Assembly: GCF_000377345.1 (NCBI RefSeq)
Contig: NZ_KB898038.1
Coordinates: forward strand, 186,001 to 250,000
Length of the DNA stretch: 64,000 nucleotides
DNA from: Thioalkalivibrio sp. ALJ16
GTDB taxonomy: Bacteria; Pseudomonadota; Gammaproteobacteria; Ectothiorhodospirales; Ectothiorhodospiraceae
Reading direction: 5' to 3'
Positions 1-64,000 of the stretch are shown one piece after another. The notes beneath the pieces are model-generated. The model had not been told where the DNA came from, made no database searches, and saw nothing but the letters and a program-made list of their open reading frames with translations. Made by a program: the position numbers and the translations under genes. Every line of letters begins with the position of its first letter. The stretch's first letter is position 1.

Positions 1-420
1 CAGGTCCATGCGCAGGTCGTCGAACGCAATGCGCGTGGTCACGCCGCCCCCGAGTCCGGACCGCGAATGGGCCCGGAGATCCAGCGAGCGCAGCAGGTGA
101 TCCACCAGCGCATCACTCGGCGTGGCCAGCCCGTCCAGGTCCACGCGCGAATCGGCGCGCGCCCCGAGTACCCCGTGGCGCAGTTCGTGTACCAGCGGGA
201 TCTCGATGCGCTCGCCGTCCTCCTCCAGCACCAGGCGGCTCCGCCCGCTCGCGCCCAGGTAGCCACGTTCGTACTCGAGCATCTCGTGGCGCAGGAGCAA
301 CTCGCCCAGCCGCGCCTCATGGGTCTCGGCCAGCGTCCCCTGCACTTGGGTTCCGATCACCAGCGGCCAGACCGCGGCCAGGGCCAGCAGCACCACCGCA
401 AGAATTATCCATTTACGCAC
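1..420 (-). CDS. DUF945 (YdgA-like) family protein, 3' end outside window
   Basis: The reading frame is open from a GTG at 420 to the window edge, giving 140 visible codons. A purine-rich Shine-Dalgarno (GGGAGA) lies about 5 bases before the GTG. The N-terminus is a single uncleaved-looking hydrophobic segment (residues 4-22), then a periplasmic-type region with VQGTL near residue 26 and a YERGYLG motif near residue 54. This layout and the Y-x-R-G motif match the N-terminal part of DUF945/YdgA proteins, which are anchored periplasmic proteins of unclear function. The rest of the protein lies beyond the window. The family call rests on the N-terminal quarter or so only. Confidence 0.72.
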   Translation of the reverse strand, partial: MRKWIILAVVLLALAAVWPLVIGTQVQGTLAETHEARLGELLLRHEMLEYERGYLGASGRSRLVLEEDGERIEIPLVHELRHGVLGARADSRVDLDGLATPSDALVDHLLRSLDLRAHSRSGLGGGVTTRIAFDDLRMDL

Positions 421-479
421 TGCGTCTCCCTGCGGCCCTGCCGCTCTCCAGTACCGGTCGCCTGCGCCCGCGCCGCGAC

Positions 480-1094
480 CTATTCATCCAGGAATTCCAC
501 GTTGCCCAGACCGTGGCGGACCACCTCCGGCGCCGCGCCGGTCAGATCCAGCACACTGGTCGCCTCCAACGTCCCCGCCCCGCCATCGACCACCAGGTCC
601 ACGGCATGGCCCAGACGATCGTCGATCTCCCAGGGCTCGGTCAGCGGGTGCTCGTCCTCCGGCAGCTGCAGGGTCGCGGACATCAGCGGCGAACCCAGCT
701 CCCGCAGCAGGGCCGAGACGATCGGGCTTGCTGGCACGCGCAGGCCGATCGTGCGCCGTTTCGGATGCTGCAGGCGCCGCGGTACCTCGCGCGTGGCCGG
801 CAGGATGAAGGTATAGGGCCCGGGCGTCAGGGTCTTCATCAGACGAAACGCGGTGTTGTCCACCTTCGCGTAGACCCCCAGTTCCGAGAGGTCACGGCAC
901 AGCAGGGTCAGGTGGTGGGTATCGTCGACCTGGCGGATGCGCCGGATACGATCCGCCCCGGTCTTGTCCCCCGGGAGGCAGGCCAGCGCATAGCAGGCAT
1001 CCGTCGGCAGCGCGATCACCGCCCCTTCCTGGAGTCGGTCCAGGACCTGACGGATCAGCCTCGGCTGGGGGTTGTCGGGGTGGATCGAAAGCAT
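480..1094 (-). CDS. yciO: YciO/Sua5/YrdC family protein (L-threonylcarbamoyladenylate synthase type)
   Basis: 204 aa. I chose the ATG at 1094 because residues from there (MLSIHPDNPQ) align with E. coli YciO (FFYIHPDNPQ); the open frame runs upstream to 1196 without YciO-like sequence. Conserved YrdC landmarks are PTDACYAL (about residue 27), LLCRDLSEL, PGPYTFIL, KRRTIGLRVP and the C-terminal TSVLDLTG. The YrdC fold binds ATP and threonine and, in TsaC/Sua5, makes threonylcarbamoyl-AMP for tRNA t6A37; YciO itself is a slower paralogue whose cellular role is debated. It lies on the same strand as the DUF945 gene, about 60 bases upstream of it. Confidence 0.9.
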   Translation of the reverse strand: MLSIHPDNPQPRLIRQVLDRLQEGAVIALPTDACYALACLPGDKTGADRIRRIRQVDDTHHLTLLCRDLSELGVYAKVDNTAFRLMKTLTPGPYTFILPATREVPRRLQHPKRRTIGLRVPASPIVSALLRELGSPLMSATLQLPEDEHPLTEPWEIDDRLGHAVDLVVDGGAGTLEATSVLDLTGAAPEVVRHGLGNVEFLDE

Positions 1095-1247
1095 GGGCGC
1101 GGCGCAAACGGAAACGGGCCGCGCAGTGTAGCGCATCCGCCTGCCGGCCCATAAGAACACGCGGTGACGGTGGCCGCCCCGCTGCGCCGCGCGCATGTAA
1201 ATTCATCAGTGTTTCCCTACACTGCGCGAAACTCGAGGAGAACGCCG

Positions 1248-1544
1248 ATGCTGTACATGATCCAGGGCCAGGATGTACCGGAATCGCTGGACGCGCGCCT
1301 GGCCGCGCGCCCGGAACACCTCGCCCGCCTGCAGAACCTGCGCGACGACGGGCGCCTGATCCTGGCCGGCCCGTGCCCTGCCATCGACAGCGACGACCCC
1401 GGACCGGCCGGGTTCACCGGCAGCCTGATCGTTGCCGAATTCCCGTCGCTGGAGGCGGCACGCGCATGGGCGGATGCCGACCCCTACGTGGCTGCCGGGG
1501 TCTACGCCCGCGTGGATGTGCGGCCGTTCAAGCAGGTGTTTTGA
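1248..1544 (+). CDS. YciI-like protein
   Basis: 98 aa. The ATG at 1248 follows a GAGGAG Shine-Dalgarno at 1235-1240 with 7-base spacing and gives the usual YciI length; longer in-frame starts are rejected. The protein shows the YciI ferredoxin-like pattern: [18 protein letters not shown] at the N-terminus, [18 protein letters not shown] and a C-terminal [14 protein letters not shown]. The family carries a conserved His/Asp pair, here probably H22 and D88 of the DPY motif, and is thought to be enzymatic although no general substrate is known. Its TGA overlaps the ATG of the downstream parvulin by the ATGA arrangement, so the two are translationally coupled. Confidence 0.88.
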
Positions 1545-2407
1545 TGCGCGCCGCCATCCACCACCGGGGCCGGCACTGGGGCCTGGCCGCCGTTACCGCC
1601 GTGATCCTCCTGAGCGGCTGCGGCAACGGCCTTGATGCACCCGACACCGAGGACAGCATCAGCGCCGACACCCGCGACGTGGACACCGTCGCCACGGTCA
1701 ACAACGAGCCCATCACCCGGGCCGACCTGTTTACCTACTCCGGCATGGACGAGGATGCCGGCGCTGCCTCCGCAGACGGCACGCTCGAGGAACTCATCAG
1801 CCTCGAACTGCTGCGCCAGGAGGCCGAGGCCCGCGGGCTGGATCGCGACGCCGAGACCCGGCGCATCCTGCGCATGGTGGAAACCAACCTGCTGGCCTCG
1901 CGGCTGATGGAGGACATCACCGCCGAGCTGGAGATCACCGAGGCCGACCTCGAGGCAGAATACGAACGCCAGATCGAGGCCATGCGCGGCACCGAATACC
2001 GCGCCCGCCACATCCTCGTCGACGACGCCGAGCGGGCCCGGGAGCTGCTCGCGGAGCTGGAAGCGGGCGCGGACTTCGCGGAGCTGGCCGCGGCGCATTC
2101 CACCGATCCCGGGTCCGCGGCCCGCGGCGGCGACCTCGGCTGGTTCAGCCCGGAACAGATGGTCCCGTCATTCAGCGAGGCCGCCACGCGCCTGGAGGCC
2201 GGCGAGACCACCCGCGAACCGGTGGAAAGCCCGTTTGGCTGGCATCTGATCCGCCTGGAAGAGACCCGCGAGATCGAAATGCCCGAGCTGGACGACGTGC
2301 GGGTCGAACTGATCGAGATCCTCGAAAGCCGCGCCATTCAGGACTACCTGGAGGCACTGCGCGAGGACGCCGACATCCAGATCCCGACCCGGCCCACCAA
2401 CCAGTAG
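1544..2407 (+). CDS. Parvulin-type peptidyl-prolyl cis-trans isomerase, lipoprotein
   Basis: 287 aa. The N-terminus has a basic stretch, a hydrophobic core and a lipobox (LLSGC, Cys near residue 27), so it should be lipid-anchored and act in the periplasm. A SurA_N-like helical region follows (VATVNNEPITRADL, then an LISLELLRQEAEARGLD helix). The PpiC/rotamase domain covers roughly residues 148-245, with RARHILV, the TDPGSAARGGDLGWF signature, MVPSF, and SPFGWHLIRLEE. These are the standard parvulin active-site segments. It is coupled to the YciI-like gene by a 4-base ATGA overlap. It resembles SurA/PrsA-type chaperone-isomerases more than cytosolic PpiC. Confidence 0.92.
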   Translation: MRAAIHHRGRHWGLAAVTAVILLSGCGNGLDAPDTEDSISADTRDVDTVATVNNEPITRADLFTYSGMDEDAGAASADGTLEELISLELLRQEAEARGLDRDAETRRILRMVETNLLASRLMEDITAELEITEADLEAEYERQIEAMRGTEYRARHILVDDAERARELLAELEAGADFAELAAAHSTDPGSAARGGDLGWFSPEQMVPSFSEAATRLEAGETTREPVESPFGWHLIRLEETREIEMPELDDVRVELIEILESRAIQDYLEALREDADIQIPTRPTNQ

Positions 2408-2430
2408 ACGCCCGACCGGGCACACGGGCC

Positions 2431-3003
2431 TCAATGCACGTGGTGCCCGCCGGCGCCATCTCGCATGTGATCGCCCGTCGAATCGCCGTGGTGGTCACCA
2501 TGGCGGTCATGGCCATGGTGACCGTCGGTGGCCCCTTCCCCGCGCTGAACCCGCGCGTGAATCACCATGCTCTCGCCATCATCGAACTCGAGCACCACGG
2601 GCACCCACTCGCCCGCGGTCAGCGGTTCCACCAGCCCGATGAACATCAGGTGCAGCCCGCCCGGCTCGAGCACCAGCGTCTCCCCGGCCGGCAGGTCCAG
2701 CCCGTCGACCTGGCGCATGCGCATCACGCCATCCACATGCGCATGCTCGTGCAGCTCCACCACCCGCGAAATCGGGGCCTCGGCAGCCACGATGCGGTAG
2801 TCCTGTTCGCCCGTGTTGCGGAGCACGAAATAGCCACCGGTCATGTCGCCGGGCATCAGCCGCACCCACGGAACGCCCTCCATCTCCAGGCCGGGACGGC
2901 ATTCGCAGATCTCCGGGTCGGCCGCCAGTACCGATCCCGAGGTCGTCCCCAGGAGGAGGGCACCGCCCAGCAGGCCGTGCAGAAAGCGCTTGGCTTGTTT
3001 CAT
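2431..3003 (-). CDS. PCu(A)C-type periplasmic copper chaperone with His-rich C-terminus
   Basis: 190 aa with a clear Sec signal peptide ending near VLA-AD (residue 28). The core matches PCu(A)C/DUF461: GGYFVLRNTG, a VVELHEH..VDGVMRMRQV copper site, LDLPAGETLVLEPGGLHLMFIGL and a final beta strand with VVLEFDDGESM. The H...M...HLM arrangement supplies the Cu(I) ligands; the family delivers copper to the CuA site of cytochrome c oxidase. The last 30 residues are a His/Gly/Asp-rich tail, common in this family and probably metal-storing. It is convergent with the parvulin gene, only 23 bases apart, with no obvious strong terminator. Confidence 0.92.
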   Translation of the reverse strand: MKQAKRFLHGLLGGALLLGTTSGSVLAADPEICECRPGLEMEGVPWVRLMPGDMTGGYFVLRNTGEQDYRIVAAEAPISRVVELHEHAHVDGVMRMRQVDGLDLPAGETLVLEPGGLHLMFIGLVEPLTAGEWVPVVLEFDDGESMVIHARVQRGEGATDGHHGHDRHGDHHGDSTGDHMRDGAGGHHVH

Positions 3004-3284
3004 GTCGTTCGCCTCATTGCTCAGGGAATTGCTACGCCGAATTGCCCCGCCGCCTCGGGCCGCAGCACAGGGCCCGCGGGTGTGTGCACATTAACCAGCA
3101 TTTGCTTATATTGCCACCAGCACCGGCATGCCGGCCGATACCGTGTACGGGCCGCGGCGAGCGCCACCGGTGATACCATGGGCGGGCTGTGGAACCTCCT
3201 CCCGCGGCTTCGCTCCAAGCCCCCGTCCGGCCACCCGGCAGGCCCTGCCCTGACCGGACCGCATGAACCACAATCGAGACATCC
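3004..3284. other. Divergent intergenic region between copper chaperone and RND operon
   Basis: About 280 bases without a convincing gene. It must carry promoters for both the copper chaperone (minus) and the RND adaptor (plus). An AT-richer patch near 3091-3115 (TTAACC, TTGCTTATATTG) is the likeliest promoter area, but I cannot assign -35/-10 boxes with confidence. Confidence 0.4.
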
Positions 3285-4541
3285 ATGCCGAGCGCCCTTC
3301 GTCGAACCCTGGTCCCTGTCCTCGTGATCGCCGTGGCGGTGGCGGGGTTCGTGCTGCTGCGCGCGACCGGTCCCGAGGCGCCGCCGCCCGATGCCGCCGA
3401 GCGCAGCTGGCCGGTGCAGGGCCTGACCGCCGAACCCGGCGCCCATCGCCCCGCCGTAGTGCTGAACGGCCGTGTACAGTCCGCTCGCAGTGCCCGTCTG
3501 CGCGCGGCGGTCGAGGGCGAGATCGAGGCGGTGCCGGCCCGCGCCGGGCAGCGGGTCGCCCAGGGGGACGCGCTGGTCCGGATCGACCCCCGCGAGGCCC
3601 GGCTGCAACTGGACCAGCGCGAGGCCGAGCGCCGCGAACTCGAGGGCGCGGTCGAAAGCGAGGCGCTGCGCGCCCGCTTCGACCGCGAGGCCCTGCAACG
3701 CGAGCGCGACCTGCTGGCCATCGCCGAACGTGGCCTGGAACGCGCCCGTGACCTGCGCGAACGCAACCTGGGTTCCGAATCGGACGTGGATGCCGCCCGC
3801 GAGCGCCTGCAACAGGCCAGCATTACCGTGGACAACCGCGAGCAGGCCGTCGCCGACTCCCCGATGCGCCGAGCCCAGGCCGAGGCGCGGCTGGCGCGTG
3901 CCCGCGCCGCCGAGGAACAGGCACGCATCGACCTCGAACGCACCACCGTCCGGGCACCCTTCGATGCCCGCATCGTCGCGGTGGAGGTGGCCAGCGGCGA
4001 ACGCGCCCGCCCCGGCGACCTGCTGCTGAACCTGTTTGCCATCGACGACCTCGAGATCCGCGCCAGCCTACCGGAACAGCGACTGGCGCAGGTCGAGGCC
4101 CTGCTGCACGAGGAGGTCCGGCTCCCGGCCACGGCCAAGGTCGGCGGCCAGCGTATCGAGACCGAGCTGGCCCGACTGGAGGGCGAGACCCGGACCGGCG
4201 AGGCCGGGGTGCGCGGGGTATTCGAGGTACGCGACGGGGGCCATAGCCTGCCCCTGAACCGTTTTGTCGAACTGCGCCTGCTGCTGCCTGAGGAACCGGA
4301 CAGCCTGGTCGTGCCGTTTGAATCACTGTTCGGCCGCGACCGGGTGTTCCGCATCGTCGACGGCCGCCTGGAATCCCTGCAGGTCGAGCGCCTGGGCGAG
4401 GTCGTGGATGCCGACGGCGACACCCGCGCCCTGATCCGCAGCCGCGACATCGCCGCCGGCGACACCCTGCTCGCGACCCGCCTGCCGAACGCCGTCGACG
4501 GCCTGCGCGTCGAGGTCGAAAACCGGGATTCCGGCGAATGA
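3285..4541 (+). CDS. RND efflux periplasmic adaptor (membrane fusion protein)
   Basis: 418 aa. An N-terminal hydrophobic segment (residues 8-25) acts as signal/anchor. A lipoyl half-motif follows (VEGEIEAVPARAGQRVAQGD, about residues 76-95), then a long alpha-helical hairpin rich in Ala, Arg and Glu (about 105-215), the second lipoyl half (TTVRAPFDARIVAVEVASGE) and a beta-barrel region with the membrane-proximal domain (VPFESLFG..RVFRIVDG). This is the standard adaptor order. Its stop overlaps the permease start by 4 bases, so it is the first gene of a two-gene efflux operon. No outer-membrane factor is encoded beside it, so the pump presumably shares a TolC-like channel. Confidence 0.93.
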   Translation: MPSALRRTLVPVLVIAVAVAGFVLLRATGPEAPPPDAAERSWPVQGLTAEPGAHRPAVVLNGRVQSARSARLRAAVEGEIEAVPARAGQRVAQGDALVRIDPREARLQLDQREAERRELEGAVESEALRARFDREALQRERDLLAIAERGLERARDLRERNLGSESDVDAARERLQQASITVDNREQAVADSPMRRAQAEARLARARAAEEQARIDLERTTVRAPFDARIVAVEVASGERARPGDLLLNLFAIDDLEIRASLPEQRLAQVEALLHEEVRLPATAKVGGQRIETELARLEGETRTGEAGVRGVFEVRDGGHSLPLNRFVELRLLLPEEPDSLVVPFESLFGRDRVFRIVDGRLESLQVERLGEVVDADGDTRALIRSRDIAAGDTLLATRLPNAVDGLRVEVENRDSGE

Positions 4542-7500
4542 GCGAGACCGGCCCCGCGAACGCGCCCGAGCGCCCGCTGCCCGGGGGCGGCGCGCAGGAC
4601 AGCGACCGGCCGCCCCGAGGCCCGATCCAGCTGTTCCTGGAACATCGCCTCGCGGCCAACCTGCTGATCGCCCTGATGCTGCTGGCCGGGGCCTTTGCCC
4701 TGACCAAGCTGAACACCCAGTTCTTCCCCAGCTTCGAGCTCGACTTCATCACCGTAGAAGTGCCCTGGACCGGGGCCAGCGCGGAGGATGTCGAACGCGC
4801 CATCGTCGACCCGCTGGAGCAGGACCTGCGCACGGTGGACGGCCTGCGCAACATGACCTCCACCTCGGCGCTGGGCATCGGCGTGGTGACCATGGAGTTC
4901 GAGGCCGGGACCGACATGACCCTGGCGCTGGAACAGGTCAACGACCGCGTGAACCAGCAGCGCAATCTGCCGGAGGCGGCCGAGACCCCGGTGGTCACCC
5001 GGGTGATTCGCTATGAACCCGTCGCGCGCCTGCTGCTGACCGGGCCCGACGACCCGCAGCAGCTGCGCGTCCTCGCCCGCCAGTTCGAGCGCGAGCTGCT
5101 GGATGCCGGCATTGCGCGCATCGAATTCACCGGCCTGACCGACGACGAGATGGCCATCCAGGTCCCCTCCGCCACACTCTATCGCCTGGACATGACGCTG
5201 GCCGACATCGGCGAAGAGATCCGGACCATGGCCCAGGATCTGCCGGCCGGCTCGGTCGGGCGCGACGATACCGCACGCCAGATCCGCAGCCTGGAACAGG
5301 CCCGCGACATCGTCAGCTTCGAGCGGCTGGTCCTGCGCGGCGACGGCGAACTGGGGCGCCTGACCCTGGGCGATATCGCCACCCTCGACCTGCGCCACCG
5401 CGACGGCCAGGTGCGCGCCCGCGCCAACGGCCAGCGCGCGATCGAGATGCAGCTGCTGCGCTCGGAGACCGGCGACTCGCTGGCGGCCGCCCAGGTCCTG
5501 GAGGACTGGCTGGCGCAGACCCGCCCGGCCCTGCCCCCGGGTGTCGAGCTGCAGGTGACCGACGCCTTCTGGGAGCTGCTGTCCGAGCGCATCACCCTGC
5601 TGCTGAAGAACGGCTTGGGCGGCCTGCTGCTGGTGCTCGGGATCCTGTTCCTCTTCCTCAATCGTCATATCGCCCTGCGCGTGGCACTGGGCATCCCGAT
5701 CGCGTTCACCGCCGCGTTCGTGGTGCTGTGGGTGGTGGGTGGCTCCATCAACATGATCTCGCTGTTTGGCTTCATCATGTCGCTGGGGATCATCGTCGAC
5801 AATGCGATCGTGGTGTCCGAGCACGCCTACAGCCTGCACCAGCGCGGGCTCTCGGCCAGCCGCGCCGCGCGCGACGGCGCCCGCCGCATGGTCGGGCCGG
5901 TGATCGCCGCCTCTCTGACCACGGTGGCCGCCTTCCTGCCGCTGATGCTGATCGGCGGCATCATCGGCAACATCCTGTTCGACATCCCGCTGGTGGTGAT
6001 CTGCGTGATTGTCGCCACGCTCCTGATCGCCTTCCTGATCCTGCCGGCGCACCTGAAGGGTGTGATGCACCGGCTCCAGCCACCCCGCGCCGGCAGCCTG
6101 CGCGAGCGCTTCGACAACGGCTTCGAGACCTTCCGCAATGGCGCCTTCCGCCGCGCGGTCACCGTGTCGGTCAACCACTCGGGCACCACCCTGGCGCTGG
6201 CGGTCGGCGCGCTGATCCTCGCCATCGGTCTGGCCGCCAGCGGACGCATCGGCTTCACCTTCTTCCCGTCGCCCGAGGGCACCATCGTCAACGCCGGGGT
6301 CAACTTTGTCGCCGGCACACCGCCGGAGCGGGTCGAGGCCTTCCTGATCCACGTCGAGGAGGCCCTGGCCGAGACCGAGGAGGCCCTGGGCGGCGACCTG
6401 GTGCGCGCCTCCGTCACCCGGCTCGGCCGCGGCATCGATCCCGGCGACGGCAACGCCCCGCGCGGCGACCAGTTCGGCAACATCCAGGTGGAGCTGGTCT
6501 CGCCCGAACAGCGCGAAGTGCGTAACCGCGAGTTCATCCAGGCCTGGGAGGACCGCGTGCGCCAGGCCCCGGGCATCGAGAACTTCAGCATCGACGAGCG
6601 CCAGACCGGGCCGCCCGGACGCGACCTGGAGGTGCGCCTGACCGGCGATGACCCGCACGCATTGAAGAACGCCGCCCTCGACCTGGCGGAGCTCTTTGAT
6701 GACTTTGCGGGCACCTTCGCCACCAATGACGACACGCCGTTCGGTCGCGAGCAACTGGTGTTCCAGGTCAAACCGGAGGGCCGCGCCCTGGGCCTGACCA
6801 CCGAATCGGTCGGCGCCCAGCTGCGCGATGCCTACGATGGCCACCTGGCCCAGCTCTACCAGGACGGGCTGGAAGAGGTCGAGGTGCGCGTGCGCCTGCC
6901 GGATGCCGAGCGCCATTCCAGCGAGAGCCTGGAGCGCCTGAACCTGCGCCTGCCCAGCGGCGAATTCGTGCCGCTGGGCAGCGTGGTGGACCTGCGCTCG
7001 CGCCAGGGCTTCGAGACCCTGCGCCATGCCGACACCCGTCTGGCGATCCAGGTCTCCACCGAGGTCGACCGCAGCGTGAACAACGCCGCGCGCATCCGTG
7101 CGGCACTGGAAGACGGCCCGCTGGACGACCTCGCGGCGCGCCACGGCATCGAATACTCGTTCGAGGGGCGCGCGGCCGACCAGGCCGAGACCTTCGCCGA
7201 CATGCGCACCGGCCTGGTCCTGGCGCTTGGGCTGATGTACATCACCCTGGCCTGGGTGTTCGGGTCCTGGGGCTGGCCGCTGATCGTGATGGCGATCATC
7301 CCGTTCGGCATCCTCGGCGCCCTGCTGGGCCACTGGATCCTCAACGTGGAGCTGACCATCCTGTCGCTGTTCGGGCTGTTCGGCCTGACCGGGATCGTGG
7401 TCAACAACTCGATCATCCTGGTCAGCTTCTACCAGGGCCTGCGCGAGGCCGGCCTGGCCCTGCAGGAGGCGATCGTCGAGGCCGCCTGCCAGCGCCTGCG

Positions 7501-7720
7501 CGCGGTGATCCTGACTTCGGTGACTACCATCGCCGGCCTGACCCCGCTGCTGTTCGAGCGCTCGGTCCAGGCCCAGTTCCTGATCCCGATGGCCATCTCC
7601 ATCGTGTTCGGCCTGGCCATCGCCACCGTGCTGGTACTATTCGTGATCCCCGCCCTGCTGCGCCTGTACGAAGGCCGCTTCGACCGCGGCGCCACCCTCA
7701 CCCACCACGCCTCTGACTAA
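4538..7720 (+). CDS. RND-family efflux permease (AcrB/HAE1-like)
   Basis: 1060 aa, normal for the family. TM1 follows QLFLEHRLAANLLIALMLLA; the first large periplasmic loop shows the VPWTGASAEDVE..IVDPLE pattern. TM helices 2-6 lie around residues 340-500 and include the TM4 proton-relay segment with SLGIIVDNAIVVSEHAY. A second porter loop and TM8-12 (LALGLMYITLAWVF onward) follow, with GLTGIVVNNSIILVSFYQG. The single Asp in IVDNAIVV suggests a proton-driven HAE1-like drug, lipid or small-molecule pump; CzcA-type pumps usually carry DGAVV at this place. Translationally coupled to the adaptor. The substrate cannot be read from sequence. Confidence 0.93.
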   Translation: MSETGPANAPERPLPGGGAQDSDRPPRGPIQLFLEHRLAANLLIALMLLAGAFALTKLNTQFFPSFELDFITVEVPWTGASAEDVERAIVDPLEQDLRTVDGLRNMTSTSALGIGVVTMEFEAGTDMTLALEQVNDRVNQQRNLPEAAETPVVTRVIRYEPVARLLLTGPDDPQQLRVLARQFERELLDAGIARIEFTGLTDDEMAIQVPSATLYRLDMTLADIGEEIRTMAQDLPAGSVGRDDTARQIRSLEQARDIVSFERLVLRGDGELGRLTLGDIATLDLRHRDGQVRARANGQRAIEMQLLRSETGDSLAAAQVLEDWLAQTRPALPPGVELQVTDAFWELLSERITLLLKNGLGGLLLVLGILFLFLNRHIALRVALGIPIAFTAAFVVLWVVGGSINMISLFGFIMSLGIIVDNAIVVSEHAYSLHQRGLSASRAARDGARRMVGPVIAASLTTVAAFLPLMLIGGIIGNILFDIPLVVICVIVATLLIAFLILPAHLKGVMHRLQPPRAGSLRERFDNGFETFRNGAFRRAVTVSVNHSGTTLALAVGALILAIGLAASGRIGFTFFPSPEGTIVNAGVNFVAGTPPERVEAFLIHVEEALAETEEALGGDLVRASVTRLGRGIDPGDGNAPRGDQFGNIQVELVSPEQREVRNREFIQAWEDRVRQAPGIENFSIDERQTGPPGRDLEVRLTGDDPHALKNAALDLAELFDDFAGTFATNDDTPFGREQLVFQVKPEGRALGLTTESVGAQLRDAYDGHLAQLYQDGLEEVEVRVRLPDAERHSSESLERLNLRLPSGEFVPLGSVVDLRSRQGFETLRHADTRLAIQVSTEVDRSVNNAARIRAALEDGPLDDLAARHGIEYSFEGRAADQAETFADMRTGLVLALGLMYITLAWVFGSWGWPLIVMAIIPFGILGALLGHWILNVELTILSLFGLFGLTGIVVNNSIILVSFYQGLREAGLALQEAIVEAACQRLRAVILTSVTTIAGLTPLLFERSVQAQFLIPMAISIVFGLAIATVLVLFVIPALLRLYEGRFDRGATLTHHASD

Positions 7721-7759
7721 CATTTGCATGTGGCCCACCGCTAAGGGGGCCAGATCAAG

Positions 7760-7911
7760 AGCGATTTACAGGAAAGTTCGAAGATGGGAAGGATGATTTG
7801 GGTGTGGACAGCGGGATCTCGCTAGCACCCTGACAGTCCCACACCCCAGCCACACCATCTACGGCCAAACCCAATCCCTCTTCCTGTCTTCACATCTTCC
7901 TGTAGACCGCT
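7760..7911. repeat. Imperfect long inverted repeat between convergent genes
   Basis: Arms at about 7760-7807 and 7863-7911 are recognisably inverted copies of each other (AGCGATTTACAGGAA versus, on the other strand, AGCGGTCTACAGGAA, continuing through a GATTTGGGT / GATTGGGTT block). About 55 bases separate the arms. The unit fills the 204-base gap between the convergent RND and MFS genes. It may act as a bidirectional terminator or be a degenerate dispersed element; no long T-run follows either arm. Confidence 0.6.
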
Positions 7912-7924
7912 TTGACCTTCACCC

Positions 7925-9247
7925 TCAGCGGTGGGAGCGGTCGGCGAGGTGGATGGGGATGGAGGCGAGCAGCGCGGCCAGGAACAGGAACAGGCAGAAC
8001 AGGATGGCATTGGCCAGCCCCAGCCAGACCTGCAGCAGCCCGATCCCGGCCAGTCCGAAGATCGCGGCCGCGCGCGCCGACAGGGCCCAGAACCCGAACC
8101 AGCGCCCGGCCTCGCGCACCGGCACCATCATCCCGACCAGCGCGCGGCCAGCCGACTGTGCCGAACCCAGGCACAGCCCGGCGACGATCCCCACGCCGAG
8201 GAACACCATCTGCGCCTCCACCGGCCGACCCAGCAGTGCGCTCAGCCACTGCGCGATGGTCGTGGTGCCGAAGATCGCCACGACCGCCAGCGCCCACAGC
8301 GCCAGGGTCAGCCGATAGATCCGCACCGGCCCGGCACGGTCCTGCAGGAAGCCGAAACCGATGGCCCCGATGATCGCGGTGACCTGGGTGATCACGAACA
8401 TCGCGATGCGCACCGGCTCGTCCCACTGGATCACCTGCGAGCCGTAGATAAAGGTGAAGGAGATGATGATGTAGATCCCGGCCATCATGAAGAAGATGGA
8501 CACATACAGCGCACGCAACTCGCGGCGCTGCCCCAGCGTGACCAGCGCCGCGCGCACCCGCCGCCAGCCCAGGCCCAGCTGCAGCCGCCGACGCATGCGT
8601 CGGCGCGTGCCGCGCTCCTTCAGGAACAGGAAGGTCGGGATTGCCGAGATCAGGAAGAACACCGCGGCGAACGGCCCCACCCAGCGGATACGCTCGAAGT
8701 TCTCGGCGCTGACCTCGCCCAGCAGGCCCAGGGCAAAGGCGGTGGCGATCAGCCCGCCGATATAGCCCATACCCCAGCCCAGCCCCGAGATCCAGCCGAG
8801 CTTCTCCGGCGGCCCGAGGCTCGGCAGGAAGCTGGCGATGAAGGATTCGCCGATCGCGTAGCCGAAGTTGGAGGCGATGATCAGCGCCATGCCGAACAGC
8901 ACCAGCCCCGGCTCGACGAAATACAAAAGCCCCGTCGTCACCACCGTCAGGATCCACGAGGCCATAAGGAAGCGCTTGCGCGAGGCCGTTGCATCCATCA
9001 CCGCCCCGGCGAACGGGGCCGCGATCACCACCATGGCATAGCTGATTGCCAGCGCCAGGCTCCACAGCAGATTGCCCAGGCGATAGTCCGGTGCATCCCC
9101 GACGATGATGCGGGTGAACAGATCGCCGAAGATCACCGTGATGATCAGCAGCGTGTAGGCCTGGTTGGCGAAGTCGAACATCGCCCAGCCAAAGATCTCG
9201 CGGCGCGCGGCGGGGGCGTCCTCGGGGTGGCGCCGAATCAGCGGCAT
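7925..9247 (-). CDS. MFS transporter, UMF1/Atg22-like family
   Basis: 440 aa from the ATG at 9247; a GTG at 9277 would add 10 residues and cannot be excluded. The N-terminal EIFGWAMFDFANQAYTLLI motif is typical of the UMF1 (vacuole effluxer Atg22-like) branch of the major facilitator superfamily. About 12 hydrophobic segments follow, including a cytoplasmic loop with LFLKERGTRRRMRRR between the two six-helix halves. In yeast, Atg22 exports amino acids; bacterial members are uncharacterised, so a substrate cannot be given. Monocistronic by layout, convergent with the RND permease. Confidence 0.88.
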   Translation of the reverse strand: MPLIRRHPEDAPAARREIFGWAMFDFANQAYTLLIITVIFGDLFTRIIVGDAPDYRLGNLLWSLALAISYAMVVIAAPFAGAVMDATASRKRFLMASWILTVVTTGLLYFVEPGLVLFGMALIIASNFGYAIGESFIASFLPSLGPPEKLGWISGLGWGMGYIGGLIATAFALGLLGEVSAENFERIRWVGPFAAVFFLISAIPTFLFLKERGTRRRMRRRLQLGLGWRRVRAALVTLGQRRELRALYVSIFFMMAGIYIIISFTFIYGSQVIQWDEPVRIAMFVITQVTAIIGAIGFGFLQDRAGPVRIYRLTLALWALAVVAIFGTTTIAQWLSALLGRPVEAQMVFLGVGIVAGLCLGSAQSAGRALVGMMVPVREAGRWFGFWALSARAAAIFGLAGIGLLQVWLGLANAILFCLFLFLAALLASIPIHLADRSHR

Positions 9248-9403
9248 GCAGGGGTTCCCGGATCCATGACGGCCCACATGCTAACGCACTGGGAGCCTGT
9301 CGGGTTTGGCAGGGACCGGCTGCGCGCGGTGGGAACGCAGCGCCTTCGAGCGCTCTCCCGCGTCGAGCGCCCGGACCCGGCAGCGAGCCGGACCGCCGTG
9401 GCG

Positions 9404-10090
9404 TTACCGCTCGCGGATCACGAGTGCATCGCCATCCGCCACGACCTCGAAATGTTCCAGAAAGCTGCGCCCCAGACGCGAGCGCGGCAACGCCGCGTCG
9501 GGCAAAACGATCGCAGTCACCCCGGTCTGGCGCAGGCCGCCGACCTGCAGGCGCTCGATGCGCACGCGCTGGCCATGCACATACCCGTGCTCGCGCTGGA
9601 TACGCACCGACCGCCCCGCACCCGGGTCGATCCCGGCGCGCTCGGCATCGGCCGCGCGCAGCAGTACCGAATCCGCATCCCGGTCCACCACCAGCGTAAT
9701 GGCCGTGCCATTCACGCCCGCGGTGACCGCATGGTCGCCGCGCGAATCACGGTGCACCCGCAACTCGGCCCCACCCGCGGACGGCGCCGCCGCCCCGGCC
9801 GTCGCCGGGCGCACGCGCAGTTCGTGACGCTCGCCGCGGTATTCCACCAGGGCCGCCCCCGGGCTAGTGCGCAGTACCCTCACCCCGCCCGGACCGGTCT
9901 CGCCGGGCGCGACCACGCCACGCTCGCCATCCACCGACAGCACCGCCCGATCGCCAAATACCGCGTGCAGGCGCAGGTCCGCCTCCGCCAGCGCCGCCGG
10001 CGGCAGCCACAACAGGGCCATAAGCAGCGCTGGCCCGAGGCGGCGCCGCGACCGGACATTGATGTGGCAGGAATAGGATGTGCAGGCCAT
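9404..10090 (-). CDS. Retropepsin-like aspartyl protease family protein with altered active-site motif
   Basis: 228 aa. The ATG at 10090 gives a signal-peptide-like start (LLMALLWLPPAALA, cleavage near residue 36). The C-terminal 100 residues follow the TIGR02281-type clan AA fold: HYAV-like strand (DHAVTAGVNGTAITLVVD), the flap segment, VGGLRQTGVTAIVLP and GRSFLEHFEV, close to the usual LGMSFL.rf.v. The catalytic loop normally reads VDTGAT/S; here it is VDRDADS, so the Asp is kept but the Thr-Gly pair is lost. The protein may therefore be inactive or altered. Divergent from the membrane protein gene at 10200. Confidence 0.78.
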   Translation of the reverse strand: MACTSYSCHINVRSRRRLGPALLMALLWLPPAALAEADLRLHAVFGDRAVLSVDGERGVVAPGETGPGGVRVLRTSPGAALVEYRGERHELRVRPATAGAAAPSAGGAELRVHRDSRGDHAVTAGVNGTAITLVVDRDADSVLLRAADAERAGIDPGAGRSVRIQREHGYVHGQRVRIERLQVGGLRQTGVTAIVLPDAALPRSRLGRSFLEHFEVVADGDALVIRER

Positions 10091-10199
10091 AGATTCGTTA
10101 TAGCGGTTCCCGCTGAACAGAACCGGAACACCGCCATAAAACCCGGGTTGGCCCCGGCGCCTGCTACCATCGGGACGTACCCAGTGCCCCGGAGCCAAC

Positions 10200-11054
10200 G
10201 TGTCCTCGTCGTCGCCCACCTCTCCGTCCGGTTCGACCCCCACCCGCCATGTCGCACTGCGGCATGCCTTCACCGTAACCCTGCTGGTGATCGGGCTGTG
10301 GCTGATGCACATGTACCTGCGCATCCTGCCGGAGGCGGCCGTGATCCTGCTGTGGGTCGGCGTGACCCTGACCATCGCGCTCGGGGGCTTCCGGCGCCAT
10401 CGCATTCGCCGCGCCGCCTTCCTGCGCGGCTATCTGGAGCCCACCAGCCTCTGGCCCCGGCGCCTGCGCGGCGGACCGCTGATGGCCCTGCGCCACCTGC
10501 TTGCCGGCATGCTGCTGGGCGGGCTGATGCTGATCGCGCTGGCCCGGGTCCCGACACCGGAGGCCTGGGCCGCACTGCTCGTCGCCGGCTTCGTGCTGGT
10601 GGCCGGCGATGCCCTGTTCATGCGCTGGCTGCGCGGACACGCCCACCCCGACTTCGCCCCGGAGCTGGCCCGCCGCGCAGCCCTGTGGGTCGCCGGGGCA
10701 CTGCTGATCGTCGCCCTGATGCTACTGGCCCTGCAGGCGCGCTATCCCGACCTGACCGGTGCCAGCCTGGAACAGGCGGTCTGGTTCCTGGTCCAGCACG
10801 AAGGCGCGCGCAGCCTCCTGCTGGAGACCGGGCTGCAACTCGCCGCCGCCCAGGATGCCGTGCGCCTGTGGCTGGGCCAGCAGTGGTTCCCGCAGGGTGT
10901 GCAGTCACTGCCGGCCCTACTCGGCTGGCTGCTGGTACTGGCCGAACAGGCCTTCCTGGCTGTCGGCTTCCTGCTGCTGGCCAACGGTCTGCTGCCACTG
11001 CGCGCGGCGGACGATGCCCTGGGCGACCCGCGCCACGCGCCGGTCATCGAATAG
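10200..11054 (+). CDS. Membrane protein of unknown function
   Basis: 284 aa, starting at a GTG preceded by GGAG 6 bases upstream. I see about six hydrophobic segments: residues 24-40, 45-62, 99-118, 122-140, 162-182 and a C-terminal one near 238-265 (LLGWLLVLAEQAFLAVGFLLL). The first two are separated by a short loop, and a basic RRHRIRRAAFLRGYLEP segment follows on the predicted cytoplasmic side. I do not recognise a named family. The gene at 11079 lies 24 bases downstream on the same strand and is also a membrane protein of unknown function, so the two probably form an operon. Confidence 0.75.
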   Translation: MSSSSPTSPSGSTPTRHVALRHAFTVTLLVIGLWLMHMYLRILPEAAVILLWVGVTLTIALGGFRRHRIRRAAFLRGYLEPTSLWPRRLRGGPLMALRHLLAGMLLGGLMLIALARVPTPEAWAALLVAGFVLVAGDALFMRWLRGHAHPDFAPELARRAALWVAGALLIVALMLLALQARYPDLTGASLEQAVWFLVQHEGARSLLLETGLQLAAAQDAVRLWLGQQWFPQGVQSLPALLGWLLVLAEQAFLAVGFLLLANGLLPLRAADDALGDPRHAPVIE

Positions 11055-11078
11055 CCCGGGGCGAAGGTACCGGCGACC

Positions 11079-12197
11079 GTGGCGTTGTCCGCAGCCCCCG
11101 CTCCCGCGACCGGCACACTCCGCGCCGGTGTCTGGCTGCTGCTGACCCTGCTGGCCAGCCTGGCGCTGCTGTGGCTCGCCAGCCATTACCCGCCGCACAG
11201 CTGGCAGCCCGAACCGCCCCTGACCCTGCAGCTGGGCGAACAGCGCTACCAGCTCGACCGCGAACGCCTCAGCACTCTCGAACGCTACACCCTGGAGTGG
11301 CTGCAGGCCGGTGACCGCGCGGCACAGGAACACTGGCAGGCGCAGGTGGATGCGGAACTCGAGAGCCGCTTTGCGGCCCTGCACGCGCGGGTCCCCGCGG
11401 TGGCGGAGGCGCACTTCTCCCTGCGCGCGGAATATGCCCGCCTGTGGCTGCGCGGCACGCAGTGGCTGAGCGAGCCCGATCCGGATGCCGAACCCGATCC
11501 TCAGGCCCGCATGCTGCGCGAGCATCTGCTGCCCGAGGCACTGTGGGAATCCCCGCTGCAGGAGCTGGCCACCCGCGTGGAATGGGGACTGGACGAGCAG
11601 CAGCGTCAGGTCCGGGATCAGTGGCGCCTCGAGCTGGCCGCCCACCTGACGGATGCCCGCATCCCGAACCCGCCCCCCGCAGCGGCGGCGACCACGACCC
11701 GGGAGATCGACCTCGGGCACCGCCTGCATGCGGCGCTGGACATAGACATGGAACGCTTCGACCAGCGCACCAGCCTGGCCGCGACGGCCGCCGCCGGCAC
11801 CGGACTCGCGACCCCGCTGATTGCCCGCGCGCTGCAGGCCCGGCTGGCGGCGCGCGCCACGCAGGCCGGCGTGGCCCGCAGTCTGGGCCGCGCGGGACGC
11901 GCCGGGGCCCTGGGCGCCAGCCTGTGTACCTGGAGCGGACCGTTCTCGCTGGGCTGCGGGGTCGCCGCCGCCGGGGTTGCCATCGTGGGGACCGACTGGC
12001 TGCTACTGCGCCTGGACGCGGCACGCCATCGCGACGACCTCGAACAGGCCCTGCACGAGGCCCTGGACGCACTGGAGGCCGAGACCCGCGAGGCACTACA
12101 CCAGGCCATCGCCGCGCGCGTGGAGGCCCGCCACGCGGCCAGCCGCGCCAGCCTGGAACGCACCTTCCAGCCCTGGACCTCGAACCCGGAGCGCTGA
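11079..12197 (+). CDS. Unknown membrane protein with central Ala/Gly-rich hydrophobic hairpin
   Basis: 372 aa from a GTG at 11079. One N-terminal TM helix (residues 16-36), then an extracytoplasmic-type domain of about 170 residues rich in Trp, Glu and Leu helices (YQLDRERLSTLERYTLEWL). Residues 225-310 form an Ala/Gly-rich region with two or three hydrophobic stretches (ATAAAGTGLATPLIARAL, then SLGCGVAAAGVAIVGTDWL) that could insert into a membrane. An amphipathic, probably coiled-coil helix (residues 313-360) closes the protein. I recognise no family. It probably forms an operon with the membrane protein at 10200. Codon use resembles its neighbours, so no sign of recent transfer. Confidence 0.72.
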   Translation: MALSAAPAPATGTLRAGVWLLLTLLASLALLWLASHYPPHSWQPEPPLTLQLGEQRYQLDRERLSTLERYTLEWLQAGDRAAQEHWQAQVDAELESRFAALHARVPAVAEAHFSLRAEYARLWLRGTQWLSEPDPDAEPDPQARMLREHLLPEALWESPLQELATRVEWGLDEQQRQVRDQWRLELAAHLTDARIPNPPPAAAATTTREIDLGHRLHAALDIDMERFDQRTSLAATAAAGTGLATPLIARALQARLAARATQAGVARSLGRAGRAGALGASLCTWSGPFSLGCGVAAAGVAIVGTDWLLLRLDAARHRDDLEQALHEALDALEAETREALHQAIAARVEARHAASRASLERTFQPWTSNPER

Positions 12198-12262
12198 GCG
12201 CAACGCCCCGCATCGACACCCCGAGGCACGTCCACCACGCCCCCCCGGCCGAAGCCCCCGCT

Positions 12263-12303
12263 CGTCATCCCGGCCGCAGCGCAGCGAAGAGCCGGGATCT
12301 CCA
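12263..12303. repeat. Dispersed REP-like hairpin element, copy 1
   Basis: A palindromic unit with CATCCCGGC and GCCGGGATCTCC arms around a GCAGCGCAGCGAAGA centre. A nearly identical unit lies at 60482-60522. Both occupy short non-coding gaps. The shape and placement fit a REP-type dispersed repeat. It sits in the 255-base gap before ispG, which otherwise holds the ispG promoter and no gene I can support. Confidence 0.75.
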
Positions 12304-12452
12304 CCGCCAGCTCCACCCCGACGCCGGCCCCAACGCCCGGGACACCCGCTCACCAGGGCACGGACCAACCCCGGCACGAAAGCGGCGTCTCGGCAGTCGC
12401 GCCGGGCTGCGTTACACTCCGCGCACCGTTTTCCCGCCCCGCGTAGCTCAAC

Positions 12453-13679
<1,227 letters not shown>

Positions 13680-13762
13680 CGCCTGCTCCACGCCTTCGTC
13701 ACTTTGAGTGGCACCCGAATATTTTCAGCGCCCACGGCGCTGCTTCGACGGCGCCGTATGGC

Positions 13763-13875
13763 GTTGGCACCCCAGGTGTCCCGCATCCGCATTGCGGCGC
13801 GCGTCAGTCAAACGGGTTGACCCGCCCCAACGGGCTGTACCACCCGTCTGGTCTCGGAACACCTGGGGTACCAAC
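13763..13875. repeat. 17-bp inverted repeat around a structured spacer
   Basis: GTTGGCACCCCAGGTGT at 13763-13779 is answered by its reverse complement with one mismatch at 13859-13875, about 80 bases apart. The flanks continue with weaker complementarity (GCCGTAT on both sides). The unit fills the 240-base gap between ispG and the convergent MgtE_N-like gene. It might terminate both transcripts or be a dispersed element. No coding sequence is seen in this gap. Confidence 0.6.
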
Positions 13876-13919
13876 ACAGCCGTATCTCGTGACCGCATGG
13901 CCCCGGGGGCAATTGCCCC

Positions 13920-14294
13920 TCAGCGATTGCATCGGTGCGCGAGGATCATTTCCACGCCCTGCCGCTTGAACGGCGGGATGGCCTCAAGGATCTCCCGCAC
14001 ACCCGACTGCGGCAGGCGTTCGCAGATCCGCGCCAGCGCGTAGTTACTCAGCCCCCGCGCCAGGCGGCCGACGTCCTCTGCCGGCAGCTGCCGCACTACA
14101 TGGGCCTGGGCATCCTCCGTGAGCCGCATCAGGCGCAGCCGCGCAGTGCCGGGCTCGCCCCCCTGCAGCGCACGGCTTACGACCTCCAGCGCCGCATCCG
14201 GACGCTCATCACGCCAGAGGATGGGGGCCACCGCGCCCGCATCCATCCCGGGAAAATGGTTGTTGTTCAGGTGTTCTGCGTAGATCGGGTTCAT
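13920..14294 (-). CDS. Small MgtE N-terminal-domain-like protein
   Basis: 124 aa from the ATG at 14294, which has a GAGGAGA Shine-Dalgarno; the longer open frame upstream is not coding-like. The C-terminal 75 residues are short amphipathic helical repeats (LMRLTEDAQAHVVRQLPAED, then RLARGLSNYALARICERLP) that resemble the right-handed superhelix of MgtE_N domains in magnesium channels and of FliG. There is no membrane segment or CBS domain. The true MgtE lies 5 kb away on the same strand. The family assignment is tentative; the gene itself looks real by SD and codon pattern. Confidence 0.6.
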   Translation of the reverse strand: MNPIYAEHLNNNHFPGMDAGAVAPILWRDERPDAALEVVSRALQGGEPGTARLRLMRLTEDAQAHVVRQLPAEDVGRLARGLSNYALARICERLPQSGVREILEAIPPFKRQGVEMILAHRCNR

Positions 14295-14826
14295 CGCGTT
14301 TCTCCTCGCCAATGAGCTGGCGTCAAACATGACGCGCAGCAACAACACGGCCGCACTCAACATGCGGAACAGAAACGTGAAGGACGGTGGCGGGAATGAA
14401 ACGGTTGAACGGTGGCGAGGAATACAGGTACGTACCCACTTGCGTGCCATCGGGGATGTCGCGGCGCGCAAGAGGCAGTGAAGGGCGGGCGGCTAGATGA
14501 CCCGAGTCCCCGGTGCTTCCTGACGCGACAGGCGACAAAACCGCTTCAGGCCATCACCGGCCTTCACGTGTTTAGATCGACTACTGTCACTTTCCATTGA
14601 TGCAATGGCCTCTGATGCTTCGGAAGTGCCCCCGGCGCAAACCGAGAACACGCAAAACTATATCTGCGGCTGCCTTTACCTGAAACCCCTCCTGCGTCGG
14701 AATTTCAGAAAAACCACACATGCCCGGCGTGCCACGGGAAAACACGGACCAACATTTGCCTGGCAGCCATGCGTCGGCTATACCGAACGATGGCCCGACC
14801 AGACGGCTTTACGCCTCTTCCTGGTG
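14295..14826. other. Gene-poor region upstream of the MgtE_N-like gene
   Basis: About 530 bases without a supportable gene. The base composition is less GC-rich than the flanks, with patches such as AACACGCAAAACTATATCTGC near 14650. It must hold the promoter of the 13920-14294 gene and the 3' end of amn transcription. I see no strong terminator, tRNA or conserved RNA motif. Confidence 0.4.
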
Positions 14827-16308
14827 CTACAGAAAAGCCGTTTCGTTGAAGGAACGCAGCTTGCGGCTGTGGATCTCCTCGATGGGCATCTCGCGCAGCA
14901 ACTCCATCGCGCGAATCCCGATCTCCAGGTGGCGGGACACCTGTGTTCGGTAAAAGCTCGACGCCATGCCCGGCAGTTTCAGTTCACCATGGAGCGGCTT
15001 GTCGGAGACGCACAGCAGCGTTCCGTAGGGCACACGAAACCTAAAGCCGTTGGCCGCGATGGTGGCGCTTTCCATATCCAGAGCGATGGCGCGGGACTGG
15101 CTGAGTCGCCTCACCGGGCCGGACTGCTCCCGCAACTCCCAGTTCCGGTTGTCGATGCTGGCGACCGTGCCGGTGCGCATGATCCGCTTGAGGTCATAGC
15201 CTTCGAGTTGCGTGATCTCCGCCACGGCATCCTGCAGCGCAATCTGAATCTCGGCCAGCGCCGGGATCGGGACCCATACGGGCAGATCAGCATCCAGCAC
15301 GTGGTCCTCGCGCACATAGGCATGGGCGAGTACGAAATCCCCCAGTGCCTGGGAGCTGCGCAGCCCGGCGCAATGGCCGACCATCAGCCAGGCACGCGGA
15401 CGCAGGACGGCGATGTGGTCGGTGGCGGTCTTCGCATTCGATGGCCCCACGCCGATATTGACCAGCGTGACTCCCGCGCAACCCGGTCGCTGCAGATGGA
15501 AGGCCGGCATCTGCGGCGAACGGGTCCGAGCGGGGATCGGCGCGTCGGGGTCGGTGATTACGACGTCCCCCGGCGCCACCAGCGCACTGTAGCCGTTGTC
15601 GGGATCGCGCAGCTGTGCGCGGGCGAAGGCCTCGAACTCGTCCATGTAGAACTGGTAATTGGTGAACAGGACGTGGTTCTGGAAATGCTCGGGCGCAGTG
15701 CCCGTGTAATGCGCAATCCGCGCCAGCGAGTAATCCACCCGCTGCGCGCTGAACAGGGCCAGCGGCAGGGAGCCATCCTCGCGCGCCACGGCATCGCCGT
15801 TGGCCGCTTCGTCATTCATGGTAGTCAGATCCGGCACATCGAAATTGTCGCGCAGCGAGCGCTCCTGCCCGTCATGCTCCGGCGGCTTCACCTCACCCCT
15901 CCCGGCCATGGCAAATTGCAGGGGTATCGGCGTGGTGGAGGGACCCACGCTGACCGGGACACCATGGTTCTGCATCAGCAACGTGATCTGCTGATACAGG
16001 TAATCTCTGAAAAGATCCGGGCGGGTCACCGTGGTTGTGTAAGTACCCGGTTCCGTCACGTGACCGAAGCTCAGGCGCGCATCGATTAGATCAAAGCGCG
16101 CGGTGGAAAAACGGATTTCCGGATAGCAAGCCCTGAAACGGGCAGCCGGCGGCTCACCTCTGGAAACACCTTGAAATGCTTCGACAAGAAATTGTGTTGC
16201 GTCCGTGTAGAGCTCTTCGAGACAGGCGACCGCCTGGTCGGCATCCGTAAAAGAGCGAAACTCGGGCACCGCAGGGGTCCGAATTGGAGGCAATCTGTTC
16301 GGCGTCAT
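14827..16308 (-). CDS. amn: AMP nucleosidase
   Basis: 493 aa from the ATG at 16308, preceded by AGGAGA; matches the usual length (about 484 in E. coli). The enzyme hydrolyses AMP to adenine and ribose-5-phosphate and works as an intracellular AMP regulator. The N-terminal Amn-specific domain includes RFSTARFDLIDARLSFGHV and PVSVGPSTTPIPLQFA. The C-terminal nucleoside-phosphorylase-like catalytic domain shows LVNIGVGPSNAKTATDHIAVL, LMVGHCAGLR, LGDFVLAHAYVREDHVLD and ALDMESATIAANGFRFRVP, where the Met-Glu binds ribose. It starts 68 bases downstream of the Na/Pi transporter on the same strand and may be co-transcribed with it. Confidence 0.96.
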   Translation of the reverse strand: MTPNRLPPIRTPAVPEFRSFTDADQAVACLEELYTDATQFLVEAFQGVSRGEPPAARFRACYPEIRFSTARFDLIDARLSFGHVTEPGTYTTTVTRPDLFRDYLYQQITLLMQNHGVPVSVGPSTTPIPLQFAMAGRGEVKPPEHDGQERSLRDNFDVPDLTTMNDEAANGDAVAREDGSLPLALFSAQRVDYSLARIAHYTGTAPEHFQNHVLFTNYQFYMDEFEAFARAQLRDPDNGYSALVAPGDVVITDPDAPIPARTRSPQMPAFHLQRPGCAGVTLVNIGVGPSNAKTATDHIAVLRPRAWLMVGHCAGLRSSQALGDFVLAHAYVREDHVLDADLPVWVPIPALAEIQIALQDAVAEITQLEGYDLKRIMRTGTVASIDNRNWELREQSGPVRRLSQSRAIALDMESATIAANGFRFRVPYGTLLCVSDKPLHGELKLPGMASSFYRTQVSRHLEIGIRAMELLREMPIEEIHSRKLRSFNETAFL

Positions 16309-16376
16309 CCGGATTCTCCTTTCTGTTTGGCCAGTGCCTCGGTGCCTGAATCGCATCAGCTCGGTAACAAGCATGC

Positions 16377-17972
16377 TTACGTGTCCAGCGCCTCGACCTC
16401 CGGTTCGTTACGGCAGTAGACATATGCCACGCCGCTCAGACGGCGATTGAGTTGCTGGAAATCGTCGAGGATCTCCCAGACCGGGTACGGCAGACCGATC
16501 TGCGTGCGCTTCGCATGGATCAGCCAGCTACTGTTCTCCTGCTTGCGTTCCAGGATCTTTCGCCCCAACTCGGGGCGTTCGCGCATCAGCATCCGGGCGA
16601 CTGTATTCATCTGCTGCGAGAGTCGCGTCGCGGCCTCGGACAACACCGGGCGTGCGGCCGCTAGCGCATCGGGATGCGCCTGCAACAGCCGCTCGACATC
16701 CTCGTGCAGGTTCGTTCCCAGCGTGCGCACGATGACCGGCAGTTCGCGCATAAAGTCGTCTAGGGTCTCCTTCAGGATCTGATCGTTTGTGTCCAGCGCG
16801 TCGTCCGGAATCCCGTCCAGAAACTCCACCAGTTCGTCACGAACCTCCAGGATCTGCCAGCGCCGGTGATCCATCTCCGTCTTCAGCCCGGCAGGGAACT
16901 GCCCCTCGGCAAGGGCGAGCATGGCCCGTTCGCGAATCAGGTGCAGTTGGTCAAACATCTTCAATGTCTCCCGCAGCACGGCGTTGAGCGCCAGCACCGG
17001 ATTCTGCAGGAGCAGCGGATCGAGGCTTGTGGGTCCGGAAGGCTCGGTCATCGCCGGCTCGGGGACCAGGATACGAACCCAGCGCCCCAGAACGGCGGCG
17101 AACAGGATCGCCGCGCAGGCAACCAGGTTGAACAGCGTATGCCCCCAGGCCGCCTGCTGCGGCAGTGTACCGGGCAGCATTTCCAGCGATGTCAGTGGCA
17201 CGTGCAGCAACACGGCGGTCAGGACCACCGCCAGCGGGCCCTTAACCAGCAAACCCGCCAGACCGAGCCTGCGTCCCTGACGATCGTTCCAGCCGGCGAC
17301 CAGCACCGTCAGCACCAGGCCGATATTCGCGCCCAGCACCCACAACAACAGCATGGTCAGATCCACCTGGCCGCTGGCAACCAGGGCGAGCGCGAGCGCG
17401 ATCGACGCCGTGGCACTCTGCATCATCAGTGTCAGCAGCGCGGCGCCAATCAGAAACAGCAGCGGCAGCTGCCCCAGCGCGGCAAACAGATTCACAACGG
17501 CAGGATCACTGCCGAGCGCGCGCGCGGCATCCCCCAGCAGCCCCATCCCCAGCAGCATGAAACCGAAGGCCAGCAGCGCCTGCCCGACACCTCGCGGCCG
17601 CGGCGCCTCGACATACAGGAACAGGACCGCACCCAGGGCAATGAACAGCCCGGAAAACGCCTGCAGATCGAAGGACAGCACCTGAATCAGGGCCGTCGTG
17701 CCCAGTTGCGCCCCCAGCAGGACCGCCAGGACATTCTCCCAGGCGACATTTCCGCGGCGGGTCATCTGCACCGAGAGCAGCGCTGCAGCTGTGGACGACG
17801 GCATCACCACCCCACCAGCGACACCACCGACCCATGCGCGGGGACGGGTGCGGGTAAAGCCCTGCAGCCAGTCGATCAGGTCGCCCCCCATCACCCTTGC
17901 AAAGCCTTTTCGCAGAAAGCGCAGGCCAAACAGGATCAGCAGGACGCCTGCCACCAGATTGATCATTTCCAT
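16377..17972 (-). CDS. Na/Pi cotransporter family protein with PhoU-like C-terminus
   Basis: 531 aa (ATG at 17972; the preceding GTG codon is also in frame). The N-terminal 300 residues are two related membrane halves with the Na_Pi_cotrans signature: GGVVMPSSTAAALLSVQM in the first and MMQSATASIALALALVASG in the second (QSSSATT-type QxSxA loops). The remaining 200 residues are helical and PhoU-like (FDQLHLIRERAMLALAEGQ...), thought to regulate transport. This is the NptA/YjbB type of sodium-dependent phosphate carrier. It precedes amn, an enzyme of AMP turnover, in the same direction; the pairing hints at phosphate or purine homeostasis. Confidence 0.92.
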   Translation of the reverse strand: MEMINLVAGVLLILFGLRFLRKGFARVMGGDLIDWLQGFTRTRPRAWVGGVAGGVVMPSSTAAALLSVQMTRRGNVAWENVLAVLLGAQLGTTALIQVLSFDLQAFSGLFIALGAVLFLYVEAPRPRGVGQALLAFGFMLLGMGLLGDAARALGSDPAVVNLFAALGQLPLLFLIGAALLTLMMQSATASIALALALVASGQVDLTMLLLWVLGANIGLVLTVLVAGWNDRQGRRLGLAGLLVKGPLAVVLTAVLLHVPLTSLEMLPGTLPQQAAWGHTLFNLVACAAILFAAVLGRWVRILVPEPAMTEPSGPTSLDPLLLQNPVLALNAVLRETLKMFDQLHLIRERAMLALAEGQFPAGLKTEMDHRRWQILEVRDELVEFLDGIPDDALDTNDQILKETLDDFMRELPVIVRTLGTNLHEDVERLLQAHPDALAAARPVLSEAATRLSQQMNTVARMLMRERPELGRKILERKQENSSWLIHAKRTQIGLPYPVWEILDDFQQLNRRLSGVAYVYCRNEPEVEALDT

Positions 17973-18277
17973 CACGGCACCTGCTCAACGGTTGAGACTC
18001 GGTTCGTGCCCTTTCAAGCATCGAAAGTGGTTGCCCGGCGCACCCGACAACAGGCCGATCACCCACGCAAACGGCTGGCGCCCAACCGACCCATGATCGG
18101 GCAGCCGGGAACCTGATGCGACCTGACTGCAGGTTATGGAATCGGCGTTGGCGAGCACAGGGCCTGTTCAGATTCAGGCCCGGAAAAAGAAACGGGCCGT
18201 GCCCCGGCGCTGAGTTCCGGGAGACGGCCCGCAGGTCAAGGAAACCCGGTTTCCTTGCCGTCCGGTTGGACGACGTC
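17973..18277. other. Intergenic region between porin and phosphate transporter
   Basis: About 300 bases. The right part (18183-18231) is the terminator of the porin gene. The left part should contain the promoter of the Na/Pi transporter, but I cannot assign boxes. No gene is supported here. Confidence 0.45.
18183..18231 (-). terminator. Rho-independent terminator of the porin gene
   Basis: On the minus strand an 8-bp CGGGCCGT / ACGGCCCG stem encloses a GC-rich loop and is followed by TTTCTTTTTCC. It lies about 50 bases past the porin stop codon. A second small hairpin (CAAGGAAACC / GGTTTCCTTG) lies between the stop and this stem. Confidence 0.8.
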
Positions 18278-18934
18278 TCAGAAGTTCAGCGTATATCCGG
18301 CAACCAGGAGGTCCTGCGCATCACTCTCATCGCGCGATGCGTAGGTCAGGGAGAGCGTACCGAAATCAAACGCATACGCTGCACCCAGTTCCCAGAAGGT
18401 CGCGCTGTCGTCGTCGGCCGGATCGTCATAGCCCACTCCGCCAAAGAGCTCGGTACGCGGGGCAACTTCATACTCGGCGCCCAGGAACCACACGCGGCTG
18501 CCTTCGGCATCGCGATCGTCGGCGTGCAGCACATAGCTGACTTCGGCGAAGACCGGACCCCACTCGGCCCCGATGAAGATCTCGCCCTCGTCTGCATCAT
18601 CCAGGCGGGAGAAGTGGAAGTACTCGTACCCGAATTCCATCCCGACCGGCCCGGCGTCGAAGGCATAGCCGATGAACGGGACCACCTCGATGCCGTTTCC
18701 GCTCCCCAGCGTGGAGGCCTCCACACCGGTAAACACGCCACTCTCAAGGTCGAACTCGAAGCCGCCCTGCAACACCGGGTCGTTGTCGGACTTGGATTCC
18801 CCATTGTCGATGTAATCGGTGAACAAACCGATGTGGAAATCGGCCTCGGCCGCCTGAGCCGCCGGGAAGCCAAGGGCGAACACACCCGCCACGGCGGTGG
18901 CCAGGAGGCTGCGCGGGAATTTGCGATCAGTCAT
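18278..18934 (-). CDS. TorF-family putative outer-membrane porin
   Basis: 218 aa with a Sec signal peptide (RSLLATAVAGVFALGFPAAQAA, cleavage near residue 29). The mature protein is a series of alternating beta strands with aromatic ends (DFHIGLFTDYIDNGESKS, FGYEYFHFSRL, LTYASRDESD) and ends in a C-terminal Phe (AGYTLNF), as outer-membrane beta-barrels do. These features and its size fit the TorF putative porin family (Gcw_chp). It is strongly acidic, which suits a salt-adapted host. Good SD (AAGGAA) before the ATG at 18934. It has its own terminator downstream. Confidence 0.85.
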   Translation of the reverse strand: MTDRKFPRSLLATAVAGVFALGFPAAQAAEADFHIGLFTDYIDNGESKSDNDPVLQGGFEFDLESGVFTGVEASTLGSGNGIEVVPFIGYAFDAGPVGMEFGYEYFHFSRLDDADEGEIFIGAEWGPVFAEVSYVLHADDRDAEGSRVWFLGAEYEVAPRTELFGGVGYDDPADDDSATFWELGAAYAFDFGTLSLTYASRDESDAQDLLVAGYTLNF

Positions 18935-19013
18935 GTCAGTTCCTTTTCTATCAAGATTGGTTTACAGCGGTGTTGCCGGGGCCGCCCCCGACAACACGAT
19001 CAAGATTTTCCGT

Positions 19014-20405
19014 TCAACCCGCCGTCGGCATGTGCGCGCTCAGCAGCCAGGCGGCCATCCCGAAGTACACGGCCAGGCCGGTGAAATCCTTGATGGTGGT
19101 GATGAACGGGTCGGCACCGGGCGCGTGATCCACGCCGATCTTCAGCAACAACCACGGCAGCAGGAAACCAAGGAGGGAGGCCGTGAAGACGGAGAAGAAC
19201 AGCGCAACACCGACCACGACGCCCAGCTGCGGGATGTCATTCGGCGCACCCTGCCAGAAGTAGGCAATCGTCCCGGCCAGCACGGCCATGATAACCCCCA
19301 TGGCCAGACCCACACCGGCCTCGCGCACCATGTGGCCGCGGAAGAAGCGGCTCAGGTTGATATGTCCCAGGGCAAGCCCGCGGGCAAAGATCGTGGTCGA
19401 CTGCGTGCCGACGTTGCCGCCCATGTCCATCACCAGCGGGATGAAGATGGCCAGCGCGACCACCGCCGCCAGGGTGTCCTCGAAGAAGTCGATCACACCA
19501 CCTACGGCCAAGCCGCCGGCCAGCGTCACCATCAGGAAGGCCATGCGCACCTTGACCGCATAGCCAATCCCGCCGGAGGTCAGCTTTTCGGAGCGAACGA
19601 CATCCTTGTGATGCAGCAGATCGCCGATCCCCGCCTTCTTGTAGAAATCCTCCGAGGTGTCTTCTTCGAGAACATCCATTGCATCGTCAATGCGCAGCAC
19701 ACCCACCAGCACGCCATCGGCATCCACCACCGGCAGGTACGGCAGGTCCGTGCGCTGCAGCAGCCGGGCCGCCTCCACCTTGTCACCGTCGGGCGTGGTG
19801 CAGAAGTCCTCCAGCTCGATCAGCTCGCCGACCGCCTGGTCGGGCTCCGCGCGGAACATGCGGCCCAGGCGCACCAGTCCCTTGTAGTGATGGTCGCGAT
19901 CGGTAATCAGCAGCGCCGCCCCGACATCATCCGGCATGTTGCGATCCCCGCGCAGGCGAGCGGTGACCTCGCCAACGGTCTCTTCCGGGGTCACCCAGAA
20001 CACCGGTCGGCGCATCACCCGGGCCACGGTGTCCTCGTCCTGTCGCCACAGCGCACGCACCTTGTCGCGCTTGGCGCCCGGCAGAGCACTCAGCAGATCG
20101 GCCGCGAGCGGCTTGCCCACCAGGGTCAGAGCGCGCGCCAGGGTGTAGGCCGGCAGGCCCTGGACCAGCTCGCGTGCCTCCGGCTCGGGCATGTGCTCGA
20201 ACAGGATCGCCTGCTCTTCGTCATCCATCGCCAGGAAGATAGCGCGACGCTCGTTGCGATCCACGCCCTCGAGGATCACCCAGCGCGAACGCGGGTCCAG
20301 CTCGGACAGGCGGTTGGCGGTGATGGCCGGCACCGGGTGGATCATCTCGTCGCGGGCAGCACCCACGTCGCCGGCATGAATCATTTCCAGGATCTTGTCG
20401 TTCAT
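19014..20405 (-). CDS. mgtE: Magnesium transporter MgtE
   Basis: 463 aa. The ATG at 20405 follows AGGAG; a start 7 codons upstream is possible but lacks an SD. MgtE is a homodimeric Mg2+ channel of the inner membrane gated by cytosolic Mg2+. Domains in order: MgtE_N superhelix (about 1-130), two CBS domains (about 140-260; DVGAALLITDRD, PYLPVVDADGVLVGVL), a plug helix, and five TM helices (about 285-460). The pore segment FIPLVMDMGGNVGTQSTTI is intact, as is the conserved Asp near the end of TM5 region (AVYFGMAAW). The 5' leader encodes a short acidic/proline peptide and possible alternative hairpins (see 20424-20597). Confidence 0.96.
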   Translation of the reverse strand: MNDKILEMIHAGDVGAARDEMIHPVPAITANRLSELDPRSRWVILEGVDRNERRAIFLAMDDEEQAILFEHMPEPEARELVQGLPAYTLARALTLVGKPLAADLLSALPGAKRDKVRALWRQDEDTVARVMRRPVFWVTPEETVGEVTARLRGDRNMPDDVGAALLITDRDHHYKGLVRLGRMFRAEPDQAVGELIELEDFCTTPDGDKVEAARLLQRTDLPYLPVVDADGVLVGVLRIDDAMDVLEEDTSEDFYKKAGIGDLLHHKDVVRSEKLTSGGIGYAVKVRMAFLMVTLAGGLAVGGVIDFFEDTLAAVVALAIFIPLVMDMGGNVGTQSTTIFARGLALGHINLSRFFRGHMVREAGVGLAMGVIMAVLAGTIAYFWQGAPNDIPQLGVVVGVALFFSVFTASLLGFLLPWLLLKIGVDHAPGADPFITTIKDFTGLAVYFGMAAWLLSAHMPTAG

Positions 20406-20423
20406 TGCAATGCTCCTTGTGCT

Positions 20424-20552
20424 CAAAAAATAAAAAACGCACGCGGGGCATTACAAAAGACAAAAGAATCCCGTGACCGCTGGTGGCGGTCTTTTACAAA
20501 ACCCCCATCAGCGAGACGAACACACTTTTACTTTTCTCACTGCCCCGCAGTG
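20424..20552 (-). promoter_or_regulatory. Possible transcription attenuator in the mgtE leader
   Basis: Reading the minus strand, GCGGGGCA (20541-20548, inside the leader ORF) can pair with TGCCCCGC (20443-20450), which is followed by T6-A-T6 (20425-20437), giving an intrinsic-terminator shape. The same upstream segment can instead fold locally into CACTGC-GGG-GCAGTG (20538-20552). The two folds exclude each other, as in attenuators. A third small hairpin (GACCGC / GCGGTC) lies between. The pairing is visible in the sequence; regulatory use is inferred. Confidence 0.5.
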
Positions 20553-20597
20553 AATTTCCGGGCTAGACCCGGGGTCGTCGTCTTCAGGCGCTGGCAT
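20508..20597 (-). CDS. Candidate leader peptide upstream of mgtE (29 aa)
   Basis: ATG at 20597 is preceded by AGGAGG with 5-base spacing, one of the best SDs in the window. The peptide starts MPAPEDDDPGSSPE, then turns basic (VRKVKVCSSR), and ends 102 bases before the mgtE start. The Pro/Asp/Glu-rich N-terminus recalls MgtL of the enterobacterial mgtA leader (EPDP), where such residues make low-Mg2+ ribosomes falter. An in-frame ATG 8 codons upstream (20621) has no SD. It may be a regulatory leader; expression is unproven. Confidence 0.5.
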   Translation of the reverse strand: MPAPEDDDPGSSPEIHCGAVRKVKVCSSR

Positions 20598-20781
20598 GGC
20601 GGCCTCCTGCTGGTTATTCATGGGTACAGTCCAATCCGTTACGCGCACGACAACGCGCGCATCGGCCCGGAATCCGGGCAGAGGCGGACATCGTCGAACG
20701 GCATGGGGCAGCGCGCTACGCACAAGGGCGGGCACAGTGCGGGATGAGGGGCTGGGGAGGCGCCCGTGAGGGGCGCAGGGG

Positions 20782-20843
20782 GAAGCGCTCTGTCACCCCC
20801 CGGAGTCACGCATATCGCTGACACCGGGGGGCACCACCGCTTT
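20782..20843. repeat. Long hairpin in the mgtE upstream region
   Basis: CCCCCCGG at 20796-20803 pairs with CCGGGGGG at 20824-20831, with GTCA/TGAC continuing the stem inside and an outer AAGCG/CGCTT pair at 20783-20842. The loop contains GCATATCG. It lies about 185 bases upstream of the leader ORF. It has no T-tract, so it is not an ordinary terminator; it may be a structured RNA element or a repeat. The rest of 20622-21008 shows no gene. Confidence 0.45.
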
Positions 20844-21008
20844 ACCGGGTGGCGGGACCCCGCTGGCAACGATATGCACGCTCGTACCGGCCGCCGGCCC
20901 GACGTTCATGCATCCATCGACAACAGTCCATTGACAGACCTCTGCTACTAAAGATAGGCGCGATTGTAGTTGCGCATATTCAATAGCGCAACCCTGAAAA
21001 GTAAAATT

Positions 21009-22580
21009 CTAGCCAGCCTTTTGTTCAAACCGCTGAATCAGCGCTTTCAGCTCGGCGGCCTCGGCCTGCATCCGTGCGCTGGCGTCGCGCGCATGGGCCG
21101 AAACCGATCCGGTCTCGCTGGCCACATCGCGGATGGAGGTCACATTGCGGTTGATCTCCTCGGAGACCGCGCTTTGTTCCTCGACCGCCGTGGCGATCTG
21201 GGTGTTCATCTCGGTGATCTGGGCGACCGCCTCGCGGATGGTACTGAGGGAATCCCCGGCGGCACGCGCCTTTTCCACGCCGTCCGCGGCCTGTTCCTGG
21301 CTGCTGCGCATGGCCGTCATCGCCTCGCGGGCACCGCTTTGCAGGCTTTCGATCATGCTGCGGATGGTCACGGTGGATTCGTCGGTGCGTTGCGAAAGCG
21401 AGCGCACCTCGTCCGCCACCACTGCGAATCCGCGACCATGCTCGCCCGCACGGGCGGCCTCGATCGCGGCGTTCAGCGCCAGCAGGTTGGTCTGCTCGGC
21501 GATCTCGCGGATCACGCTCAGGATCTTGTCGATCTCTTCGGTGCTGGCCTCGAGCTTGCCCAGCTTCTCGGCCGTCGCCTCCACCTCGGCCGCCATGCGG
21601 TTGATCACGGCCACGGTGCCATTGACCACCTCGTGGCCGGCGCCGGTCTCCTGCACGGCATGATTGGCGGCCTCGGCCGCATGCGCGGAATTGCTCGCCA
21701 TCTCCTGGATGGTCGAGGTCATCTCGTTCATGGCCGTGGCGACCTGGTCGATCTCGTTTTGCTGACGCTCGACGCCTGCCGCGGTCTGCTCGACGCTGCT
21801 GGCCATCGCCTCGGCATCGGCACTGACCACCTCGGCCTTGTCCTCGATCCGCCCGAGCACCGTGCGCAGGGTCGCCTCGTTGAAGCGCTGGATCAGCTCC
21901 AGCGAGGCACTGTCATCGCGGCGCCCGGTGTAGATCGCCTCCATCACCGGGTTGTCGAATACCGCGCGGGCTCGATCCACGGCCTGCCGGATACCCGATG
22001 TGAATACCAGAGATGCCGCCCCCCCGGCGGCAAAGATCAGCACCAGCAGCCCCGCCAGGACCAGCGGTGAAGCCACCAGGTTCACCGCCGCCAGCGCGAG
22101 CAGCAGGCCCACGATCCAGGTGCCGGCAAGGCGGCAGGTCAGGCCGTGGTACCAGCGCCGGGCAAAAGTCCGGCCCTTCTGGATCGCGGCGTAGACCTTC
22201 TCGGCACGCGCCACATGCTCGCGCTCCGGTATCGCCCGGACCGACTCGTAACCGGTCTTGCGGCCTTCGTCGTAGGCGGGGGTGACAAAGGCATCCACCC
22301 AGTAGTGGTCGCCGTTCTTGCGCCGGTTCTTGACGATCCCCATCCACGGCTGGTCGGCCTTCAGGGTCTCCCACATGTTGGCGTAGGCGGCCGCCGGCAT
22401 GTCCGGGTGGCGCACGATGTTGTGGGCGGAACCCTTCAGTTCGCCCCAGTCGAAGCCGCTGACCTCCACGAAATCCGCATTGGCATGCAGGATTCGGCCC
22501 TTTTCGTCGGTGGACGAGATCAGGTCGCCATGCCGGTCGATCGAATACTCCGTCTGGGTGACGGGAAGGTTCTTGCGCAT
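21009..22580 (-). CDS. Aer-like methyl-accepting chemotaxis protein with N-terminal PAS domain
   Basis: 523 aa. An N-terminal PAS domain (about 10-120; [56 protein letters not shown]) is the FAD-type seen in Aer. Two adjacent TM helices (about 150-195) follow with hardly any periplasmic loop. The cytoplasmic signalling hairpin has the conserved tip [35 protein letters not shown]-type sequence (positions about 360-395). It should sense redox or energy state and signal to CheA. Located near motAB and the HDOD gene, so this is a motility neighbourhood. SD AAGGAAG precedes the ATG. Confidence 0.95.
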
Positions 22581-22748
22581 GTGGTACTTCCTTTTGCTGG
22601 TGTCGCGGGAGCCGACCCCGACGAATCGTCGCGTCTTCGCCCTGGCACTTACGGCAATCGCGCGGACTGCCGTGCCTTATATACGAACTTGTACATGTAT
22701 CGGCCGCCCCGCCGGAGACTTGAGATCCGTATCGAACCCGCGCGCGAG

Positions 22749-24131
22749 TCAGCCGACCTTCGGTCGCGAGGCCGCCTCCAGCACCTGACAGAAACCCTCG
22801 AAGGCGGCCGGAGTCAGCTCGAGGTCGCGCGTGCGGCGATCTGCATAGACCATGCCCAGCACCTGCTCGCCGTCGCACAGACGGCCCACAAAGCCGGACA
22901 CGCCGCCGGTGAGCTGGCGCACGTCGGCGGGCAGATCCGCGAGCGGGACATCGCGGCCCCACCACTGCGGCCGGCCATTCTCCAGCGCACCGGCCAGCCT
23001 GCCCAGGGCGGCTACCGGGATCACGAAGTGGCTGAACTCGGGTTCGTGCAGCGTTCCGACCAGGTGCTCCGCCCGCAGCGACTCGCCATCGCGCGCAAGC
23101 CGCGCAAACACCACGCGGTTGAGCCCGAGTCCGAACTGCATGACCCGCAGCATACGCCGGATCCGGCGCACCCGGTCACCCTCGGCACGCAGTGCGGTCA
23201 GCCCTTCATCCAGGATATCCCGCCGCGGCAGCAATCCCAGCGGTGTCTGATGCCGCGGCGCCCCAACCCAGACCCGGCCCGGGATCCCCGGGTCCAGCGG
23301 CGAGCGCCGATACACCGTCGCGTCCTGGTTGAAGCGCTCGATCACGGCGCCCAGCCGGTCCACGAGCACCTTCTCGTTCTGCCCGGCCAGGCGCGCGAGC
23401 AGCTGCAGGTCCCGATCCCCCCGCACCGTGTCCATACCGCACAGGATCTGCCAGGCCAGCGCACTGGACGCCATCACCTCCAGGGCCCGCGGATGCATCG
23501 CATTGACCGCCCGCTGGGTGCCGATCAGAAGCTCCGGGAGCTCCATCTGCTCGGTCATTGCCCGCGAGAGATCATCCGTCGCATACCCCAGCGCCACATA
23601 GCTGGCCTCGTCAGGCAGCGCGTTCAGTTCCAGCATCGCCAGCAGGCGGTCGGCCCGCGGTTCGTCCCCGATCAGCAGCGCCAGAAACCCCAACTGATTC
23701 AGGAGTGCTGCCAGGGCGACCTCGCCCGGCTCGCTGTCATGCCGCAGGCCGGCGACCTCGGCCGCGATCAGGGCTGCCAGCCGCGACTGCGCCGCCAGGT
23801 CGCGATACGCCTGGGCCTTGCGGACGACATCCGCCACCCGTGGCGCCTCCTGCACGATGCGCCGCACACCCTGCAGACCCAGCATGCCGATGGCATCCGC
23901 GAGCGCATGCACCTCCTGCCGCAGCCCGCGGCGCGAGCGGTTCGCCTGCTGAATCAGACGCAGGGCCAGCCCGGGGTCCCGTTCGGCGTACTGTGCCAGT
24001 TCGCGCAGGGGGCGCGTCGCCAGGGCATCGGGGTCCGCGAAGGTGGTGGCGCTGGCCTCGAGAATCGGCCAGTCCAGCCCACTCAGGATCCGTGCCTGCT
24101 CGCTGTAGGGTGCGTCCTCGTCCTGGGACAT
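22749..24131 (-). CDS. HDOD domain signalling protein
   Basis: 460 aa from the ATG at 24131 (GAGG 8 bases before it); an ATG four codons upstream lacks an SD. The N-terminal 200 residues are an HDOD domain: DWPILEAS, RELAQYAERDPGLALRLIQQANRS, ALADAIGMLGLQGVRRIVQEAP, and LLNQLGFLALLIGDE. HDOD domains resemble HD phosphohydrolases without the metal site and act in signalling and motility control. The C-terminal 170 residues resemble a sensory, GAF-like fold (HFVIPVAALGRLAGALE, GFVGRLCDGEQVLGMVYADR) but I am not certain. It is divergent from motA, sharing a promoter region with it. Confidence 0.85.
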   Translation of the reverse strand: MSQDEDAPYSEQARILSGLDWPILEASATTFADPDALATRPLRELAQYAERDPGLALRLIQQANRSRRGLRQEVHALADAIGMLGLQGVRRIVQEAPRVADVVRKAQAYRDLAAQSRLAALIAAEVAGLRHDSEPGEVALAALLNQLGFLALLIGDEPRADRLLAMLELNALPDEASYVALGYATDDLSRAMTEQMELPELLIGTQRAVNAMHPRALEVMASSALAWQILCGMDTVRGDRDLQLLARLAGQNEKVLVDRLGAVIERFNQDATVYRRSPLDPGIPGRVWVGAPRHQTPLGLLPRRDILDEGLTALRAEGDRVRRIRRMLRVMQFGLGLNRVVFARLARDGESLRAEHLVGTLHEPEFSHFVIPVAALGRLAGALENGRPQWWGRDVPLADLPADVRQLTGGVSGFVGRLCDGEQVLGMVYADRRTRDLELTPAAFEGFCQVLEAASRPKVG

Positions 24132-24184
24132 GCTGTACCTCATGCAGGGGAGCCGTTATCGTAAAGACGATCAACTATAGCAAC

Positions 24185-24215
24185 GCATGCCGGGCGGATG
24201 GTCTGCCCGGCATGC
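24185..24215. promoter_or_regulatory. Perfect 11-bp inverted repeat before motA
   Basis: GCATGCCGGGC at 24185-24195 is followed after 9 bases by its exact reverse complement at 24205-24215. It ends 28 bases before the motA GTG and overlaps the region where the divergent HDOD and motA promoters should lie. It may be an operator for both genes or a hairpin in the motA leader. There is no T-tract. Confidence 0.55.
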
Positions 24216-24243
24216 CCGCTGCAGCCATGTGGGGTCGCGGTCC

Positions 24244-25095
24244 GTGAAGTACATACTTGGAATCGTCGTCGTCTTTTCGTCGGTCTTTGGTGGATACTAC
24301 TTTCATGGCGGCGACCTCGGGGTCATGTGGCAGCCATACGAGTACTGGATCATCGGGGGCGCGGCAATCGGGGCGTTTCTGATCGCCAACCCGATAGGCG
24401 TGGTAATGGGCGTCTTCAAGTCCATCCCCAGCCTGCTCAAGGGCAGCAAGTACAAGTCGGAGGACTACCTTGACCTGCTGGCGCTGATGTACAAGCTGTT
24501 CACCAAGGCCCGCAAGGAAGGCCTGATGGCGGTCGAAAGTGACATCGACGAGCCGGAGAGCAGCGAGATCTTCCAGGCCCATCAGCGGGTCCTCAAGGAT
24601 CATCACGCAATGGAGTTCATCACCGACTACATGCGCCTGATCATCTCCGGCAGCATGAACCCGCATGAGCTCGATGCCCTGATGGACCTGGACCTCGAGA
24701 CCCACCACGAAGAGGCACACCAGCCCGCCCATGCCGTGCACCGCGTCGCCGAGGCCCTGCCCGGCTTCGGGATTATCGCAGCGGTGCTCGGGATCGTGAT
24801 GACCATGGGTAGACTCGACGGTTCTGTCTCGGAGATCGGATCCAGCGTGGCAGCCGCCCTGGTTGGCTCACTGCTCGGGATTTTGATGGCCTACGGCTTC
24901 GCCGGCCCGACCTCGACCGCGCTTGAGTCCCGCGCCCAGGAAGAGGCCAAGTTCCTGCAGTGCATCAAGGCCTGCATCCTGGCCAACGTGCAGGGCTACA
25001 GCCCGCAGGTCGCGGTGGAGTTCGGCCGCAAGACCATGGAGGGAGCGCTGCGCCCGACCTTCGCCGAACTCGAGGAGCACGTGAAGGGGGCCTGA
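24244..25095 (+). CDS. motA: Flagellar motor stator protein MotA
   Basis: 283 aa from a GTG at 24244; the upstream part of the open frame is not MotA-like. MotA forms the ring of five around MotB and converts ion flow to torque. Four TM helices: about 2-18, 33-51, 170-190 and 200-222. The N-terminus KYILGIVVVFSSVFGGYYFHGG and the LPGFGIIAAVLGIVMTMG segment (TM3, conserved Pro) are typical. The cytoplasmic loop has KSEDYLDLLALMYKLFTKARKEG, the FliG-contact region. It is followed by motB 20 bases downstream. Transcribed away from the HDOD gene. Confidence 0.96.
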   Translation: MKYILGIVVVFSSVFGGYYFHGGDLGVMWQPYEYWIIGGAAIGAFLIANPIGVVMGVFKSIPSLLKGSKYKSEDYLDLLALMYKLFTKARKEGLMAVESDIDEPESSEIFQAHQRVLKDHHAMEFITDYMRLIISGSMNPHELDALMDLDLETHHEEAHQPAHAVHRVAEALPGFGIIAAVLGIVMTMGRLDGSVSEIGSSVAAALVGSLLGILMAYGFAGPTSTALESRAQEEAKFLQCIKACILANVQGYSPQVAVEFGRKTMEGALRPTFAELEEHVKGA

Positions 25096-25114
25096 CGGCA
25101 CCCGGATCACCACC

Positions 25115-26038
25115 ATGGGCGTCGAGGACAAGACCCAGCCGATCATCGTCAAAAAGAAGGTGGTCCAGGGCGGCCACCACGGGGGCGCGTGGAAGATCGC
25201 ATTTGCGGACTTCACACTCGCGATGATGGGTTTCTTCCTGGTGATGTGGCTGCTCCTCGCCCTGGACGACGATGACCTTGCCGGCATCTCCCAGTACTTC
25301 CAGAACCCATCCGCTTTCGTGGGCGACGCGGTGGCGCCCGGACAGACCCCGGGCGACGGCACCGGCGTCGATCCCTCCATCCTTGATTTCGAGGGCATGC
25401 CCGAGATCCTGGTGGACCCGGAAGCGTTGATGGGAATTGATGCCGACACCCTGGACGACCTCGCCGATGCACGTGACCGCGAGGCCCTGGAGGCCCTCCA
25501 GGAGGCGCTGGAAGAGGCCCTGGACCAGAGCCAGGCGCTGGAGCCGTTCAAGGACCAGCTGCTGCTGGATATCATGCCCGAGGGCCTGCGCATCCAGATC
25601 ATCGATCGCGAGAACCGCCCGATGTTCGCCAGTGCCAGCGCACAGCCACTGGATCACGCGGACGCGATCCTGCGCGAGCTGGCCGGCCTGATCAATCAGG
25701 TCCCCAACCGCGTCTCGATCACCGGCCACACCGACGCCCGCCCGCTGCTGCGGCCGGACTACACCAACTGGGAGCTCTCGGCCGATCGCGCCAACGCCGC
25801 CCGCCGCGCACTGGTCGCCGGCGGCACCGAGCCCGACCAGATCGCCCGCGTCGTGGGGCTGGCCGCCAGCGTACCCTTTAACCGCGAAGACCCGGAAGCC
25901 GCGATCAACCGGCGGATCACCCTGATCGTGCTGAATCAGGAGGCGGAAGAGGCGATGTACCGCAGCCTCGAAAGCGAAGGGACCGCCCCGGAAGCGCTCC
26001 AAGACGACCCGGAGGCCTCCGGCGACGGAGCCGGCTAG
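25115..26038 (+). CDS. motB: Flagellar motor stator protein MotB
   Basis: 307 aa. A short basic N-terminus with KKKVVQGGHHGGAWKIAFADF leads into one TM helix (about 30-50); the ion-binding Asp is present in FADFTLAMMGFFLVMWL. A long acidic linker/plug region (60-150) follows, notably with EALEALQEALEEALDQ. The OmpA-like peptidoglycan-binding domain (about 170-285) has VSITGHTDARP, NWELSADRANAARR and a terminal NRRITLIVLN. The linker is more acidic than in E. coli. TAMM is replaced by LAMM after the Asp. Stop is one base before the cobW start. Confidence 0.96.
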   Translation: MGVEDKTQPIIVKKKVVQGGHHGGAWKIAFADFTLAMMGFFLVMWLLLALDDDDLAGISQYFQNPSAFVGDAVAPGQTPGDGTGVDPSILDFEGMPEILVDPEALMGIDADTLDDLADARDREALEALQEALEEALDQSQALEPFKDQLLLDIMPEGLRIQIIDRENRPMFASASAQPLDHADAILRELAGLINQVPNRVSITGHTDARPLLRPDYTNWELSADRANAARRALVAGGTEPDQIARVVGLAASVPFNREDPEAAINRRITLIVLNQEAEEAMYRSLESEGTAPEALQDDPEASGDGAG

Positions 26039-26039
26039 C

Positions 26040-27098
<1,059 letters not shown>

Positions 27099-27169
27099 CC
27101 GCGCCCCGCAGCAGCGCGCCCCCGGAAATCCCGAGATCCATCAGCGGGCAGTTGCCGACAGGGCGGCGC

Positions 27170-28150
27170 TCAGACCACCTTGCGGTCGCTGAACTCGGCG
27201 CGGTAGAACCACTCGTTGCCCGGCAGCGCGTTGGGGTTGGGAAACACGATGAACCCGGGTTCCGGTGCCCGCACCTCGGTCCCGTCGGCGCGCACGCCGA
27301 TCAGGTCACCCGCCTCCAGCGGGTCGAAGCTCTTCCATTCGCGGGCAAACCGATCCTCCGGGTGATCCCGGTCGATCACCTCGACCAGGCGCAGTACCTC
27401 CGGGTTATCCTGCCCCGGCGTGGCCGACTCCGGCAGCATGCCCAGGTGCGCCAGGGTGTTGATGATCGCGTTGTAGGCGACCACCGGGGCCTGCGGGTCG
27501 TCGTGCTGCCCGCACTCCAGGGTCACGCCGTAGCCGCCCTGGCTGCGCATGTATTCGGTGGTTCCGATCCCGTAACTGGGATCGGTGCTCAGGATCTGCG
27601 CCCGGTGGCTGGCGTTCGGGTTCTTCATTCGCGCCGCCACGCCCCGGGCATAGGTATCCAGCCAGCCCTCGACCATGCGCCGTGGCCCCAGGCAGGCCGC
27701 CAGCGCCTCTTCCTCGCGGGCCTGCGCGAAGCCCTCCAGCGGGCCTGCGTTATTGCGCGGGCCGAGCATGATGAATGGCTGCCCGCCGGTATGGAATGAA
27801 TGCAGGTCCAGCAGCACGTCGTGCGCCGCCAGCAGCGGGCAGAGCACGTTGGCGATGCGGTCCTCGAAATCCTGCGGATCCTCGGTCACCCGCAGGTTGC
27901 GGTTCAGGTTGCGCTCGCCCATGCGCTGGCCGAGCTCGTAGGCCAGCGGATTGGTGCGTGGCACCAGGGTCAGTGTGCCGCACAGCAGGCGGCGCGCGCC
28001 GCTCTCCAGCTCCTCGTGCAGGCGCTCGGCGGCCTGGGTACCGCAGGTCTCGTTCCCGTGCACCGCCCCCAGCACGATCAGGCGCGGGCCCGGCTCCAGG
28101 CCATGAAAGGTGACGGAACGCAGCGCGGTGGGGTGAGCCGGATCGGGCAT
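27170..28150 (-). CDS. Succinylglutamate desuccinylase/aspartoacylase family zinc hydrolase
   Basis: 326 aa with GGAG before the ATG at 28150. The M14-like zinc site is visible: GAVHGNETCG (first His and Glu, about residues 28-37) and LDLHSFH (third ligand, about residue 115). NPLAYELGQRMGERNLNRNL provides the substrate-binding Arg/Asn, and VTLECGQHDDP holds the catalytic Glu. The C-terminal 70 residues form the beta-sandwich typical of AstE/AspA (LEAGDLIGVRADGTEVRAPEPGFIVFP). These enzymes hydrolyse N-acyl amino acids or similar amides; the exact substrate is unknown. No ast operon neighbours are present. Confidence 0.9.
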   Translation of the reverse strand: MPDPAHPTALRSVTFHGLEPGPRLIVLGAVHGNETCGTQAAERLHEELESGARRLLCGTLTLVPRTNPLAYELGQRMGERNLNRNLRVTEDPQDFEDRIANVLCPLLAAHDVLLDLHSFHTGGQPFIMLGPRNNAGPLEGFAQAREEEALAACLGPRRMVEGWLDTYARGVAARMKNPNASHRAQILSTDPSYGIGTTEYMRSQGGYGVTLECGQHDDPQAPVVAYNAIINTLAHLGMLPESATPGQDNPEVLRLVEVIDRDHPEDRFAREWKSFDPLEAGDLIGVRADGTEVRAPEPGFIVFPNPNALPGNEWFYRAEFSDRKVV

Positions 28151-28240
28151 CGGGCAACTCCAGGTGGTGAATGGCTGCGCAAAGGCTACCCGAGCGCCGG
28201 GGGCGACGCCATGGTCCCCGCGCTGGAGGCGCCAGGCGCG

Positions 28241-31200
28241 TCAGTCACGCGGGCGCAGCTGCCCGAGCACCCACTCCTCCAGCGCCGCGTATTCCAGCGG
28301 CTGGCTGAAATGATACCCCTGCGCCAGCACGCAGCCGCGTTCCAGCAGGAAGGTGGCCTGTTCCGCTGTCTCGACGCCTTCCGCGATGACCTGCATGTTG
28401 AGATTGCGCCCCATGGCGATGATGGTCGCCGCGATCTCCCGATCCGCGCTCTCGCTGGCCACCCCGTCGACAAAGCTGCGATCGATCTTGAGCACATCCA
28501 GCGGATAGGTCCGCAGGGCGGCGAGCGAGGAATAGCCGGTGCCGAAGTCGTCGATCGCCAACCGAACCCCAAGCGCCTTGAGGCCGGCCAGGCGTTCGAT
28601 CGCCTGCTCGCCCTGCTGCATGATCGCAGTCTCGGTGATCTCCAGCTCCAGTTGCGCGGCGGGAAAGCCGGTCAGGTCGAGGATCTCCTCGACCCGGCTC
28701 ACGAAGTCGCTACGCTGCAGCTGTACCGGAGACAGGTTGACCGCGAGGCTGAACGGCCCGGCCCCGTTTTTTTGCAGCCGCAGCGCGGCATCGCAGGCCT
28801 CGCGCAGCACCCACTCGCCCAGCGCCACGATCAGCCCCGTGTCCTCGGCGATCGGGATGAAACGATCCGGCGGGATCATCGGTCCGTCCTCCGGCTGCCA
28901 GCGCAGCAGCGCCTCCATGCCGAACGGTCTGCCATCCTCCAGGTGGACCTGGGGCTGGTAGTGCAGCCGCAGCTGACCGCTGCCGGTCTCCAGCGCGTGA
29001 CGCAGCCGGTTCTCCAGCTCTAGTCGCTCGTCGGCGGCATGGGTCAGCGCCTGGGTATAGACACTCCAGGTCTGGCGCCCGGAGGCCTTGGCCTGATACA
29101 TCGCGGCATCGGCATGCTGGATCAGGGCCGTCACGTTGTCGCCGTGTTCGGGATAGAGGCTGATGCCGATACTGGCGTTCACGTATACCGTGCGTCCGTC
29201 CTCCAGGGTCAGTGGCTGCTCCAGGCAGGCCAGCAGATCGCCGGCACAGGCGGCGACGGCGTCCTCGCCCGCCGGGTTCTCCACCACAATCAGGAACTCG
29301 TCGCCCCCCAGACGGCCCAGCACATGCGGGGACCCGACCGCGGCGCGCAGGCGTCGCGTCACCTCGACCAGCACCTGATCCCCCACCGGGTGGCCCATGG
29401 AGTCGTTCACGTTCTTGAAGCGGTCCAGGTCCAGGTTGAGTACCGCCACGCGATGCCCGTGGGCCCGGGCCCGCTCCAGCGTCTGCTCCAGGATCACCTG
29501 CAGCTGGCTGCGATTGGGCAGGCCCGTCAGCGCGTCGTACCGCGCCAGGTGCTGCAGTTCCTCCTCCGAACGCCGCAGCTCGGACATGTCGGTCAGTACA
29601 CCAGCGTAATGCAGGGCATGACCCTGTTCGTCGTAGACCGTGTTCAGGCTGAGCCACTGCGGTGCCAGCTCGCCGTTGCGGCGGCGGTTCCAGACCTCCC
29701 CCTGCCAGTGCCCGTCATGCTGCAGCGCATCCCACATGTTCGCGAAAAACGCCGCATCGTGACGGCCGGACTGCAGAAAGCGCGGATTGCGTCCGATCGC
29801 CTCGCTTTCGGAATATCCTGTGATGTCGACGAATGCCGGGTTCACCGCGACGATCCGGGGGGTGAGGTCGGTAATCAGGATGCCGTCGCGCGTGCTTTCG
29901 AACACCGCGGCCATGCGCCGCAGCCCCAGCAGCGCCTGACGCCGCTCCAGTGCCGCGCCAAGGCTGGTGGCCACGATGCGCGACAGGCTCTGGTCGGCCT
30001 CGGTCCAGCGCTGCGCCCGCTGGACGCGATCCAGGGCAAGAAAGCCCCGGTATTCGCCATCCACATACAGGGGAACGGCCAGTACCGCCTGGCTCTGCGA
30101 GGCCTCCAGGACCTCGCGCTCTGACTCCGGCAGATCACGGACCAGCACATCCACCGTGCCACCATCGCGCAGGATCCCGTGCCAGCGCGGCAGCAGGCTC
30201 TCCAGACTCAGGTTGCGCAGCGGCGGTGGCCGAATCGCATGGTCCGCATCCGCGCGGACCCAGTAGTAGCGGTGGATGTCCAGGGCCTCGCGCTGGGCAT
30301 GGTCCAGCTCCGCGACCAGCACGTAGGTCCGGTCGGCGTTCGCCTCCTGCCCCAGTTCGGCCAGCAGGCGGTGGATCACGCGTGCCGGGTTGTCCTCGCG
30401 CAGCAGTTCCACGGTCAGCTCGGCCGCGGTTCGCAGGGCGCGTTCGCGCTCGCCCAGGGCCTGCGAGGTGCGCAGCTTCTGCGCGGCCAGTCCGGCGATC
30501 TGGGTGAACTCGTCCAGCAGCACGCGCTCGCCGGCATTCGGCCCCCGCGCCTCCTTCAGGTGGACGCTCAGCGTACCCAGCACGCTGCCGTCGGCATCAT
30601 GGAACGGGAACGACCAGCAGGCGCGGAAACCGGCGCGCGCGGACAGGTCCGCGAACCCCTTCCAGTTCGGGTGCGTGGCGCAGTTCTCCACGATCAGCGG
30701 ACGGTCACTCCAGGCGGCCTCGCCGCAGCAGCCCATACCCTGCTCGACCCGCAGGCTGCGGGTGGCACTGCGCAGCGGGTCCGGGATGCGCGGCGCGGCC
30801 ACGGCCTGCAGCTGCTGCCGGTCGGCATCCAGCAGCCGGATCGATCCATGCAGGTCCGGGGCCAGGGACTCGAGGCCGCGCACCACGTCCTCCAGCAGCC
30901 GCGGATCGCGCTCGCCGGTGGCCAGGCGCGCCAGCACATCGCCCCGCACCTCCTGCACGCGCTGATCCAGCACGCGTCGGGTCACGTCCACCAGACTGCC
31001 CGACATCCCCCCCGTTACACCCGCCAGATCCGGGTTCGCCTGGCCGCGCAGCTCCAGCCAGCACAGCGAACCGTCCGCCGCGCGCAGGCGGATCTCGCCA
31101 GCCAGCTGGCCATCGCTGGCCTCGCCGGCCGTCGCCAGCAGGCGCGAAACACGACCCCGATCCTCCAGCGGCACGAAGGACAGGATCTCCTCGCCAATTG

Positions 31201-32143
31201 CGGATTCCACCGCATAACCGGTAATCGCGGTCCAGGCCGGGTTGAGAAACCGCCAGCAGCCAGCGGCATCCAGTTCAAAGACGATGTCGCCGGCCCTGGC
31301 GATCGCCTCGCGGTAGCGGCGCTCGGAAATCGCCAGCGCCGCGCGCTCGCGGCGCAGCACGGCGCGGGCATGGATCTGGTCCAGCAGGATCGGCAGGGTC
31401 TTCAGATAGCCATCGCCCTTGGTGACGTAGTCCTCGACCCCCATGCGCAGGGCGCGGGCGGCCAGGTCCTCGGTGCCCTGGCCGGTAATCAGGATCGTGG
31501 GCAGGTCCAGCCCGCGCTCCTCGCGCAGCATGCGGGCCAGTTCCAGGCCGTCGATTCCGGGCAGGCGGTAGTCCACCAGCAGAAGATCGTGCGCGAGATC
31601 CGCATGATCGTCCGCAGGCAGGGCCGCCAGCGCTTCCTCGGCGGTGCGCACCACGTCGAGCTGCACATGCGGGGCCGCCCGCGCCAGCTCGCGCCGGGTC
31701 AGGCCGACATCGAACTCGTTGTGCTCGGCGTACAGCACCCGCAGTGGCTCGCGTGCCTCGCTAACCCCCAGGTCGCGCCGGGCACAGGCATCCACCACCC
31801 GCTGCGGCAAGCGCTCCAGATAGTCGTCCGACTTGGTCAGGTAATCGTCGGCGCCGGCCCGGAATGCGGCGACGACTGTCTCCTGTTCACCGTGACCGGT
31901 CAGCACCAGCACCGCCTCCTGCCCGCCGGCGGCACGCTGTTCGCCGATCAGCTCGAGGCCGCTCCCGTCCGGCAGACGCAGATCCACTACCAGGCAGTCA
32001 AAGGGTTCCGCCTGTGCCAACACCGCGCGGGCCGCGGCCAGCGTGGCACTGTGTTCGACGCGGGCATCCGGGACCCGACGCCCCAGGGCGCGGCGCTCCA
32101 GATCCGCGTCGGTCGGGTTGTCTTCTACGAGCAGGATGCGCAT
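28241..32143 (-). CDS. Multi-domain REC-REC-PAS-GAF-GAF-PAS-GGDEF-EAL signalling protein
   Basis: 1300 aa from the ATG at 32143 (upstream AGGGG). Two receiver domains: residues 1-125 (phospho-acceptor Asp 54 in VVDLRLPDG) and about 135-265 (LLVDYRLPG). Then PAS (about 290-390), two GAF-like regions (about 430-570 and 600-760), a second PAS (about 775-890; NPAFVDITGYSESEAIGRNPR), GGDEF (LGRLGGDEFLIV, intact; no RxxD inhibitory site five residues upstream) and EAL (GMEALLRWQ intact; DDFGTGYSSLA; QGYHFSQPL). Both c-di-GMP synthesis and breakdown are possible. Last gene of a kinase / regulator / GGDEF-EAL operon, 115 bases after the single-domain regulator. Confidence 0.93.
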   Translation of the reverse strand: MRILLVEDNPTDADLERRALGRRVPDARVEHSATLAAARAVLAQAEPFDCLVVDLRLPDGSGLELIGEQRAAGGQEAVLVLTGHGEQETVVAAFRAGADDYLTKSDDYLERLPQRVVDACARRDLGVSEAREPLRVLYAEHNEFDVGLTRRELARAAPHVQLDVVRTAEEALAALPADDHADLAHDLLLVDYRLPGIDGLELARMLREERGLDLPTILITGQGTEDLAARALRMGVEDYVTKGDGYLKTLPILLDQIHARAVLRRERAALAISERRYREAIARAGDIVFELDAAGCWRFLNPAWTAITGYAVESAIGEEILSFVPLEDRGRVSRLLATAGEASDGQLAGEIRLRAADGSLCWLELRGQANPDLAGVTGGMSGSLVDVTRRVLDQRVQEVRGDVLARLATGERDPRLLEDVVRGLESLAPDLHGSIRLLDADRQQLQAVAAPRIPDPLRSATRSLRVEQGMGCCGEAAWSDRPLIVENCATHPNWKGFADLSARAGFRACWSFPFHDADGSVLGTLSVHLKEARGPNAGERVLLDEFTQIAGLAAQKLRTSQALGERERALRTAAELTVELLREDNPARVIHRLLAELGQEANADRTYVLVAELDHAQREALDIHRYYWVRADADHAIRPPPLRNLSLESLLPRWHGILRDGGTVDVLVRDLPESEREVLEASQSQAVLAVPLYVDGEYRGFLALDRVQRAQRWTEADQSLSRIVATSLGAALERRQALLGLRRMAAVFESTRDGILITDLTPRIVAVNPAFVDITGYSESEAIGRNPRFLQSGRHDAAFFANMWDALQHDGHWQGEVWNRRRNGELAPQWLSLNTVYDEQGHALHYAGVLTDMSELRRSEEELQHLARYDALTGLPNRSQLQVILEQTLERARAHGHRVAVLNLDLDRFKNVNDSMGHPVGDQVLVEVTRRLRAAVGSPHVLGRLGGDEFLIVVENPAGEDAVAACAGDLLACLEQPLTLEDGRTVYVNASIGISLYPEHGDNVTALIQHADAAMYQAKASGRQTWSVYTQALTHAADERLELENRLRHALETGSGQLRLHYQPQVHLEDGRPFGMEALLRWQPEDGPMIPPDRFIPIAEDTGLIVALGEWVLREACDAALRLQKNGAGPFSLAVNLSPVQLQRSDFVSRVEEILDLTGFPAAQLELEITETAIMQQGEQAIERLAGLKALGVRLAIDDFGTGYSSLAALRTYPLDVLKIDRSFVDGVASESADREIAATIIAMGRNLNMQVIAEGVETAEQATFLLERGCVLAQGYHFSQPLEYAALEEWVLGQLRPRD

Positions 32144-32258
32144 GGAGCCCCTACCGAGTCGTGTACGTGATCGCGGCCACGCCGCGCGGCCCTGCCGCTC
32201 ACCATCGCCTGTATGCACATGGGTTCGGGTTGCATTGCACTTACGGGCAGCCGGGGGC

Positions 32259-32693
32259 TCAGGACGGTGCCTGGTTAAGCAGGCACCAGTACAACTCCAC
32301 CTGCTCGGCAACATCCACGAACTTGGCGAAATCGACCGGCTTTACGATGTAGGAGTTGGCCCCGCAGTCGTACGCGGTGGCGATGTCGCGATCCTCGCTG
32401 GAGGAGGTCAGCATCACCACCGGGATACGCCGAAAGCGCTCGTGCGCGCGGATGCGGCGCAGGACCTCGAGGCCATCGATCTTGGGCAGCTTGATATCCA
32501 GCAGGATCACCGCCGGTGGCGCGCGTTCGCCGCGCTCCCAGCATTCGATCAGCTCCAGGGCCTCCAGGCCGTCGCGCGCCACCTCCAGCGGATTGGTCAG
32601 CTTGCGCCGCTCGAAGGCGCGCCGCATCAGGTCGATGTCGACCGGGTTGTCCTCCACCACCAGGATGGCGGGCTGGCGCGTGGCGGTACTCAC
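32259..32693 (-). CDS. Single-domain response regulator (Rcp1/CheY-like)
   Basis: 144 aa with a GTG start overlapping the kinase stop (GTGA). A stand-alone receiver: acidic pocket VVEDNP (about residue 14), phospho-acceptor Asp in [11 protein letters not shown] (about residue 67), Thr in VMLTSSS, and Lys in IVKPVD. The [15 protein letters not shown] and YWCLLNQ end are typical of the Rcp1-type regulators that pair with phytochrome-like histidine kinases. It has no output domain, so it probably relays phosphate or binds a partner, possibly the twin-receiver protein encoded downstream. Confidence 0.94.
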
Positions 32694-34840
32694 CGTGGCA
32701 GCTCCACCCGGAACACCGCGCCCTCGCCCGGCTTGCCCTCGGCGCGGATGCGGCCACCGAGACGGTTGACCGCACGCCGCACCAGGGCCAGCCCGACGCC
32801 GGTCCCGGGATAGACCTCGGCTCGATTCAGACGCTGGAAGATGTCGAAGATCCGGTCCTGAAACGCCATGTCAAAGCCGATCCCGTTGTCACGTACCGTG
32901 ATCGCGAGTGTAGCGCCGCCGGTTTCCGCCTGCACCGTTATATGCGGATGCTCCCGCTCCGCGCTGAACTTGAGGGCGTTTTCCAGAAGATTGCGCAGGA
33001 TCAGCGCCACGCCGTCGGGGTCGCTGACCAGACGCAGGTCGGGGTCGATGTCCAGCACGACCTCGGCCCGGCCGAGCAGGTCCGGCGCCATCGATTCCAG
33101 CACCTCCTCCACCAGTGCGCGCAGCCGGATCTCGTGCTCCTCCAGCGCGCGCCGCTCCATGCGCGAGTAGGCCAGCAGATCCGAAATCAGCTCGTGCATC
33201 TGGGCCACGCCGGTGCGGATGTTGTGGATAAATACCTTGCCCTCGCCCTCCAGCTGCTCCCCATAGTCCGACTCCAGCAACTGGCTGTAGCCCTCGATCC
33301 CGCGCAGCGGGGCCTTCAGGTCGTGGGACACCGCGTACGAAAACGATTCCAGTTCCTGGTTCAGCGCCTGCAGTGCGGCCGTGCGTTCGTTCACCCGCTG
33401 CTCCAGGGTGGTGTTCAGCTCGCGCAGTGCCTGCTCGTTGCGCTTGAGCTCGCTGACCTCGAGGACCGTGCCCTGCACATAGTGCAGCCCGTCGGGCCGG
33501 GCCACCGGGGTCTCCATGGTGAAGCTGAACCAGGCCGCCTCTCGGACCTCCGAGCGGGCCTTCAGCAGCAGCCGTTGCGGCCCGGGGTTGCCCCCGGCGA
33601 TCAGGGTCTCCATGGCGGCGGCGAAGCGCGGCCCATCCTCGGCCTCGAGGTCGAAGAAATCCCGGGCAAAACGCTCCAGGGTCGGCGTGCCGCGATGGGC
33701 ATCCCACCCGAGCAGACCATAGAGACGGTCCGACCACCACATCTCGCGCGCCTCCAGCAGGTACTCCCAGCTGCCCAGCCCGGCATGGCGCTCGGCCTGG
33801 CTCAGACGGTCAAGCTGGCGCGCCAGTGCCGACTCCGCCTGCTTGCGCGCCTCGATGTTGCGCAGGGTGACCAGGAGCAGGCGCTCGCCGCTGATCTCGG
33901 TGGCCTGCAGATTGGCCTCCACCCAGAAGGCATGGCCGTCGCGGTGGCGCGCCCGCCACTCGAACACCAGCTGTTCACCGCGCCGCGCGCGCTCCATCAG
34001 GGCCTTCTGGCGCGCGGGGTCGAAACCCGGCTCGTTCGCGCTCAGCTCATCCACGCTGCAGCCGAGCAGCTCGGAACGGTCATAGCCGTACATCTGCTCG
34101 GCCGCCGCGTTCGCCCCGACCAGGTGTTCGCTGTCGAGATCCTGCAGCAGGATGGCCTCCTGCACGTTGTCGAAGATCGCGCGAAAACGCGCCTCGGAGT
34201 CGCGCAGGTCGCGTTCGGCGCGCAGGCGCTCGGTCACGTCCAGCAGCAGACCGTGGATGCGGGTGACCCGGCCGCCCTCGTCGCGGGTCAGCCAGGTGCG
34301 GTCCTCCAGCCAGATCCAGCCACCCTCGCCGCCACGCAGGCGATAGATCTGGGTGTAGCGGTCGGGGCCCTGATCAATGTGCGTGGCCACATCAGTCACG
34401 ATGCGGTCGATGTCGTCGGGGTGGATCAGGTCGGCATAGCGCACCTCGCCCCCCAGCAGCGCGCGCCGATCCAGGCCCCAGCGCCCGATATTCGGCGACA
34501 CGAAGGTTACCGGCCAGCCGGGGGTGGTGGCCCACTCGATCGCGACCACCGGAGAACGCTCCATGATGCCGGTCAGGCGGCGCGCCTCGTGGGAGGCCCG
34601 GGCGCGCGCGCGCAGGGGGTAGTACACCAGCAGGAACAGACCGGCGGCGGTCACCCCGACGTAGGCCCAGCCCTTGAAGGTCTGCAGCAGCGCCAGCATC
34701 GCCACGTCGTCGACCATCTGCAGCAGCGCCCAGTCGGACAGTCCGATCCACAGCAAACCGAATACCAGGTAGACCGCGGCAATGATCGCCGCCGTGCGTC
34801 CTGCGCCGGCCTGCCGGCCCGCCTTGTCGCCTCGCGCCAT
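32690..34840 (-). CDS. Membrane-associated PAS-containing sensor histidine kinase
   Basis: 716 aa. Two TM helices near the N-terminus (about 17-36 and 52-73, short loop) precede three PAS/PAC units (about 85-215, 215-335, 345-470; each ending in a [14 protein letters not shown]-like PAC stretch). A coiled coil leads to HisKA ([19 protein letters not shown], phospho-His at about 500) and HATPase_c (N box [14 protein letters not shown]1 [10 protein letters not shown] box FQRLNRA, G2 [11 protein letters not shown]). The SHDLKAPL form is typical of phytochrome-like kinases. First gene of its operon and coupled to the response regulator. Divergent from hisI. Confidence 0.94.
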
Positions 34841-35017
34841 GCCTGTCCCCCAAGCTGCCGGATGCGCAAGCTGCTCCCTGCACCGCGCGCCTCCTCACTC
34901 GAGCATCGACCACCCGCGCCTGCGGCGCAAGGGAAACGCGGTTTCCGCTGCCCGCCCGGGCTTCGGGCGCCGGGGCGAAAATGCTATTCTTCGCCGCTCC
35001 CGCAAGCGGACCCAGCG

Positions 35018-35458
35018 ATGTTCAAGCAACTCGAAGGCGAACCCCTTGGCGAGCGCCATCCAGCCCCCGAGGTCCTGGCGCGCCTGAAGCTCAATGCCGA
35101 TGGCCTGATCCCCGCCATTGCCCAGCAGCACGACACGGGCGAGGTCCTGATGCTCGCGTGGATGAACCGCGAGGCCCTGGACGAGACCCTGGCCACCGGC
35201 CGCGTCTGCTACTTCTCGCGCTCGCGGCAGTCGCTCTGGCGCAAGGGCGAGCAGTCCGGGCAGGTGCAGCGGCTGCATTCCCTGCACATCGACTGCGACG
35301 GCGACACCCTTCTGCTCAAGGTCGACCAGACCGGCCCGGCCTGCCACACCGGACGCCGCAGCTGCTTCTACCTGCAGGTGGAGGGCACCACGGTCACGGT
35401 GACCAGCGCCCCGGAGATCGCGCCGGAAACGCTGTACGGCAAGGGAGACGACGCATGA
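35018..35458 (+). CDS. hisI: Phosphoribosyl-AMP cyclohydrolase
   Basis: 146 aa from the ATG at 35018; a very long open frame runs upstream but is antisense to the kinase gene. HisI opens the adenine ring of PR-AMP in step 3 of histidine synthesis. Signatures: [39 protein letters not shown], the Mg site DCDGDTLLL (three Asp) and [15 protein letters not shown] with the Zn cysteines. It is the stand-alone type with no HisE domain. The last 4 bases overlap cysS (ATGA), so it is coupled to a tRNA synthetase gene and not set in a his operon. Confidence 0.97.
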
Positions 35459-36861
35459 GCGAAGGACGGACCCTGCGTCTGCACAACACCCTGGGCGGGC
35501 GCGACGAGCCCTTCGTCCCGCAGGACCCGCACCGGGTCACGCTCTATGTGTGCGGGCCTACGGTGTACAACCGCGTGCACATTGGCAACGGTCGACCAGT
35601 GGTGGTGTTCGATGTCCTGTTCCGCGTGCTGCGCGAGCTCTATGGACCGGAGCACGTGATCTACGCCCGCAACATCACCGACGTCGACGACAAGATCAAC
35701 AAGGCCGCGGCGGAAAACCACGAGCCGATCGCGGACCTGACCGAGCGCTACACCCGCGCCTTCCACGAGGACATCGCCGCCCTGGGCACCCTCGAGCCCA
35801 CCCTGGAGCCGCGCGCCACCGACCACATCCAGCCGATGATCGAGCTGATCGAGCGCCTGATCGCACGCGGTCACGCCTATGCCGCCGACGGCCACGTGCT
35901 GTTCGACGTGACCTCCTACCCCGATTACGGCGCACTCTCCGGGCGCTCGCTCGCGGACATGCAGGCCGGTGCCCGCGTGGAGGTCGCCGCCTACAAGCGC
36001 CACCCCGGCGATTTCGTGCTGTGGAAACCGGCCGCCGCCGACGAACCCGGCTGGGACAGCCCCTGGGGCTTCGGACGGCCGGGCTGGCACCTGGAATGCA
36101 CCGCGATGATCCGCACCCACCTGGGGCCTGCGATCGACATCCACGGCGGCGGTCACGATCTGGTATTCCCGCACCACGAGAACGAGATCGCGCAGGGCTG
36201 CGCGGCCGAGGGCTGCACCGAACACGGCACGCACTACGCGCGCTACTGGATGCACAACGGGCACCTGACCATCGACGGCGAGAAGATGTCCAAGTCGCTA
36301 GGCAACTTCCGGCTGCTGCACGACCTGCTGCAGCACTATCCGGGGGAGGCCCTGCGCCTGGCCCTGCTGTCGCGCCACTACCGTGCCCCGCTGAACTTCT
36401 CGGAAGAGACCCTGAACCAGTCGCGCAACAGCCTGAACAGCCTGTATCGCGTGCTGCGCGATGCCGCCGAGGTCACCCCCGAGGCGGTGGCGGCCGCGGA
36501 GACCCCGGTGTTCGCGGCCCTGCTGGACGACCTCAACACCCCGGCGGCGATCACCGCGTTGCACCGCCTGGGGGATGCCCTGGCGACCGCCCCCGCCGAC
36601 CGGCGCGCCCGCTGCAAGGGTGAACTGCTGGCCGGCGCGGCCCTGCTGGGCCTGCTGCAGCAGGACCCGGCCGCCTGGTTCCAGGGCAGCGAGGGTGACA
36701 CCGACCTGGCCGCCTGGGTGGAAGACCGCATCGCCGCGCGCCAGGCTGCGCGTCAGGCACGCGATTTCGCCGCCGCCGATGCGATCCGCGACGAACTAAC
36801 CGCGCGCGGGATCGAACTCGAGGACACCCCGGACGGCACGCGCTGGCAGCGCGCGACCTGA
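35455..36861 (+). CDS. cysS: Cysteine--tRNA ligase
   Basis: 468 aa, normal for the family. Class I synthetase charging tRNA-Cys in the cytoplasm. HIGH-type motif VHIGN follows the zinc Cys of [17 protein letters not shown] and [18 protein letters not shown] hold the remaining zinc ligands; KMSKS is present in [11 protein letters not shown]. The C-terminal DALR/anticodon region ends with [30 protein letters not shown], which is diagnostic for CysRS. Translationally coupled to hisI. The DUF1007 gene starts 6 bases after its stop. Confidence 0.98.
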
Positions 36862-36866
36862 CGCCG

Positions 36867-37514
36867 ATGCGCCCCCGCCGCTGGATCGCCCGCCTGAGCC
36901 TGCTGGTCGGCCTGCTGCTGCCGGCCAGCCTGCTCGCCCACCCGCATGCCTGGATCGACCTGCGCGTAGGGCTGGTCTTCAACGATCACGGGCAGCTGCT
37001 GCGCATGGACCAGTCCTGGCGGATCGACCCGACCTACAGCCACATGCTGCTGGAGGACCTGACCCGCGAACTGGATGGCGACATCGATATCGACACCGCG
37101 CTGGAGCATGCCGCCGAACGCATGCTCGACAACCTGGCCGCCTATGACTACTTCACCGAGCTCGGCCTGGATGCGGACAAACTCGACGTCCCGCGCGCGC
37201 GCAATGCCCGCCTGACACTGGAAGACCGGCGCCTGCATCTGCGCTTCGAACTGCCGCTGGAGGGCCTCGACATCACCGCCGGGGCACCCTTCACCTACCG
37301 GGTGTTCGATCCGGAATACTGGATCGAGATCCTGCACGACCCGGACGACATCGTGTTCGTGGAGAACCAGCCCGGCTGCGCGGTCGAGGTCGCCGCTGCG
37401 CGACCGGACCCGCAGCTGATCCGCTATGCCGCCACCCTCGAACGCCAGGACCGCAGCCCGGTCTCCGATCTCGGGCGCCACTTCGCGGAAACGGCCTCGC
37501 TGGAATGTGACTGA
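36867..37514 (+). CDS. DUF1007 family periplasmic protein
   Basis: 215 aa with a signal peptide (LSLLVGLLLPASLLA, cleavage before HPHAW near residue 25). HPHAWID directly after cleavage, the DQSWRIDPTYSHM segment and the final FAETASLECD are typical of DUF1007. Family members sit next to NicO/RcnA-type Ni/Co exporters or zinc-uptake genes and are thought to handle metal in the periplasm; the N-terminal HPH could be a metal ligand once exposed. The next gene is indeed a NicO transporter, 83 bases on. Starts 6 bases after cysS, so it may be read through from hisI-cysS. Confidence 0.87.
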   Translation: MRPRRWIARLSLLVGLLLPASLLAHPHAWIDLRVGLVFNDHGQLLRMDQSWRIDPTYSHMLLEDLTRELDGDIDIDTALEHAAERMLDNLAAYDYFTELGLDADKLDVPRARNARLTLEDRRLHLRFELPLEGLDITAGAPFTYRVFDPEYWIEILHDPDDIVFVENQPGCAVEVAAARPDPQLIRYAATLERQDRSPVSDLGRHFAETASLECD

Positions 37515-37597
37515 GAGCCCGGTGAAGCCCGCAATGGCCCTGCAAAGTCGCTGACCGGACACCGCGCGCCACACTCAAGTTGTTATACAGTTTCACC

Positions 37598-38722
37598 ATG
37601 CCAAACCGAATCCCACGCCCGCTTCGCTATGCCCTGCCAGGCCTGCTGCTGATGCTCGTGCTGACCACCAGCGGGCTGGCTCAGTCCGAGGGGGGGCATC
37701 CGCTGGGCGCACCCACCGCGCCCCCCGCCACAGCCGATGCCGCACCGCCCGCCGACACCCTCGGCGTGACCACCCCGCTGTCCGAGCCCCCCGGCACCCT
37801 GGAACGCCTGACCGCATGGATGCTGCAGACCCAGCGTCAGCTGCACCGCGACCTGACCGAGGGCCTGCATGCGCTGCGCGACGGCCCCACGGCGCAGACC
37901 GCCGGCGCACTGATCCTGGTCAGCCTGCTGTACGGGGTGTTCCATGCCGCCGGCCCCGGCCACGGCAAGGCCGTGATCAGTGCCTACCTGCTGACCCAGC
38001 CGCAGAACCTGCGCCGCGGCATCCTGCTGTCCACGGTGTCCGCACTGGCGCAGGGGGTCACCGCCATCGCCCTGGTCGGCGTGCTGATCGGCCTGTTCGG
38101 CTGGCTGGCGCGGGATACCCTGGGCCAGGTCCGCACCCTCGAGATCGCCAGCTTTGCCCTGGTGGCCCTGCTGGGTCTTTGGCTGATGCTGCGCGCGCTG
38201 CGCCACGCCTGGCGCCTGTACCACGCCCACCGCGCCGCCGCGCACGCGTCTGATCATCGGCACCCCCCTGGGCATGAGCACACGCATGAGCACGGACATC
38301 ACGACCACGCCCATGCGCACCCGCAGGGCGCAGACTGCGGGTGCGGCACGCCGCATCACGTCGACCCCAACCACACCGGCACTTGGTGGGGCACGGTACT
38401 GGCCGTGGGCATCCGCCCCTGTTCCGGGGCTGTGCTGATCATGGCGGTGTCCACCGCCCTGGGCCTGGCCTGGGCGGGGGTCGCCGCGGTGCTGGCGATG
38501 TCGCTGGGCACCGCGGCGACGGTCTCGGTCCTGGCGACCCTGGCGGTCTCCGCCCGCGACTGGACCCGACGCTGGCTGGGCCCCACGCGAATGGGCCGCC
38601 TGACCTACATCGGCCCGGCCCTGGGGCTGACCGGTGGCGGCATAATCGCCCTGATCGGGTTCAGCCTGGTGCTGGGCGCGATCGCCTACCAGCCGGCGGC
38701 TCACCCCCTGGGCATCCGCTAG
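37598..38722 (+). CDS. NicO/RcnA-family nickel/cobalt transporter
   Basis: 374 aa from the ATG at 37598, for which I see no SD; a TTG 6 codons upstream is less likely. A signal-like N-terminus is followed by about six TM helices. The transport signature HAAGPGHGKAVISAYLL (HX4DH-like, about residue 120) is present, and a cytoplasmic or periplasmic His-rich loop (about residues 216-255, repeated HEH/HDHAH) separates the halves. GIRPCSGAVLIMA and SLGTAATVS mark the second half. NicO proteins of this type export Ni/Co or import Zn. The upstream DUF1007 partner supports a metal role. The upstream TTGTTATAC may be promoter sequence. Confidence 0.91.
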   Translation: MPNRIPRPLRYALPGLLLMLVLTTSGLAQSEGGHPLGAPTAPPATADAAPPADTLGVTTPLSEPPGTLERLTAWMLQTQRQLHRDLTEGLHALRDGPTAQTAGALILVSLLYGVFHAAGPGHGKAVISAYLLTQPQNLRRGILLSTVSALAQGVTAIALVGVLIGLFGWLARDTLGQVRTLEIASFALVALLGLWLMLRALRHAWRLYHAHRAAAHASDHRHPPGHEHTHEHGHHDHAHAHPQGADCGCGTPHHVDPNHTGTWWGTVLAVGIRPCSGAVLIMAVSTALGLAWAGVAAVLAMSLGTAATVSVLATLAVSARDWTRRWLGPTRMGRLTYIGPALGLTGGGIIALIGFSLVLGAIAYQPAAHPLGIR

Positions 38723-38831
38723 CCGGATTCGCACATCGTCCGGCAATACCGCCTTCACCACCCCGGGGCTTGCCCCCGGAGTGGGCGTCCTCTAACGTCC
38801 GGGGGAATCCCATTGCGCGCGCGAGGTTTCC

Positions 38832-40634
38832 ATGTCATCGACTGCCATTGACCCCGACCAGGCTCCGACCCTGCCGGCGCTGTTCCGAACCCGCGTATCG
38901 CTGACGCCGGATGCCCCGGCGTACCGCCACTTCAGCAGCCAGGACGCGGCCTGGAAACAGACGACCTGGGCCGAGATGGCAAGCATGGTGGATCGCTGGC
39001 AGGCCGCGCTGGCGCACGAGGGCTTCAAACCGGGCGAACGGGTTGCACTGATGCTCGGCAACTCGCGCGAGTGGGTCGCCTTCGACCAGGCCGCCACCGA
39101 ACTCGGCCTGATCACCGTCCCCCTGTACACCGATGACCGCCCGGACAACGTCGCCTACATCATCGGCCAGACCCAGGCCCGCCTGCTCCTGCTGGGCGAG
39201 AGCGCGCACAGTCGCCGTCTGTCCAAACACTTCGCGAACATGCCCTCGCTCAAGCGCATCGTCTGCCAGGGCCATACCGATGGCGAACCCGAAGACGAGC
39301 GGGTGATGGACCTCGACACCTGGCTGGAGCGCGGCGAACCGGAACATGTCCACCGCCCGGATCTCGACCCGCTGGCCCTGGCCACCATCGTGTTCACCTC
39401 CGGCACCACCGGCCGGCCCAAGGGCGTGATGCTGTCGCACCGCAACATCCTCGACAACGCACAAGCATCATCCACTGCCGGGCCGCTGTCGGATGCCGAC
39501 CGCTTTCTGTCCTTTCTGCCGCTGTCGCACATGCTGGAGCGCACCGGCGGCTACTACATGCCGATGCTGATCGGTGCCGAGGTGGCGTTCGCCCGCTCCA
39601 TCCAGGGGCTGGGCGAGGACCTGATGGCGGTCCAGCCGACCGTGCTGATCTCCGTCCCGCGCATCTACGAACGCGTGCACGGCCGCATCCAGGCCGGCCT
39701 GAAGCAGAAGTCCGCCCTGGGACGCGGACTGTTCAAGGCCACGGTGGCGATCGGCTGGCGCCGCTTCGAGTACCAGCAGGGGCGCGCATCCTGGTCGCCC
39801 GGCTTCCTGCTGTGGCCGCTGCTGGAACGCATCGTCGCGCGCAAGGTACTGGATCGCCTCGGCGGCAAGCTGCGCTTCGCCGTCTGCGGCGGGGCACCGC
39901 TGCCGCCGCCGATCGCCCGCTTCTTCATCGGCCTGGGCCTGCCGGTACTGCACGGCTACGGCATGACCGAATCCAGCCCGGTGGTCAGCGTGAACACCCC
40001 GGACGACAACCTGCCCGCCTCCATCGGCAAGCCGCTGCCCGGGATCGAGGTCAAGATCGGCGAGATGGACGAGCTGCTCACCCGCTCCAGCTGCGTGATG
40101 CTCGGCTACTGGAAGAACGCGGAGGCCACCGCCAGCACGATCGACGAGGATCACTGGCTGCACAGCGGCGATCAGGCACGGATCGACGACGATGGGCACA
40201 TCTTCATCACCGGCCGCCTGAAGGATATCCTTGTGCTGACCAACGGCGAGAAGGTCCCGCCGGCGGATATGGAAATGGCCATCGCCCTGGACGCGCTGTT
40301 CGATCAGGTGATGGTCGTGGGGGACGGACACGCCTTCCTGAGCGCCCTGGTGGTGCCGGAACCGGAGGCCTGGGCCACCTTCGCCGAGGATCACGGCCTG
40401 TCCGCGGATAGCGGCGGACACCTGCCGCGCTCGGCCGAGCGGGCGCTGCTGCAGCGCATGCAGTACCAGCTGCGCGACTTTCCCGGCTACGCCAAGATTC
40501 GGCATGTGCACGTGGTGCACGAGCCATGGTCGGTGGACAACGGCATGCTGACCCCGACCATGAAGCTCAAACGCCCGGTCATCAGCCAGCACTACGCCGA
40601 CGCCATCGCCAGCATGTACGCCGGCCACGACTAG
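38832..40634 (+). CDS. AMP-dependent long-chain acyl-CoA synthetase
   Basis: 600 aa. Activates fatty acids through acyl-AMP to acyl-CoA. The P-loop-like AMP-binding motif TIVFTSGTTGRPKGVMLSH (about residues 178-196), GYGMTESSPVVS (A5, adenine pocket) and SGDQARIDDDGHIFITGRLKDIL (A7-A8 hinge) are all present; KLKRP near the C-terminus holds the catalytic Lys region. The size and LSHMLERTGGYYMP motif fit the FadD15/long-chain branch. Monocistronic by layout. Its 3' side is followed by a dispersed inverted repeat and not by a conventional terminator. Confidence 0.95.
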   Translation: MSSTAIDPDQAPTLPALFRTRVSLTPDAPAYRHFSSQDAAWKQTTWAEMASMVDRWQAALAHEGFKPGERVALMLGNSREWVAFDQAATELGLITVPLYTDDRPDNVAYIIGQTQARLLLLGESAHSRRLSKHFANMPSLKRIVCQGHTDGEPEDERVMDLDTWLERGEPEHVHRPDLDPLALATIVFTSGTTGRPKGVMLSHRNILDNAQASSTAGPLSDADRFLSFLPLSHMLERTGGYYMPMLIGAEVAFARSIQGLGEDLMAVQPTVLISVPRIYERVHGRIQAGLKQKSALGRGLFKATVAIGWRRFEYQQGRASWSPGFLLWPLLERIVARKVLDRLGGKLRFAVCGGAPLPPPIARFFIGLGLPVLHGYGMTESSPVVSVNTPDDNLPASIGKPLPGIEVKIGEMDELLTRSSCVMLGYWKNAEATASTIDEDHWLHSGDQARIDDDGHIFITGRLKDILVLTNGEKVPPADMEMAIALDALFDQVMVVGDGHAFLSALVVPEPEAWATFAEDHGLSADSGGHLPRSAERALLQRMQYQLRDFPGYAKIRHVHVVHEPWSVDNGMLTPTMKLKRPVISQHYADAIASMYAGHD

Positions 40635-40646
40635 CTCCCTCCTCCA

Positions 40647-40905
40647 TTCACCACAAGCCGCATGAGGACGGGAAAGGTCAAGGACTTTTCACCACAGAGG
40701 ACACAGAGTTCACGGAGAAAGGACAAACGTTTCAGGAGGGTCGGATGCGGTTGAGCGCAGTGAAACTGTCCCCTGCTCGCCGCAGCCATTGCCCCAGAAA
40801 GAGGCGATCCCAGCGACGTTATCAGCCCAGAATTGCCTTTCTCCGTGAACTCTGTGCCCTCTGTGGTAAACCCGCCCTTGATCTTCTTCGTGCGCTGCGC
40901 GGCGG
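40647..40905. repeat. Dispersed repeat pair in inverted orientation (ACCACAGAG element)
   Basis: The core ACCACAGAGGACACAGAGTT... at 40691-40722 is matched by its reverse complement at 40836-40867 with one mismatch in 32 positions. Outer flanks extend the similarity (TTCACCACAAG at 40647; GCCCTTGATCTTCTTCGTGCGCT after the right core). The same element recurs at 60311-60383 and 61103-61180. Arms are 113 bases apart. The unit lies between the convergent acyl-CoA synthetase and dsrE2 genes and encodes nothing I can support. Confidence 0.85.
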
Positions 40906-40951
40906 GGAAGGCCCTGCAGAGCAGCGGACGGAACGACGGGCCCCGCCAACG

Positions 40952-40983
40952 AAAAGGCCCCGCGGCGCGATGCCGCGGGGCCC
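40952..40983 (-). terminator. Rho-independent terminator of the dsrE2-ending cluster
   Basis: On the minus strand GGCCCCGCGG and its perfect complement form a 10-bp stem with a 7-base loop, followed by TTTTCG. It lies about 28 bases past the dsrE2 stop and is the only strong intrinsic terminator I find downstream of the 12-gene minus-strand cluster. Confidence 0.85.
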
Positions 40984-41010
40984 TGAAGGCGCGTCAGACG
41001 CGCGGCCGGT

Positions 41011-41481
41011 TCAGATGAACAGGCAGATGTCGGATTCGCCCGCGAACTCGAAGAACGCGGCCGCCCCGGCGTACTCCACGCCGTCGATGAATTCGCTGGT
41101 GTCCATGTCGAACAGGTCCACCGTCATCTGGCAGGCGATCATGCGCACCTCGGCCTCCTGGCACAGTTCGCGCAGGTCGCCCAGATCGGACACCCCCTTG
41201 GCCGCCATCTTCTTCTTCATCATTACGGTCATCATCTTCTGCATGCCCGGCAGGGCCTGCAGCAGGACCGGCATCGGCATCGGCATCGGCATGCCCGGGT
41301 TGCCCAGCGAGGTCACCTGCAGGTCCAGCTTCTTGCGCAGCAGCTGCAGACCGTAGAACGTGAAGAATACTTCGCAGTCATAACCCAGCGCGGCCGCCGT
41401 CGAGGCCAGAATGAACGGAGGATATCCCCAGTCCAGGCTGCCCTTGGTGGCGATGATGGCCATCTTCTTCTGATCACTCAT
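41011..41481 (-). CDS. dsrE2: DsrE2-like DsrE/DsrF-family sulfur carrier protein
   Basis: 156 aa, ATG at 41481 after GGAGGAGAG. The fold is DsrE/F-like with an N-terminal KKMAIIATKGSLDWGYPPFILASTAA and a C-terminal GVEYAGAAAFFEFA. A Met-rich, possibly membrane-touching central segment (GMPMPMPMPVLLQALPGMQKMMTVMMKKKMA) is typical of the DsrE2 type. Cys residues are at about 113 and 122 (LCQEAEVRMIACQM), the expected persulfide positions. DsrE2 works with rhodanese and TusA in cytoplasmic sulfur transfer during sulfur oxidation in purple and colourless sulfur bacteria; tusA and rhodanese are not adjacent here. Last gene of the minus-strand cluster. Confidence 0.9.
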   Translation of the reverse strand: MSDQKKMAIIATKGSLDWGYPPFILASTAAALGYDCEVFFTFYGLQLLRKKLDLQVTSLGNPGMPMPMPMPVLLQALPGMQKMMTVMMKKKMAAKGVSDLGDLRELCQEAEVRMIACQMTVDLFDMDTSEFIDGVEYAGAAAFFEFAGESDICLFI

Positions 41482-41579
41482 TTGCTCTCTCCTCCAGTGG
41501 TAACAGGAATCGGACCCGCCAGAGCCCCCTCCGCGCGGTCCGTCCCCAGTTGGTTAACAAGGTCGTGCAGCCGGTCCAT
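41478..41579 (-). CDS. Small coupled ORF (33 aa) upstream of dsrE2
   Basis: ATG at 41579 lies 3 bases after the stop of the 47-aa membrane peptide gene, and its TGA overlaps the dsrE2 ATG (ATGA). The peptide (MDRLHDLVNQLGTDRAEG...) is soluble and begins like a short helix. The tight spacing on both sides suggests translational coupling through the whole block. It may serve only to couple ribosomes onto dsrE2. I recognise no family. Confidence 0.45.
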   Translation of the reverse strand: MDRLHDLVNQLGTDRAEGALAGPIPVTTGGESK

Positions 41580-41582
41580 ACC

Positions 41583-41726
41583 CTAGCCCGATGCCTGACG
41601 CCCCCTGCGCCAGTCGCGGATCAGTGCACATCCGGCACAAATACCCAGTGCCGCCATGCTGGCCCAGACCGAAATCGGGACCAGAATCATGGCCAGCGCA
41701 AACAAAAGCCACGCCAGTATGGTCAT
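41583..41726 (-). CDS. 47-aa single-span membrane peptide
   Basis: The ATG at 41726 follows AGGAGGAG with 4-5 base spacing, an excellent SD. The product is a hydrophobic helix (TILAWLLFALAMILVPISVW, then ASMAALGICAGCA) with a basic tail (LIRDWRRGRQASG), so probably Cys-containing and inserted N-out/C-in by the positive-inside rule. It lies between the dynamin-like GTPase and dsrE2 on the same strand. Too short for usual gene-calling cut-offs. Two Cys (CAGC) form a CxxC motif at the end of the hydrophobic stretch. No family recognised. Confidence 0.7.
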   Translation of the reverse strand: MTILAWLLFALAMILVPISVWASMAALGICAGCALIRDWRRGRQASG

Positions 41727-41822
41727 GGTTCTCCTCCTGCACAACGTCTGCGGCCGGAAACCGCACCCGGTTGTGGCGTTGCTGGTTGCTGCGAGCCGCT
41801 GCGGGAGGAGGTCTGCGACCTA

Positions 41823-43397
41823 CTACCCCTGGCGCTTCTCCGGCGCCTCCGGCTCGGCGTAGTCACGGGGCGGCTCCATGCCCGGTGTCGTCGGTGCCGC
41901 GGTCGGGGTCTCCGACTGCGGCGGGTTGTAGGTGTCCGTGGCCGAGGCGCGGCCGCCCTGGCGCGAGACCGGACTTGCGTCCACGAACTGGTTGTTGAGG
42001 CGCTGGATGTAGGCCTCGGCGCGGTCACGCAGCTGGTGCAGACGGCCGATCATGCGCCGCCCCATGCCCAGCGGGGCACGCCCCATCATCGGCCGCCACG
42101 GGCGCGTGTTCTTCACGAAGGCGGCACGCCAGTTGCCGGCGGCGGTCTCGGCAGGCAGGGTCCGGGCGATGCGCCGTGCGATCCAGCGCCGGTTGAAGAA
42201 GTGGATACCCCCGAGCACGATCGCCAGCACCGCAAGCCCGAAACCGGTCAGCAGCGGTCGTTCGCCCATGGCCTGCCAGACACTGCCGTCCGCCCAGGGC
42301 GCGATGCCTCCGGCCGACTGGTAGCCCACCAGCCCCAGGATTACCGCGACCAGCGCGAACATCCCGGCATCGAACTGCACCACCCGCCGCCGCCACTTTT
42401 CCAGCGCCTTCTGCAGCGCCGGCAGGGCATCCATCTCGATCGACTCGGCGATGGCCTGCAGCGAACCGAGGATGCGGTAGGAACGCGAGGAGCTGATCTC
42501 CTGAATCTTGGCGTGGATCTCCTCGCGATCGCGGCGGGACTTTTCCTCGTAGCGCTCGCGCACCTGCGGATCACCGATCTCCACCGCGGCGCTCTCGTTG
42601 TACAGGCAGTAGAAGCGGCCGGTCGCGTTGCCCTGACGCACCACGGCACGCTGCCAGGCGGAGACGACCTCTTCCAGGTTGTCCTCGCGCCAGGTGGTGT
42701 CGATCTGGTTGAGTATAAAGACCAGCTTGGTGAAGTCGTTGCGTTCGGCGACACGGTTGACGAGGTGTTCCAGGGTGTCGCGCATCGCGCCCGGCTCCGG
42801 GTGGCGGGCATCGAAGAACACCAGCACCAGGTCGGAGAGGTCGATGATGTGATCAGTCAGCTGCAGGATGGTCGCGCGCTGCTCGTCGGCGTCGAATCCC
42901 GGCGAGTCGATGATGATGCGTCCGCGCAGGCGCTCGGAATGCGCGGTCTTCATCGCCAGGAAGTGATCCACCGTGCGCCCGCCGCCATCGGTCAGCCGCT
43001 CGATCTCGTCGGACACGCGGTAGAACGGGAAGCGCGGATCGCCGTCCAGCGCCAGCCCCGGCAGCTCCTGCACGCGCTCGCTGCCGCCATAGCTGATCAC
43101 GGTGAACTTGTCGTCCACCGCCTGCGATCCGCTGCGCTGCACGGTCACGCCCACGTACTCGTTGATGAAGGTGGACTTGCCGGCCGAGAAGGTCCCCAGC
43201 GTGGCGATCATCGGCCACCACGAAATGGTGAAGGCGTAGGAATCCTCGGTGGGGTCCAGCAGGCCCGCGGCATACCCGACCCGGTCCAGGTCGCGGAAGG
43301 GGTCCACCACGCCCTTGAGGACCGGATTCTCTTCGGCTAGACGGTCGCTCAGCAGCTTGAGCTGCTTGCGTACCCGGGGACCAGGTCGATTGAACAT
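41823..43397 (-). CDS. Dynamin-like / EHD-type GTPase with two C-terminal TM helices
   Basis: 524 aa, GGAG before the ATG at 43397. GTPase domain about 55-300: P-loop GTFSAGKSTFINE (G1, about residue 68), DDKFTVISYGG (G2 area), IIIDSPGFDA (G3) and FILNQIDTT (G4). The layout, with a helical stretch before the P-loop (DPFRDLDRVGYAAGLLDP), resembles bacterial dynamin-like and eukaryotic EHD proteins that bend membranes. Two TM segments at about 345-365 and 385-405, then a basic region and a Pro/Ala/Thr-rich tail. Expected to be an inner-membrane GTPase. It sits within the sulfur-globule cluster, 27 bases downstream of the 173-aa membrane protein. Confidence 0.88.
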   Translation of the reverse strand: MFNRPGPRVRKQLKLLSDRLAEENPVLKGVVDPFRDLDRVGYAAGLLDPTEDSYAFTISWWPMIATLGTFSAGKSTFINEYVGVTVQRSGSQAVDDKFTVISYGGSERVQELPGLALDGDPRFPFYRVSDEIERLTDGGGRTVDHFLAMKTAHSERLRGRIIIDSPGFDADEQRATILQLTDHIIDLSDLVLVFFDARHPEPGAMRDTLEHLVNRVAERNDFTKLVFILNQIDTTWREDNLEEVVSAWQRAVVRQGNATGRFYCLYNESAAVEIGDPQVRERYEEKSRRDREEIHAKIQEISSSRSYRILGSLQAIAESIEMDALPALQKALEKWRRRVVQFDAGMFALVAVILGLVGYQSAGGIAPWADGSVWQAMGERPLLTGFGLAVLAIVLGGIHFFNRRWIARRIARTLPAETAAGNWRAAFVKNTRPWRPMMGRAPLGMGRRMIGRLHQLRDRAEAYIQRLNNQFVDASPVSRQGGRASATDTYNPPQSETPTAAPTTPGMEPPRDYAEPEAPEKRQG

Positions 43398-43424
43398 GCA
43401 GACTCCGTCAGACAGGTCGCGCGA

Positions 43425-43946
43425 TCAGCGCGGGTAGTACGGACCCGGCGAACCCCGGACCGGACCGCCCTGATCGGTAAATGGGTTGAACATGTTCATC
43501 ATACCCATTGGGCCGCCCACATTGCGATTCAGGCTCCACATGTCCTGCTGCATACCGATAATGGAACCCGCCATTACGCTGGTATCGCGCGTCATCGAGC
43601 TGATATTGGCATCCATCGAACGGGTATTGGAGGCGATCACCCCGACTTCGTCGTTCATCTTGCGCATCGTGGCATTGATCTCCGTCATCTGGTGATCCAT
43701 GGAACTCATATGCGCGGCGATGGTGGACATGTCGCGGTCCACGACCCGGGTCATCTGCGAGATCTCCTCGGTCAGCTGACTGACATCCCGGGTCAGGCTG
43801 GTAATCAGCCAGAAGCCGTAGATCGCCAGCACCACGAAGGCCACCAGTGCGGCATAGACGATCAGTTCCAGTCGCCGCGAGCGGGCATCGGCCTCGTCGG
43901 CCTCCTTGCGCACGGCGCTGAACTCGTTGCTGTTCGGGTCACTCAT
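43425..43946 (-). CDS. Membrane-anchored coiled-coil-like protein
   Basis: 173 aa. Short acidic N-terminus, one TM helix (about 27-50; LIVYAALVAFVVLAIYGFWLI), then about 90 residues of heptad-like sequence rich in Met, Ser, Thr and Asp (VSQLTEEISQMTRVVDRDMS..MSSMDHQMTEINATMRKM) that should form a long parallel coiled coil in the periplasm or cytoplasm. It ends in a Gly/Pro/Met-rich segment (GGPMGMMNMFNPF...GPYYPR) that recalls the low-complexity secreted proteins encoded upstream. No family recognised. Same strand and tight spacing with the DUF302 and GTPase genes. Confidence 0.8.
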   Translation of the reverse strand: MSDPNSNEFSAVRKEADEADARSRRLELIVYAALVAFVVLAIYGFWLITSLTRDVSQLTEEISQMTRVVDRDMSTIAAHMSSMDHQMTEINATMRKMNDEVGVIASNTRSMDANISSMTRDTSVMAGSIIGMQQDMWSLNRNVGGPMGMMNMFNPFTDQGGPVRGSPGPYYPR

Positions 43947-43985
43947 CGGACGCCCCCGTAAAATGGTGAAAACGCAGCCGCCCCA

Positions 43986-44573
43986 TCAGAACGCACCCAC
44001 GGCGGCGCGGTCGATGATCGCCTCCAGCGACTCCTTCACGAACATCGCCTGCTCGCGCAGCTCCTCGGGCAGCGGGCGCCCCCCGTGGATCATCGGGTCC
44101 AGGTCCAGTGTCATCAGCCACAGGTTGCCGTTCTCATCCTCCTGCAGCACGATCCGGCAGGGCAGATATGCGGCCATGGCCGGGCTGTGCCGCACCATCT
44201 GTGCGGCGATGGTGACATCGCAGAACATGTAGATCTTCAGAAACGGGAAATCCTCACCGGTGACGCTGCGCACCTCCTCGCCCATCGGCAGCTCACCGAC
44301 ATTGCGAATGTTCAGCTCGTTGGCGACCAGGCGCAGGACGTCCTCCACCTCCTCGACGCCCAGCCCGGCCTCCACCTGGCGCTTGTACACCATGGCCTCC
44401 GCGGCATCGCCGGTCTCCAGCACCGTGCGCGCCATCTGCGAATAGACCTTGGGCGCCTGGGAATCCAGCGAGCGGGCCGGCCCCAGGTAGGGCTCGAGGG
44501 CAAAGATGGCGTAGCCGACCCCCACCAGCGCCAGTAGACCGATCACAGCCAGTGTATTGCGTATGAAGCGCAT
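43986..44573 (-). CDS. DUF302 domain membrane protein
   Basis: 195 aa with AGGAGAGG before the ATG at 44573. One N-terminal TM helix (about 7-26). The soluble domain ends with a DUF302-like core: KIYMFCDVTIAAQMVRHSP, AAYLPCRIVLQEDENGNLWLMTLDLDPMIHGG. DUF302 proteins often occur in sulfur- and redox-related loci of lithotrophs; function unknown. Two Cys (FCD and LPCR) could be redox or persulfide sites. Within the cluster it lies between the ParA-like ATPase and the helical membrane protein. Confidence 0.82.
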   Translation of the reverse strand: MRFIRNTLAVIGLLALVGVGYAIFALEPYLGPARSLDSQAPKVYSQMARTVLETGDAAEAMVYKRQVEAGLGVEEVEDVLRLVANELNIRNVGELPMGEEVRSVTGEDFPFLKIYMFCDVTIAAQMVRHSPAMAAYLPCRIVLQEDENGNLWLMTLDLDPMIHGGRPLPEELREQAMFVKESLEAIIDRAAVGAF

Positions 44574-44621
44574 GGCCTCTCCTCCTTGTCACCCGCATCC
44601 CGGTCTGCCCGGCGCGCGGCG

Positions 44622-45263
44622 TTATTGTTTTTTGCGCCGGCGCCCGAACACGGCGACCGCGAGCGCATCCAGCTCGGCTGCGGCCTTGCCGCGCGGCTCC
44701 AGCTCGCGCACCGACAGTCCCTCGCTAAACGAGCGGCGGAATGCCATGCGCTGCTTCAGGCGCGGCTTCAGCAGCCGCACACCCTCGATCTGCTGCAGGG
44801 CCTCGTGGGTCTCGTCGGTCTCGCGCACGGCCTGGTGCGTGTCGGCGCGGTTGATGAATGCCAGGATCTCCGGGCGCTCTCGCGCGCCGCGCTGCTCCTG
44901 GATACGCGTCACGAAGCGATAGGTGGACCAGACATCCGCCTGGCTGGGCGGCACCGGGATCAGCACCCGGTCGGCACCCTCCACCGCGGCCATCAACGCC
45001 GCCATGTCCGATGCCCCGACGTCGATCAGGATCTCGTCGTAGTCGCCCGCGCGGGCGCGCGCCGCTTCCAGGTCCGGGGCCGCCTCCAGCATCGGCTCGA
45101 AGCCCTCTTCCTGGCGCACCTCCAGCACGTCACTAAGGGTGCGCTGGGGGTCGAGATCGACGGCCAGGGCGCGGCGGCGACTCTCGAGCAGCCACAGGGC
45201 CAGATTGAAGGCCACGGTGCTCTTGCCCGTACCCCCTTTCAGATTGGCAACGACGGTCTGCAT
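44622..45263 (-). CDS. ParA/MinD-family ATPase
   Basis: 213 aa from the ATG at 45263 (AGGAGAGG SD); the 16 upstream residues of the open frame are rejected. The deviant Walker A KGGTGKST (about residue 10, signature Lys present), AVDLDPQRTLSDVL (Walker A') and EILIDVGASDM (Walker B) mark an active ParA-type dimer-switching ATPase. The C-terminus has the RPRLKQRMAFRRSFSEGLSV pattern of orphan ParAs. No parB, minC or minE lies alongside. Orphan ParAs position cargo such as carboxysomes, chemoreceptor arrays or PHB granules; here the neighbours are sulfur-globule-like proteins, so that cargo or its membrane machinery is a candidate. Confidence 0.9.
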   Translation of the reverse strand: MQTVVANLKGGTGKSTVAFNLALWLLESRRRALAVDLDPQRTLSDVLEVRQEEGFEPMLEAAPDLEAARARAGDYDEILIDVGASDMAALMAAVEGADRVLIPVPPSQADVWSTYRFVTRIQEQRGARERPEILAFINRADTHQAVRETDETHEALQQIEGVRLLKPRLKQRMAFRRSFSEGLSVRELEPRGKAAAELDALAVAVFGRRRKKQ

Positions 45264-45334
45264 AGAGCCTCTCCTGGGAACACTGCGGACTGCCGGCTGC
45301 GTTTCAGCCACCAGTCCGCAACGCTCGAAAACAG

Positions 45335-45357
45335 GGCCTGCCCGAAGCCGGGCAGAC
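45335..45357 (-). terminator. Hairpin between globule-protein gene and parA-like gene
   Basis: On the minus strand CTGCCCG-GCTT-CGGGCAG is followed by GCCCTGTTTTCG. The T-run is offset by about five bases, so it looks like a weak or partial terminator. It could lower expression of the downstream ATPase, DUF302 and GTPase genes relative to the structural globule proteins. Confidence 0.5.
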
Positions 45358-45374
45358 CCAACCGAGGGATGGAC

Positions 45375-45818
45375 TTAGTTGCCCTGACCCTGCTGCTGCG
45401 GCATCTGACCCTGCGGGCCCCAGCCCTGCGGACCGTAACCCGGGCCATAACCGTAGCCGGGACCGTAGCCGTAACCCGGGCCATAACCGTAGCCCGGATG
45501 GCCGTAGCCGTGGCCCCGGCCGTAGCCGTGGCCGTGGCCGTGGCCATAGCCATGACCGCGGCCGCGACCGCTGGCGGAGAAGTCAAAGGCGCCATCGCCC
45601 ATCATGTCGCTCATCATGTCGCCCATGCCCCAGTTACGGCCGGAGCCATACCCCGGGCCACCGAAGAACGGCATGCTGGGACCATAGCCATAGCCGGGAC
45701 CGTACGGCCCGGGGCCGTACCCGTAGCCCGGACCGCCCCACTGGGCGGAGGCCATCATCGGGGCGGCCAGGCCACCCAGGGAAACGGCGAGAACTGCTGC
45801 CTTGACGAACTTGTTCAT
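45375..45818 (-). CDS. Sulfur globule protein-like Gly/Tyr-rich secreted protein
   Basis: 147 aa from the ATG at 45818 (GGAGG SD). Signal peptide ends at MMASA-QW (about residue 26). The mature protein is almost entirely Gly, Tyr, Pro and His in [10 protein letters not shown]-type repeats, interrupted by a short Met/Asp/Phe segment ([22 protein letters not shown]) and a GHGYGHGHG stretch. This is the composition of SgpA/SgpB-type envelope proteins of periplasmic sulfur globules in purple sulfur bacteria. The assignment is by composition and context, as low-complexity sequence limits homology. The same MMxxREGSGDFSFGMSGRG-like core recurs in the 235-aa protein upstream. Confidence 0.78.
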
Positions 45819-45899
45819 GGTGCTACCTCCTGAAGGAGTCATGCCCTCGAATCGATTACGCGCATGCGGGGAGGGCTTCTCGAACGCGCGCTTTACTGG

Positions 45900-46319
45900 T
45901 CAGGGGAACGGAAAACCACCCATGCCCCAGGGGAGGACCGGAATCGGCCCGCCCATGCCCGGGTATCCGGGTCCACCCGGATACCCGTATGGATCACCCC
46001 ACGGCATCCCGCCGGGGGGGTGGAAGGACGGAGTACCGGGACCGCCGTACGGGTAGGCCGGTACCGGCTGTGACCGGTCGTGAACGGCGCCCGATTCGGC
46101 CCGCTGCGACGGGTCGTAATCACGCTCCGGAAAGCGCCCGCGCGGGCGCTCCGGTGCCGGGCGCTGCGTCTCCGGCGTAGCGGAGGCCCAGGGGTTCTGG
46201 CGTTCACTCGCTGCCAGGTCGGCAACCGGCCACAGGCAGACGGCGACCAGCACGATCGCGAGCACCGAAGCGCGCCGCGTCCGTTGGGGTCTCGTTTGCC
46301 CGGACTGCCTGCCCTGCAT
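45900..46319 (-). CDS. Secreted Pro/Gly-rich protein of the globule cluster
   Basis: 139 aa from the ATG at 46319, with GGAGG upstream. A basic N-region and hydrophobic core (ASVLAIVLVAVCLWPVADLAA) make a signal peptide cleaved near residue 36. The mature part is polar then Pro/Gly/Tyr-rich (VPAYPYGGPGTPSFHPPGG, PYGYPGGPGYPGMGG). It resembles its two neighbours in composition and probably belongs to the same structural group, although it is Pro- rather than Gly/Tyr-dominated. No family recognised. Confidence 0.7.
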   Translation of the reverse strand: MQGRQSGQTRPQRTRRASVLAIVLVAVCLWPVADLAASERQNPWASATPETQRPAPERPRGRFPERDYDPSQRAESGAVHDRSQPVPAYPYGGPGTPSFHPPGGMPWGDPYGYPGGPGYPGMGGPIPVLPWGMGGFPFP

Positions 46320-46395
46320 GGCGAACCGCCTCCGTCTCAAATCCACAGCGATGGGCACCAAGGCACCCGTCCATCCGCGATGACTGATCCGTGGA

Positions 46396-47103
46396 TCAGT
46401 AGCCACCGCCCTCTTCCCTGGACTCACGACGCTCACGCATCATTTCCATGCGCCGCTCGCGCTGGCGCTCCATCTCTTCCTCGTAGGCCGCGCGCCCGGC
46501 CTCCATGGCCTTCTGGCGTGCCTCACGCATGGCCTGCATCTCTTCCATGCGTTCCTGGCGCTCGGCGTGCTGCGCCTGGATGCGCTCGCGCATCTCTTCC
46601 GGCATGTCCTCCGGCAGGTTGTCCGGATCAAACTCCGGCATCTGGCCGTAGCCCGGGCGCTGCTGCATGCCGTAGCCCGGCTGCATCATCCCCGGATGGC
46701 CGAAGCCGCCTCGCTGCGGGCCGGGCCCGTAGCCCGGACCATAGCCAAAACCTGGGCCATAACCCGGGCCATAACCCCGATAGCCACGCCCATACCCGTG
46801 GCCATAACCGTCGCCGTGACCGCGGCCGTAGCCCTGGCCGTGGCCACGCCCGGACATGCCGAAGCTGAAGTCACCGGAGCCTTCGCGCTGCTGCATCATC
46901 CCGCCGCCGGGATGCATGCCCATGCCATGGCCGTAGGGGGCGTGACCGTAGGGACCGGGCACCGGACCCTGCTGGCCCATCGCCGGACCCTGGCCGTAGC
47001 CCTGCTGCTCGTCGGCCTGGGCCACACCCAGGGCCAGCACGGATGCCACGGCGGCGCTGGCCAGCGCGGTGCCGATCGTTCGGGTATTGAATCGCTTCTT
47101 CAT
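46396..47103 (-). CDS. Sulfur globule protein-like protein with charged helical C-terminus
   Basis: 235 aa from the ATG at 47103 (AGGAGG SD). Signal peptide ends at GVAQA-DE (about residue 31). Residues 35-150 are Gly/Tyr/His/Met/Pro-rich ([35 protein letters not shown]). Residues about 165-230 change abruptly to a charged single helix or coiled coil (MPEEMRERIQAQHAERQERM...MEMMRERRESREE). The SGDFSFGMSGRGHG core is shared with the 147-aa protein. The modular build, a globule-like domain plus a coiled coil, suggests a linker or scaffold of the globule coat. Starts 31 bases after the RND permease stop. Confidence 0.75.
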   Translation of the reverse strand: MKKRFNTRTIGTALASAAVASVLALGVAQADEQQGYGQGPAMGQQGPVPGPYGHAPYGHGMGMHPGGGMMQQREGSGDFSFGMSGRGHGQGYGRGHGDGYGHGYGRGYRGYGPGYGPGFGYGPGYGPGPQRGGFGHPGMMQPGYGMQQRPGYGQMPEFDPDNLPEDMPEEMRERIQAQHAERQERMEEMQAMREARQKAMEAGRAAYEEEMERQRERRMEMMRERRESREEGGGY

Positions 47104-47134
47104 CGGGAACCTCCTTGAGGTCTTGCTTGCGTGA

Positions 47135-50100
47135 TCACTTGAGTCGAATCCCGCGCCGGGCGCGGCCCTTGCCGGGCGTACCCGACTTGCCACCCCCCTT
47201 GGGAGTGGTGCCGCCCTCCTTGCGGCCGGTCTTGCTACTGGTCGAGGCGGATTTGGTGGTTCCACCGGTCTTCTTGTTGGACGCCGGCGCCGCGCGCTTG
47301 TTCGCCGTGCCACCACCGGATTTGGGGCCGCTGGCGGCCTGGCCGGACGTGCTCGCACGCCCTTTGCTCGGGCTACCCGCCCCGCCAGTGGTCGTCTTGG
47401 CCTTGGTCTGCGTCCTGGCCTGAGTCTTCGTCGTGCCACTGGACGCCTTCTTCGCGGTCTTCGTACCCGCGGCTCCGCTCCCGGCCGCGCCAGTCGCGCG
47501 GCTGGAGCCGCCCTTCGCAGACCGCGATTCCGTGGCGCCGGACGCGGACGTCGCCTTCGCCGACGCCGCGCGGGATGCCCCGCCGGCGCGAGAGGCGGAT
47601 TTCTTCGGGCTCACGGCGGCATCGGTCTTCGCATCCGCGTTGCCGGAGGCCGGCGCCGGGGCCGCCGGCCTCCGGGGCTCGGCGGCGGGCTCTGGCGCTT
47701 CGGGGCGACTCGCCGGCTCGGGCGCCTGCGCAACCGGATCCGAATCCGGGGCACCGGTCGATTGGCGGTCCTGCGACTTGCCAGCGGCCGGGCCGGAGCC
47801 CATACCCGACGGCCCGCCACTCACCGGACCGCTACCGAAGCCCGAGGTGGAGCCACCGCCCGACGGGCCGCCCGGCCCGCCGCCACCGTCACGACGGCGC
47901 TCCAGCAAGGACCGGATCAGGCGCCACAGGGCAAACGCGAGATCGCGCAGGCCCTCGAGGAAGGCCAGGGCCAGGCACTTGAGATAGAGACCGGCGTACT
48001 GCACCGCCAGGGTGACCGGCCCGCCCTCGCGCGGACCGAAGAGGTCGTTGCCCGCAGCGGCGCCGGAGGCCGCGCCCGGAGCCGGGGCCGCCGCGCCGCC
48101 ATGGCCGTTGCCGTTGCCATTGCCGGTTGCGCACACGGCCGTCGCCTCGCCGTTCTCGTTCAAGCTGGTCGGACAGAAGGCGCGGCGCCCGGAGATGCAG
48201 CCCAGCGGGATCACCACCAGGGTCAGCAGGGTGGCGACCACGGTGCCGAACATCAGCGAGATCGCCATGCCCTGGAAGATCGGATCGAACAGAATCACGC
48301 TGGAACCGGCCAGCAGAGCCAGCGCGGTGATGATGATCGGGCGGGTACGCGCTTGGCAGGCCATGATCATGGCATCGCGCACGTCGTGGCCCTCATCCAC
48401 CGCCTGGCGGCCGAAGTCCACCAGCAATATCGAGTTTCTGACGATGATGCCCGCAAGTGCTATGAAGCCGATCATCGAGGTCGCGGTGAACTCGGCATTC
48501 ATCAGCCAGTGGCCGGGGATAATCCCGATCAGGGTGAGCGGGATCGGGGCCATGATGATGCCCGGTAGCACGAAGTTGCCGAACTCCCAGACCACCAGCA
48601 TGTAGATCAGGATCAGGGCGATGGCAAAGGCGATCCCCATGTCACGGAAGGTCTCGTAGGTCACGGTCCATTCGCCGCCCCACTCGAAGGCGGTGGAGCC
48701 GTCGTTCGGCGGTGGACCGAGCCAGTGGGGCTGCACCGTGCTGCCGTCCGGCAGGCGGTAATCCTGCAGCTGTTCCTGAACCTCGAGCATGCCGTACACC
48801 GGGGCTGCCAGGCGCCCGACCACCTCGCCGGTCACGTACTCCACCGGGCGCAGGTTCTTGTGGTAGATCGGCTCGTCCTGCGGGCGCTGCACGAATTCGC
48901 CCAGCTCCATCAGCGGGATCGAACCGCCCTGCGCGGTCGCCACCGGGATCATCTCGAGCTGGCGGATGTCGTTGCGGGTCGCCTCGGGCAGGCGCATCTC
49001 GATCAGGTGCGGCTCGACCAGGGACTGCGCCTTGATGTCGCCCAGGATCTGGCCACCGATGGCGGTCTCCAGCGTGCGGTTCACGGCCTCCACCGTGACC
49101 CCGCGGCGCAGGGCCTTGTCGCGGTCCACCTCGAAGTGCCACACGTGGTGCGGCGCCTGCAGGAAGCTGTCGACATCGGCCACATGCTCGGCCCGGGCGA
49201 ACATGCCCTCGAGATCGCGTGCAACCGCGCGCCGGGTAGCGGCATCCGGGCCATACACCTCGGCCACCACCGACTGCAGCACCGGCGGCCCCGGCGGCAT
49301 CTCGACCACCTGGATGCGCGCCCCGGCGGCGGACGCCATCGGGGTCAGACGCTCACGCGCCTCGGTGGCAATCTCGTGCGAGGTGCGGCTGCGATCACCC
49401 TTGTCCACCAGCTGCACCTGGATATCGCCCTGCCAGGGCTTGTCACGCAGGTAGTAGTGGCGCACCAGGCCATTGAAATTGAACGGTGACGCAGTGCCGA
49501 CATAGGCCTGCAGACCGACCACCTCGTCCATCTCCCGCAGCACCCGGGCCATGTCGTGGCTCAGGGTGGCGGTCTCGGTCAGGGCCGTGCCCTCGGGGAA
49601 GTTCACCACTACCTGGAATTCGGGCTTGTTGTCCAGCGGCAGCATCTTCACGCGGACATCGGTGGTCACGAACAGGCTGACCACCAGGAAGAACACCACG
49701 ATCACGCCGATCAGGAAGGCGTAGCCACGCACGCGGTTGTCGGCCAGCCCCGGGATCGCCTTGCGATAGAAACGGCCCAGCCGCTCGGCCTGGCGGTGTT
49801 CCTTGTCCGTGGCCTTTTCGAGGTACGCCATGCTCGGGCGCAGGCGCTGGGTCAGCCACGGCGTGAACACGAAGGCGGCGACCAGCGAGAACAGCATCGC
49901 CACCGAACCCAGCACCGGGATCGGCTGCATGTACGGGCCCATCATCCCGGAGACGAAGCCCATCGGCAGCAGCGCCGCGATCACGGTGAAGGTGGCGAGG
50001 ATGGTCGGATTGCCGACCTCGCGCACGGCATCCACCGAGGTCTCGGTATCGATCCCGCGCTTCATCAGCCAGCGCCGGTAGATGTTCTCCACCACCACTA

Positions 50101-51406
50101 TGGCGTCGTCGACCAGGATGCCGATGGAGAAGATCAGCGCGAACAGGCTCACGCGGTCAATGGTGTAGCCCAGCACCCAGGCGCTGAATACGGTGAACAG
50201 GATCACCACGGGGATCACGATCAGCACTACCAGCGCGGCGCGGAACCCAAGGAACAGCCCGACCAGGATGGTCACCGCGAAGGTGGCGATGAACAGCTTG
50301 AAGATCAGCTCGTTGACCTTCTCGTTGGCGGTCTTGCCGTAGTCGCGGGAGACGGCGACCTCGACGTTGTCGGGGATCACACTGCCCTTGAGCTGCTCCA
50401 GGCGCTCGAGCACGTGATTGGCGACCGTGACGCCGTTGCTGCCGGGCTTCTTGGCGATGGCCAGGGTTACCGCGGCCGCACCCTCCGGCGCCGCCGCCGG
50501 ATCGACCGCCGCCGGGCCGGAGTAGTGCCGTACGAATCGCTCCAGCTCACCGGGGCCATAAGTCACCTCGGCCACGTCGCTCAGGTAGACCGGCTGGCCG
50601 TCGCTGACCGCCACCAGCAGCTGCTCCAGATCCGCCGCGCCGGTGAAGAAACGCCCGGTATACACCGCGGTGCTCAGCCCGCCACTCTCGATGCGGCCGG
50701 CCGCCCCCTCCACGTTCGCGGCCTGTACCGCACGGGCAATCTGTTCCTGGCTGACACCGAAACTGGCCAGGCGCTCCGGGCGGAGCTGGATGCGCAGGCG
50801 TTCCTCGCGACCGCTGACCACGAAGCTCTGGCTGGTATCGGGGACCTCGTTCAGCTGCTGCTGGGCATCCAGCGCGATCTGGCGCAGCAGGGCATCGTCC
50901 ACCTCGTGCGACCAGAAGGTCAGGTTGACCACCGGCACGTCGTCCGCGCCCTTGGCCTTGACCAGCGGCTCGCTGACGCCGGGCGGCATCAAGTCACGGT
51001 TCGCGAACAGCTTGTCATGCACCTTGACGATCGAGGACTCCATGTCCTCGCCCACGTCGAACTGCACCGTCACCATCGCCTCGCCGCGATGCGAGACGGA
51101 ATAGACGTTGTCCACCCCCGAGAGCTCGCTCATCAGCCGCTCCAGCGGCCGCGCGGCCAGGCTCGCCACCTGCTCCGAAGGCACCCCCGGATACGACACC
51201 ATGATGTCCACCATGGGCACGGAGATCTGCGGGTCCTCCTGGCGCGGCGTGACCATCAGGCCGAGGATGCCGATCGCGATACTCGCGAGCAGCAAAAGGG
51301 GTGACAGCGGCGAATGGATGAACGCCGCCGCCATGCGCCCGGCGATACCGAGATCCCCGTGTTTCTGCCGGAACCCGCTATCGGATTTTTTTTGGTCTTC
51401 CGCCAT
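47135..51406 (-). CDS. RND efflux permease with a long histone-H1-like C-terminal tail
   Basis: 1423 aa; ordinary RND permeases end near residue 1050. Residues 1-1072 are a full transporter: TM1 (PLSPLLLLASIAIGILGLMV), VSYPGVPSEQVA, TM2-6 with IFSIGILVDDAIVVVENIYRR (DD proton relay), and TM7-12 with ALAGIIVRNSILLVDFGRQA and GMAISLMFGTVVATLLTLVVIP. The tail of about 351 residues (DNA 47135-48190) has a Gly/Asn start, one amphipathic helical patch (YLKCLALAFLEGLRDLAFALWRL) and then about 250 residues of Ala, Ser, Gly, Thr, Pro and Lys with KKSASRAGGASRAASAK-like repeats. The tail should be cytoplasmic and strongly basic, like AlgP or histone H1. First permease of the sigma-54-preceded cluster. 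Confidence 0.92.
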   Translation of the reverse strand: MAEDQKKSDSGFRQKHGDLGIAGRMAAAFIHSPLSPLLLLASIAIGILGLMVTPRQEDPQISVPMVDIMVSYPGVPSEQVASLAARPLERLMSELSGVDNVYSVSHRGEAMVTVQFDVGEDMESSIVKVHDKLFANRDLMPPGVSEPLVKAKGADDVPVVNLTFWSHEVDDALLRQIALDAQQQLNEVPDTSQSFVVSGREERLRIQLRPERLASFGVSQEQIARAVQAANVEGAAGRIESGGLSTAVYTGRFFTGAADLEQLLVAVSDGQPVYLSDVAEVTYGPGELERFVRHYSGPAAVDPAAAPEGAAAVTLAIAKKPGSNGVTVANHVLERLEQLKGSVIPDNVEVAVSRDYGKTANEKVNELIFKLFIATFAVTILVGLFLGFRAALVVLIVIPVVILFTVFSAWVLGYTIDRVSLFALIFSIGILVDDAIVVVENIYRRWLMKRGIDTETSVDAVREVGNPTILATFTVIAALLPMGFVSGMMGPYMQPIPVLGSVAMLFSLVAAFVFTPWLTQRLRPSMAYLEKATDKEHRQAERLGRFYRKAIPGLADNRVRGYAFLIGVIVVFFLVVSLFVTTDVRVKMLPLDNKPEFQVVVNFPEGTALTETATLSHDMARVLREMDEVVGLQAYVGTASPFNFNGLVRHYYLRDKPWQGDIQVQLVDKGDRSRTSHEIATEARERLTPMASAAGARIQVVEMPPGPPVLQSVVAEVYGPDAATRRAVARDLEGMFARAEHVADVDSFLQAPHHVWHFEVDRDKALRRGVTVEAVNRTLETAIGGQILGDIKAQSLVEPHLIEMRLPEATRNDIRQLEMIPVATAQGGSIPLMELGEFVQRPQDEPIYHKNLRPVEYVTGEVVGRLAAPVYGMLEVQEQLQDYRLPDGSTVQPHWLGPPPNDGSTAFEWGGEWTVTYETFRDMGIAFAIALILIYMLVVWEFGNFVLPGIIMAPIPLTLIGIIPGHWLMNAEFTATSMIGFIALAGIIVRNSILLVDFGRQAVDEGHDVRDAMIMACQARTRPIIITALALLAGSSVILFDPIFQGMAISLMFGTVVATLLTLVVIPLGCISGRRAFCPTSLNENGEATAVCATGNGNGNGHGGAAAPAPGAASGAAAGNDLFGPREGGPVTLAVQYAGLYLKCLALAFLEGLRDLAFALWRLIRSLLERRRDGGGGPGGPSGGGSTSGFGSGPVSGGPSGMGSGPAAGKSQDRQSTGAPDSDPVAQAPEPASRPEAPEPAAEPRRPAAPAPASGNADAKTDAAVSPKKSASRAGGASRAASAKATSASGATESRSAKGGSSRATGAAGSGAAGTKTAKKASSGTTKTQARTQTKAKTTTGGAGSPSKGRASTSGQAASGPKSGGGTANKRAAPASNKKTGGTTKSASTSSKTGRKEGGTTPKGGGKSGTPGKGRARRGIRLK

Positions 51407-51460
51407 CAGGTCTGAAACATCCCTTGTTGCTTGCGCATCCGCATCCCCTGGCCCACCGGA

Positions 51461-52642
51461 CTACATCCGGTTCCAGGGGTCGGCCTCGAGCGAACGCGGG
51501 CCGGAGGTGTCGCGCCCGACCGGCTGGCCGGAACGCACACCGGCGTCCGGGCGCGCCAGGATCTGCATGCCCGCCTCCAGCCCCGAGGTCACCACCACCT
51601 GGTCACCGCGCATGCCGCCCAGGCGCACCATGCGCACACGCACCGAACCCTCGCCGTCGAGTACCGCCACCCGCGGCAGCGCGCCGCCGGGGATCAGCGC
51701 CGAGCGCGGAATCACCACCCGCTCACCCGCGACCTCGCCCTGCGGCAGATGCACCGCCGCGTGCATTCCCGGCCCCCCGCGCACGCCCTGCGGCAGGTCG
51801 AACTTGACCGTAACCGTGTGGCGCTGCGGGTCGGCCAGCGGGAAGATCTGCGCGACCCGAGCCTCCACCGCGTCGCCGGTATCCAGGCGCACATGCACGT
51901 AATCGTCTTCCTGCAGCCCGGCCACCAGCCGCACCGGCACTTGGGCCTCCACCCGCAGAAACTCGACATGCCCGAAGCTCACCAGCGGCTGCCCCGGCTG
52001 CACCGTGTCGCCCGCCTCCACGTGCTTGTGCATCACCAGGCCATCGAAGGGGGCCTCCGAGCGGGTGTCGCGGATCGCCGCATCCAGCTCGGTGACCCGG
52101 GCACGGGCCTGCTCCCAGCGCGCCTGTGCCTGATCCACGCCGATGTAACGCGAGTAGAGGTCGGTGCGCCGGTCCAGCGCGGGATCGCCGAAGCCCATGA
52201 ACTGGCCCATCGGCTGGGTAAACATCTGGTCGAACATCGACGGCACGCCCATGCCCGGCATCTGGCCCAGGCTGCGCGACTGTGGCGCGATCATCTCGCG
52301 GCCGTACTGCATCTGGGCCTCGCGGATCGCGGACTCGGCGGTACGCATCTCGGCCTGCGCCGCCAGGCGCTGCGCGCGCAGGCGGTCATCACTGATGGCC
52401 ACCAGCACCGCACCCTGCTCGAAGCGGTCCCCCTCGGCCCCGGCCACCTCGATCACACGCCCGGCCGATTGCGCGGTCAGGGTCACCTCGCGGAACGGGA
52501 TCACGGTCCCGCTGACGACTCGGGTCGCGGCCCGGTCGGGCTCGACGGTCACCACCTGGCTGGAGGCATGGGCGGCCAGCGGGCCGGCCAGCATCAGGGC
52601 CACCGCCCCGCGCAGAAAGATCCGGAAAAATCGAGCAGGCAT
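51461..52642 (-). CDS. RND efflux periplasmic adaptor (membrane fusion protein)
   Basis: 393 aa from the ATG at 52642; SD GAGGTGA 9 bases before. Signal peptide about 1-27 (RIFLRGAVALMLAGPLAAHA). The first lipoyl half (LTAQSAGRVIEVAGAEGDRFEQGAVL), a short hairpin with an unusual Met/Gly/Phe insert (LGQMPGMGVPSMFDQMFTQPMGQFMGFG, about residues 120-150), the second lipoyl half (SEAPFDGLVMHKHVEAGDTVQPGQ) and the beta-barrel (VPVRLVAGLQEDDYV) follow. It pairs with the permease 54 bases downstream. First gene after the sigma-54-type promoter; 5' leader about 200 bases. The Met-rich insert could contact metal or sulfur species; that is inference. Confidence 0.92.
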   Translation of the reverse strand: MPARFFRIFLRGAVALMLAGPLAAHASSQVVTVEPDRAATRVVSGTVIPFREVTLTAQSAGRVIEVAGAEGDRFEQGAVLVAISDDRLRAQRLAAQAEMRTAESAIREAQMQYGREMIAPQSRSLGQMPGMGVPSMFDQMFTQPMGQFMGFGDPALDRRTDLYSRYIGVDQAQARWEQARARVTELDAAIRDTRSEAPFDGLVMHKHVEAGDTVQPGQPLVSFGHVEFLRVEAQVPVRLVAGLQEDDYVHVRLDTGDAVEARVAQIFPLADPQRHTVTVKFDLPQGVRGGPGMHAAVHLPQGEVAGERVVIPRSALIPGGALPRVAVLDGEGSVRVRMVRLGGMRGDQVVVTSGLEAGMQILARPDAGVRSGQPVGRDTSGPRSLEADPWNRM

Positions 52643-52857
52643 GGTCGTCGTCACCTCGCGCCGAGGACCGCAATGGGAGAAAGGGCCGGGTCGGGCCGCG
52701 TCGCGGCCGACCCGGCACCCGCCTGGAACACCGTCACCACGGGAAGGCCCGCAGCTGCGGGCGCGGCGATCGATCTCGTCCACGCAGTGACGGCGGCATT
52801 GCCATTCGGGCAAGTGTCCATCGTCCTGTATGTAGAAGAACTCATCCCCGGCTACAA

Positions 52858-52873
52858 GCAACGCATATGCCAA
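52858..52873 (-). promoter_or_regulatory. Sigma-54 (-24/-12) promoter driving the RND/globule cluster
   Basis: On the minus strand the site reads TTGGCATATGCGTTGC. GG of TGGC and GC of TTGC are 12 bases apart, exactly as in the sigma-54 consensus (TGGCAC-N5-TTGC), and one position of the -24 box differs (T for C). Transcription would start near 52846, about 200 bases before the adaptor ATG. A gene for a sigma-54 activator begins on the opposite side, and palindromic putative enhancer sites lie at about -94 to -177. Confidence 0.8.
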
Positions 52874-52934
52874 GATAATGGTTTTCTTATAAATCAATCA
52901 GTTGTTAATGATGTACTAATACTACAGAAACGAC

Positions 52935-53029
52935 TGTTGCAACACCCCCGTTTCGCGCTATAACCGATACAGGGACTGGCGAAACGGGCATCGTTCGGGC
53001 GTTGCAACGGATACGCCGTGTTGCAACAC
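52935..53029. promoter_or_regulatory. Three GTTGCAAC palindromes: putative enhancer sites of the sigma-54 activator
   Basis: TGTTGCAACA at 52935-52944, CGTTGCAACG at 53000-53009 and GTGTTGCAACAC at 53018-53029 are perfect palindromes sharing GTTGCAAC. They lie between the activator gene and the -24/-12 promoter, at about -94, -158 and -177 from the predicted start. An additional 8-bp inverted repeat, CGTTTCGC / GCGAAACG, brackets 52949-52986. Enhancer-binding proteins of the NtrC family use such upstream sites. Binding is inferred from position. Confidence 0.75.
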
Positions 53030-53076
53030 CGCATCGCTTCCGCCACCCCGTCCAACAAAAAGAACAAGGAGAGGGG

Positions 53077-54474
53077 ATGACCACAACCGAGCTGGCCGAG
53101 ATCTGTATCCGACACAGTCGAGACCCACACCTCATCAGCGATGCCCGGGGCCGCGTGCTCTTCGCCAACCCGGCCTTCCACCAGACCCTCCAGATCCCGC
53201 CGGGGACCCGCCTCACCCTGGATCAACTGGGACCGCTCAACCTCGAGACCCACCTGAAAGAGGCCGCCATCGCCGCCGGCGAGCCTGCCGACGCCAGCCG
53301 CACCAGCCAACCCCTGCACTTCTCGCTGATGGCCGAACTGGATGACGAGACCCTGCCGTTGGAGGTCATCAGCCAGCCGCTGAGGCTGAACGATGACGCT
53401 CGCGCCCTGCGCCTGATCACCCTGCAGCCCCAGCGCCGCCGTACCACCGCGGTCGAGACCATCCACGAGGACGGCCGCGACGGGCTCGATGACAGCCATT
53501 TCCACTCCTTTGATGCTGAATGCCGCAGTGCACTGCAGTTCGCGCGCCGCATCGCAGCCAGCGATGTGCGGGTGATGCTGCTGGGCGAGTCCGGGACCGG
53601 AAAGACCCGCCTGGCACGCGCCATCCACCGCTCCAGCCGCCGCACCAGCGCCCCGTTCGTGGAGATCAACTGCGCAGCCATCCCCGAGGAGCTGCTGGAA
53701 TCCGAGCTCTTCGGTCATGCCCGCGGAGCCTTCTCCGGCGCGGTCGCCGATCGCATCGGTCGCTTCGAATCGGCCGACGGCGGCACCCTGTTTCTGGACG
53801 AGATCGGCGAGATGAGTCAGCGCCTGCAGGCCAAGCTGCTGCGGGCGGTCCAGGACGGGGCCTTTGAACGCGTCGGGGAAAACGAGACCCGCCAGGTCGA
53901 CGTGCGCATCCTTGCCGCCTCCAACCAGGACCTGCGCGCCCGCGTCGAGGCCGGCGAATTCCGTACCGACCTGTTCTATCGGCTCGCGGTCGCCTCCGTG
54001 GAGATCCCGCCGCTGCGCAGCCGCCCCCAGGACCTCGCGGCGACCCTCGAGACCTACGAGGTCCACAACGGCATCCGCATCGCCCCGCGCCTGAGGCAGC
54101 GACTGCAGGAACACCCGTGGCCGGGCAACTTCCGGGAGCTGGAAAACGTCCTCGAGTGCCTGAGCCTGCACGCCCGCGACGGCCAGGTGGACGACTTCCC
54201 GCTACCGCGTCCGATCCGTATCGACGCCGCCCACGACGCCGGCGTCGACCGCGCAGCCGGGGACACCACGGCGCCGGCGCGCGCCCCGTCCGCGGGCGCC
54301 AACGGGCATGCCGCGAAATCCGGGCCGGAGCTCACCGGCGCCGAACACCCGGAGGCCCGGCGCCTGCGCGAGGCCCTGATCGCCAACGCCGGCAACCGTT
54401 CCCAAACCGCGCGCTCCCTCGGCATGGACCGCAGCACCCTCTGGCGCAAGCTGCATCGCTACCAGCTGGTCTGA
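53077..54474 (+). CDS. Sigma-54-dependent enhancer-binding transcriptional activator
   Basis: 465 aa from the ATG at 53077 (AAGGAGAGG SD). An N-terminal sensory domain of PAS type (about 1-130; [21 protein letters not shown]) precedes the AAA+ domain (about 150-375): Walker A GESGTGKT, the sigma-54 contact loop GAFSGA (usually GAFTGA), Walker [13 protein letters not shown], and [25 protein letters not shown] Fis-type HTH ends the protein ([27 protein letters not shown]). No phospho-acceptor receiver is present, so it is probably a ligand- or redox-sensing activator. Divergent from the RND/globule cluster, whose -24/-12 promoter it most likely activates. Confidence 0.94.
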
Positions 54475-54514
54475 GCGCGGCGCCTGCCCCGGCGCGTCAC
54501 CCCCCCAAAAAACA

Positions 54515-54553
54515 AAGGCCCCGCAGGTGATCCACCTACGGGGCCTTTTGTCT
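54515..54553. terminator. Bidirectional intrinsic terminator
   Basis: AGGCCCCG...CGGGGCCT with an internal CAGGTG / CACCT pairing makes a long stem at 54516-54546, followed by TTTTG on the plus strand and, on the minus strand, by TTTGTTTTTTGGGG. It serves the convergent activator (plus) and the TPR-like protein gene (minus). Confidence 0.88.
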
Positions 54554-54599
54554 GTCGTGCCGGGCCCGGAAGATCCCCGGGTCCGGCACGCTATCTCAC

Positions 54600-55250
54600 C
54601 TAGCGGTACTGGCGCAGGTGCGGGGCGCCATCGCGGTGATGACGGTCATACACCGGCGCCAGGCGCTCGATCAGGGCCCGCCGTTCACGCACCGGCAGCA
54701 GCCCCAGGGCGCTGTCCCAGGCCTGCATCGCCGCGTCGGCCTCCCCGGTGGCATACAGGGCGTTGCCCAGTTCGCCGTAGAGGTCGGCACGCTGCACCGA
54801 GGTCGCCGGAATCGCCTGCAGGGCGTCACGCAGCACCTCCACCGCGGCCTCGGGGCCATCGCTCCAGTACGCCGCACGCCCCGCCTCCAGCGCATCCTGC
54901 ACCTGACGCGCGATCTGCTCTTCGCTCATCGGCTCGCCGGTCGCGCGCTCGCGCGCCTGTTCCTGCGGGTCCGGAATCGGGCGGTGCATCCCGGTGGGTT
55001 CTTCGCGCTCGTAGGCCTCGCCGGTCATCGGGTCCATGTCGCCCTCCGACAGGCGGCCCTCGGCCGGTGTCGTCTCCGGCGTGGTATCTTCCGCCACCGC
55101 AACGGCCTCGGTCTCCGCGTCCTCCGGTACCGCCTCCACGCTGGGGGCCAGCAGGTCGCGGGCCGACCACGCGATCAGCCACAGCACGATCGCGATCAGG
55201 ACCCAGTAGCGATTGACGAAACTTCTCTGCTTGTTGTCTGCCTGTTCCAT
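54600..55250 (-). CDS. Membrane-anchored protein with TPR-like repeats
   Basis: 216 aa with AGGTGAGG before the ATG at 55250. One N-terminal TM (about 14-33; WVLIAIVLWLIAWSARDLL), a very acidic linker (about 36-100), and a C-terminal helical region with one or two tetratricopeptide-like units (GRAAYWSDGPEAAVEVLRDAL, ADLYGELGNALYATGEADAAMQAWDSALGL). A periplasmic scaffold role is likely. The GELGNALYATGE stretch is a good TPR match. The final RHHRDGAPHLRQYR is basic. No family name is secure. Confidence 0.78.
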   Translation of the reverse strand: MEQADNKQRSFVNRYWVLIAIVLWLIAWSARDLLAPSVEAVPEDAETEAVAVAEDTTPETTPAEGRLSEGDMDPMTGEAYEREEPTGMHRPIPDPQEQARERATGEPMSEEQIARQVQDALEAGRAAYWSDGPEAAVEVLRDALQAIPATSVQRADLYGELGNALYATGEADAAMQAWDSALGLLPVRERRALIERLAPVYDRHHRDGAPHLRQYR

Positions 55251-55411
55251 GCCTCACCTTTCCCGGTTGATCCAAGGCGAAGGGCCGCCCCTTCGCACGC
55301 TCCTGAATTTATCCTGCACCGATCCGGCCTCGGCTTCCAGCGCGAACCGGTCACAGCCTGTGGACAACAAAACCGCGGCATAGCTCCCGACCCGGTCGCG
55401 GATGCCTCGTG

Positions 55412-56212
55412 TCAGCGCCAGCCCAGCACGTCCTGGTGGCCCACGGTCAGCTCGACCGTGCCGGCGGCCAGCGCCTGCGCACGCGCATCGCCCCAGGCCT
55501 GCAGATCCCCGGCCCGCTCCGGGCGAATCGCGGCCGCCGCGCCCACCCAGCCCTCGATCAGGGCCGCCCCCAGCGCCGCCTGCTCCACGCCGATCCGCCA
55601 GTCACTCGCGGCGACCTGTACCCGGTAGCCGAGCGCCTCCAGCTGCTCCGCGCAGGTCGCGGCCGCCGCGGGTCCCAGTGCCGGCCCGAACCCCTTGTCC
55701 GAACGCTGATGGCGATTGACCCAGGCCTCCACGTCGGCATCCAGCGGGTGCGGCCGCGACCAGCGCATGCGGCCGTCATAGCTCAGCGCGAACAGCACGG
55801 CGGCCCCCTGCCCGGAACAGGCCGCGAGCAGGCGCTGCAGCCACTCCCGCGAGACCAGATCGAGCAGGGCCGAGCCGGTCACCAGGGCCTCGTCGCCGGC
55901 CAGCGCCACGGCCGGATCCGAGGCCAGATCGCAGCGTTGCCTCTCGATCTCGACCCCGGCGCAGGGCGCCAGCGCCTGCGCCAGCAGCCCGGCATCGTGA
56001 TCCACAAGCCGCCAGTGCTGCGGCCGCGGCAGCCGCGGCGCGAGATAGCGCAGGTTGGACCCGGTGCCGCTGCCCAGGTCGGTCACCCGGATCACCGCCG
56101 ATCCCGCCCCCGCCAGCGCCTCCCGCAGCGCGGTCGCCAGGGCCTCGGGCCGCGCCGCATGGTCCGCCGGTTCCCGCAGTTGCAGCCAGTCCGGGTCAAA
56201 GGTCTCGGTCAT
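55412..56212 (-). CDS. Class I SAM-dependent methyltransferase
   Basis: 266 aa; ATG at 56212 overlaps the glycosyltransferase stop (ATGA). Motif I TDLGSGTGSNLRYLAPRL (about residues 45-62) binds SAM; the acidic loop WRLVDHDAGLL and VTGSALLDLVSREWL continue the Rossmann pattern. The C-terminus is variable. It is the last gene of a minus-strand set with a glycosyltransferase, PTPS-like protein and dehydrogenase; the set resembles a natural-product or lipid-modification cluster. Substrate unknown. Confidence 0.9.
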   Translation of the reverse strand: MTETFDPDWLQLREPADHAARPEALATALREALAGAGSAVIRVTDLGSGTGSNLRYLAPRLPRPQHWRLVDHDAGLLAQALAPCAGVEIERQRCDLASDPAVALAGDEALVTGSALLDLVSREWLQRLLAACSGQGAAVLFALSYDGRMRWSRPHPLDADVEAWVNRHQRSDKGFGPALGPAAAATCAEQLEALGYRVQVAASDWRIGVEQAALGAALIEGWVGAAAAIRPERAGDLQAWGDARAQALAAGTVELTVGHQDVLGWR

Positions 56213-57261
56213 GCCAGCCACTCCTTCAGGGTCCGCTCCAGTGCATCCACCGCGCCCGCCCAGTCCGGGCGCGCGGCCATCGCGGCACGCCCGGCCCGGC
56301 CCATCTGCTCGCGGGTCGCGGCATCCTGCAGCAGCGCATCCAGCGCCGCCGCCAGCGCGGGCACATCGCCCGGGGGCAGCAGGCAGCCGGCCGCCGCGGG
56401 CACGGTATCGGGTATCGCACCGCCGGTCGTGGCCACCACCGGGAGCCCGCGCGCCATGGCCTCGGTAAAGGCCATGCCATAGCCCTCGTAGGCACTGGGC
56501 AGCACGAACAGCGAGGCCCGCGCATACCAGCCCTCCAGCGCCGCCTCGTTACACTCCCCCGCCCATTCGATACGGTCAGCGATGCCAGCGGCGGCAATCG
56601 CCGCCTCCACCCGCCGGGCATACGCCGGATCGCGGGAGCGGGAACCCACCAGCGCCGCGCGCCAGGGTGTCGCCTCCAGCCGCGCCAGCGCCTGCACCAG
56701 TTCCAGCTGGCCCTTGCGCGGCACCACGGACCCGACCGTCAGCAGCAGCGGCGGTTCCCCCCGCCCCGGACCAACCGCCTGCGGGTGCGGCGCAACACCC
56801 GGCGGTACGGCGCGCAGCCGTGCCGGGGCCAGCCCCCAGCCGGCCACCTCGCGGGCGGTATGCTCGCTGGTGGCCAGCACCCCGTGCGCCAGCCCCAGCG
56901 CGGCCCGCTCGGATTCCAGCAGTGCCCGCGCGCGCGCCGCGTCGAGGCCGGTCTCCAGCCCCAGCGGGTGATGCAGCAGGTAGATCAGGCGCAGGCGTTC
57001 GGCATGCCGCGCCAGCACATCCGGGAAGGCCCCGGCGGCGAGGCCGTCGACGACCACCCCCGAGCCGTCGGGAAGCCCCTCCAGGGCGGCCGCCAGGGCC
57101 GCCGCGGCGGCAGGCTCCGGGCCGGGAAACGCGCCCGCCAGCTCGTGCACGTCCACCCGCCAGCCGCGCGCGCGCAGACCGGACACCAGCTGCGCATCAT
57201 AGCGGTAGCCCCCGGTGCGCTGATTCAGCGCCCCGGGCACGAGCACGGCCAGGCGATGCAT
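56209..57261 (-). CDS. Glycosyltransferase family 4 (GT-B)
   Basis: 350 aa. The N-terminal half has GALNQRTGGYRYDAQLVSGLRARGW, and the C-terminal GT4 half has TVGSVVPRKGQLELVQAL, WAGECNEAALEGWYARASLFVLPSAYEGYGMAFTEAMARGLPVVATTGGAIPD. The E-x7-E motif (EGYGMAFTE) and the Lys/Arg pair typical of GT4 retaining enzymes are present. It would transfer a sugar from a nucleotide-sugar donor to an unknown acceptor. Coupled to the methyltransferase by overlap and lying 17 bases downstream of the PTPS-like gene. Confidence 0.93.
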   Translation of the reverse strand: MHRLAVLVPGALNQRTGGYRYDAQLVSGLRARGWRVDVHELAGAFPGPEPAAAAALAAALEGLPDGSGVVVDGLAAGAFPDVLARHAERLRLIYLLHHPLGLETGLDAARARALLESERAALGLAHGVLATSEHTAREVAGWGLAPARLRAVPPGVAPHPQAVGPGRGEPPLLLTVGSVVPRKGQLELVQALARLEATPWRAALVGSRSRDPAYARRVEAAIAAAGIADRIEWAGECNEAALEGWYARASLFVLPSAYEGYGMAFTEAMARGLPVVATTGGAIPDTVPAAAGCLLPPGDVPALAAALDALLQDAATREQMGRAGRAAMAARPDWAGAVDALERTLKEWLA

Positions 57262-57278
57262 GCGGCGGACGGGGCGCG

Positions 57279-57677
57279 CTATGGCGCCGCCTCGTAGCTG
57301 GCCCAGGCCACATGCGATTCGTTCAGGGTCACGCAGACCGCATCGAGGTCACGGGCCGATTCGCCCAGCTCGCCGGCATGGATGGCCCGGGCCACACGCT
57401 GATACAGCTCGTGGGCGAGAAATTCGGTGGTCGTGTTGCAGCCGCGAAACTCCTCGCGCTCGTCCAGATTCTGGTAGTTCAGGTCGGCCAGCAGGGCCTT
57501 CACCACCTCGGACGCGCGGCCGATATCGACCACCAGACCGTCGGCATCCAGCGCCTTGCGACGAAAGGTGACATCGACCACATAGGTCGCGCCGTGCAGC
57601 TTTTGCGCGGGGCCAAAGGTCTCCCCGGCAAAGCTGTGGGCGATCATGAAGTGGTCACGGACATTCAGGCTGTACAT
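57279..57677 (-). CDS. 6-pyruvoyl-tetrahydropterin synthase-like protein lacking canonical active-site residues
   Basis: 132 aa from the ATG at 57677. The T-fold is evident: SLNVRDHFMIAHSF, GATYVVDVTFRRKALDADGLVVDIG, then CNTTTEFLAHELYQRV. The first Zn His (AHSF) is present, but the usual HGHNY motif reads HGATY, so one Zn His is missing. The catalytic Cys before this motif is absent (FGPAQKLHG), and the LDHxxLN motif reads LNYQNLD, so the Asp-His pair is lost. It is clearly a QueD/PTPS homologue but probably not a normal pterin synthase. Adjacent to a dehydrogenase and glycosyltransferase, it may have a new substrate. Confidence 0.83.
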   Translation of the reverse strand: MYSLNVRDHFMIAHSFAGETFGPAQKLHGATYVVDVTFRRKALDADGLVVDIGRASEVVKALLADLNYQNLDEREEFRGCNTTTEFLAHELYQRVARAIHAGELGESARDLDAVCVTLNESHVAWASYEAAP

Positions 57678-57715
57678 CGGGCATTTCCCCGTGGTTCGCA
57701 AAGGTTCGCAGGCAT

Positions 57716-58717
57716 TCAGTAACGGATACGATGGCAGAGCGTCTGCGCCGCCTCCGGCCCGGTCACGCGCGCCATCACCGTCGGCAGGTCGGCGAACGCA
57801 TCCTCCCCGGTAATCAGGGCATCCAGGGCCGGTTCGGTCAGGAGCGACAGCGCCAGCGCCAGGCGCCGCCGGTAGTCCCAGCGCGCGGCGCGGTCGGGCG
57901 GCAGACGCCCGACCTGGGAACTGCGCAGCGTCAGCCGCCGCGAGTGAAAGCCCTCGCCCAGCGGCACCGGTACGGCGCGGTCGCCGTACCAGCTCATCTC
58001 CACCACGCGCGCCTCCACACCCGCCAGCGCCAGGGCCTGTGTCAGACCGTCCGGGTTGCCACTGGCGTGCAGCACCCGATCGAGCCCCTGCAGGTCAGCA
58101 TCCGCAGCGGCAGCCGCCGGCGTGGCCAGACGCAGCCCCAGCCGCTCCGCCACCGCCGCACGCGCGGGGTTGGGGTCGATGACGCTGACCTCGGTGCCCG
58201 GGATGGCCCGCAGCAGCCAGGCCGCCAGCAGCCCGACCACCCCGGCCCCAATCACCGCGATACGGTCCCCGGGACCGACCCGGGCATCCCAGACTGCGTT
58301 GATCGCGGTCTCCAGGTTGGCGGCCAGCACCGCGCGCTCGGAGGGTACCGCATCCGGGATCGGCACCACCGCCGTGGCCGGCACCACATACGCGCTTTGA
58401 TGCGGATACAGGCAGAAGACCCGCTGGCCCGGCTCGATCCCGGAGTCGCCCCCCGCCTCGCCGCCCTCGATCACGCCGACGCTGATATAGCCGTACTTCA
58501 CCGGCCCGGGAAACGCCCCTTCCTGAAACGGCGCGCGCATCGCCTGGTACTGGCTCTCGGGCACACGGCCATGGAACACCAGGGATTCGGTGCCCCGGCT
58601 GATGGCCGAGAACCGGGTGCGCACGCGCACCTCACCGGTGCCGGGTTCCGGCAACGGCTGCGGGCGCAGCTCGCCGGTGCCCGGCGCCATGACCCAGAAG
58701 GCCTGCTCCGGCGTCAT
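57716..58717 (-). CDS. MDR-family (alcohol dehydrogenase-like) oxidoreductase
   Basis: 333 aa from the ATG at 58717; an ATG 13 codons upstream is possible. The N-terminal GroES-like domain shows AFWVMAPGTGELRPQPLPEPGTGEVRV and SAISRGTESLVFHGRV, and the Rossmann domain has IAVIGAGVVGLLAAWLLR and VSVIDPNPARAAVAERLG. The catalytic-zinc Cys in the usual GICGTD position is replaced by ISRGTE, as in a subgroup of zinc-less homologues. It should bind NAD(P)H. Adjacent to the PTPS-like gene on the same strand; homologous pairs occur together in other bacteria, to my knowledge. Confidence 0.88.
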   Translation of the reverse strand: MTPEQAFWVMAPGTGELRPQPLPEPGTGEVRVRTRFSAISRGTESLVFHGRVPESQYQAMRAPFQEGAFPGPVKYGYISVGVIEGGEAGGDSGIEPGQRVFCLYPHQSAYVVPATAVVPIPDAVPSERAVLAANLETAINAVWDARVGPGDRIAVIGAGVVGLLAAWLLRAIPGTEVSVIDPNPARAAVAERLGLRLATPAAAAADADLQGLDRVLHASGNPDGLTQALALAGVEARVVEMSWYGDRAVPVPLGEGFHSRRLTLRSSQVGRLPPDRAARWDYRRRLALALSLLTEPALDALITGEDAFADLPTVMARVTGPEAAQTLCHRIRY

Positions 58718-58870
58718 CACCAGCACCCGGAACCCGACGCGACCGGCTTGCGGCATTTCATCGTCATCCGCGCAGTGTGGGCGAAGCGCCGGATCAGCGG
58801 CAACTCCCGCCACGGCCCGTGGTCCATCAAACAAACCCGGGCGCACGCGCCGGAGGGCTACAATCCCGAC

Positions 58871-59656
58871 ATGATCTCGTCCGATCTCAAGCCATACCCC
58901 GGCGCACGCCTGCGCAACGGTGCCCGTACCTGGGCCGCAGACTGGGTGCTGGCCGGTCTCTGCGGGCTCGGCGTCACGCTGGCCCTGCAGGCCCATACCG
59001 GCCTCTCCGGCCCTGCGCTGCCCCTTGCCTACGGCCTGCTCTGGCTCGGGCTGGGCGGGCTGCTCGCGGGCACGACGCCGGTGGCCGGCCTGCTGCCCGG
59101 TCGCCGCGGGCCCGGCCCGGCCAACCGAATCACGCTGCTGCGCGCGAGCCTGACCGTCCCGCTGGCGGCCCTGGTGCTCACAGCCCCCGCAGCGGACACC
59201 CTGCTGGCGCTCTGGATCATCGCCCTTGCGGCCGTGGCCCTGCTGCTCGACGGCGTCGACGGGGCGGTGGCCCGCCGCAGCGGCAGCAGCACGGCCTATG
59301 GCGCACGCTTCGACATGGAGCTGGACGCCGCGATGATCCTCGCGCTGGCGCTACTGGCCTGGCAGCTCACCCCGGTCGGTCCGTGGGTCGTCCTGATCGG
59401 GCTGATGCGCTACGCCTTCGTGCTGGCCGCCCGGCCATGGCCATGGCTGGCCGCGAGCCTGCCGCCCAGCCGTCGGCGCCAGGCGATCTGCGTCCTGCAA
59501 ACCGTGGTCCTGCTGCTGGTGCTGACCCCCGCGCTGCCCGCCGCTGCGGCCAGCGCCGTCGCCCTGGGCGGCCTGCTCGCGCTGACTCTCTCCTTTGCCG
59601 TGGATATCCACTGGCTGTACCACCACTCGACGCCCGCTGATGGAGGTGCGCAATGA
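58871..59656 (+). CDS. CDP-alcohol phosphatidyltransferase
   Basis: 261 aa from the ATG at 58871; the long upstream open frame is antisense to the dehydrogenase. The CDP-AP catalytic motif D-G-x2-D-G-x2-A-R-x8-G-x3-D-x3-D is visible as DGVDGAVARR...YGARFDMELDA (about residues 129-152). Six or so TM helices surround it. Such enzymes join a CDP-linked lipid or alcohol to a second alcohol in the inner membrane. The acceptor is unknown. It diverges from the dehydrogenase gene and is coupled to the YceI gene by ATGA overlap. Confidence 0.92.
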   Translation: MISSDLKPYPGARLRNGARTWAADWVLAGLCGLGVTLALQAHTGLSGPALPLAYGLLWLGLGGLLAGTTPVAGLLPGRRGPGPANRITLLRASLTVPLAALVLTAPAADTLLALWIIALAAVALLLDGVDGAVARRSGSSTAYGARFDMELDAAMILALALLAWQLTPVGPWVVLIGLMRYAFVLAARPWPWLAASLPPSRRRQAICVLQTVVLLLVLTPALPAAAASAVALGGLLALTLSFAVDIHWLYHHSTPADGGAQ

Positions 59657-60291
59657 CCCCTACCCGCAACAACCGATCCCCCCAAAACCGGCTCGGGTGG
59701 ATGCCCTCCCTGCTGCTGGCACTCGCCCTCGTCCTGCCCGGCAGCGCGCTGGCCGGGACCGACCGCTGGGTCATCGACCCCGACCACTTCGCGGTCGGGT
59801 TCCTGGTGGACCATGCCGGTTTCGCCAAGGTCATGGGGATGTTCCTGGAGGCCGAGGGCGAGTTCAGCTTCGACCCCGCATCCGGCGAGCTGGAAGGCGG
59901 CTACTTCGTGATCCAGACCGACAGCGTGTTCACCAACCATGCCGAGCGCGACGACCACCTGCGCAACCCGGACTTCCTGAATGTCGAGGAATACCCGGAG
60001 ATGCGCTTCACCGCCACGCGCTACCAGCCCACCGGCGACAACACCGGACGCCTGAGCGGCGGGCTGGAACTGCTCGGCGAGACGCGCACCATCCACCTGG
60101 ACGTGACCATCAACAAGGTCGCGCGCTATCCGTTTCCGCTCGGTGGCCTGTTTGGCCGTCCGTACGTGCTCGGCGCATCAATGCGCGGGAGCTTCAACCG
60201 CTCGGACTTCGGCATGACCTACGGCCTGACGCGCGACATCGTCGGTGACGAGGTCGAACTGATCATCGAGTTCGAGGCCCAGCGCCAGTAA
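59653..60291 (+). CDS. YceI-family periplasmic lipid-binding protein
   Basis: 212 aa. Signal peptide ends at GSALA-GT (about residue 35). The YceI lipocalin-like beta-barrel has DRWVIDPDHFAVGFLVDHAGFAKVMG, FDPASGELEGGYFVIQTDSVFTNHAERDDHLRNPDFLNVEEYPEMRFTA and GSFNRSDFGMTYGL. These match the family's conserved DHxxHLR and FDVexYP motifs. YceI proteins bind polyisoprenoid or amide lipids in the periplasm. Overlap with the CDP-alcohol phosphatidyltransferase suggests a joint role in handling a lipid product. Confidence 0.94.
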   Translation: MTPTRNNRSPQNRLGWMPSLLLALALVLPGSALAGTDRWVIDPDHFAVGFLVDHAGFAKVMGMFLEAEGEFSFDPASGELEGGYFVIQTDSVFTNHAERDDHLRNPDFLNVEEYPEMRFTATRYQPTGDNTGRLSGGLELLGETRTIHLDVTINKVARYPFPLGGLFGRPYVLGASMRGSFNRSDFGMTYGLTRDIVGDEVELIIEFEAQRQ

Positions 60292-60310
60292 CCTCGAACG
60301 GCCGGATGGA

Positions 60311-60383
60311 TTCACCGCGAAGCGCACGAAGAAGGGCAAGGACGGACTGCACCACAGAGGGCACTGAGGACACGGAGAAGGAC
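60311..60383. repeat. Dispersed ACCACAGAG element, plus orientation
   Basis: TTCACCGCGAAGCGCACGAAGAAGGGCAAGGAC is followed by ACCACAGAGGGCACTGAGGACACGG. The same two blocks in the same order occur inverted at 61103-61180, so the two copies flank the YjfB-like gene and form a 720-base inverted repeat. The element also occurs as a pair at 40647-40905. Confidence 0.85.
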
Positions 60384-60481
60384 TGACGACAGGGCGGCGC
60401 GCGCTGGAGTCGACGTGGCTGACCGGCGCGCAGGGCACGGGGCCACGCTCCCCCGTCATCCCGGCCCCAGCGTCCCCTCTT

Positions 60482-60598
60482 CGTCATCCCGGCCGTAGCG
60501 CAGCGGAGAGCCGGGATCTCCACACGCCGGTCCAGCCCCAACGTACGGGTACCCCATACCGTTGAGATCCCGGATAACCGCCGCGCGGTTTCCGGGAT
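60482..60598. repeat. REP-like hairpin doublet, copy 2
   Basis: The first hairpin (60482-60522) has CATCCCGGC / GCCGGGATCTCC arms and is nearly identical to that at 12263-12303. The second (60567-60598) is an almost perfect long hairpin: ATCCCGGA-T-AACCGC-CGC-GCGGTT-TCCGGGAT. Both lie in the roughly 500-base gap between YceI and the YjfB-like gene, which otherwise shows only dispersed repeats. A partial third copy (GTCATCCCGGCCC) begins at 60454. Confidence 0.8.
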
Positions 60599-60791
60599 GT
60601 CGAAGCAGGGGACGGCTGGAGACCCGGGCACGCACCGACCTTGAGCCTGGCTGACGCTCGTTGCTAATCAGGTTCTGAAAAAAAATCCGGTTCAAGGGCT
60701 CAAGTCTGCGGCGATGCCGCCGTCACCGGGGGCAGGTCCGTCCCGCGCTTGAGCGCAACGGGCCTGTACATTCAGAACCGGGAGTACCGTG

Positions 60792-61004
60792 ATGGACGCA
60801 AGCGCGATTGCCGCGATGGCCACGCAAAACAGCCAGCAGCAGCTGGCGCTGCAGAAGGACGTGGCCGTGCAGAAGAAGGCGATGGAGTCGCAGGAGGTTG
60901 CCGCCCAGTCCCTGCTGCAGGCGATGCCCGACATCGGCGAGATGCAGGCCGCCACTCAGGGCCTGCCGGACAACGTCGGCACCAACATCAACACCACCGC
61001 CTGA
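60792..61004 (+). CDS. YjfB-like putative motility protein
   Basis: 70 aa from the ATG at 60792; GGGAG upstream. The pattern MDASAIAAMATQNSQQQLALQKDVAVQKKAMESQEVAAQSLLQAMP and a Gly-x-x-I-N end (NVGTNINTTA) match the YjfB_motility family, small proteins seen beside motility and chemotaxis genes. It is an amphipathic helix without a signal peptide. No neighbour supports a specific function. A terminator follows. The gene sits between two inverted copies of a dispersed repeat. Confidence 0.8.
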   Translation: MDASAIAAMATQNSQQQLALQKDVAVQKKAMESQEVAAQSLLQAMPDIGEMQAATQGLPDNVGTNINTTA

Positions 61005-61030
61005 GACGTTACCGACCATCCGCCCAGAAA

Positions 61031-61060
61031 GGCCCCGGCGCATCCATGCCCGGGGCCTTC
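61031..61060 (+). terminator. Intrinsic terminator after the YjfB-like gene
   Basis: AGGCCCCGG and CCGGGGCCT arms (8-9 bp) enclose a CGCATCCATGC loop. The downstream tract is only TTCACATT, so termination may be modest. Confidence 0.65.
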
Positions 61061-61102
61061 ACATTACGGGGCCATCACCGGCCCTGCTCCGGCAACGATC
61101 GA

Positions 61103-61180
61103 CTTTCTCCGTGTCCTCCGTGACCTCTGTGGTTACATGCCCTTGCCCTTCCTTCGTATCTTCGTGCCCTTCGTGGTGAA
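61103..61180. repeat. Dispersed ACCACAGAG element, inverted copy
   Basis: On the minus strand the copy reads TTCACCACGAAGGGCACGAA at its start, then GGAAGGGCAAGGGCATGTA and ACCACAGAGGTCACGGAGG. It matches the copy at 60311-60383 in the opposite direction. It occupies the gap after the YjfB-like gene and ends 17 bases before the stop of the convergent methyltransferase. Confidence 0.85.
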
Positions 61181-61196
61181 CAAACGCCCTTGCCCT

Positions 61197-61802
61197 TTAT
61201 CCCCCATCCACGGGCGCGCGGCAGACCCGTGCCGCGAAGCGCCGCATCACGCCGCGCGCGACGCGGTCATCGGGGTCGATGCAGAAACCGGCGCGCTCCA
61301 CCGCGGCCTCGGTATCCCGGTTCGGGTGACAGCCGCCGGTGATGCAGGTCCAGGCCGGCTGCACCCGGTCCTGGGCGCGGGCCAGCAGCGGCCGCGTATG
61401 ACGCACATGCTCCAGCATGCGCAGCTCGCCCGCCTCCGCCAGCACCCGACGCACCTCGCCGAGCGCCTGTGGCGGGTCCTGCACGCTGCAGAACACCAGG
61501 CCGGAGACCACGGTATCGAAGGTGCCATCGGCAAACGGCAGGGCCTCGGCCCGCGCCACTACCAGCGCCGCGGAAGGCGCCCTGCGCCGGGCCCGGCGCA
61601 GGGCCGCCAGGTCCGGGTCGATGCCGATAACCCGCTCCGGCCCCGCGTACAGCGGCAGGTCGCGCCCGGTCCCGCAGCCGATCTCCAGCACCCGGCCCCG
61701 CGCACCCGTGACCAGCCGCCGGCGCCAGCGGCGCAGGCCAAGCACCTCGGCCACGCTCATCAGGCCGTCATACAGCCAGGGGATCTGTTCCAGTCCGCGC
61801 AT
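61197..61802 (-). CDS. Class I SAM-dependent methyltransferase (UbiE/PMT-like)
   Basis: 201 aa from the ATG at 61802 (GGAGG SD); the extended frame to 61862 is rejected. Motif I VLEIGCGTGRDLPLYAG (about residues 39-55), motif post-I VIGIDPD, motif II PFADGTFDTVVSGLVFCSVQDP and motif III LRMLEHVRH are textbook for methyltransferase_11 proteins. The EHVR..RP...QD...P.W....GGCHPNRDT pattern resembles phospholipid N-methyltransferase-like/UbiE paralogues of proteobacteria. Substrate unknown. It is transcribed away from the candidate small RNA at 61940. Confidence 0.92.
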   Translation of the reverse strand: MRGLEQIPWLYDGLMSVAEVLGLRRWRRRLVTGARGRVLEIGCGTGRDLPLYAGPERVIGIDPDLAALRRARRRAPSAALVVARAEALPFADGTFDTVVSGLVFCSVQDPPQALGEVRRVLAEAGELRMLEHVRHTRPLLARAQDRVQPAWTCITGGCHPNRDTEAAVERAGFCIDPDDRVARGVMRRFAARVCRAPVDGG

Positions 61803-61939
61803 CCGACCTCCAGAGGGCCGTGCCCAGCCGGAGGCCGCCCCGGCACGGCGGTTCGCAGGCAAAACGTGAACGCCACCACATTCTTTCGGCCCCGCGCAGG
61901 AACCTGTTCCGGTGCGGCCTGTCCACGTACTTAAGTTGC

Positions 61940-62054
61940 GGGAAATGTCGGCTCCCTGGCAACGGCAGCCGATATCCGCCGTTCAGACGCGAACCCTCCA
62001 TCACACGGGTGTCTGAACGATTTTGGGCCCGGCCATCGCGCCGGGCCTTTTTTT
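61940..62054 (+). ncRNA. Candidate small RNA ending in a strong terminator
   Basis: The plus strand here holds three stem-loops in a row: TCGGCT / AGCCGA (61948-61972), GTTCAGAC / GTCTGAAC with inner CCC/GGG (61981-62018), and a perfect 8-bp terminator stem GGCCCGGC / GCCGGGCC followed by seven T (62026-62054). No plus-strand gene lies nearby to need this terminator; the YjfB-like gene ends 1 kb upstream with its own, and a minus-strand gene intervenes. The start is not defined. No known RNA family recognised. Confidence 0.55.
62026..62054 (+). terminator. Strong intrinsic terminator
   Basis: Perfect 8-bp GC stem (GGCCCGGC / GCCGGGCC), 6-base loop, then TTTTTTT on the plus strand. The minus strand lacks a T-run, so it is not a terminator for folE. 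Confidence 0.88.
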
Positions 62055-62065
62055 GTCCGCGCGAC

Positions 62066-62713
62066 TCAGCCCGCGGTGCGGCCAATCAGGTTCAGGAATT
62101 CACGGCGGGTGCGGCCGTCCTCGCGGAACGCGCCCAGCATCACCGAGGTCGCCATGGAGGAGTGCTGCTTTTCCACCCCGCGCATGGTCATGCACATGTG
62201 CTTGGCATCCACCACCACACCAACCCCCTTGGCCCCCGTGACCTGCATCAGCGCCTCGGCAATCTCGCGGGTCAGGCTCTCCTGGATCTGCAGGCGGGCG
62301 GCGAACATGTCCACAATGCGCGCGATCTTCGACAGGCCGATCACCTTGCCGTCGGGCAGATAGGCCACATGCACCTTGCCGATGATCGGCAGCAGGTGAT
62401 GCTCGCACATGGAGTACAGCTCGATATCGCGCAGCAGCACCATCTCGTCGTTGTCGGAGGAAAACAGCGCCCCGTTGACGATGGTATCCAGGTCCTGGTG
62501 GTAGCCGCGCGTCAGGTACTGCATCGCCTTGGCGGCGCGCATCGGCGTATCCAGCAGGCCCTCGCGCTGCGGATTTTCGCCCAGCCCGGCGAGGATCGCA
62601 CGGTAGTGTTCGGCCAGGGCCTCGGGGGCCGCCAGCGGCTGGCCGGCGGCCACCACGGGCCCGGCGTTGATGCGGGCTTGTGCATCCATGGTCGAATCCT
62701 TGTCTTCGCTCAT
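62066..62713 (-). CDS. folE: GTP cyclohydrolase I
   Basis: 215 aa. Converts GTP to dihydroneopterin triphosphate, the first step of folate and pterin synthesis. Landmarks: [28 protein letters not shown], the zinc motif [42 protein letters not shown] and [23 protein letters not shown] with the second zinc Cys. It starts 28 bases after the DUF3429 gene and is probably co-transcribed with it from the promoter region at 63528-63676. folE occurs in light-induced LitR/CarH regulons of several proteobacteria, which fits the nearby repeat boxes. Confidence 0.97.
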
Positions 62714-62741
62714 TCTTGCTTGTTCCTCGTTCCGGCCCGGA

Positions 62742-63527
62742 TCAGGCCACCAGCGTCACCGCAAGCCCGGAGGCCAGGGCCAGCATAGCCCCCGCCGTCA
62801 GCACCAGGCGCAGGCCCAGGTAACCCGGGGGCAGGGCCCGCTGACGCAGGCTCATGCGGTCCACCCAGAGCACCCCAAGAAACAGGGCCGCCAGCGTCAT
62901 CAGGGCCTCCGGCAGCGGCTGCAATACGGCCAGCCACGCCAGGATGGACGGCACGACCGCCCACACCGGGGCCTGCAGCGGCCCCACGCGGTGCTGCCGG
63001 TCCGCCAGGTAGATGCCCCAGTGGATCGCCCCCAGGAACGACAGGATCACCGCACCATAGAGCGCCAGGGCCTCCAGCGCGAAAGCCTGCCATTCCGGCT
63101 GGGCCATCCAGGCCGCCGCCCCGAAAAACACAAAGGGTATCAGGCCGCCATAGCCCAGTACCTGCAGGGCCGGCGCCGGTGCATCCGGTCGCACCGTATC
63201 CGCGGGTGCGCGGGTCGCACTCGTCCCCAGATACGCGCGCAGCTCCGGAAGGCCGCCAATCGCGCCGTCGCGGGCAACAAAGAAGGGCAGCACCGAGGCA
63301 CCCGTCGCCTGCTGCAGGGCATGGAACTGCTCGCGATTGTGCGCGGAACCCATGCCCCACTCCAGGCGCAGCCAGCGCCCCGGGCGCGTCGCCTCCAGCA
63401 GGGCCTCGGCCTCGCGCAGGTCCGACAGCCCCGAGGTGATGGCCACGATCTCGTGGGTCGCCAGCGCCTCGCCTACGGCTGCCGGCCAGGCCGCATCCGG
63501 CCGGTCGTTTCCGCTGTCCTGTGCCAC
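62742..63527 (-). CDS. Glutaredoxin-like domain fused to DUF3429 membrane domain
   Basis: 261 aa from a GTG at 63527 preceded by AAGGAG; the TTG at 63587 is less likely. Residues about 25-105 look like a glutaredoxin/thioredoxin fold: [21 protein letters not shown], then [24 protein letters not shown], the usual cis-Pro and GG positions. The CxxC site is missing (TSGLSD), so it should not be redox-active. Residues 120-260 hold five TM helices and the DUF3429 pattern [44 protein letters not shown]. Upstream of folE in one operon. Confidence 0.85.
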
Positions 63528-63611
63528 GTCGTACTCCTTTTCTTCACCGCTCGCCGCATCCGGTCCGGCCTCGATTTTCGCCTCCAAGGGTCGATACCGG
63601 AGCCAAGGCTA

Positions 63612-63648
63612 TTTACAGTGATTGTACAGCTATTGTATAAGTTGTCCA
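63612..63648 (+). promoter_or_regulatory. Promoter with TTGTACA-type direct repeats (LitR/CarH-like operator)
   Basis: Four similar boxes run in one direction: TTTACA (63612), TTGTACA (63622), TTGTATA (63633) and TTGTCCA (63642), spaced 9-11 bases. TTTACA can be the -35 and TATAAG (63636-63641) the -10 with 18-base spacing, so the boxes overlap the promoter core. This arrangement resembles operators of B12-dependent MerR photoreceptors of the LitR/CarH type. No litR gene is in the window. It precedes the FAD oxidoreductase and shares the gap with DUF3429-folE. Confidence 0.6.
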
Positions 63649-63676
63649 TCACCCCCTGGTCTGGAGATTCTCTGCC

Positions 63677-64000
63677 ATGAAACGCTCGCGCATCGCTGTC
63701 ATCGGCGGCGGCATCGCCGGCCTGTCGGCGGCCTGGATCCTCCAGACCCGGCATCAGGTCCGGTTGTTCGAGGCCGAACCCGCGCTCGGGGGCCATGCCC
63801 ACACCGTGGAGGTCACCGATCCGCAGGGCCCGACCGCCATCGATACCGGGTTCGTGGTGTACAACGAACGCAACTACCCGCTGCTGACGCGGCTGTTCGC
63901 GGAGCTGGACGTGGCCACCCAGGACACCGACATGTCCTTCGCCTACTCGCGCCAGCCCCATGGCGTGGAGTATGCCGGGTCGGATCTCAACACCCTGTTT
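63677..64000 (+). CDS. FAD-dependent (amine oxidase-like) oxidoreductase, 3' end outside window
   Basis: 108 visible codons from the ATG at 63677, GGAG 10 bases upstream. The N-terminal dinucleotide-binding motif RIAVIGGGIAGLSAAWIL is followed by VRLFEAEPALGGHAHTVEV, then AIDTGFVVYNERNYPLLTRLFAELDV, the typical start of the NAD/FAD-binding protein encoded beside DUF1365 and cyclopropane-fatty-acid synthase genes. The remaining part and those neighbours would lie past the window. Likely part of a light-inducible lipid-modification operon. Confidence 0.88.
   Translation, partial: MKRSRIAVIGGGIAGLSAAWILQTRHQVRLFEAEPALGGHAHTVEVTDPQGPTAIDTGFVVYNERNYPLLTRLFAELDVATQDTDMSFAYSRQPHGVEYAGSDLNTLF

Follow-up and report, generated by a model that had tools for sequence, protein, structure and literature searches.

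The sulfur globule proteins SgpA to SgpD of Allochromatium vinosum are secreted coat proteins. SgpD locates to the globules and its gene adjoins that of a hydrophobic/amphiphilic exporter, while sgpD itself is transcribed as its own unit and can be dispensed with, according to the available part of that account (PMC10386293). Cells of the SUP05 group form periplasmic globules, although the available part of the article states that a dynamin was not found by its authors in the genomes of SUP05 (PMC6509183). A literature search by title and abstract opening, taking in few subscription journals, returned no article linking sulfur globules with a ParA, a dynamin-like protein or an RND pump. As to how globules are built, placed and shared out, the articles consulted name coat proteins alone. 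To our knowledge, no positioning system has been described for these globules, and we know of no efflux pump that is a direct cargo of ParA.

The window analysed here, a 64-kb stretch of Thioalkalivibrio DNA, holds a gene cluster in which such components lie side by side. With slightly better than even probability, we take it to be the version, in Thioalkalivibrio, of a widespread machine of the cell envelope that handles zero-valent sulfur and its protein-coated globules.

Organization and regulation of the locus

The cluster consists of 11 genes on the minus strand (41011-52642). The first encodes the adaptor and starts at 52642, and the last encodes DsrE2 and ends at 41011. A sequence-only reading of this DNA had described 12 genes in one direction with short gaps; the single direction and short gaps stand, while the genes number 11 and the gaps span 27 to 111 bases. 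The open reading frames of Sgp1 and Sgp2 overlap if Sgp2 begins at its first start codon. A terminator-like hairpin with a T run, recognized by eye, lies at about 40983-40952, and Rfam gave zero matches across the window. Profile matches bear out the families that had been named from sequence (RND adaptor, permease, ParA, DUF302, dynamin-like GTPase and DsrE2).

A sigma-54 (-24/-12) promoter-like site, TGGCATATGCGTTGCT, precedes the operon at 52872-52857 (minus strand), as had been reported. No second match to TGGCAYN5TTGCW occurs in the 64 kb, where 0.12 are expected. Of the 11 genus loci, six keep 10 of the site's 11 positions upstream of the operon, and locus L073 keeps all 11; the site was not found in the other five genus loci (L042, L043, L044, L047 and L050), three of which still have the palindrome. 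Three palindromes, TGTTGCAACA / CGTTGCAACG, are clustered at 52935-53028 and accompany the sigma-54 site ahead of this operon in six of the 11 genus loci; they are likely activator-binding sites. Over the whole window, matches to TGTTGCAAC with at most one mismatch are at chance level (7 seen, 7.24 expected), and six of the seven make up these three palindromes, whose clustering and recurrence go beyond chance. Transcribed divergently is a sigma-54 activator (53080-54474, plus strand, start codon approximate; Sigma54_activat 225.7 bits, HTH_8 41.6 bits), a gene absent from the earlier reading; of the 11 genus loci with the complete block, 9 have a match to this neighbor.

Coat-like secreted proteins

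Three low-complexity proteins of secreted type are encoded between the pump and ParA, and all three had been likened to globule coat proteins. Sgp1 (46396-47103) has a signal-like segment at residues 9-28 and a charged helical end. Sgp2 (45900-46436) is Pro/Gly-rich, and its hydrophobic segment lies at residues 53-78, which suggests a later start than the uncertain one annotated. Sgp3 (45375-45818) passes the cut-off of the Pfam sulfur globule protein (SGP) domain (PF17228, 36.8 bits against 26.7); Sgp1 and Sgp2 match no family over cut-off, SGP included. A composition effect was considered for SGP matches and rejected, as ten shuffled versions of five such low-complexity proteins gave 0/10 matches. 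Genes similar to Sgp1 and Sgp2 occur elsewhere, the Sgp1-like ones after RND genes.

The position of the coat-like genes immediately after the pump could also mean that the system exports these proteins, or builds an extracellular sulfur structure, and thus serves outside rather than stored globules. Ectothiorhodospiraceae excrete sulfur according to the available part of a review (PMC8877833), a family-level statement that may not cover Thioalkalivibrio. Sec-type signal-like segments are present in the coat-like proteins, which can therefore enter the periplasm without a pump, and we consider this explanation very improbable.

Distribution and the link to sulfur oxidation

The adaptor, the RND pump, low-complexity secreted proteins, ParA, the helical membrane protein and the GTPase recur, mostly in order, in many Gammaproteobacteria, far beyond the genus and across many families. 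The scan of named genomes retained 80 of 125 confirmed loci, among the matches listed. Because the order is conserved, a chance mixture of genes was ruled out. The components had been thought not usually to be seen together, a view that does not survive this comparison, in which most of the parts are grouped in many sulfur oxidizers.

A cluster-type ParA is present in 65 of 369 sampled genomes; the re-search for ParA left out G154, G270 and G368, and the match in G409 may represent a truncated ortholog. soxB occurs in 59 of the 65 genomes with this ParA and in 93 of the 304 without it, and, as in the other co-occurrence tables, the P-values treat genomes as unrelated. Five of the six ParA-positive genomes lacking soxB have DsrE2 over cut-off, and the sixth is 55% complete. 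The coat domain and ParA also go together: 49 of 55 genomes with an SGP match carry the ParA, compared with 16 of 314 without one, leaving 6 SGP-positive genomes without such a ParA and 16 ParA-positive genomes without an SGP match. The association goes beyond soxB alone, as among soxB-positive genomes ParA is found in 46 of 52 with SGP and 13 of 100 without, and it is seen by family as well (24 of 26 against 8 of 152, the family total of 178 being the highest label seen). Orthologs of the RND pump, defined by our own cut of >1400 bits and counted on a mix of two score scales (alignment and local profile), are present in 59 of 65 ParA-positive genomes and 12 of 93 ParA-negative, soxB-positive genomes. 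Of the 49 genomes carrying both, just 13 have the SGP gene no more than 3.1 kb from ParA.

The FccB flavin domain was uninformative as a sulfur marker, exceeding its cut-off in 4 of 6 ParA-positive and 4 of 14 ParA-negative genomes lacking soxB, the 14 (used for DsrE2 as well) having been hand-picked. An apparent loss of pump and ParA in the clade of G023 was rejected, since G023, the single member examined, has both at a second locus.

The sulfur-globule link made in the earlier reading is upheld by the SGP domain, the co-occurrence with soxB and DsrE2, the conserved order and, in the part of the A. vinosum report available, the position of sgpD beside an exporter gene; as judged from sequence, the link of the cluster to sulfur is well supported. 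The GTPase family is broader than ParA (90 of 369 genomes, 18 of the 90 without soxB) and stands alone in many genomes, and was therefore rejected as a hallmark of the module.

The RND pump and its C-terminal tail

The adaptor (MFP; 51461-52642) matches HlyD_D23 and TIGR01730 (158 bits, cut-off 94.9). The permease (1423 aa, 47135-51406) has an ACR_tran core (516.8 bits, cut-off 28). Its C-terminal tail, seen in alignment, is a low-complexity stretch of about 350 residues whose final residues are RRGIRLK. This long tail and its ending are new here; the earlier reading had overlooked the tail.

The pump core is closest to multidrug pumps, and sulfur may therefore not be its substrate. The cluster might then serve sulfur-stress efflux, in which the pump expels polysulfide, S8 or toxic lipophiles, ParA and the GTPase serve to distribute the pumps and guard the membrane, and globules are not cargo. 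RND proteins of Azospira suillum rise with sulfide, and deletion of an SQR and RND operon did not slow sulfide oxidation, as the available part of that study reports (PMC5358917). Efflux of this kind would not by itself account for a coat-domain association that exceeds the one with soxB, nor for coat-like secreted genes retained between RND and ParA, and we regard it as rather unlikely.

ParA and a candidate link to the pump tail

The ParA-type ATPase (44622-45263; AAA_31, CbiA) starts at residue 17 of the open reading frame 44622-45311. It has the deviant Walker A motif with the signature lysine of ParA/MinD proteins (KGGxGKST), of which K9, G10, G11, G13, K14, S15 and T16 are invariant in 12 aligned rows.

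Among genomes with a scorable pump, the tail motif is found in 50 of 54 with ParA and 1 of 11 without it. The exceptions are G102, G199, G343 and G344 (ParA without motif) and G134 (motif without ParA); G344 was scored on its second copy, as the edge of a contig truncates the first. The count omits six genomes that lack a complete RND end (G208, G336, G055, G317, G289 and G120), and where a genome has several pump copies the motif-bearing copy was chosen if present. Once variants had come to light, the motif was broadened to RGI[RKQ][LIA], which favors the ParA-tail reading. On the pump tree, the state lacking both ParA and motif needs six changes, and independent pairs give 5 in the same direction, 0 opposite and 2 tied, with a median p of 0.0625, just short of significance. 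Since ParA and the pump tail motif are lost together, ParA may act via a membrane partner, which lends weight to the earlier proposal that, if the globules are periplasmic, it must act through the membrane proteins.

The genes may instead be united by shared regulation only, with separate sulfur functions in one operon and a ParA that acts on a different cargo, for example a plasmid or an unrelated membrane cluster. The closest solved relative of the cluster ParA is the plasmid protein ParF, most SGP genes lie away from ParA, DsrE2, mp47 and DUF302 differ between lineages, and the GTPase is found alone elsewhere. This explanation is at odds with an order conserved across many families and with the loss of the tail motif along with ParA, and seems to us distinctly unlikely.

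Membrane proteins, GTPase and DsrE2

Downstream of ParA lies a membrane-anchored DUF302 protein (43986-44573; PF03625) with two cysteines, C118 and C139, invariant in 6 of 6 aligned rows. It is followed by a single-TM helical protein, Hmp (43425-43946; TM-like segment 23-53), whose membrane segment and MN.F.P end are conserved in 14 aligned rows. The dynamin-superfamily GTPase (41823-43397; Dynamin_N 54.4 bits, cut-off 27) has a hydrophobic hairpin with TM-like segments at 338-360 and 380-402. Its structure model (mean pLDDT 80.2) is predicted to form a large GTPase domain and helical stalk of dynamin-type fold, and matches EHD4, IniA, BDLP and mitofusin; the best Foldseek E-value is 3.6e-11 (EHD4), with TM-scores of 0.23-0.53 among the 50 matches listed. 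The 47-aa membrane peptide mp47 (41583-41726) is 75-96% identical in 19 genus loci and also present in L073. The last gene encodes the sulfur carrier DsrE2 (41011-41481; NF047629 290.2 bits, cut-off 210), and the rest of the genome has one further, weak DrsE_2 match. Beyond the genus, DsrE2, mp47 and DUF302 are variable additions, and the GTPase family also occurs alone, so that these parts count as weaker evidence for one machine.

A proposed mechanism

For an envelope machine handling zero-valent sulfur, we propose the following sequence, in which the genes may build, position or empty globules as the earlier reading suggested. Oxidation of reduced sulfur would signal through the sigma-54 activator, acting at the observed site, to express the operon. 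The adaptor and RND permease could then extract hydrophobic sulfur or polysulfane from the inner membrane or periplasm, and the secreted Gly/Tyr/Pro proteins would coat the exported sulfur. Anchored TPR, DUF302 and helical proteins may scaffold the periplasmic side, while the dynamin-like GTPase, with its hydrophobic hairpin, might shape the inner membrane around the deposit. DsrE2 proteins hand mobilized sulfur to cytoplasmic oxidation, a step this DsrE2 would perform here.

From the correlated loss, nucleoid-bound ParA dimers would be captured and triggered by the RRGIRLK tail ends, and ParA would space the pumps and the globules they feed along the cell, to be shared at division. Sulfur as the pump substrate, binding of ParA to the tail and positioning of globules are all inferences. 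More tentatively, and with somewhat less than even probability, the globules may be positioned organelles, in which ParA, with the nucleoid as its support, spaces RND clusters and apportions them via these ends and the GTPase and periplasmic scaffold build a globule there. A gene set common to many lineages offers concrete knock-out targets and one specific contact, that of ParA with the pump tail. If the proposal is true, ParA ATPases gain a pump among their cargos, and sulfur storage comes to include a GTPase that shapes membranes.

Comparison with known systems

The cluster resembles A. vinosum SgpA to SgpD in its secreted coat proteins, in the SGP domain of Sgp3 and in a coat gene that, as for sgpD, adjoins an exporter gene, whereas the available part of the A. 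vinosum account describes no ParA, GTPase or pump in globule formation (PMC10386293). The permease core and adaptor are like those of HAE-type RND multidrug pumps, but the permease has a long tail with a conserved end and scores far under the NCBIfam multidrug subfamily cut-offs (best 467.7 against 1250 bits). The GTPase model shares its fold with IniA, BDLP and EHD ATPases, yet the protein belongs to a conserved family of its own that has a hydrophobic hairpin of two helices. As in McdAB and ParABS, a ParA-family ATPase is encoded beside the genes of an organelle-like body, and the candidate RND tail end is like the charged, flexible chain ends with aliphatic residues that the available parts of two reports describe for ParB and McdB (PMC12462528, PMC12204374). 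Unlike in those systems, the role of adaptor would fall here to the C-terminal end of an RND pump rather than to the N-terminus of a soluble protein, and the cargo would lie in the envelope.

Gene cluster and control region

Family and sequence-feature searches resolve an eleven-gene cluster on the minus strand (52642 to 41011) of the window, which comes from a 2.76-Mb draft genome. The nearest named relatives among the matches listed are Thioalkalivibrio, and the GTPase is 95% identical to that of strain ALE31. The cluster encodes an RND adaptor and permease, three secreted low-complexity proteins (Sgp1-Sgp3), ParA, a membrane-anchored DUF302 protein, a helical protein with a single TM segment, a dynamin-like GTPase, a membrane peptide of 47 residues (mp47) and DsrE2. 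The sequence-only reading had described this cluster with twelve genes and assigned it to sulfur globules; apart from the gene count the cluster exists as described, the guess at its field was right, and the cluster is real and important.

Upstream lie the sole sigma-54 site matched in the window, a divergent sigma-54 activator gene and three TGTTGCAACA-like palindromes, the window-wide count of which is at chance level. The sigma-54 site and palindromes are again present in 6 of 11 genus loci, and a locus from another lineage (L073) has a perfect sigma-54 site and one palindrome ahead of the operon.

Association with sulfur oxidation and globule coat proteins

Co-occurrence was scored in one sample of 369 Gammaproteobacteria genomes, with a ParA threshold of E 1e-45. 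The GTPase is found in 90 genomes, ParA in 65, soxB in 152 and the sulfur globule protein (SGP) domain PF17228 in 55. soxB is present in 59 of the 65 genomes with ParA compared to 93 of the 304 without it, while DsrE2 exceeds the cut-off in 5/6 ParA-positive genomes lacking soxB compared to 1/14 hand-picked genomes lacking both. The window's own genome has two soxB genes (G000:C4:74275-75969 and G000:C12:6522-8261).

ParA occurs in 49 of the 55 genomes with SGP and in 16 of the 314 without it (24/26 and 8/152 when counted by families). As the association holds inside soxB-positive genomes (46/52 with SGP, 13/100 without), the module follows the coat proteins and not merely sulfur oxidation. 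However, just 13 of these 49 genomes have the SGP gene no more than 3.1 kb from ParA, and another two have it at about 11 kb; in the remainder it is farther away or on a different contig. Glycine-rich proteins adjoining ParA passed the SGP cut-off in five of seven tested cases, and shuffled versions of such proteins gave no SGP match. This tight association with globule-coat proteins is new here, as is the wide conservation of the module.

Conservation within and beyond the genus

Of 30 genus genomes 28 have the GTPase, the two without a match being <80% complete; among 17 other genomes of the order, one has it. Among 20 fetched loci, 11 carry the whole block on a single contig (with DUF302 unmatched in L040 and L041, and Sgp2 in L042), four are interrupted by contig ends, four from one clade hold only the coat-like genes, GTPase, mp47 and DsrE2, and one, from another genus, has the GTPase alone. 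In G023, a genome of the clade with the reduced locus, the pump, coat-like genes, ParA, DUF302 and helical protein are found at a second locus. The set is divided between L192 and L036, with the coat-like genes, mp47 and DsrE2 at both, the GTPase and TPR gene at one only, and the pump and ParA at the other only. Several relatives have an extra gene between ParA and DUF302, encoding a protein that has one TM segment and matches TPR weakly. In G013 the membrane anchor and TPR of this protein (L043 reversed, ~11746-13017) are separated by a long array of Pro/Glu/Ala repeats that are nearly identical to one another, and the length of such arrays differs strongly among species.

Named genomes with GTPase relatives among the matches listed include Sedimenticola, Chromatium, Thiorhodospira, Thiomicrorhabdus, Sulfurovum, Solidesulfovibrio, Wenzhouxiangella and others. 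Loci that have ParA close by typically run adaptor, RND, low-complexity secreted genes, (D4412), ParA, TPR, (DUF302), helical protein and GTPase, D4412 being our label for a periplasmic protein. Some loci beyond the genus are without certain parts, and the GTPase is divergent in most Sedimenticola loci, Chromatium and G162. In Sulfurovum, Solidesulfovibrio, Wenzhouxiangella and Thiorhodospira it sits amid ordinary genes. The GTPase is a broad family recruited by the module, and its conservation without the module indicates a role outside sulfur globules. Four such loci (L070, L100, L111 and L118, from Wenzhouxiangella, Sulfurovum-like and Solidesulfovibrio genomes) keep it at ~42-67% identity. 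One contig assigned to a Rhodobacteraceae MAG (L103) carries a tail ending in KARRGIRI, three low-complexity genes, ParA, TPR and GTPase, reflecting either gene transfer into Alphaproteobacteria or misbinning.

The permease tail and its correlation with ParA

The permease core is closest in sequence to solved multidrug pumps. Its C-terminal tail is of low complexity, variable in length and letters, and closes with RRGIRLK (scored as RGI[RKQ][LIA]). RND orthologs occur in 59/65 ParA-positive genomes compared to 12/93 genomes with soxB and without ParA. Where the pump end could be scored, 50 of 54 genomes with ParA carry the motif compared to 1 of 11 without ParA. Eight of the latter lack the motif and have a short tail of 31-99 residues (G126, G250, G353, G386, G349, G154, G270 and G368), two retain the tail and have lost the motif (G186, 100% complete, and G223, 72%), and one retains the motif (G134, 88% complete, its contig ending shortly after the gene). 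When 13 genomes, including eight of these 11, were searched for ParA at E 1e-15, the best match reached 87 bits, and scores in the 65 ParA-positive genomes are at least 206 bits. In G126 and G250 the other module genes still surround the expected ParA position.

Four ParA-positive genomes were scored without the motif. G102 is a near copy of motif-bearing G238, and in G343 the match is interrupted by a stop, so sequence errors may account for both; the G344 score was taken from a second pump copy, and G199 is left without explanation. A quick tree built from 65 pump cores, which carries a long-branch warning, requires six changes for the state lacking both ParA and motif. Seven independent pairs on it differ in ParA; the motif differs the same way in five of them, the opposite way in none and not at all in two (median p 0.0625). 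The apparent link of the pump tail to ParA is likewise new here. Several genomes have a second, nearly tailless RND permease copy elsewhere (L326, L331, L332, L335, L336, L337, L339 and L340).

Proposed mechanism and comparison with known systems

The functional reading of the cluster is a proposal drawn from sequence. The helical, TPR and DUF302 proteins have one membrane segment each and probably face the periplasm. The structure model of the GTPase (mean pLDDT 80) has matches to EHD4, IniA, BDLP and mitofusins, all at modest TM-scores. The weakest step is that the pump moves sulfur, which we consider possible but rather doubtful.

Published studies provide some context. In A. vinosum, SgpD is described as the most abundant globule protein, periplasmic and on the globules; its transcript rises 28-fold on sulfide, yet it is dispensable, and its gene adjoins one for a hydrophobic/amphiphilic exporter, which may or may not be this RND (PMC10386293). 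An Azospira suillum operon that contains SQR and RND genes is reported as strongly expressed on sulfide, but sulfide was oxidised no more slowly after the operon was deleted (PMC5358917). SUP05 cells are reported to have periplasmic globules and four putative sgp genes, and the authors did not find dynamin in the genomes (PMC6509183); on that account globules as such probably do not require the GTPase. One review describes Ectothiorhodospiraceae as without globule proteins, in a count that may not include Thioalkalivibrio (PMC8877833).

The closest solved relative of ParA is ParF. ParA partners are reported to work via flexible termini that are charged and include aliphatic residues: ParA is stimulated by a short ParB motif in combination with DNA, and McdA is bound by the first 20 residues of McdB (PMC12462528, PMC12204374). 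The pump could be the cargo of ParA, a step we propose because the RRGIRLK end goes with ParA and, at the close of the long pump tail, has the same charged and aliphatic make-up as these ParB and McdB partners.
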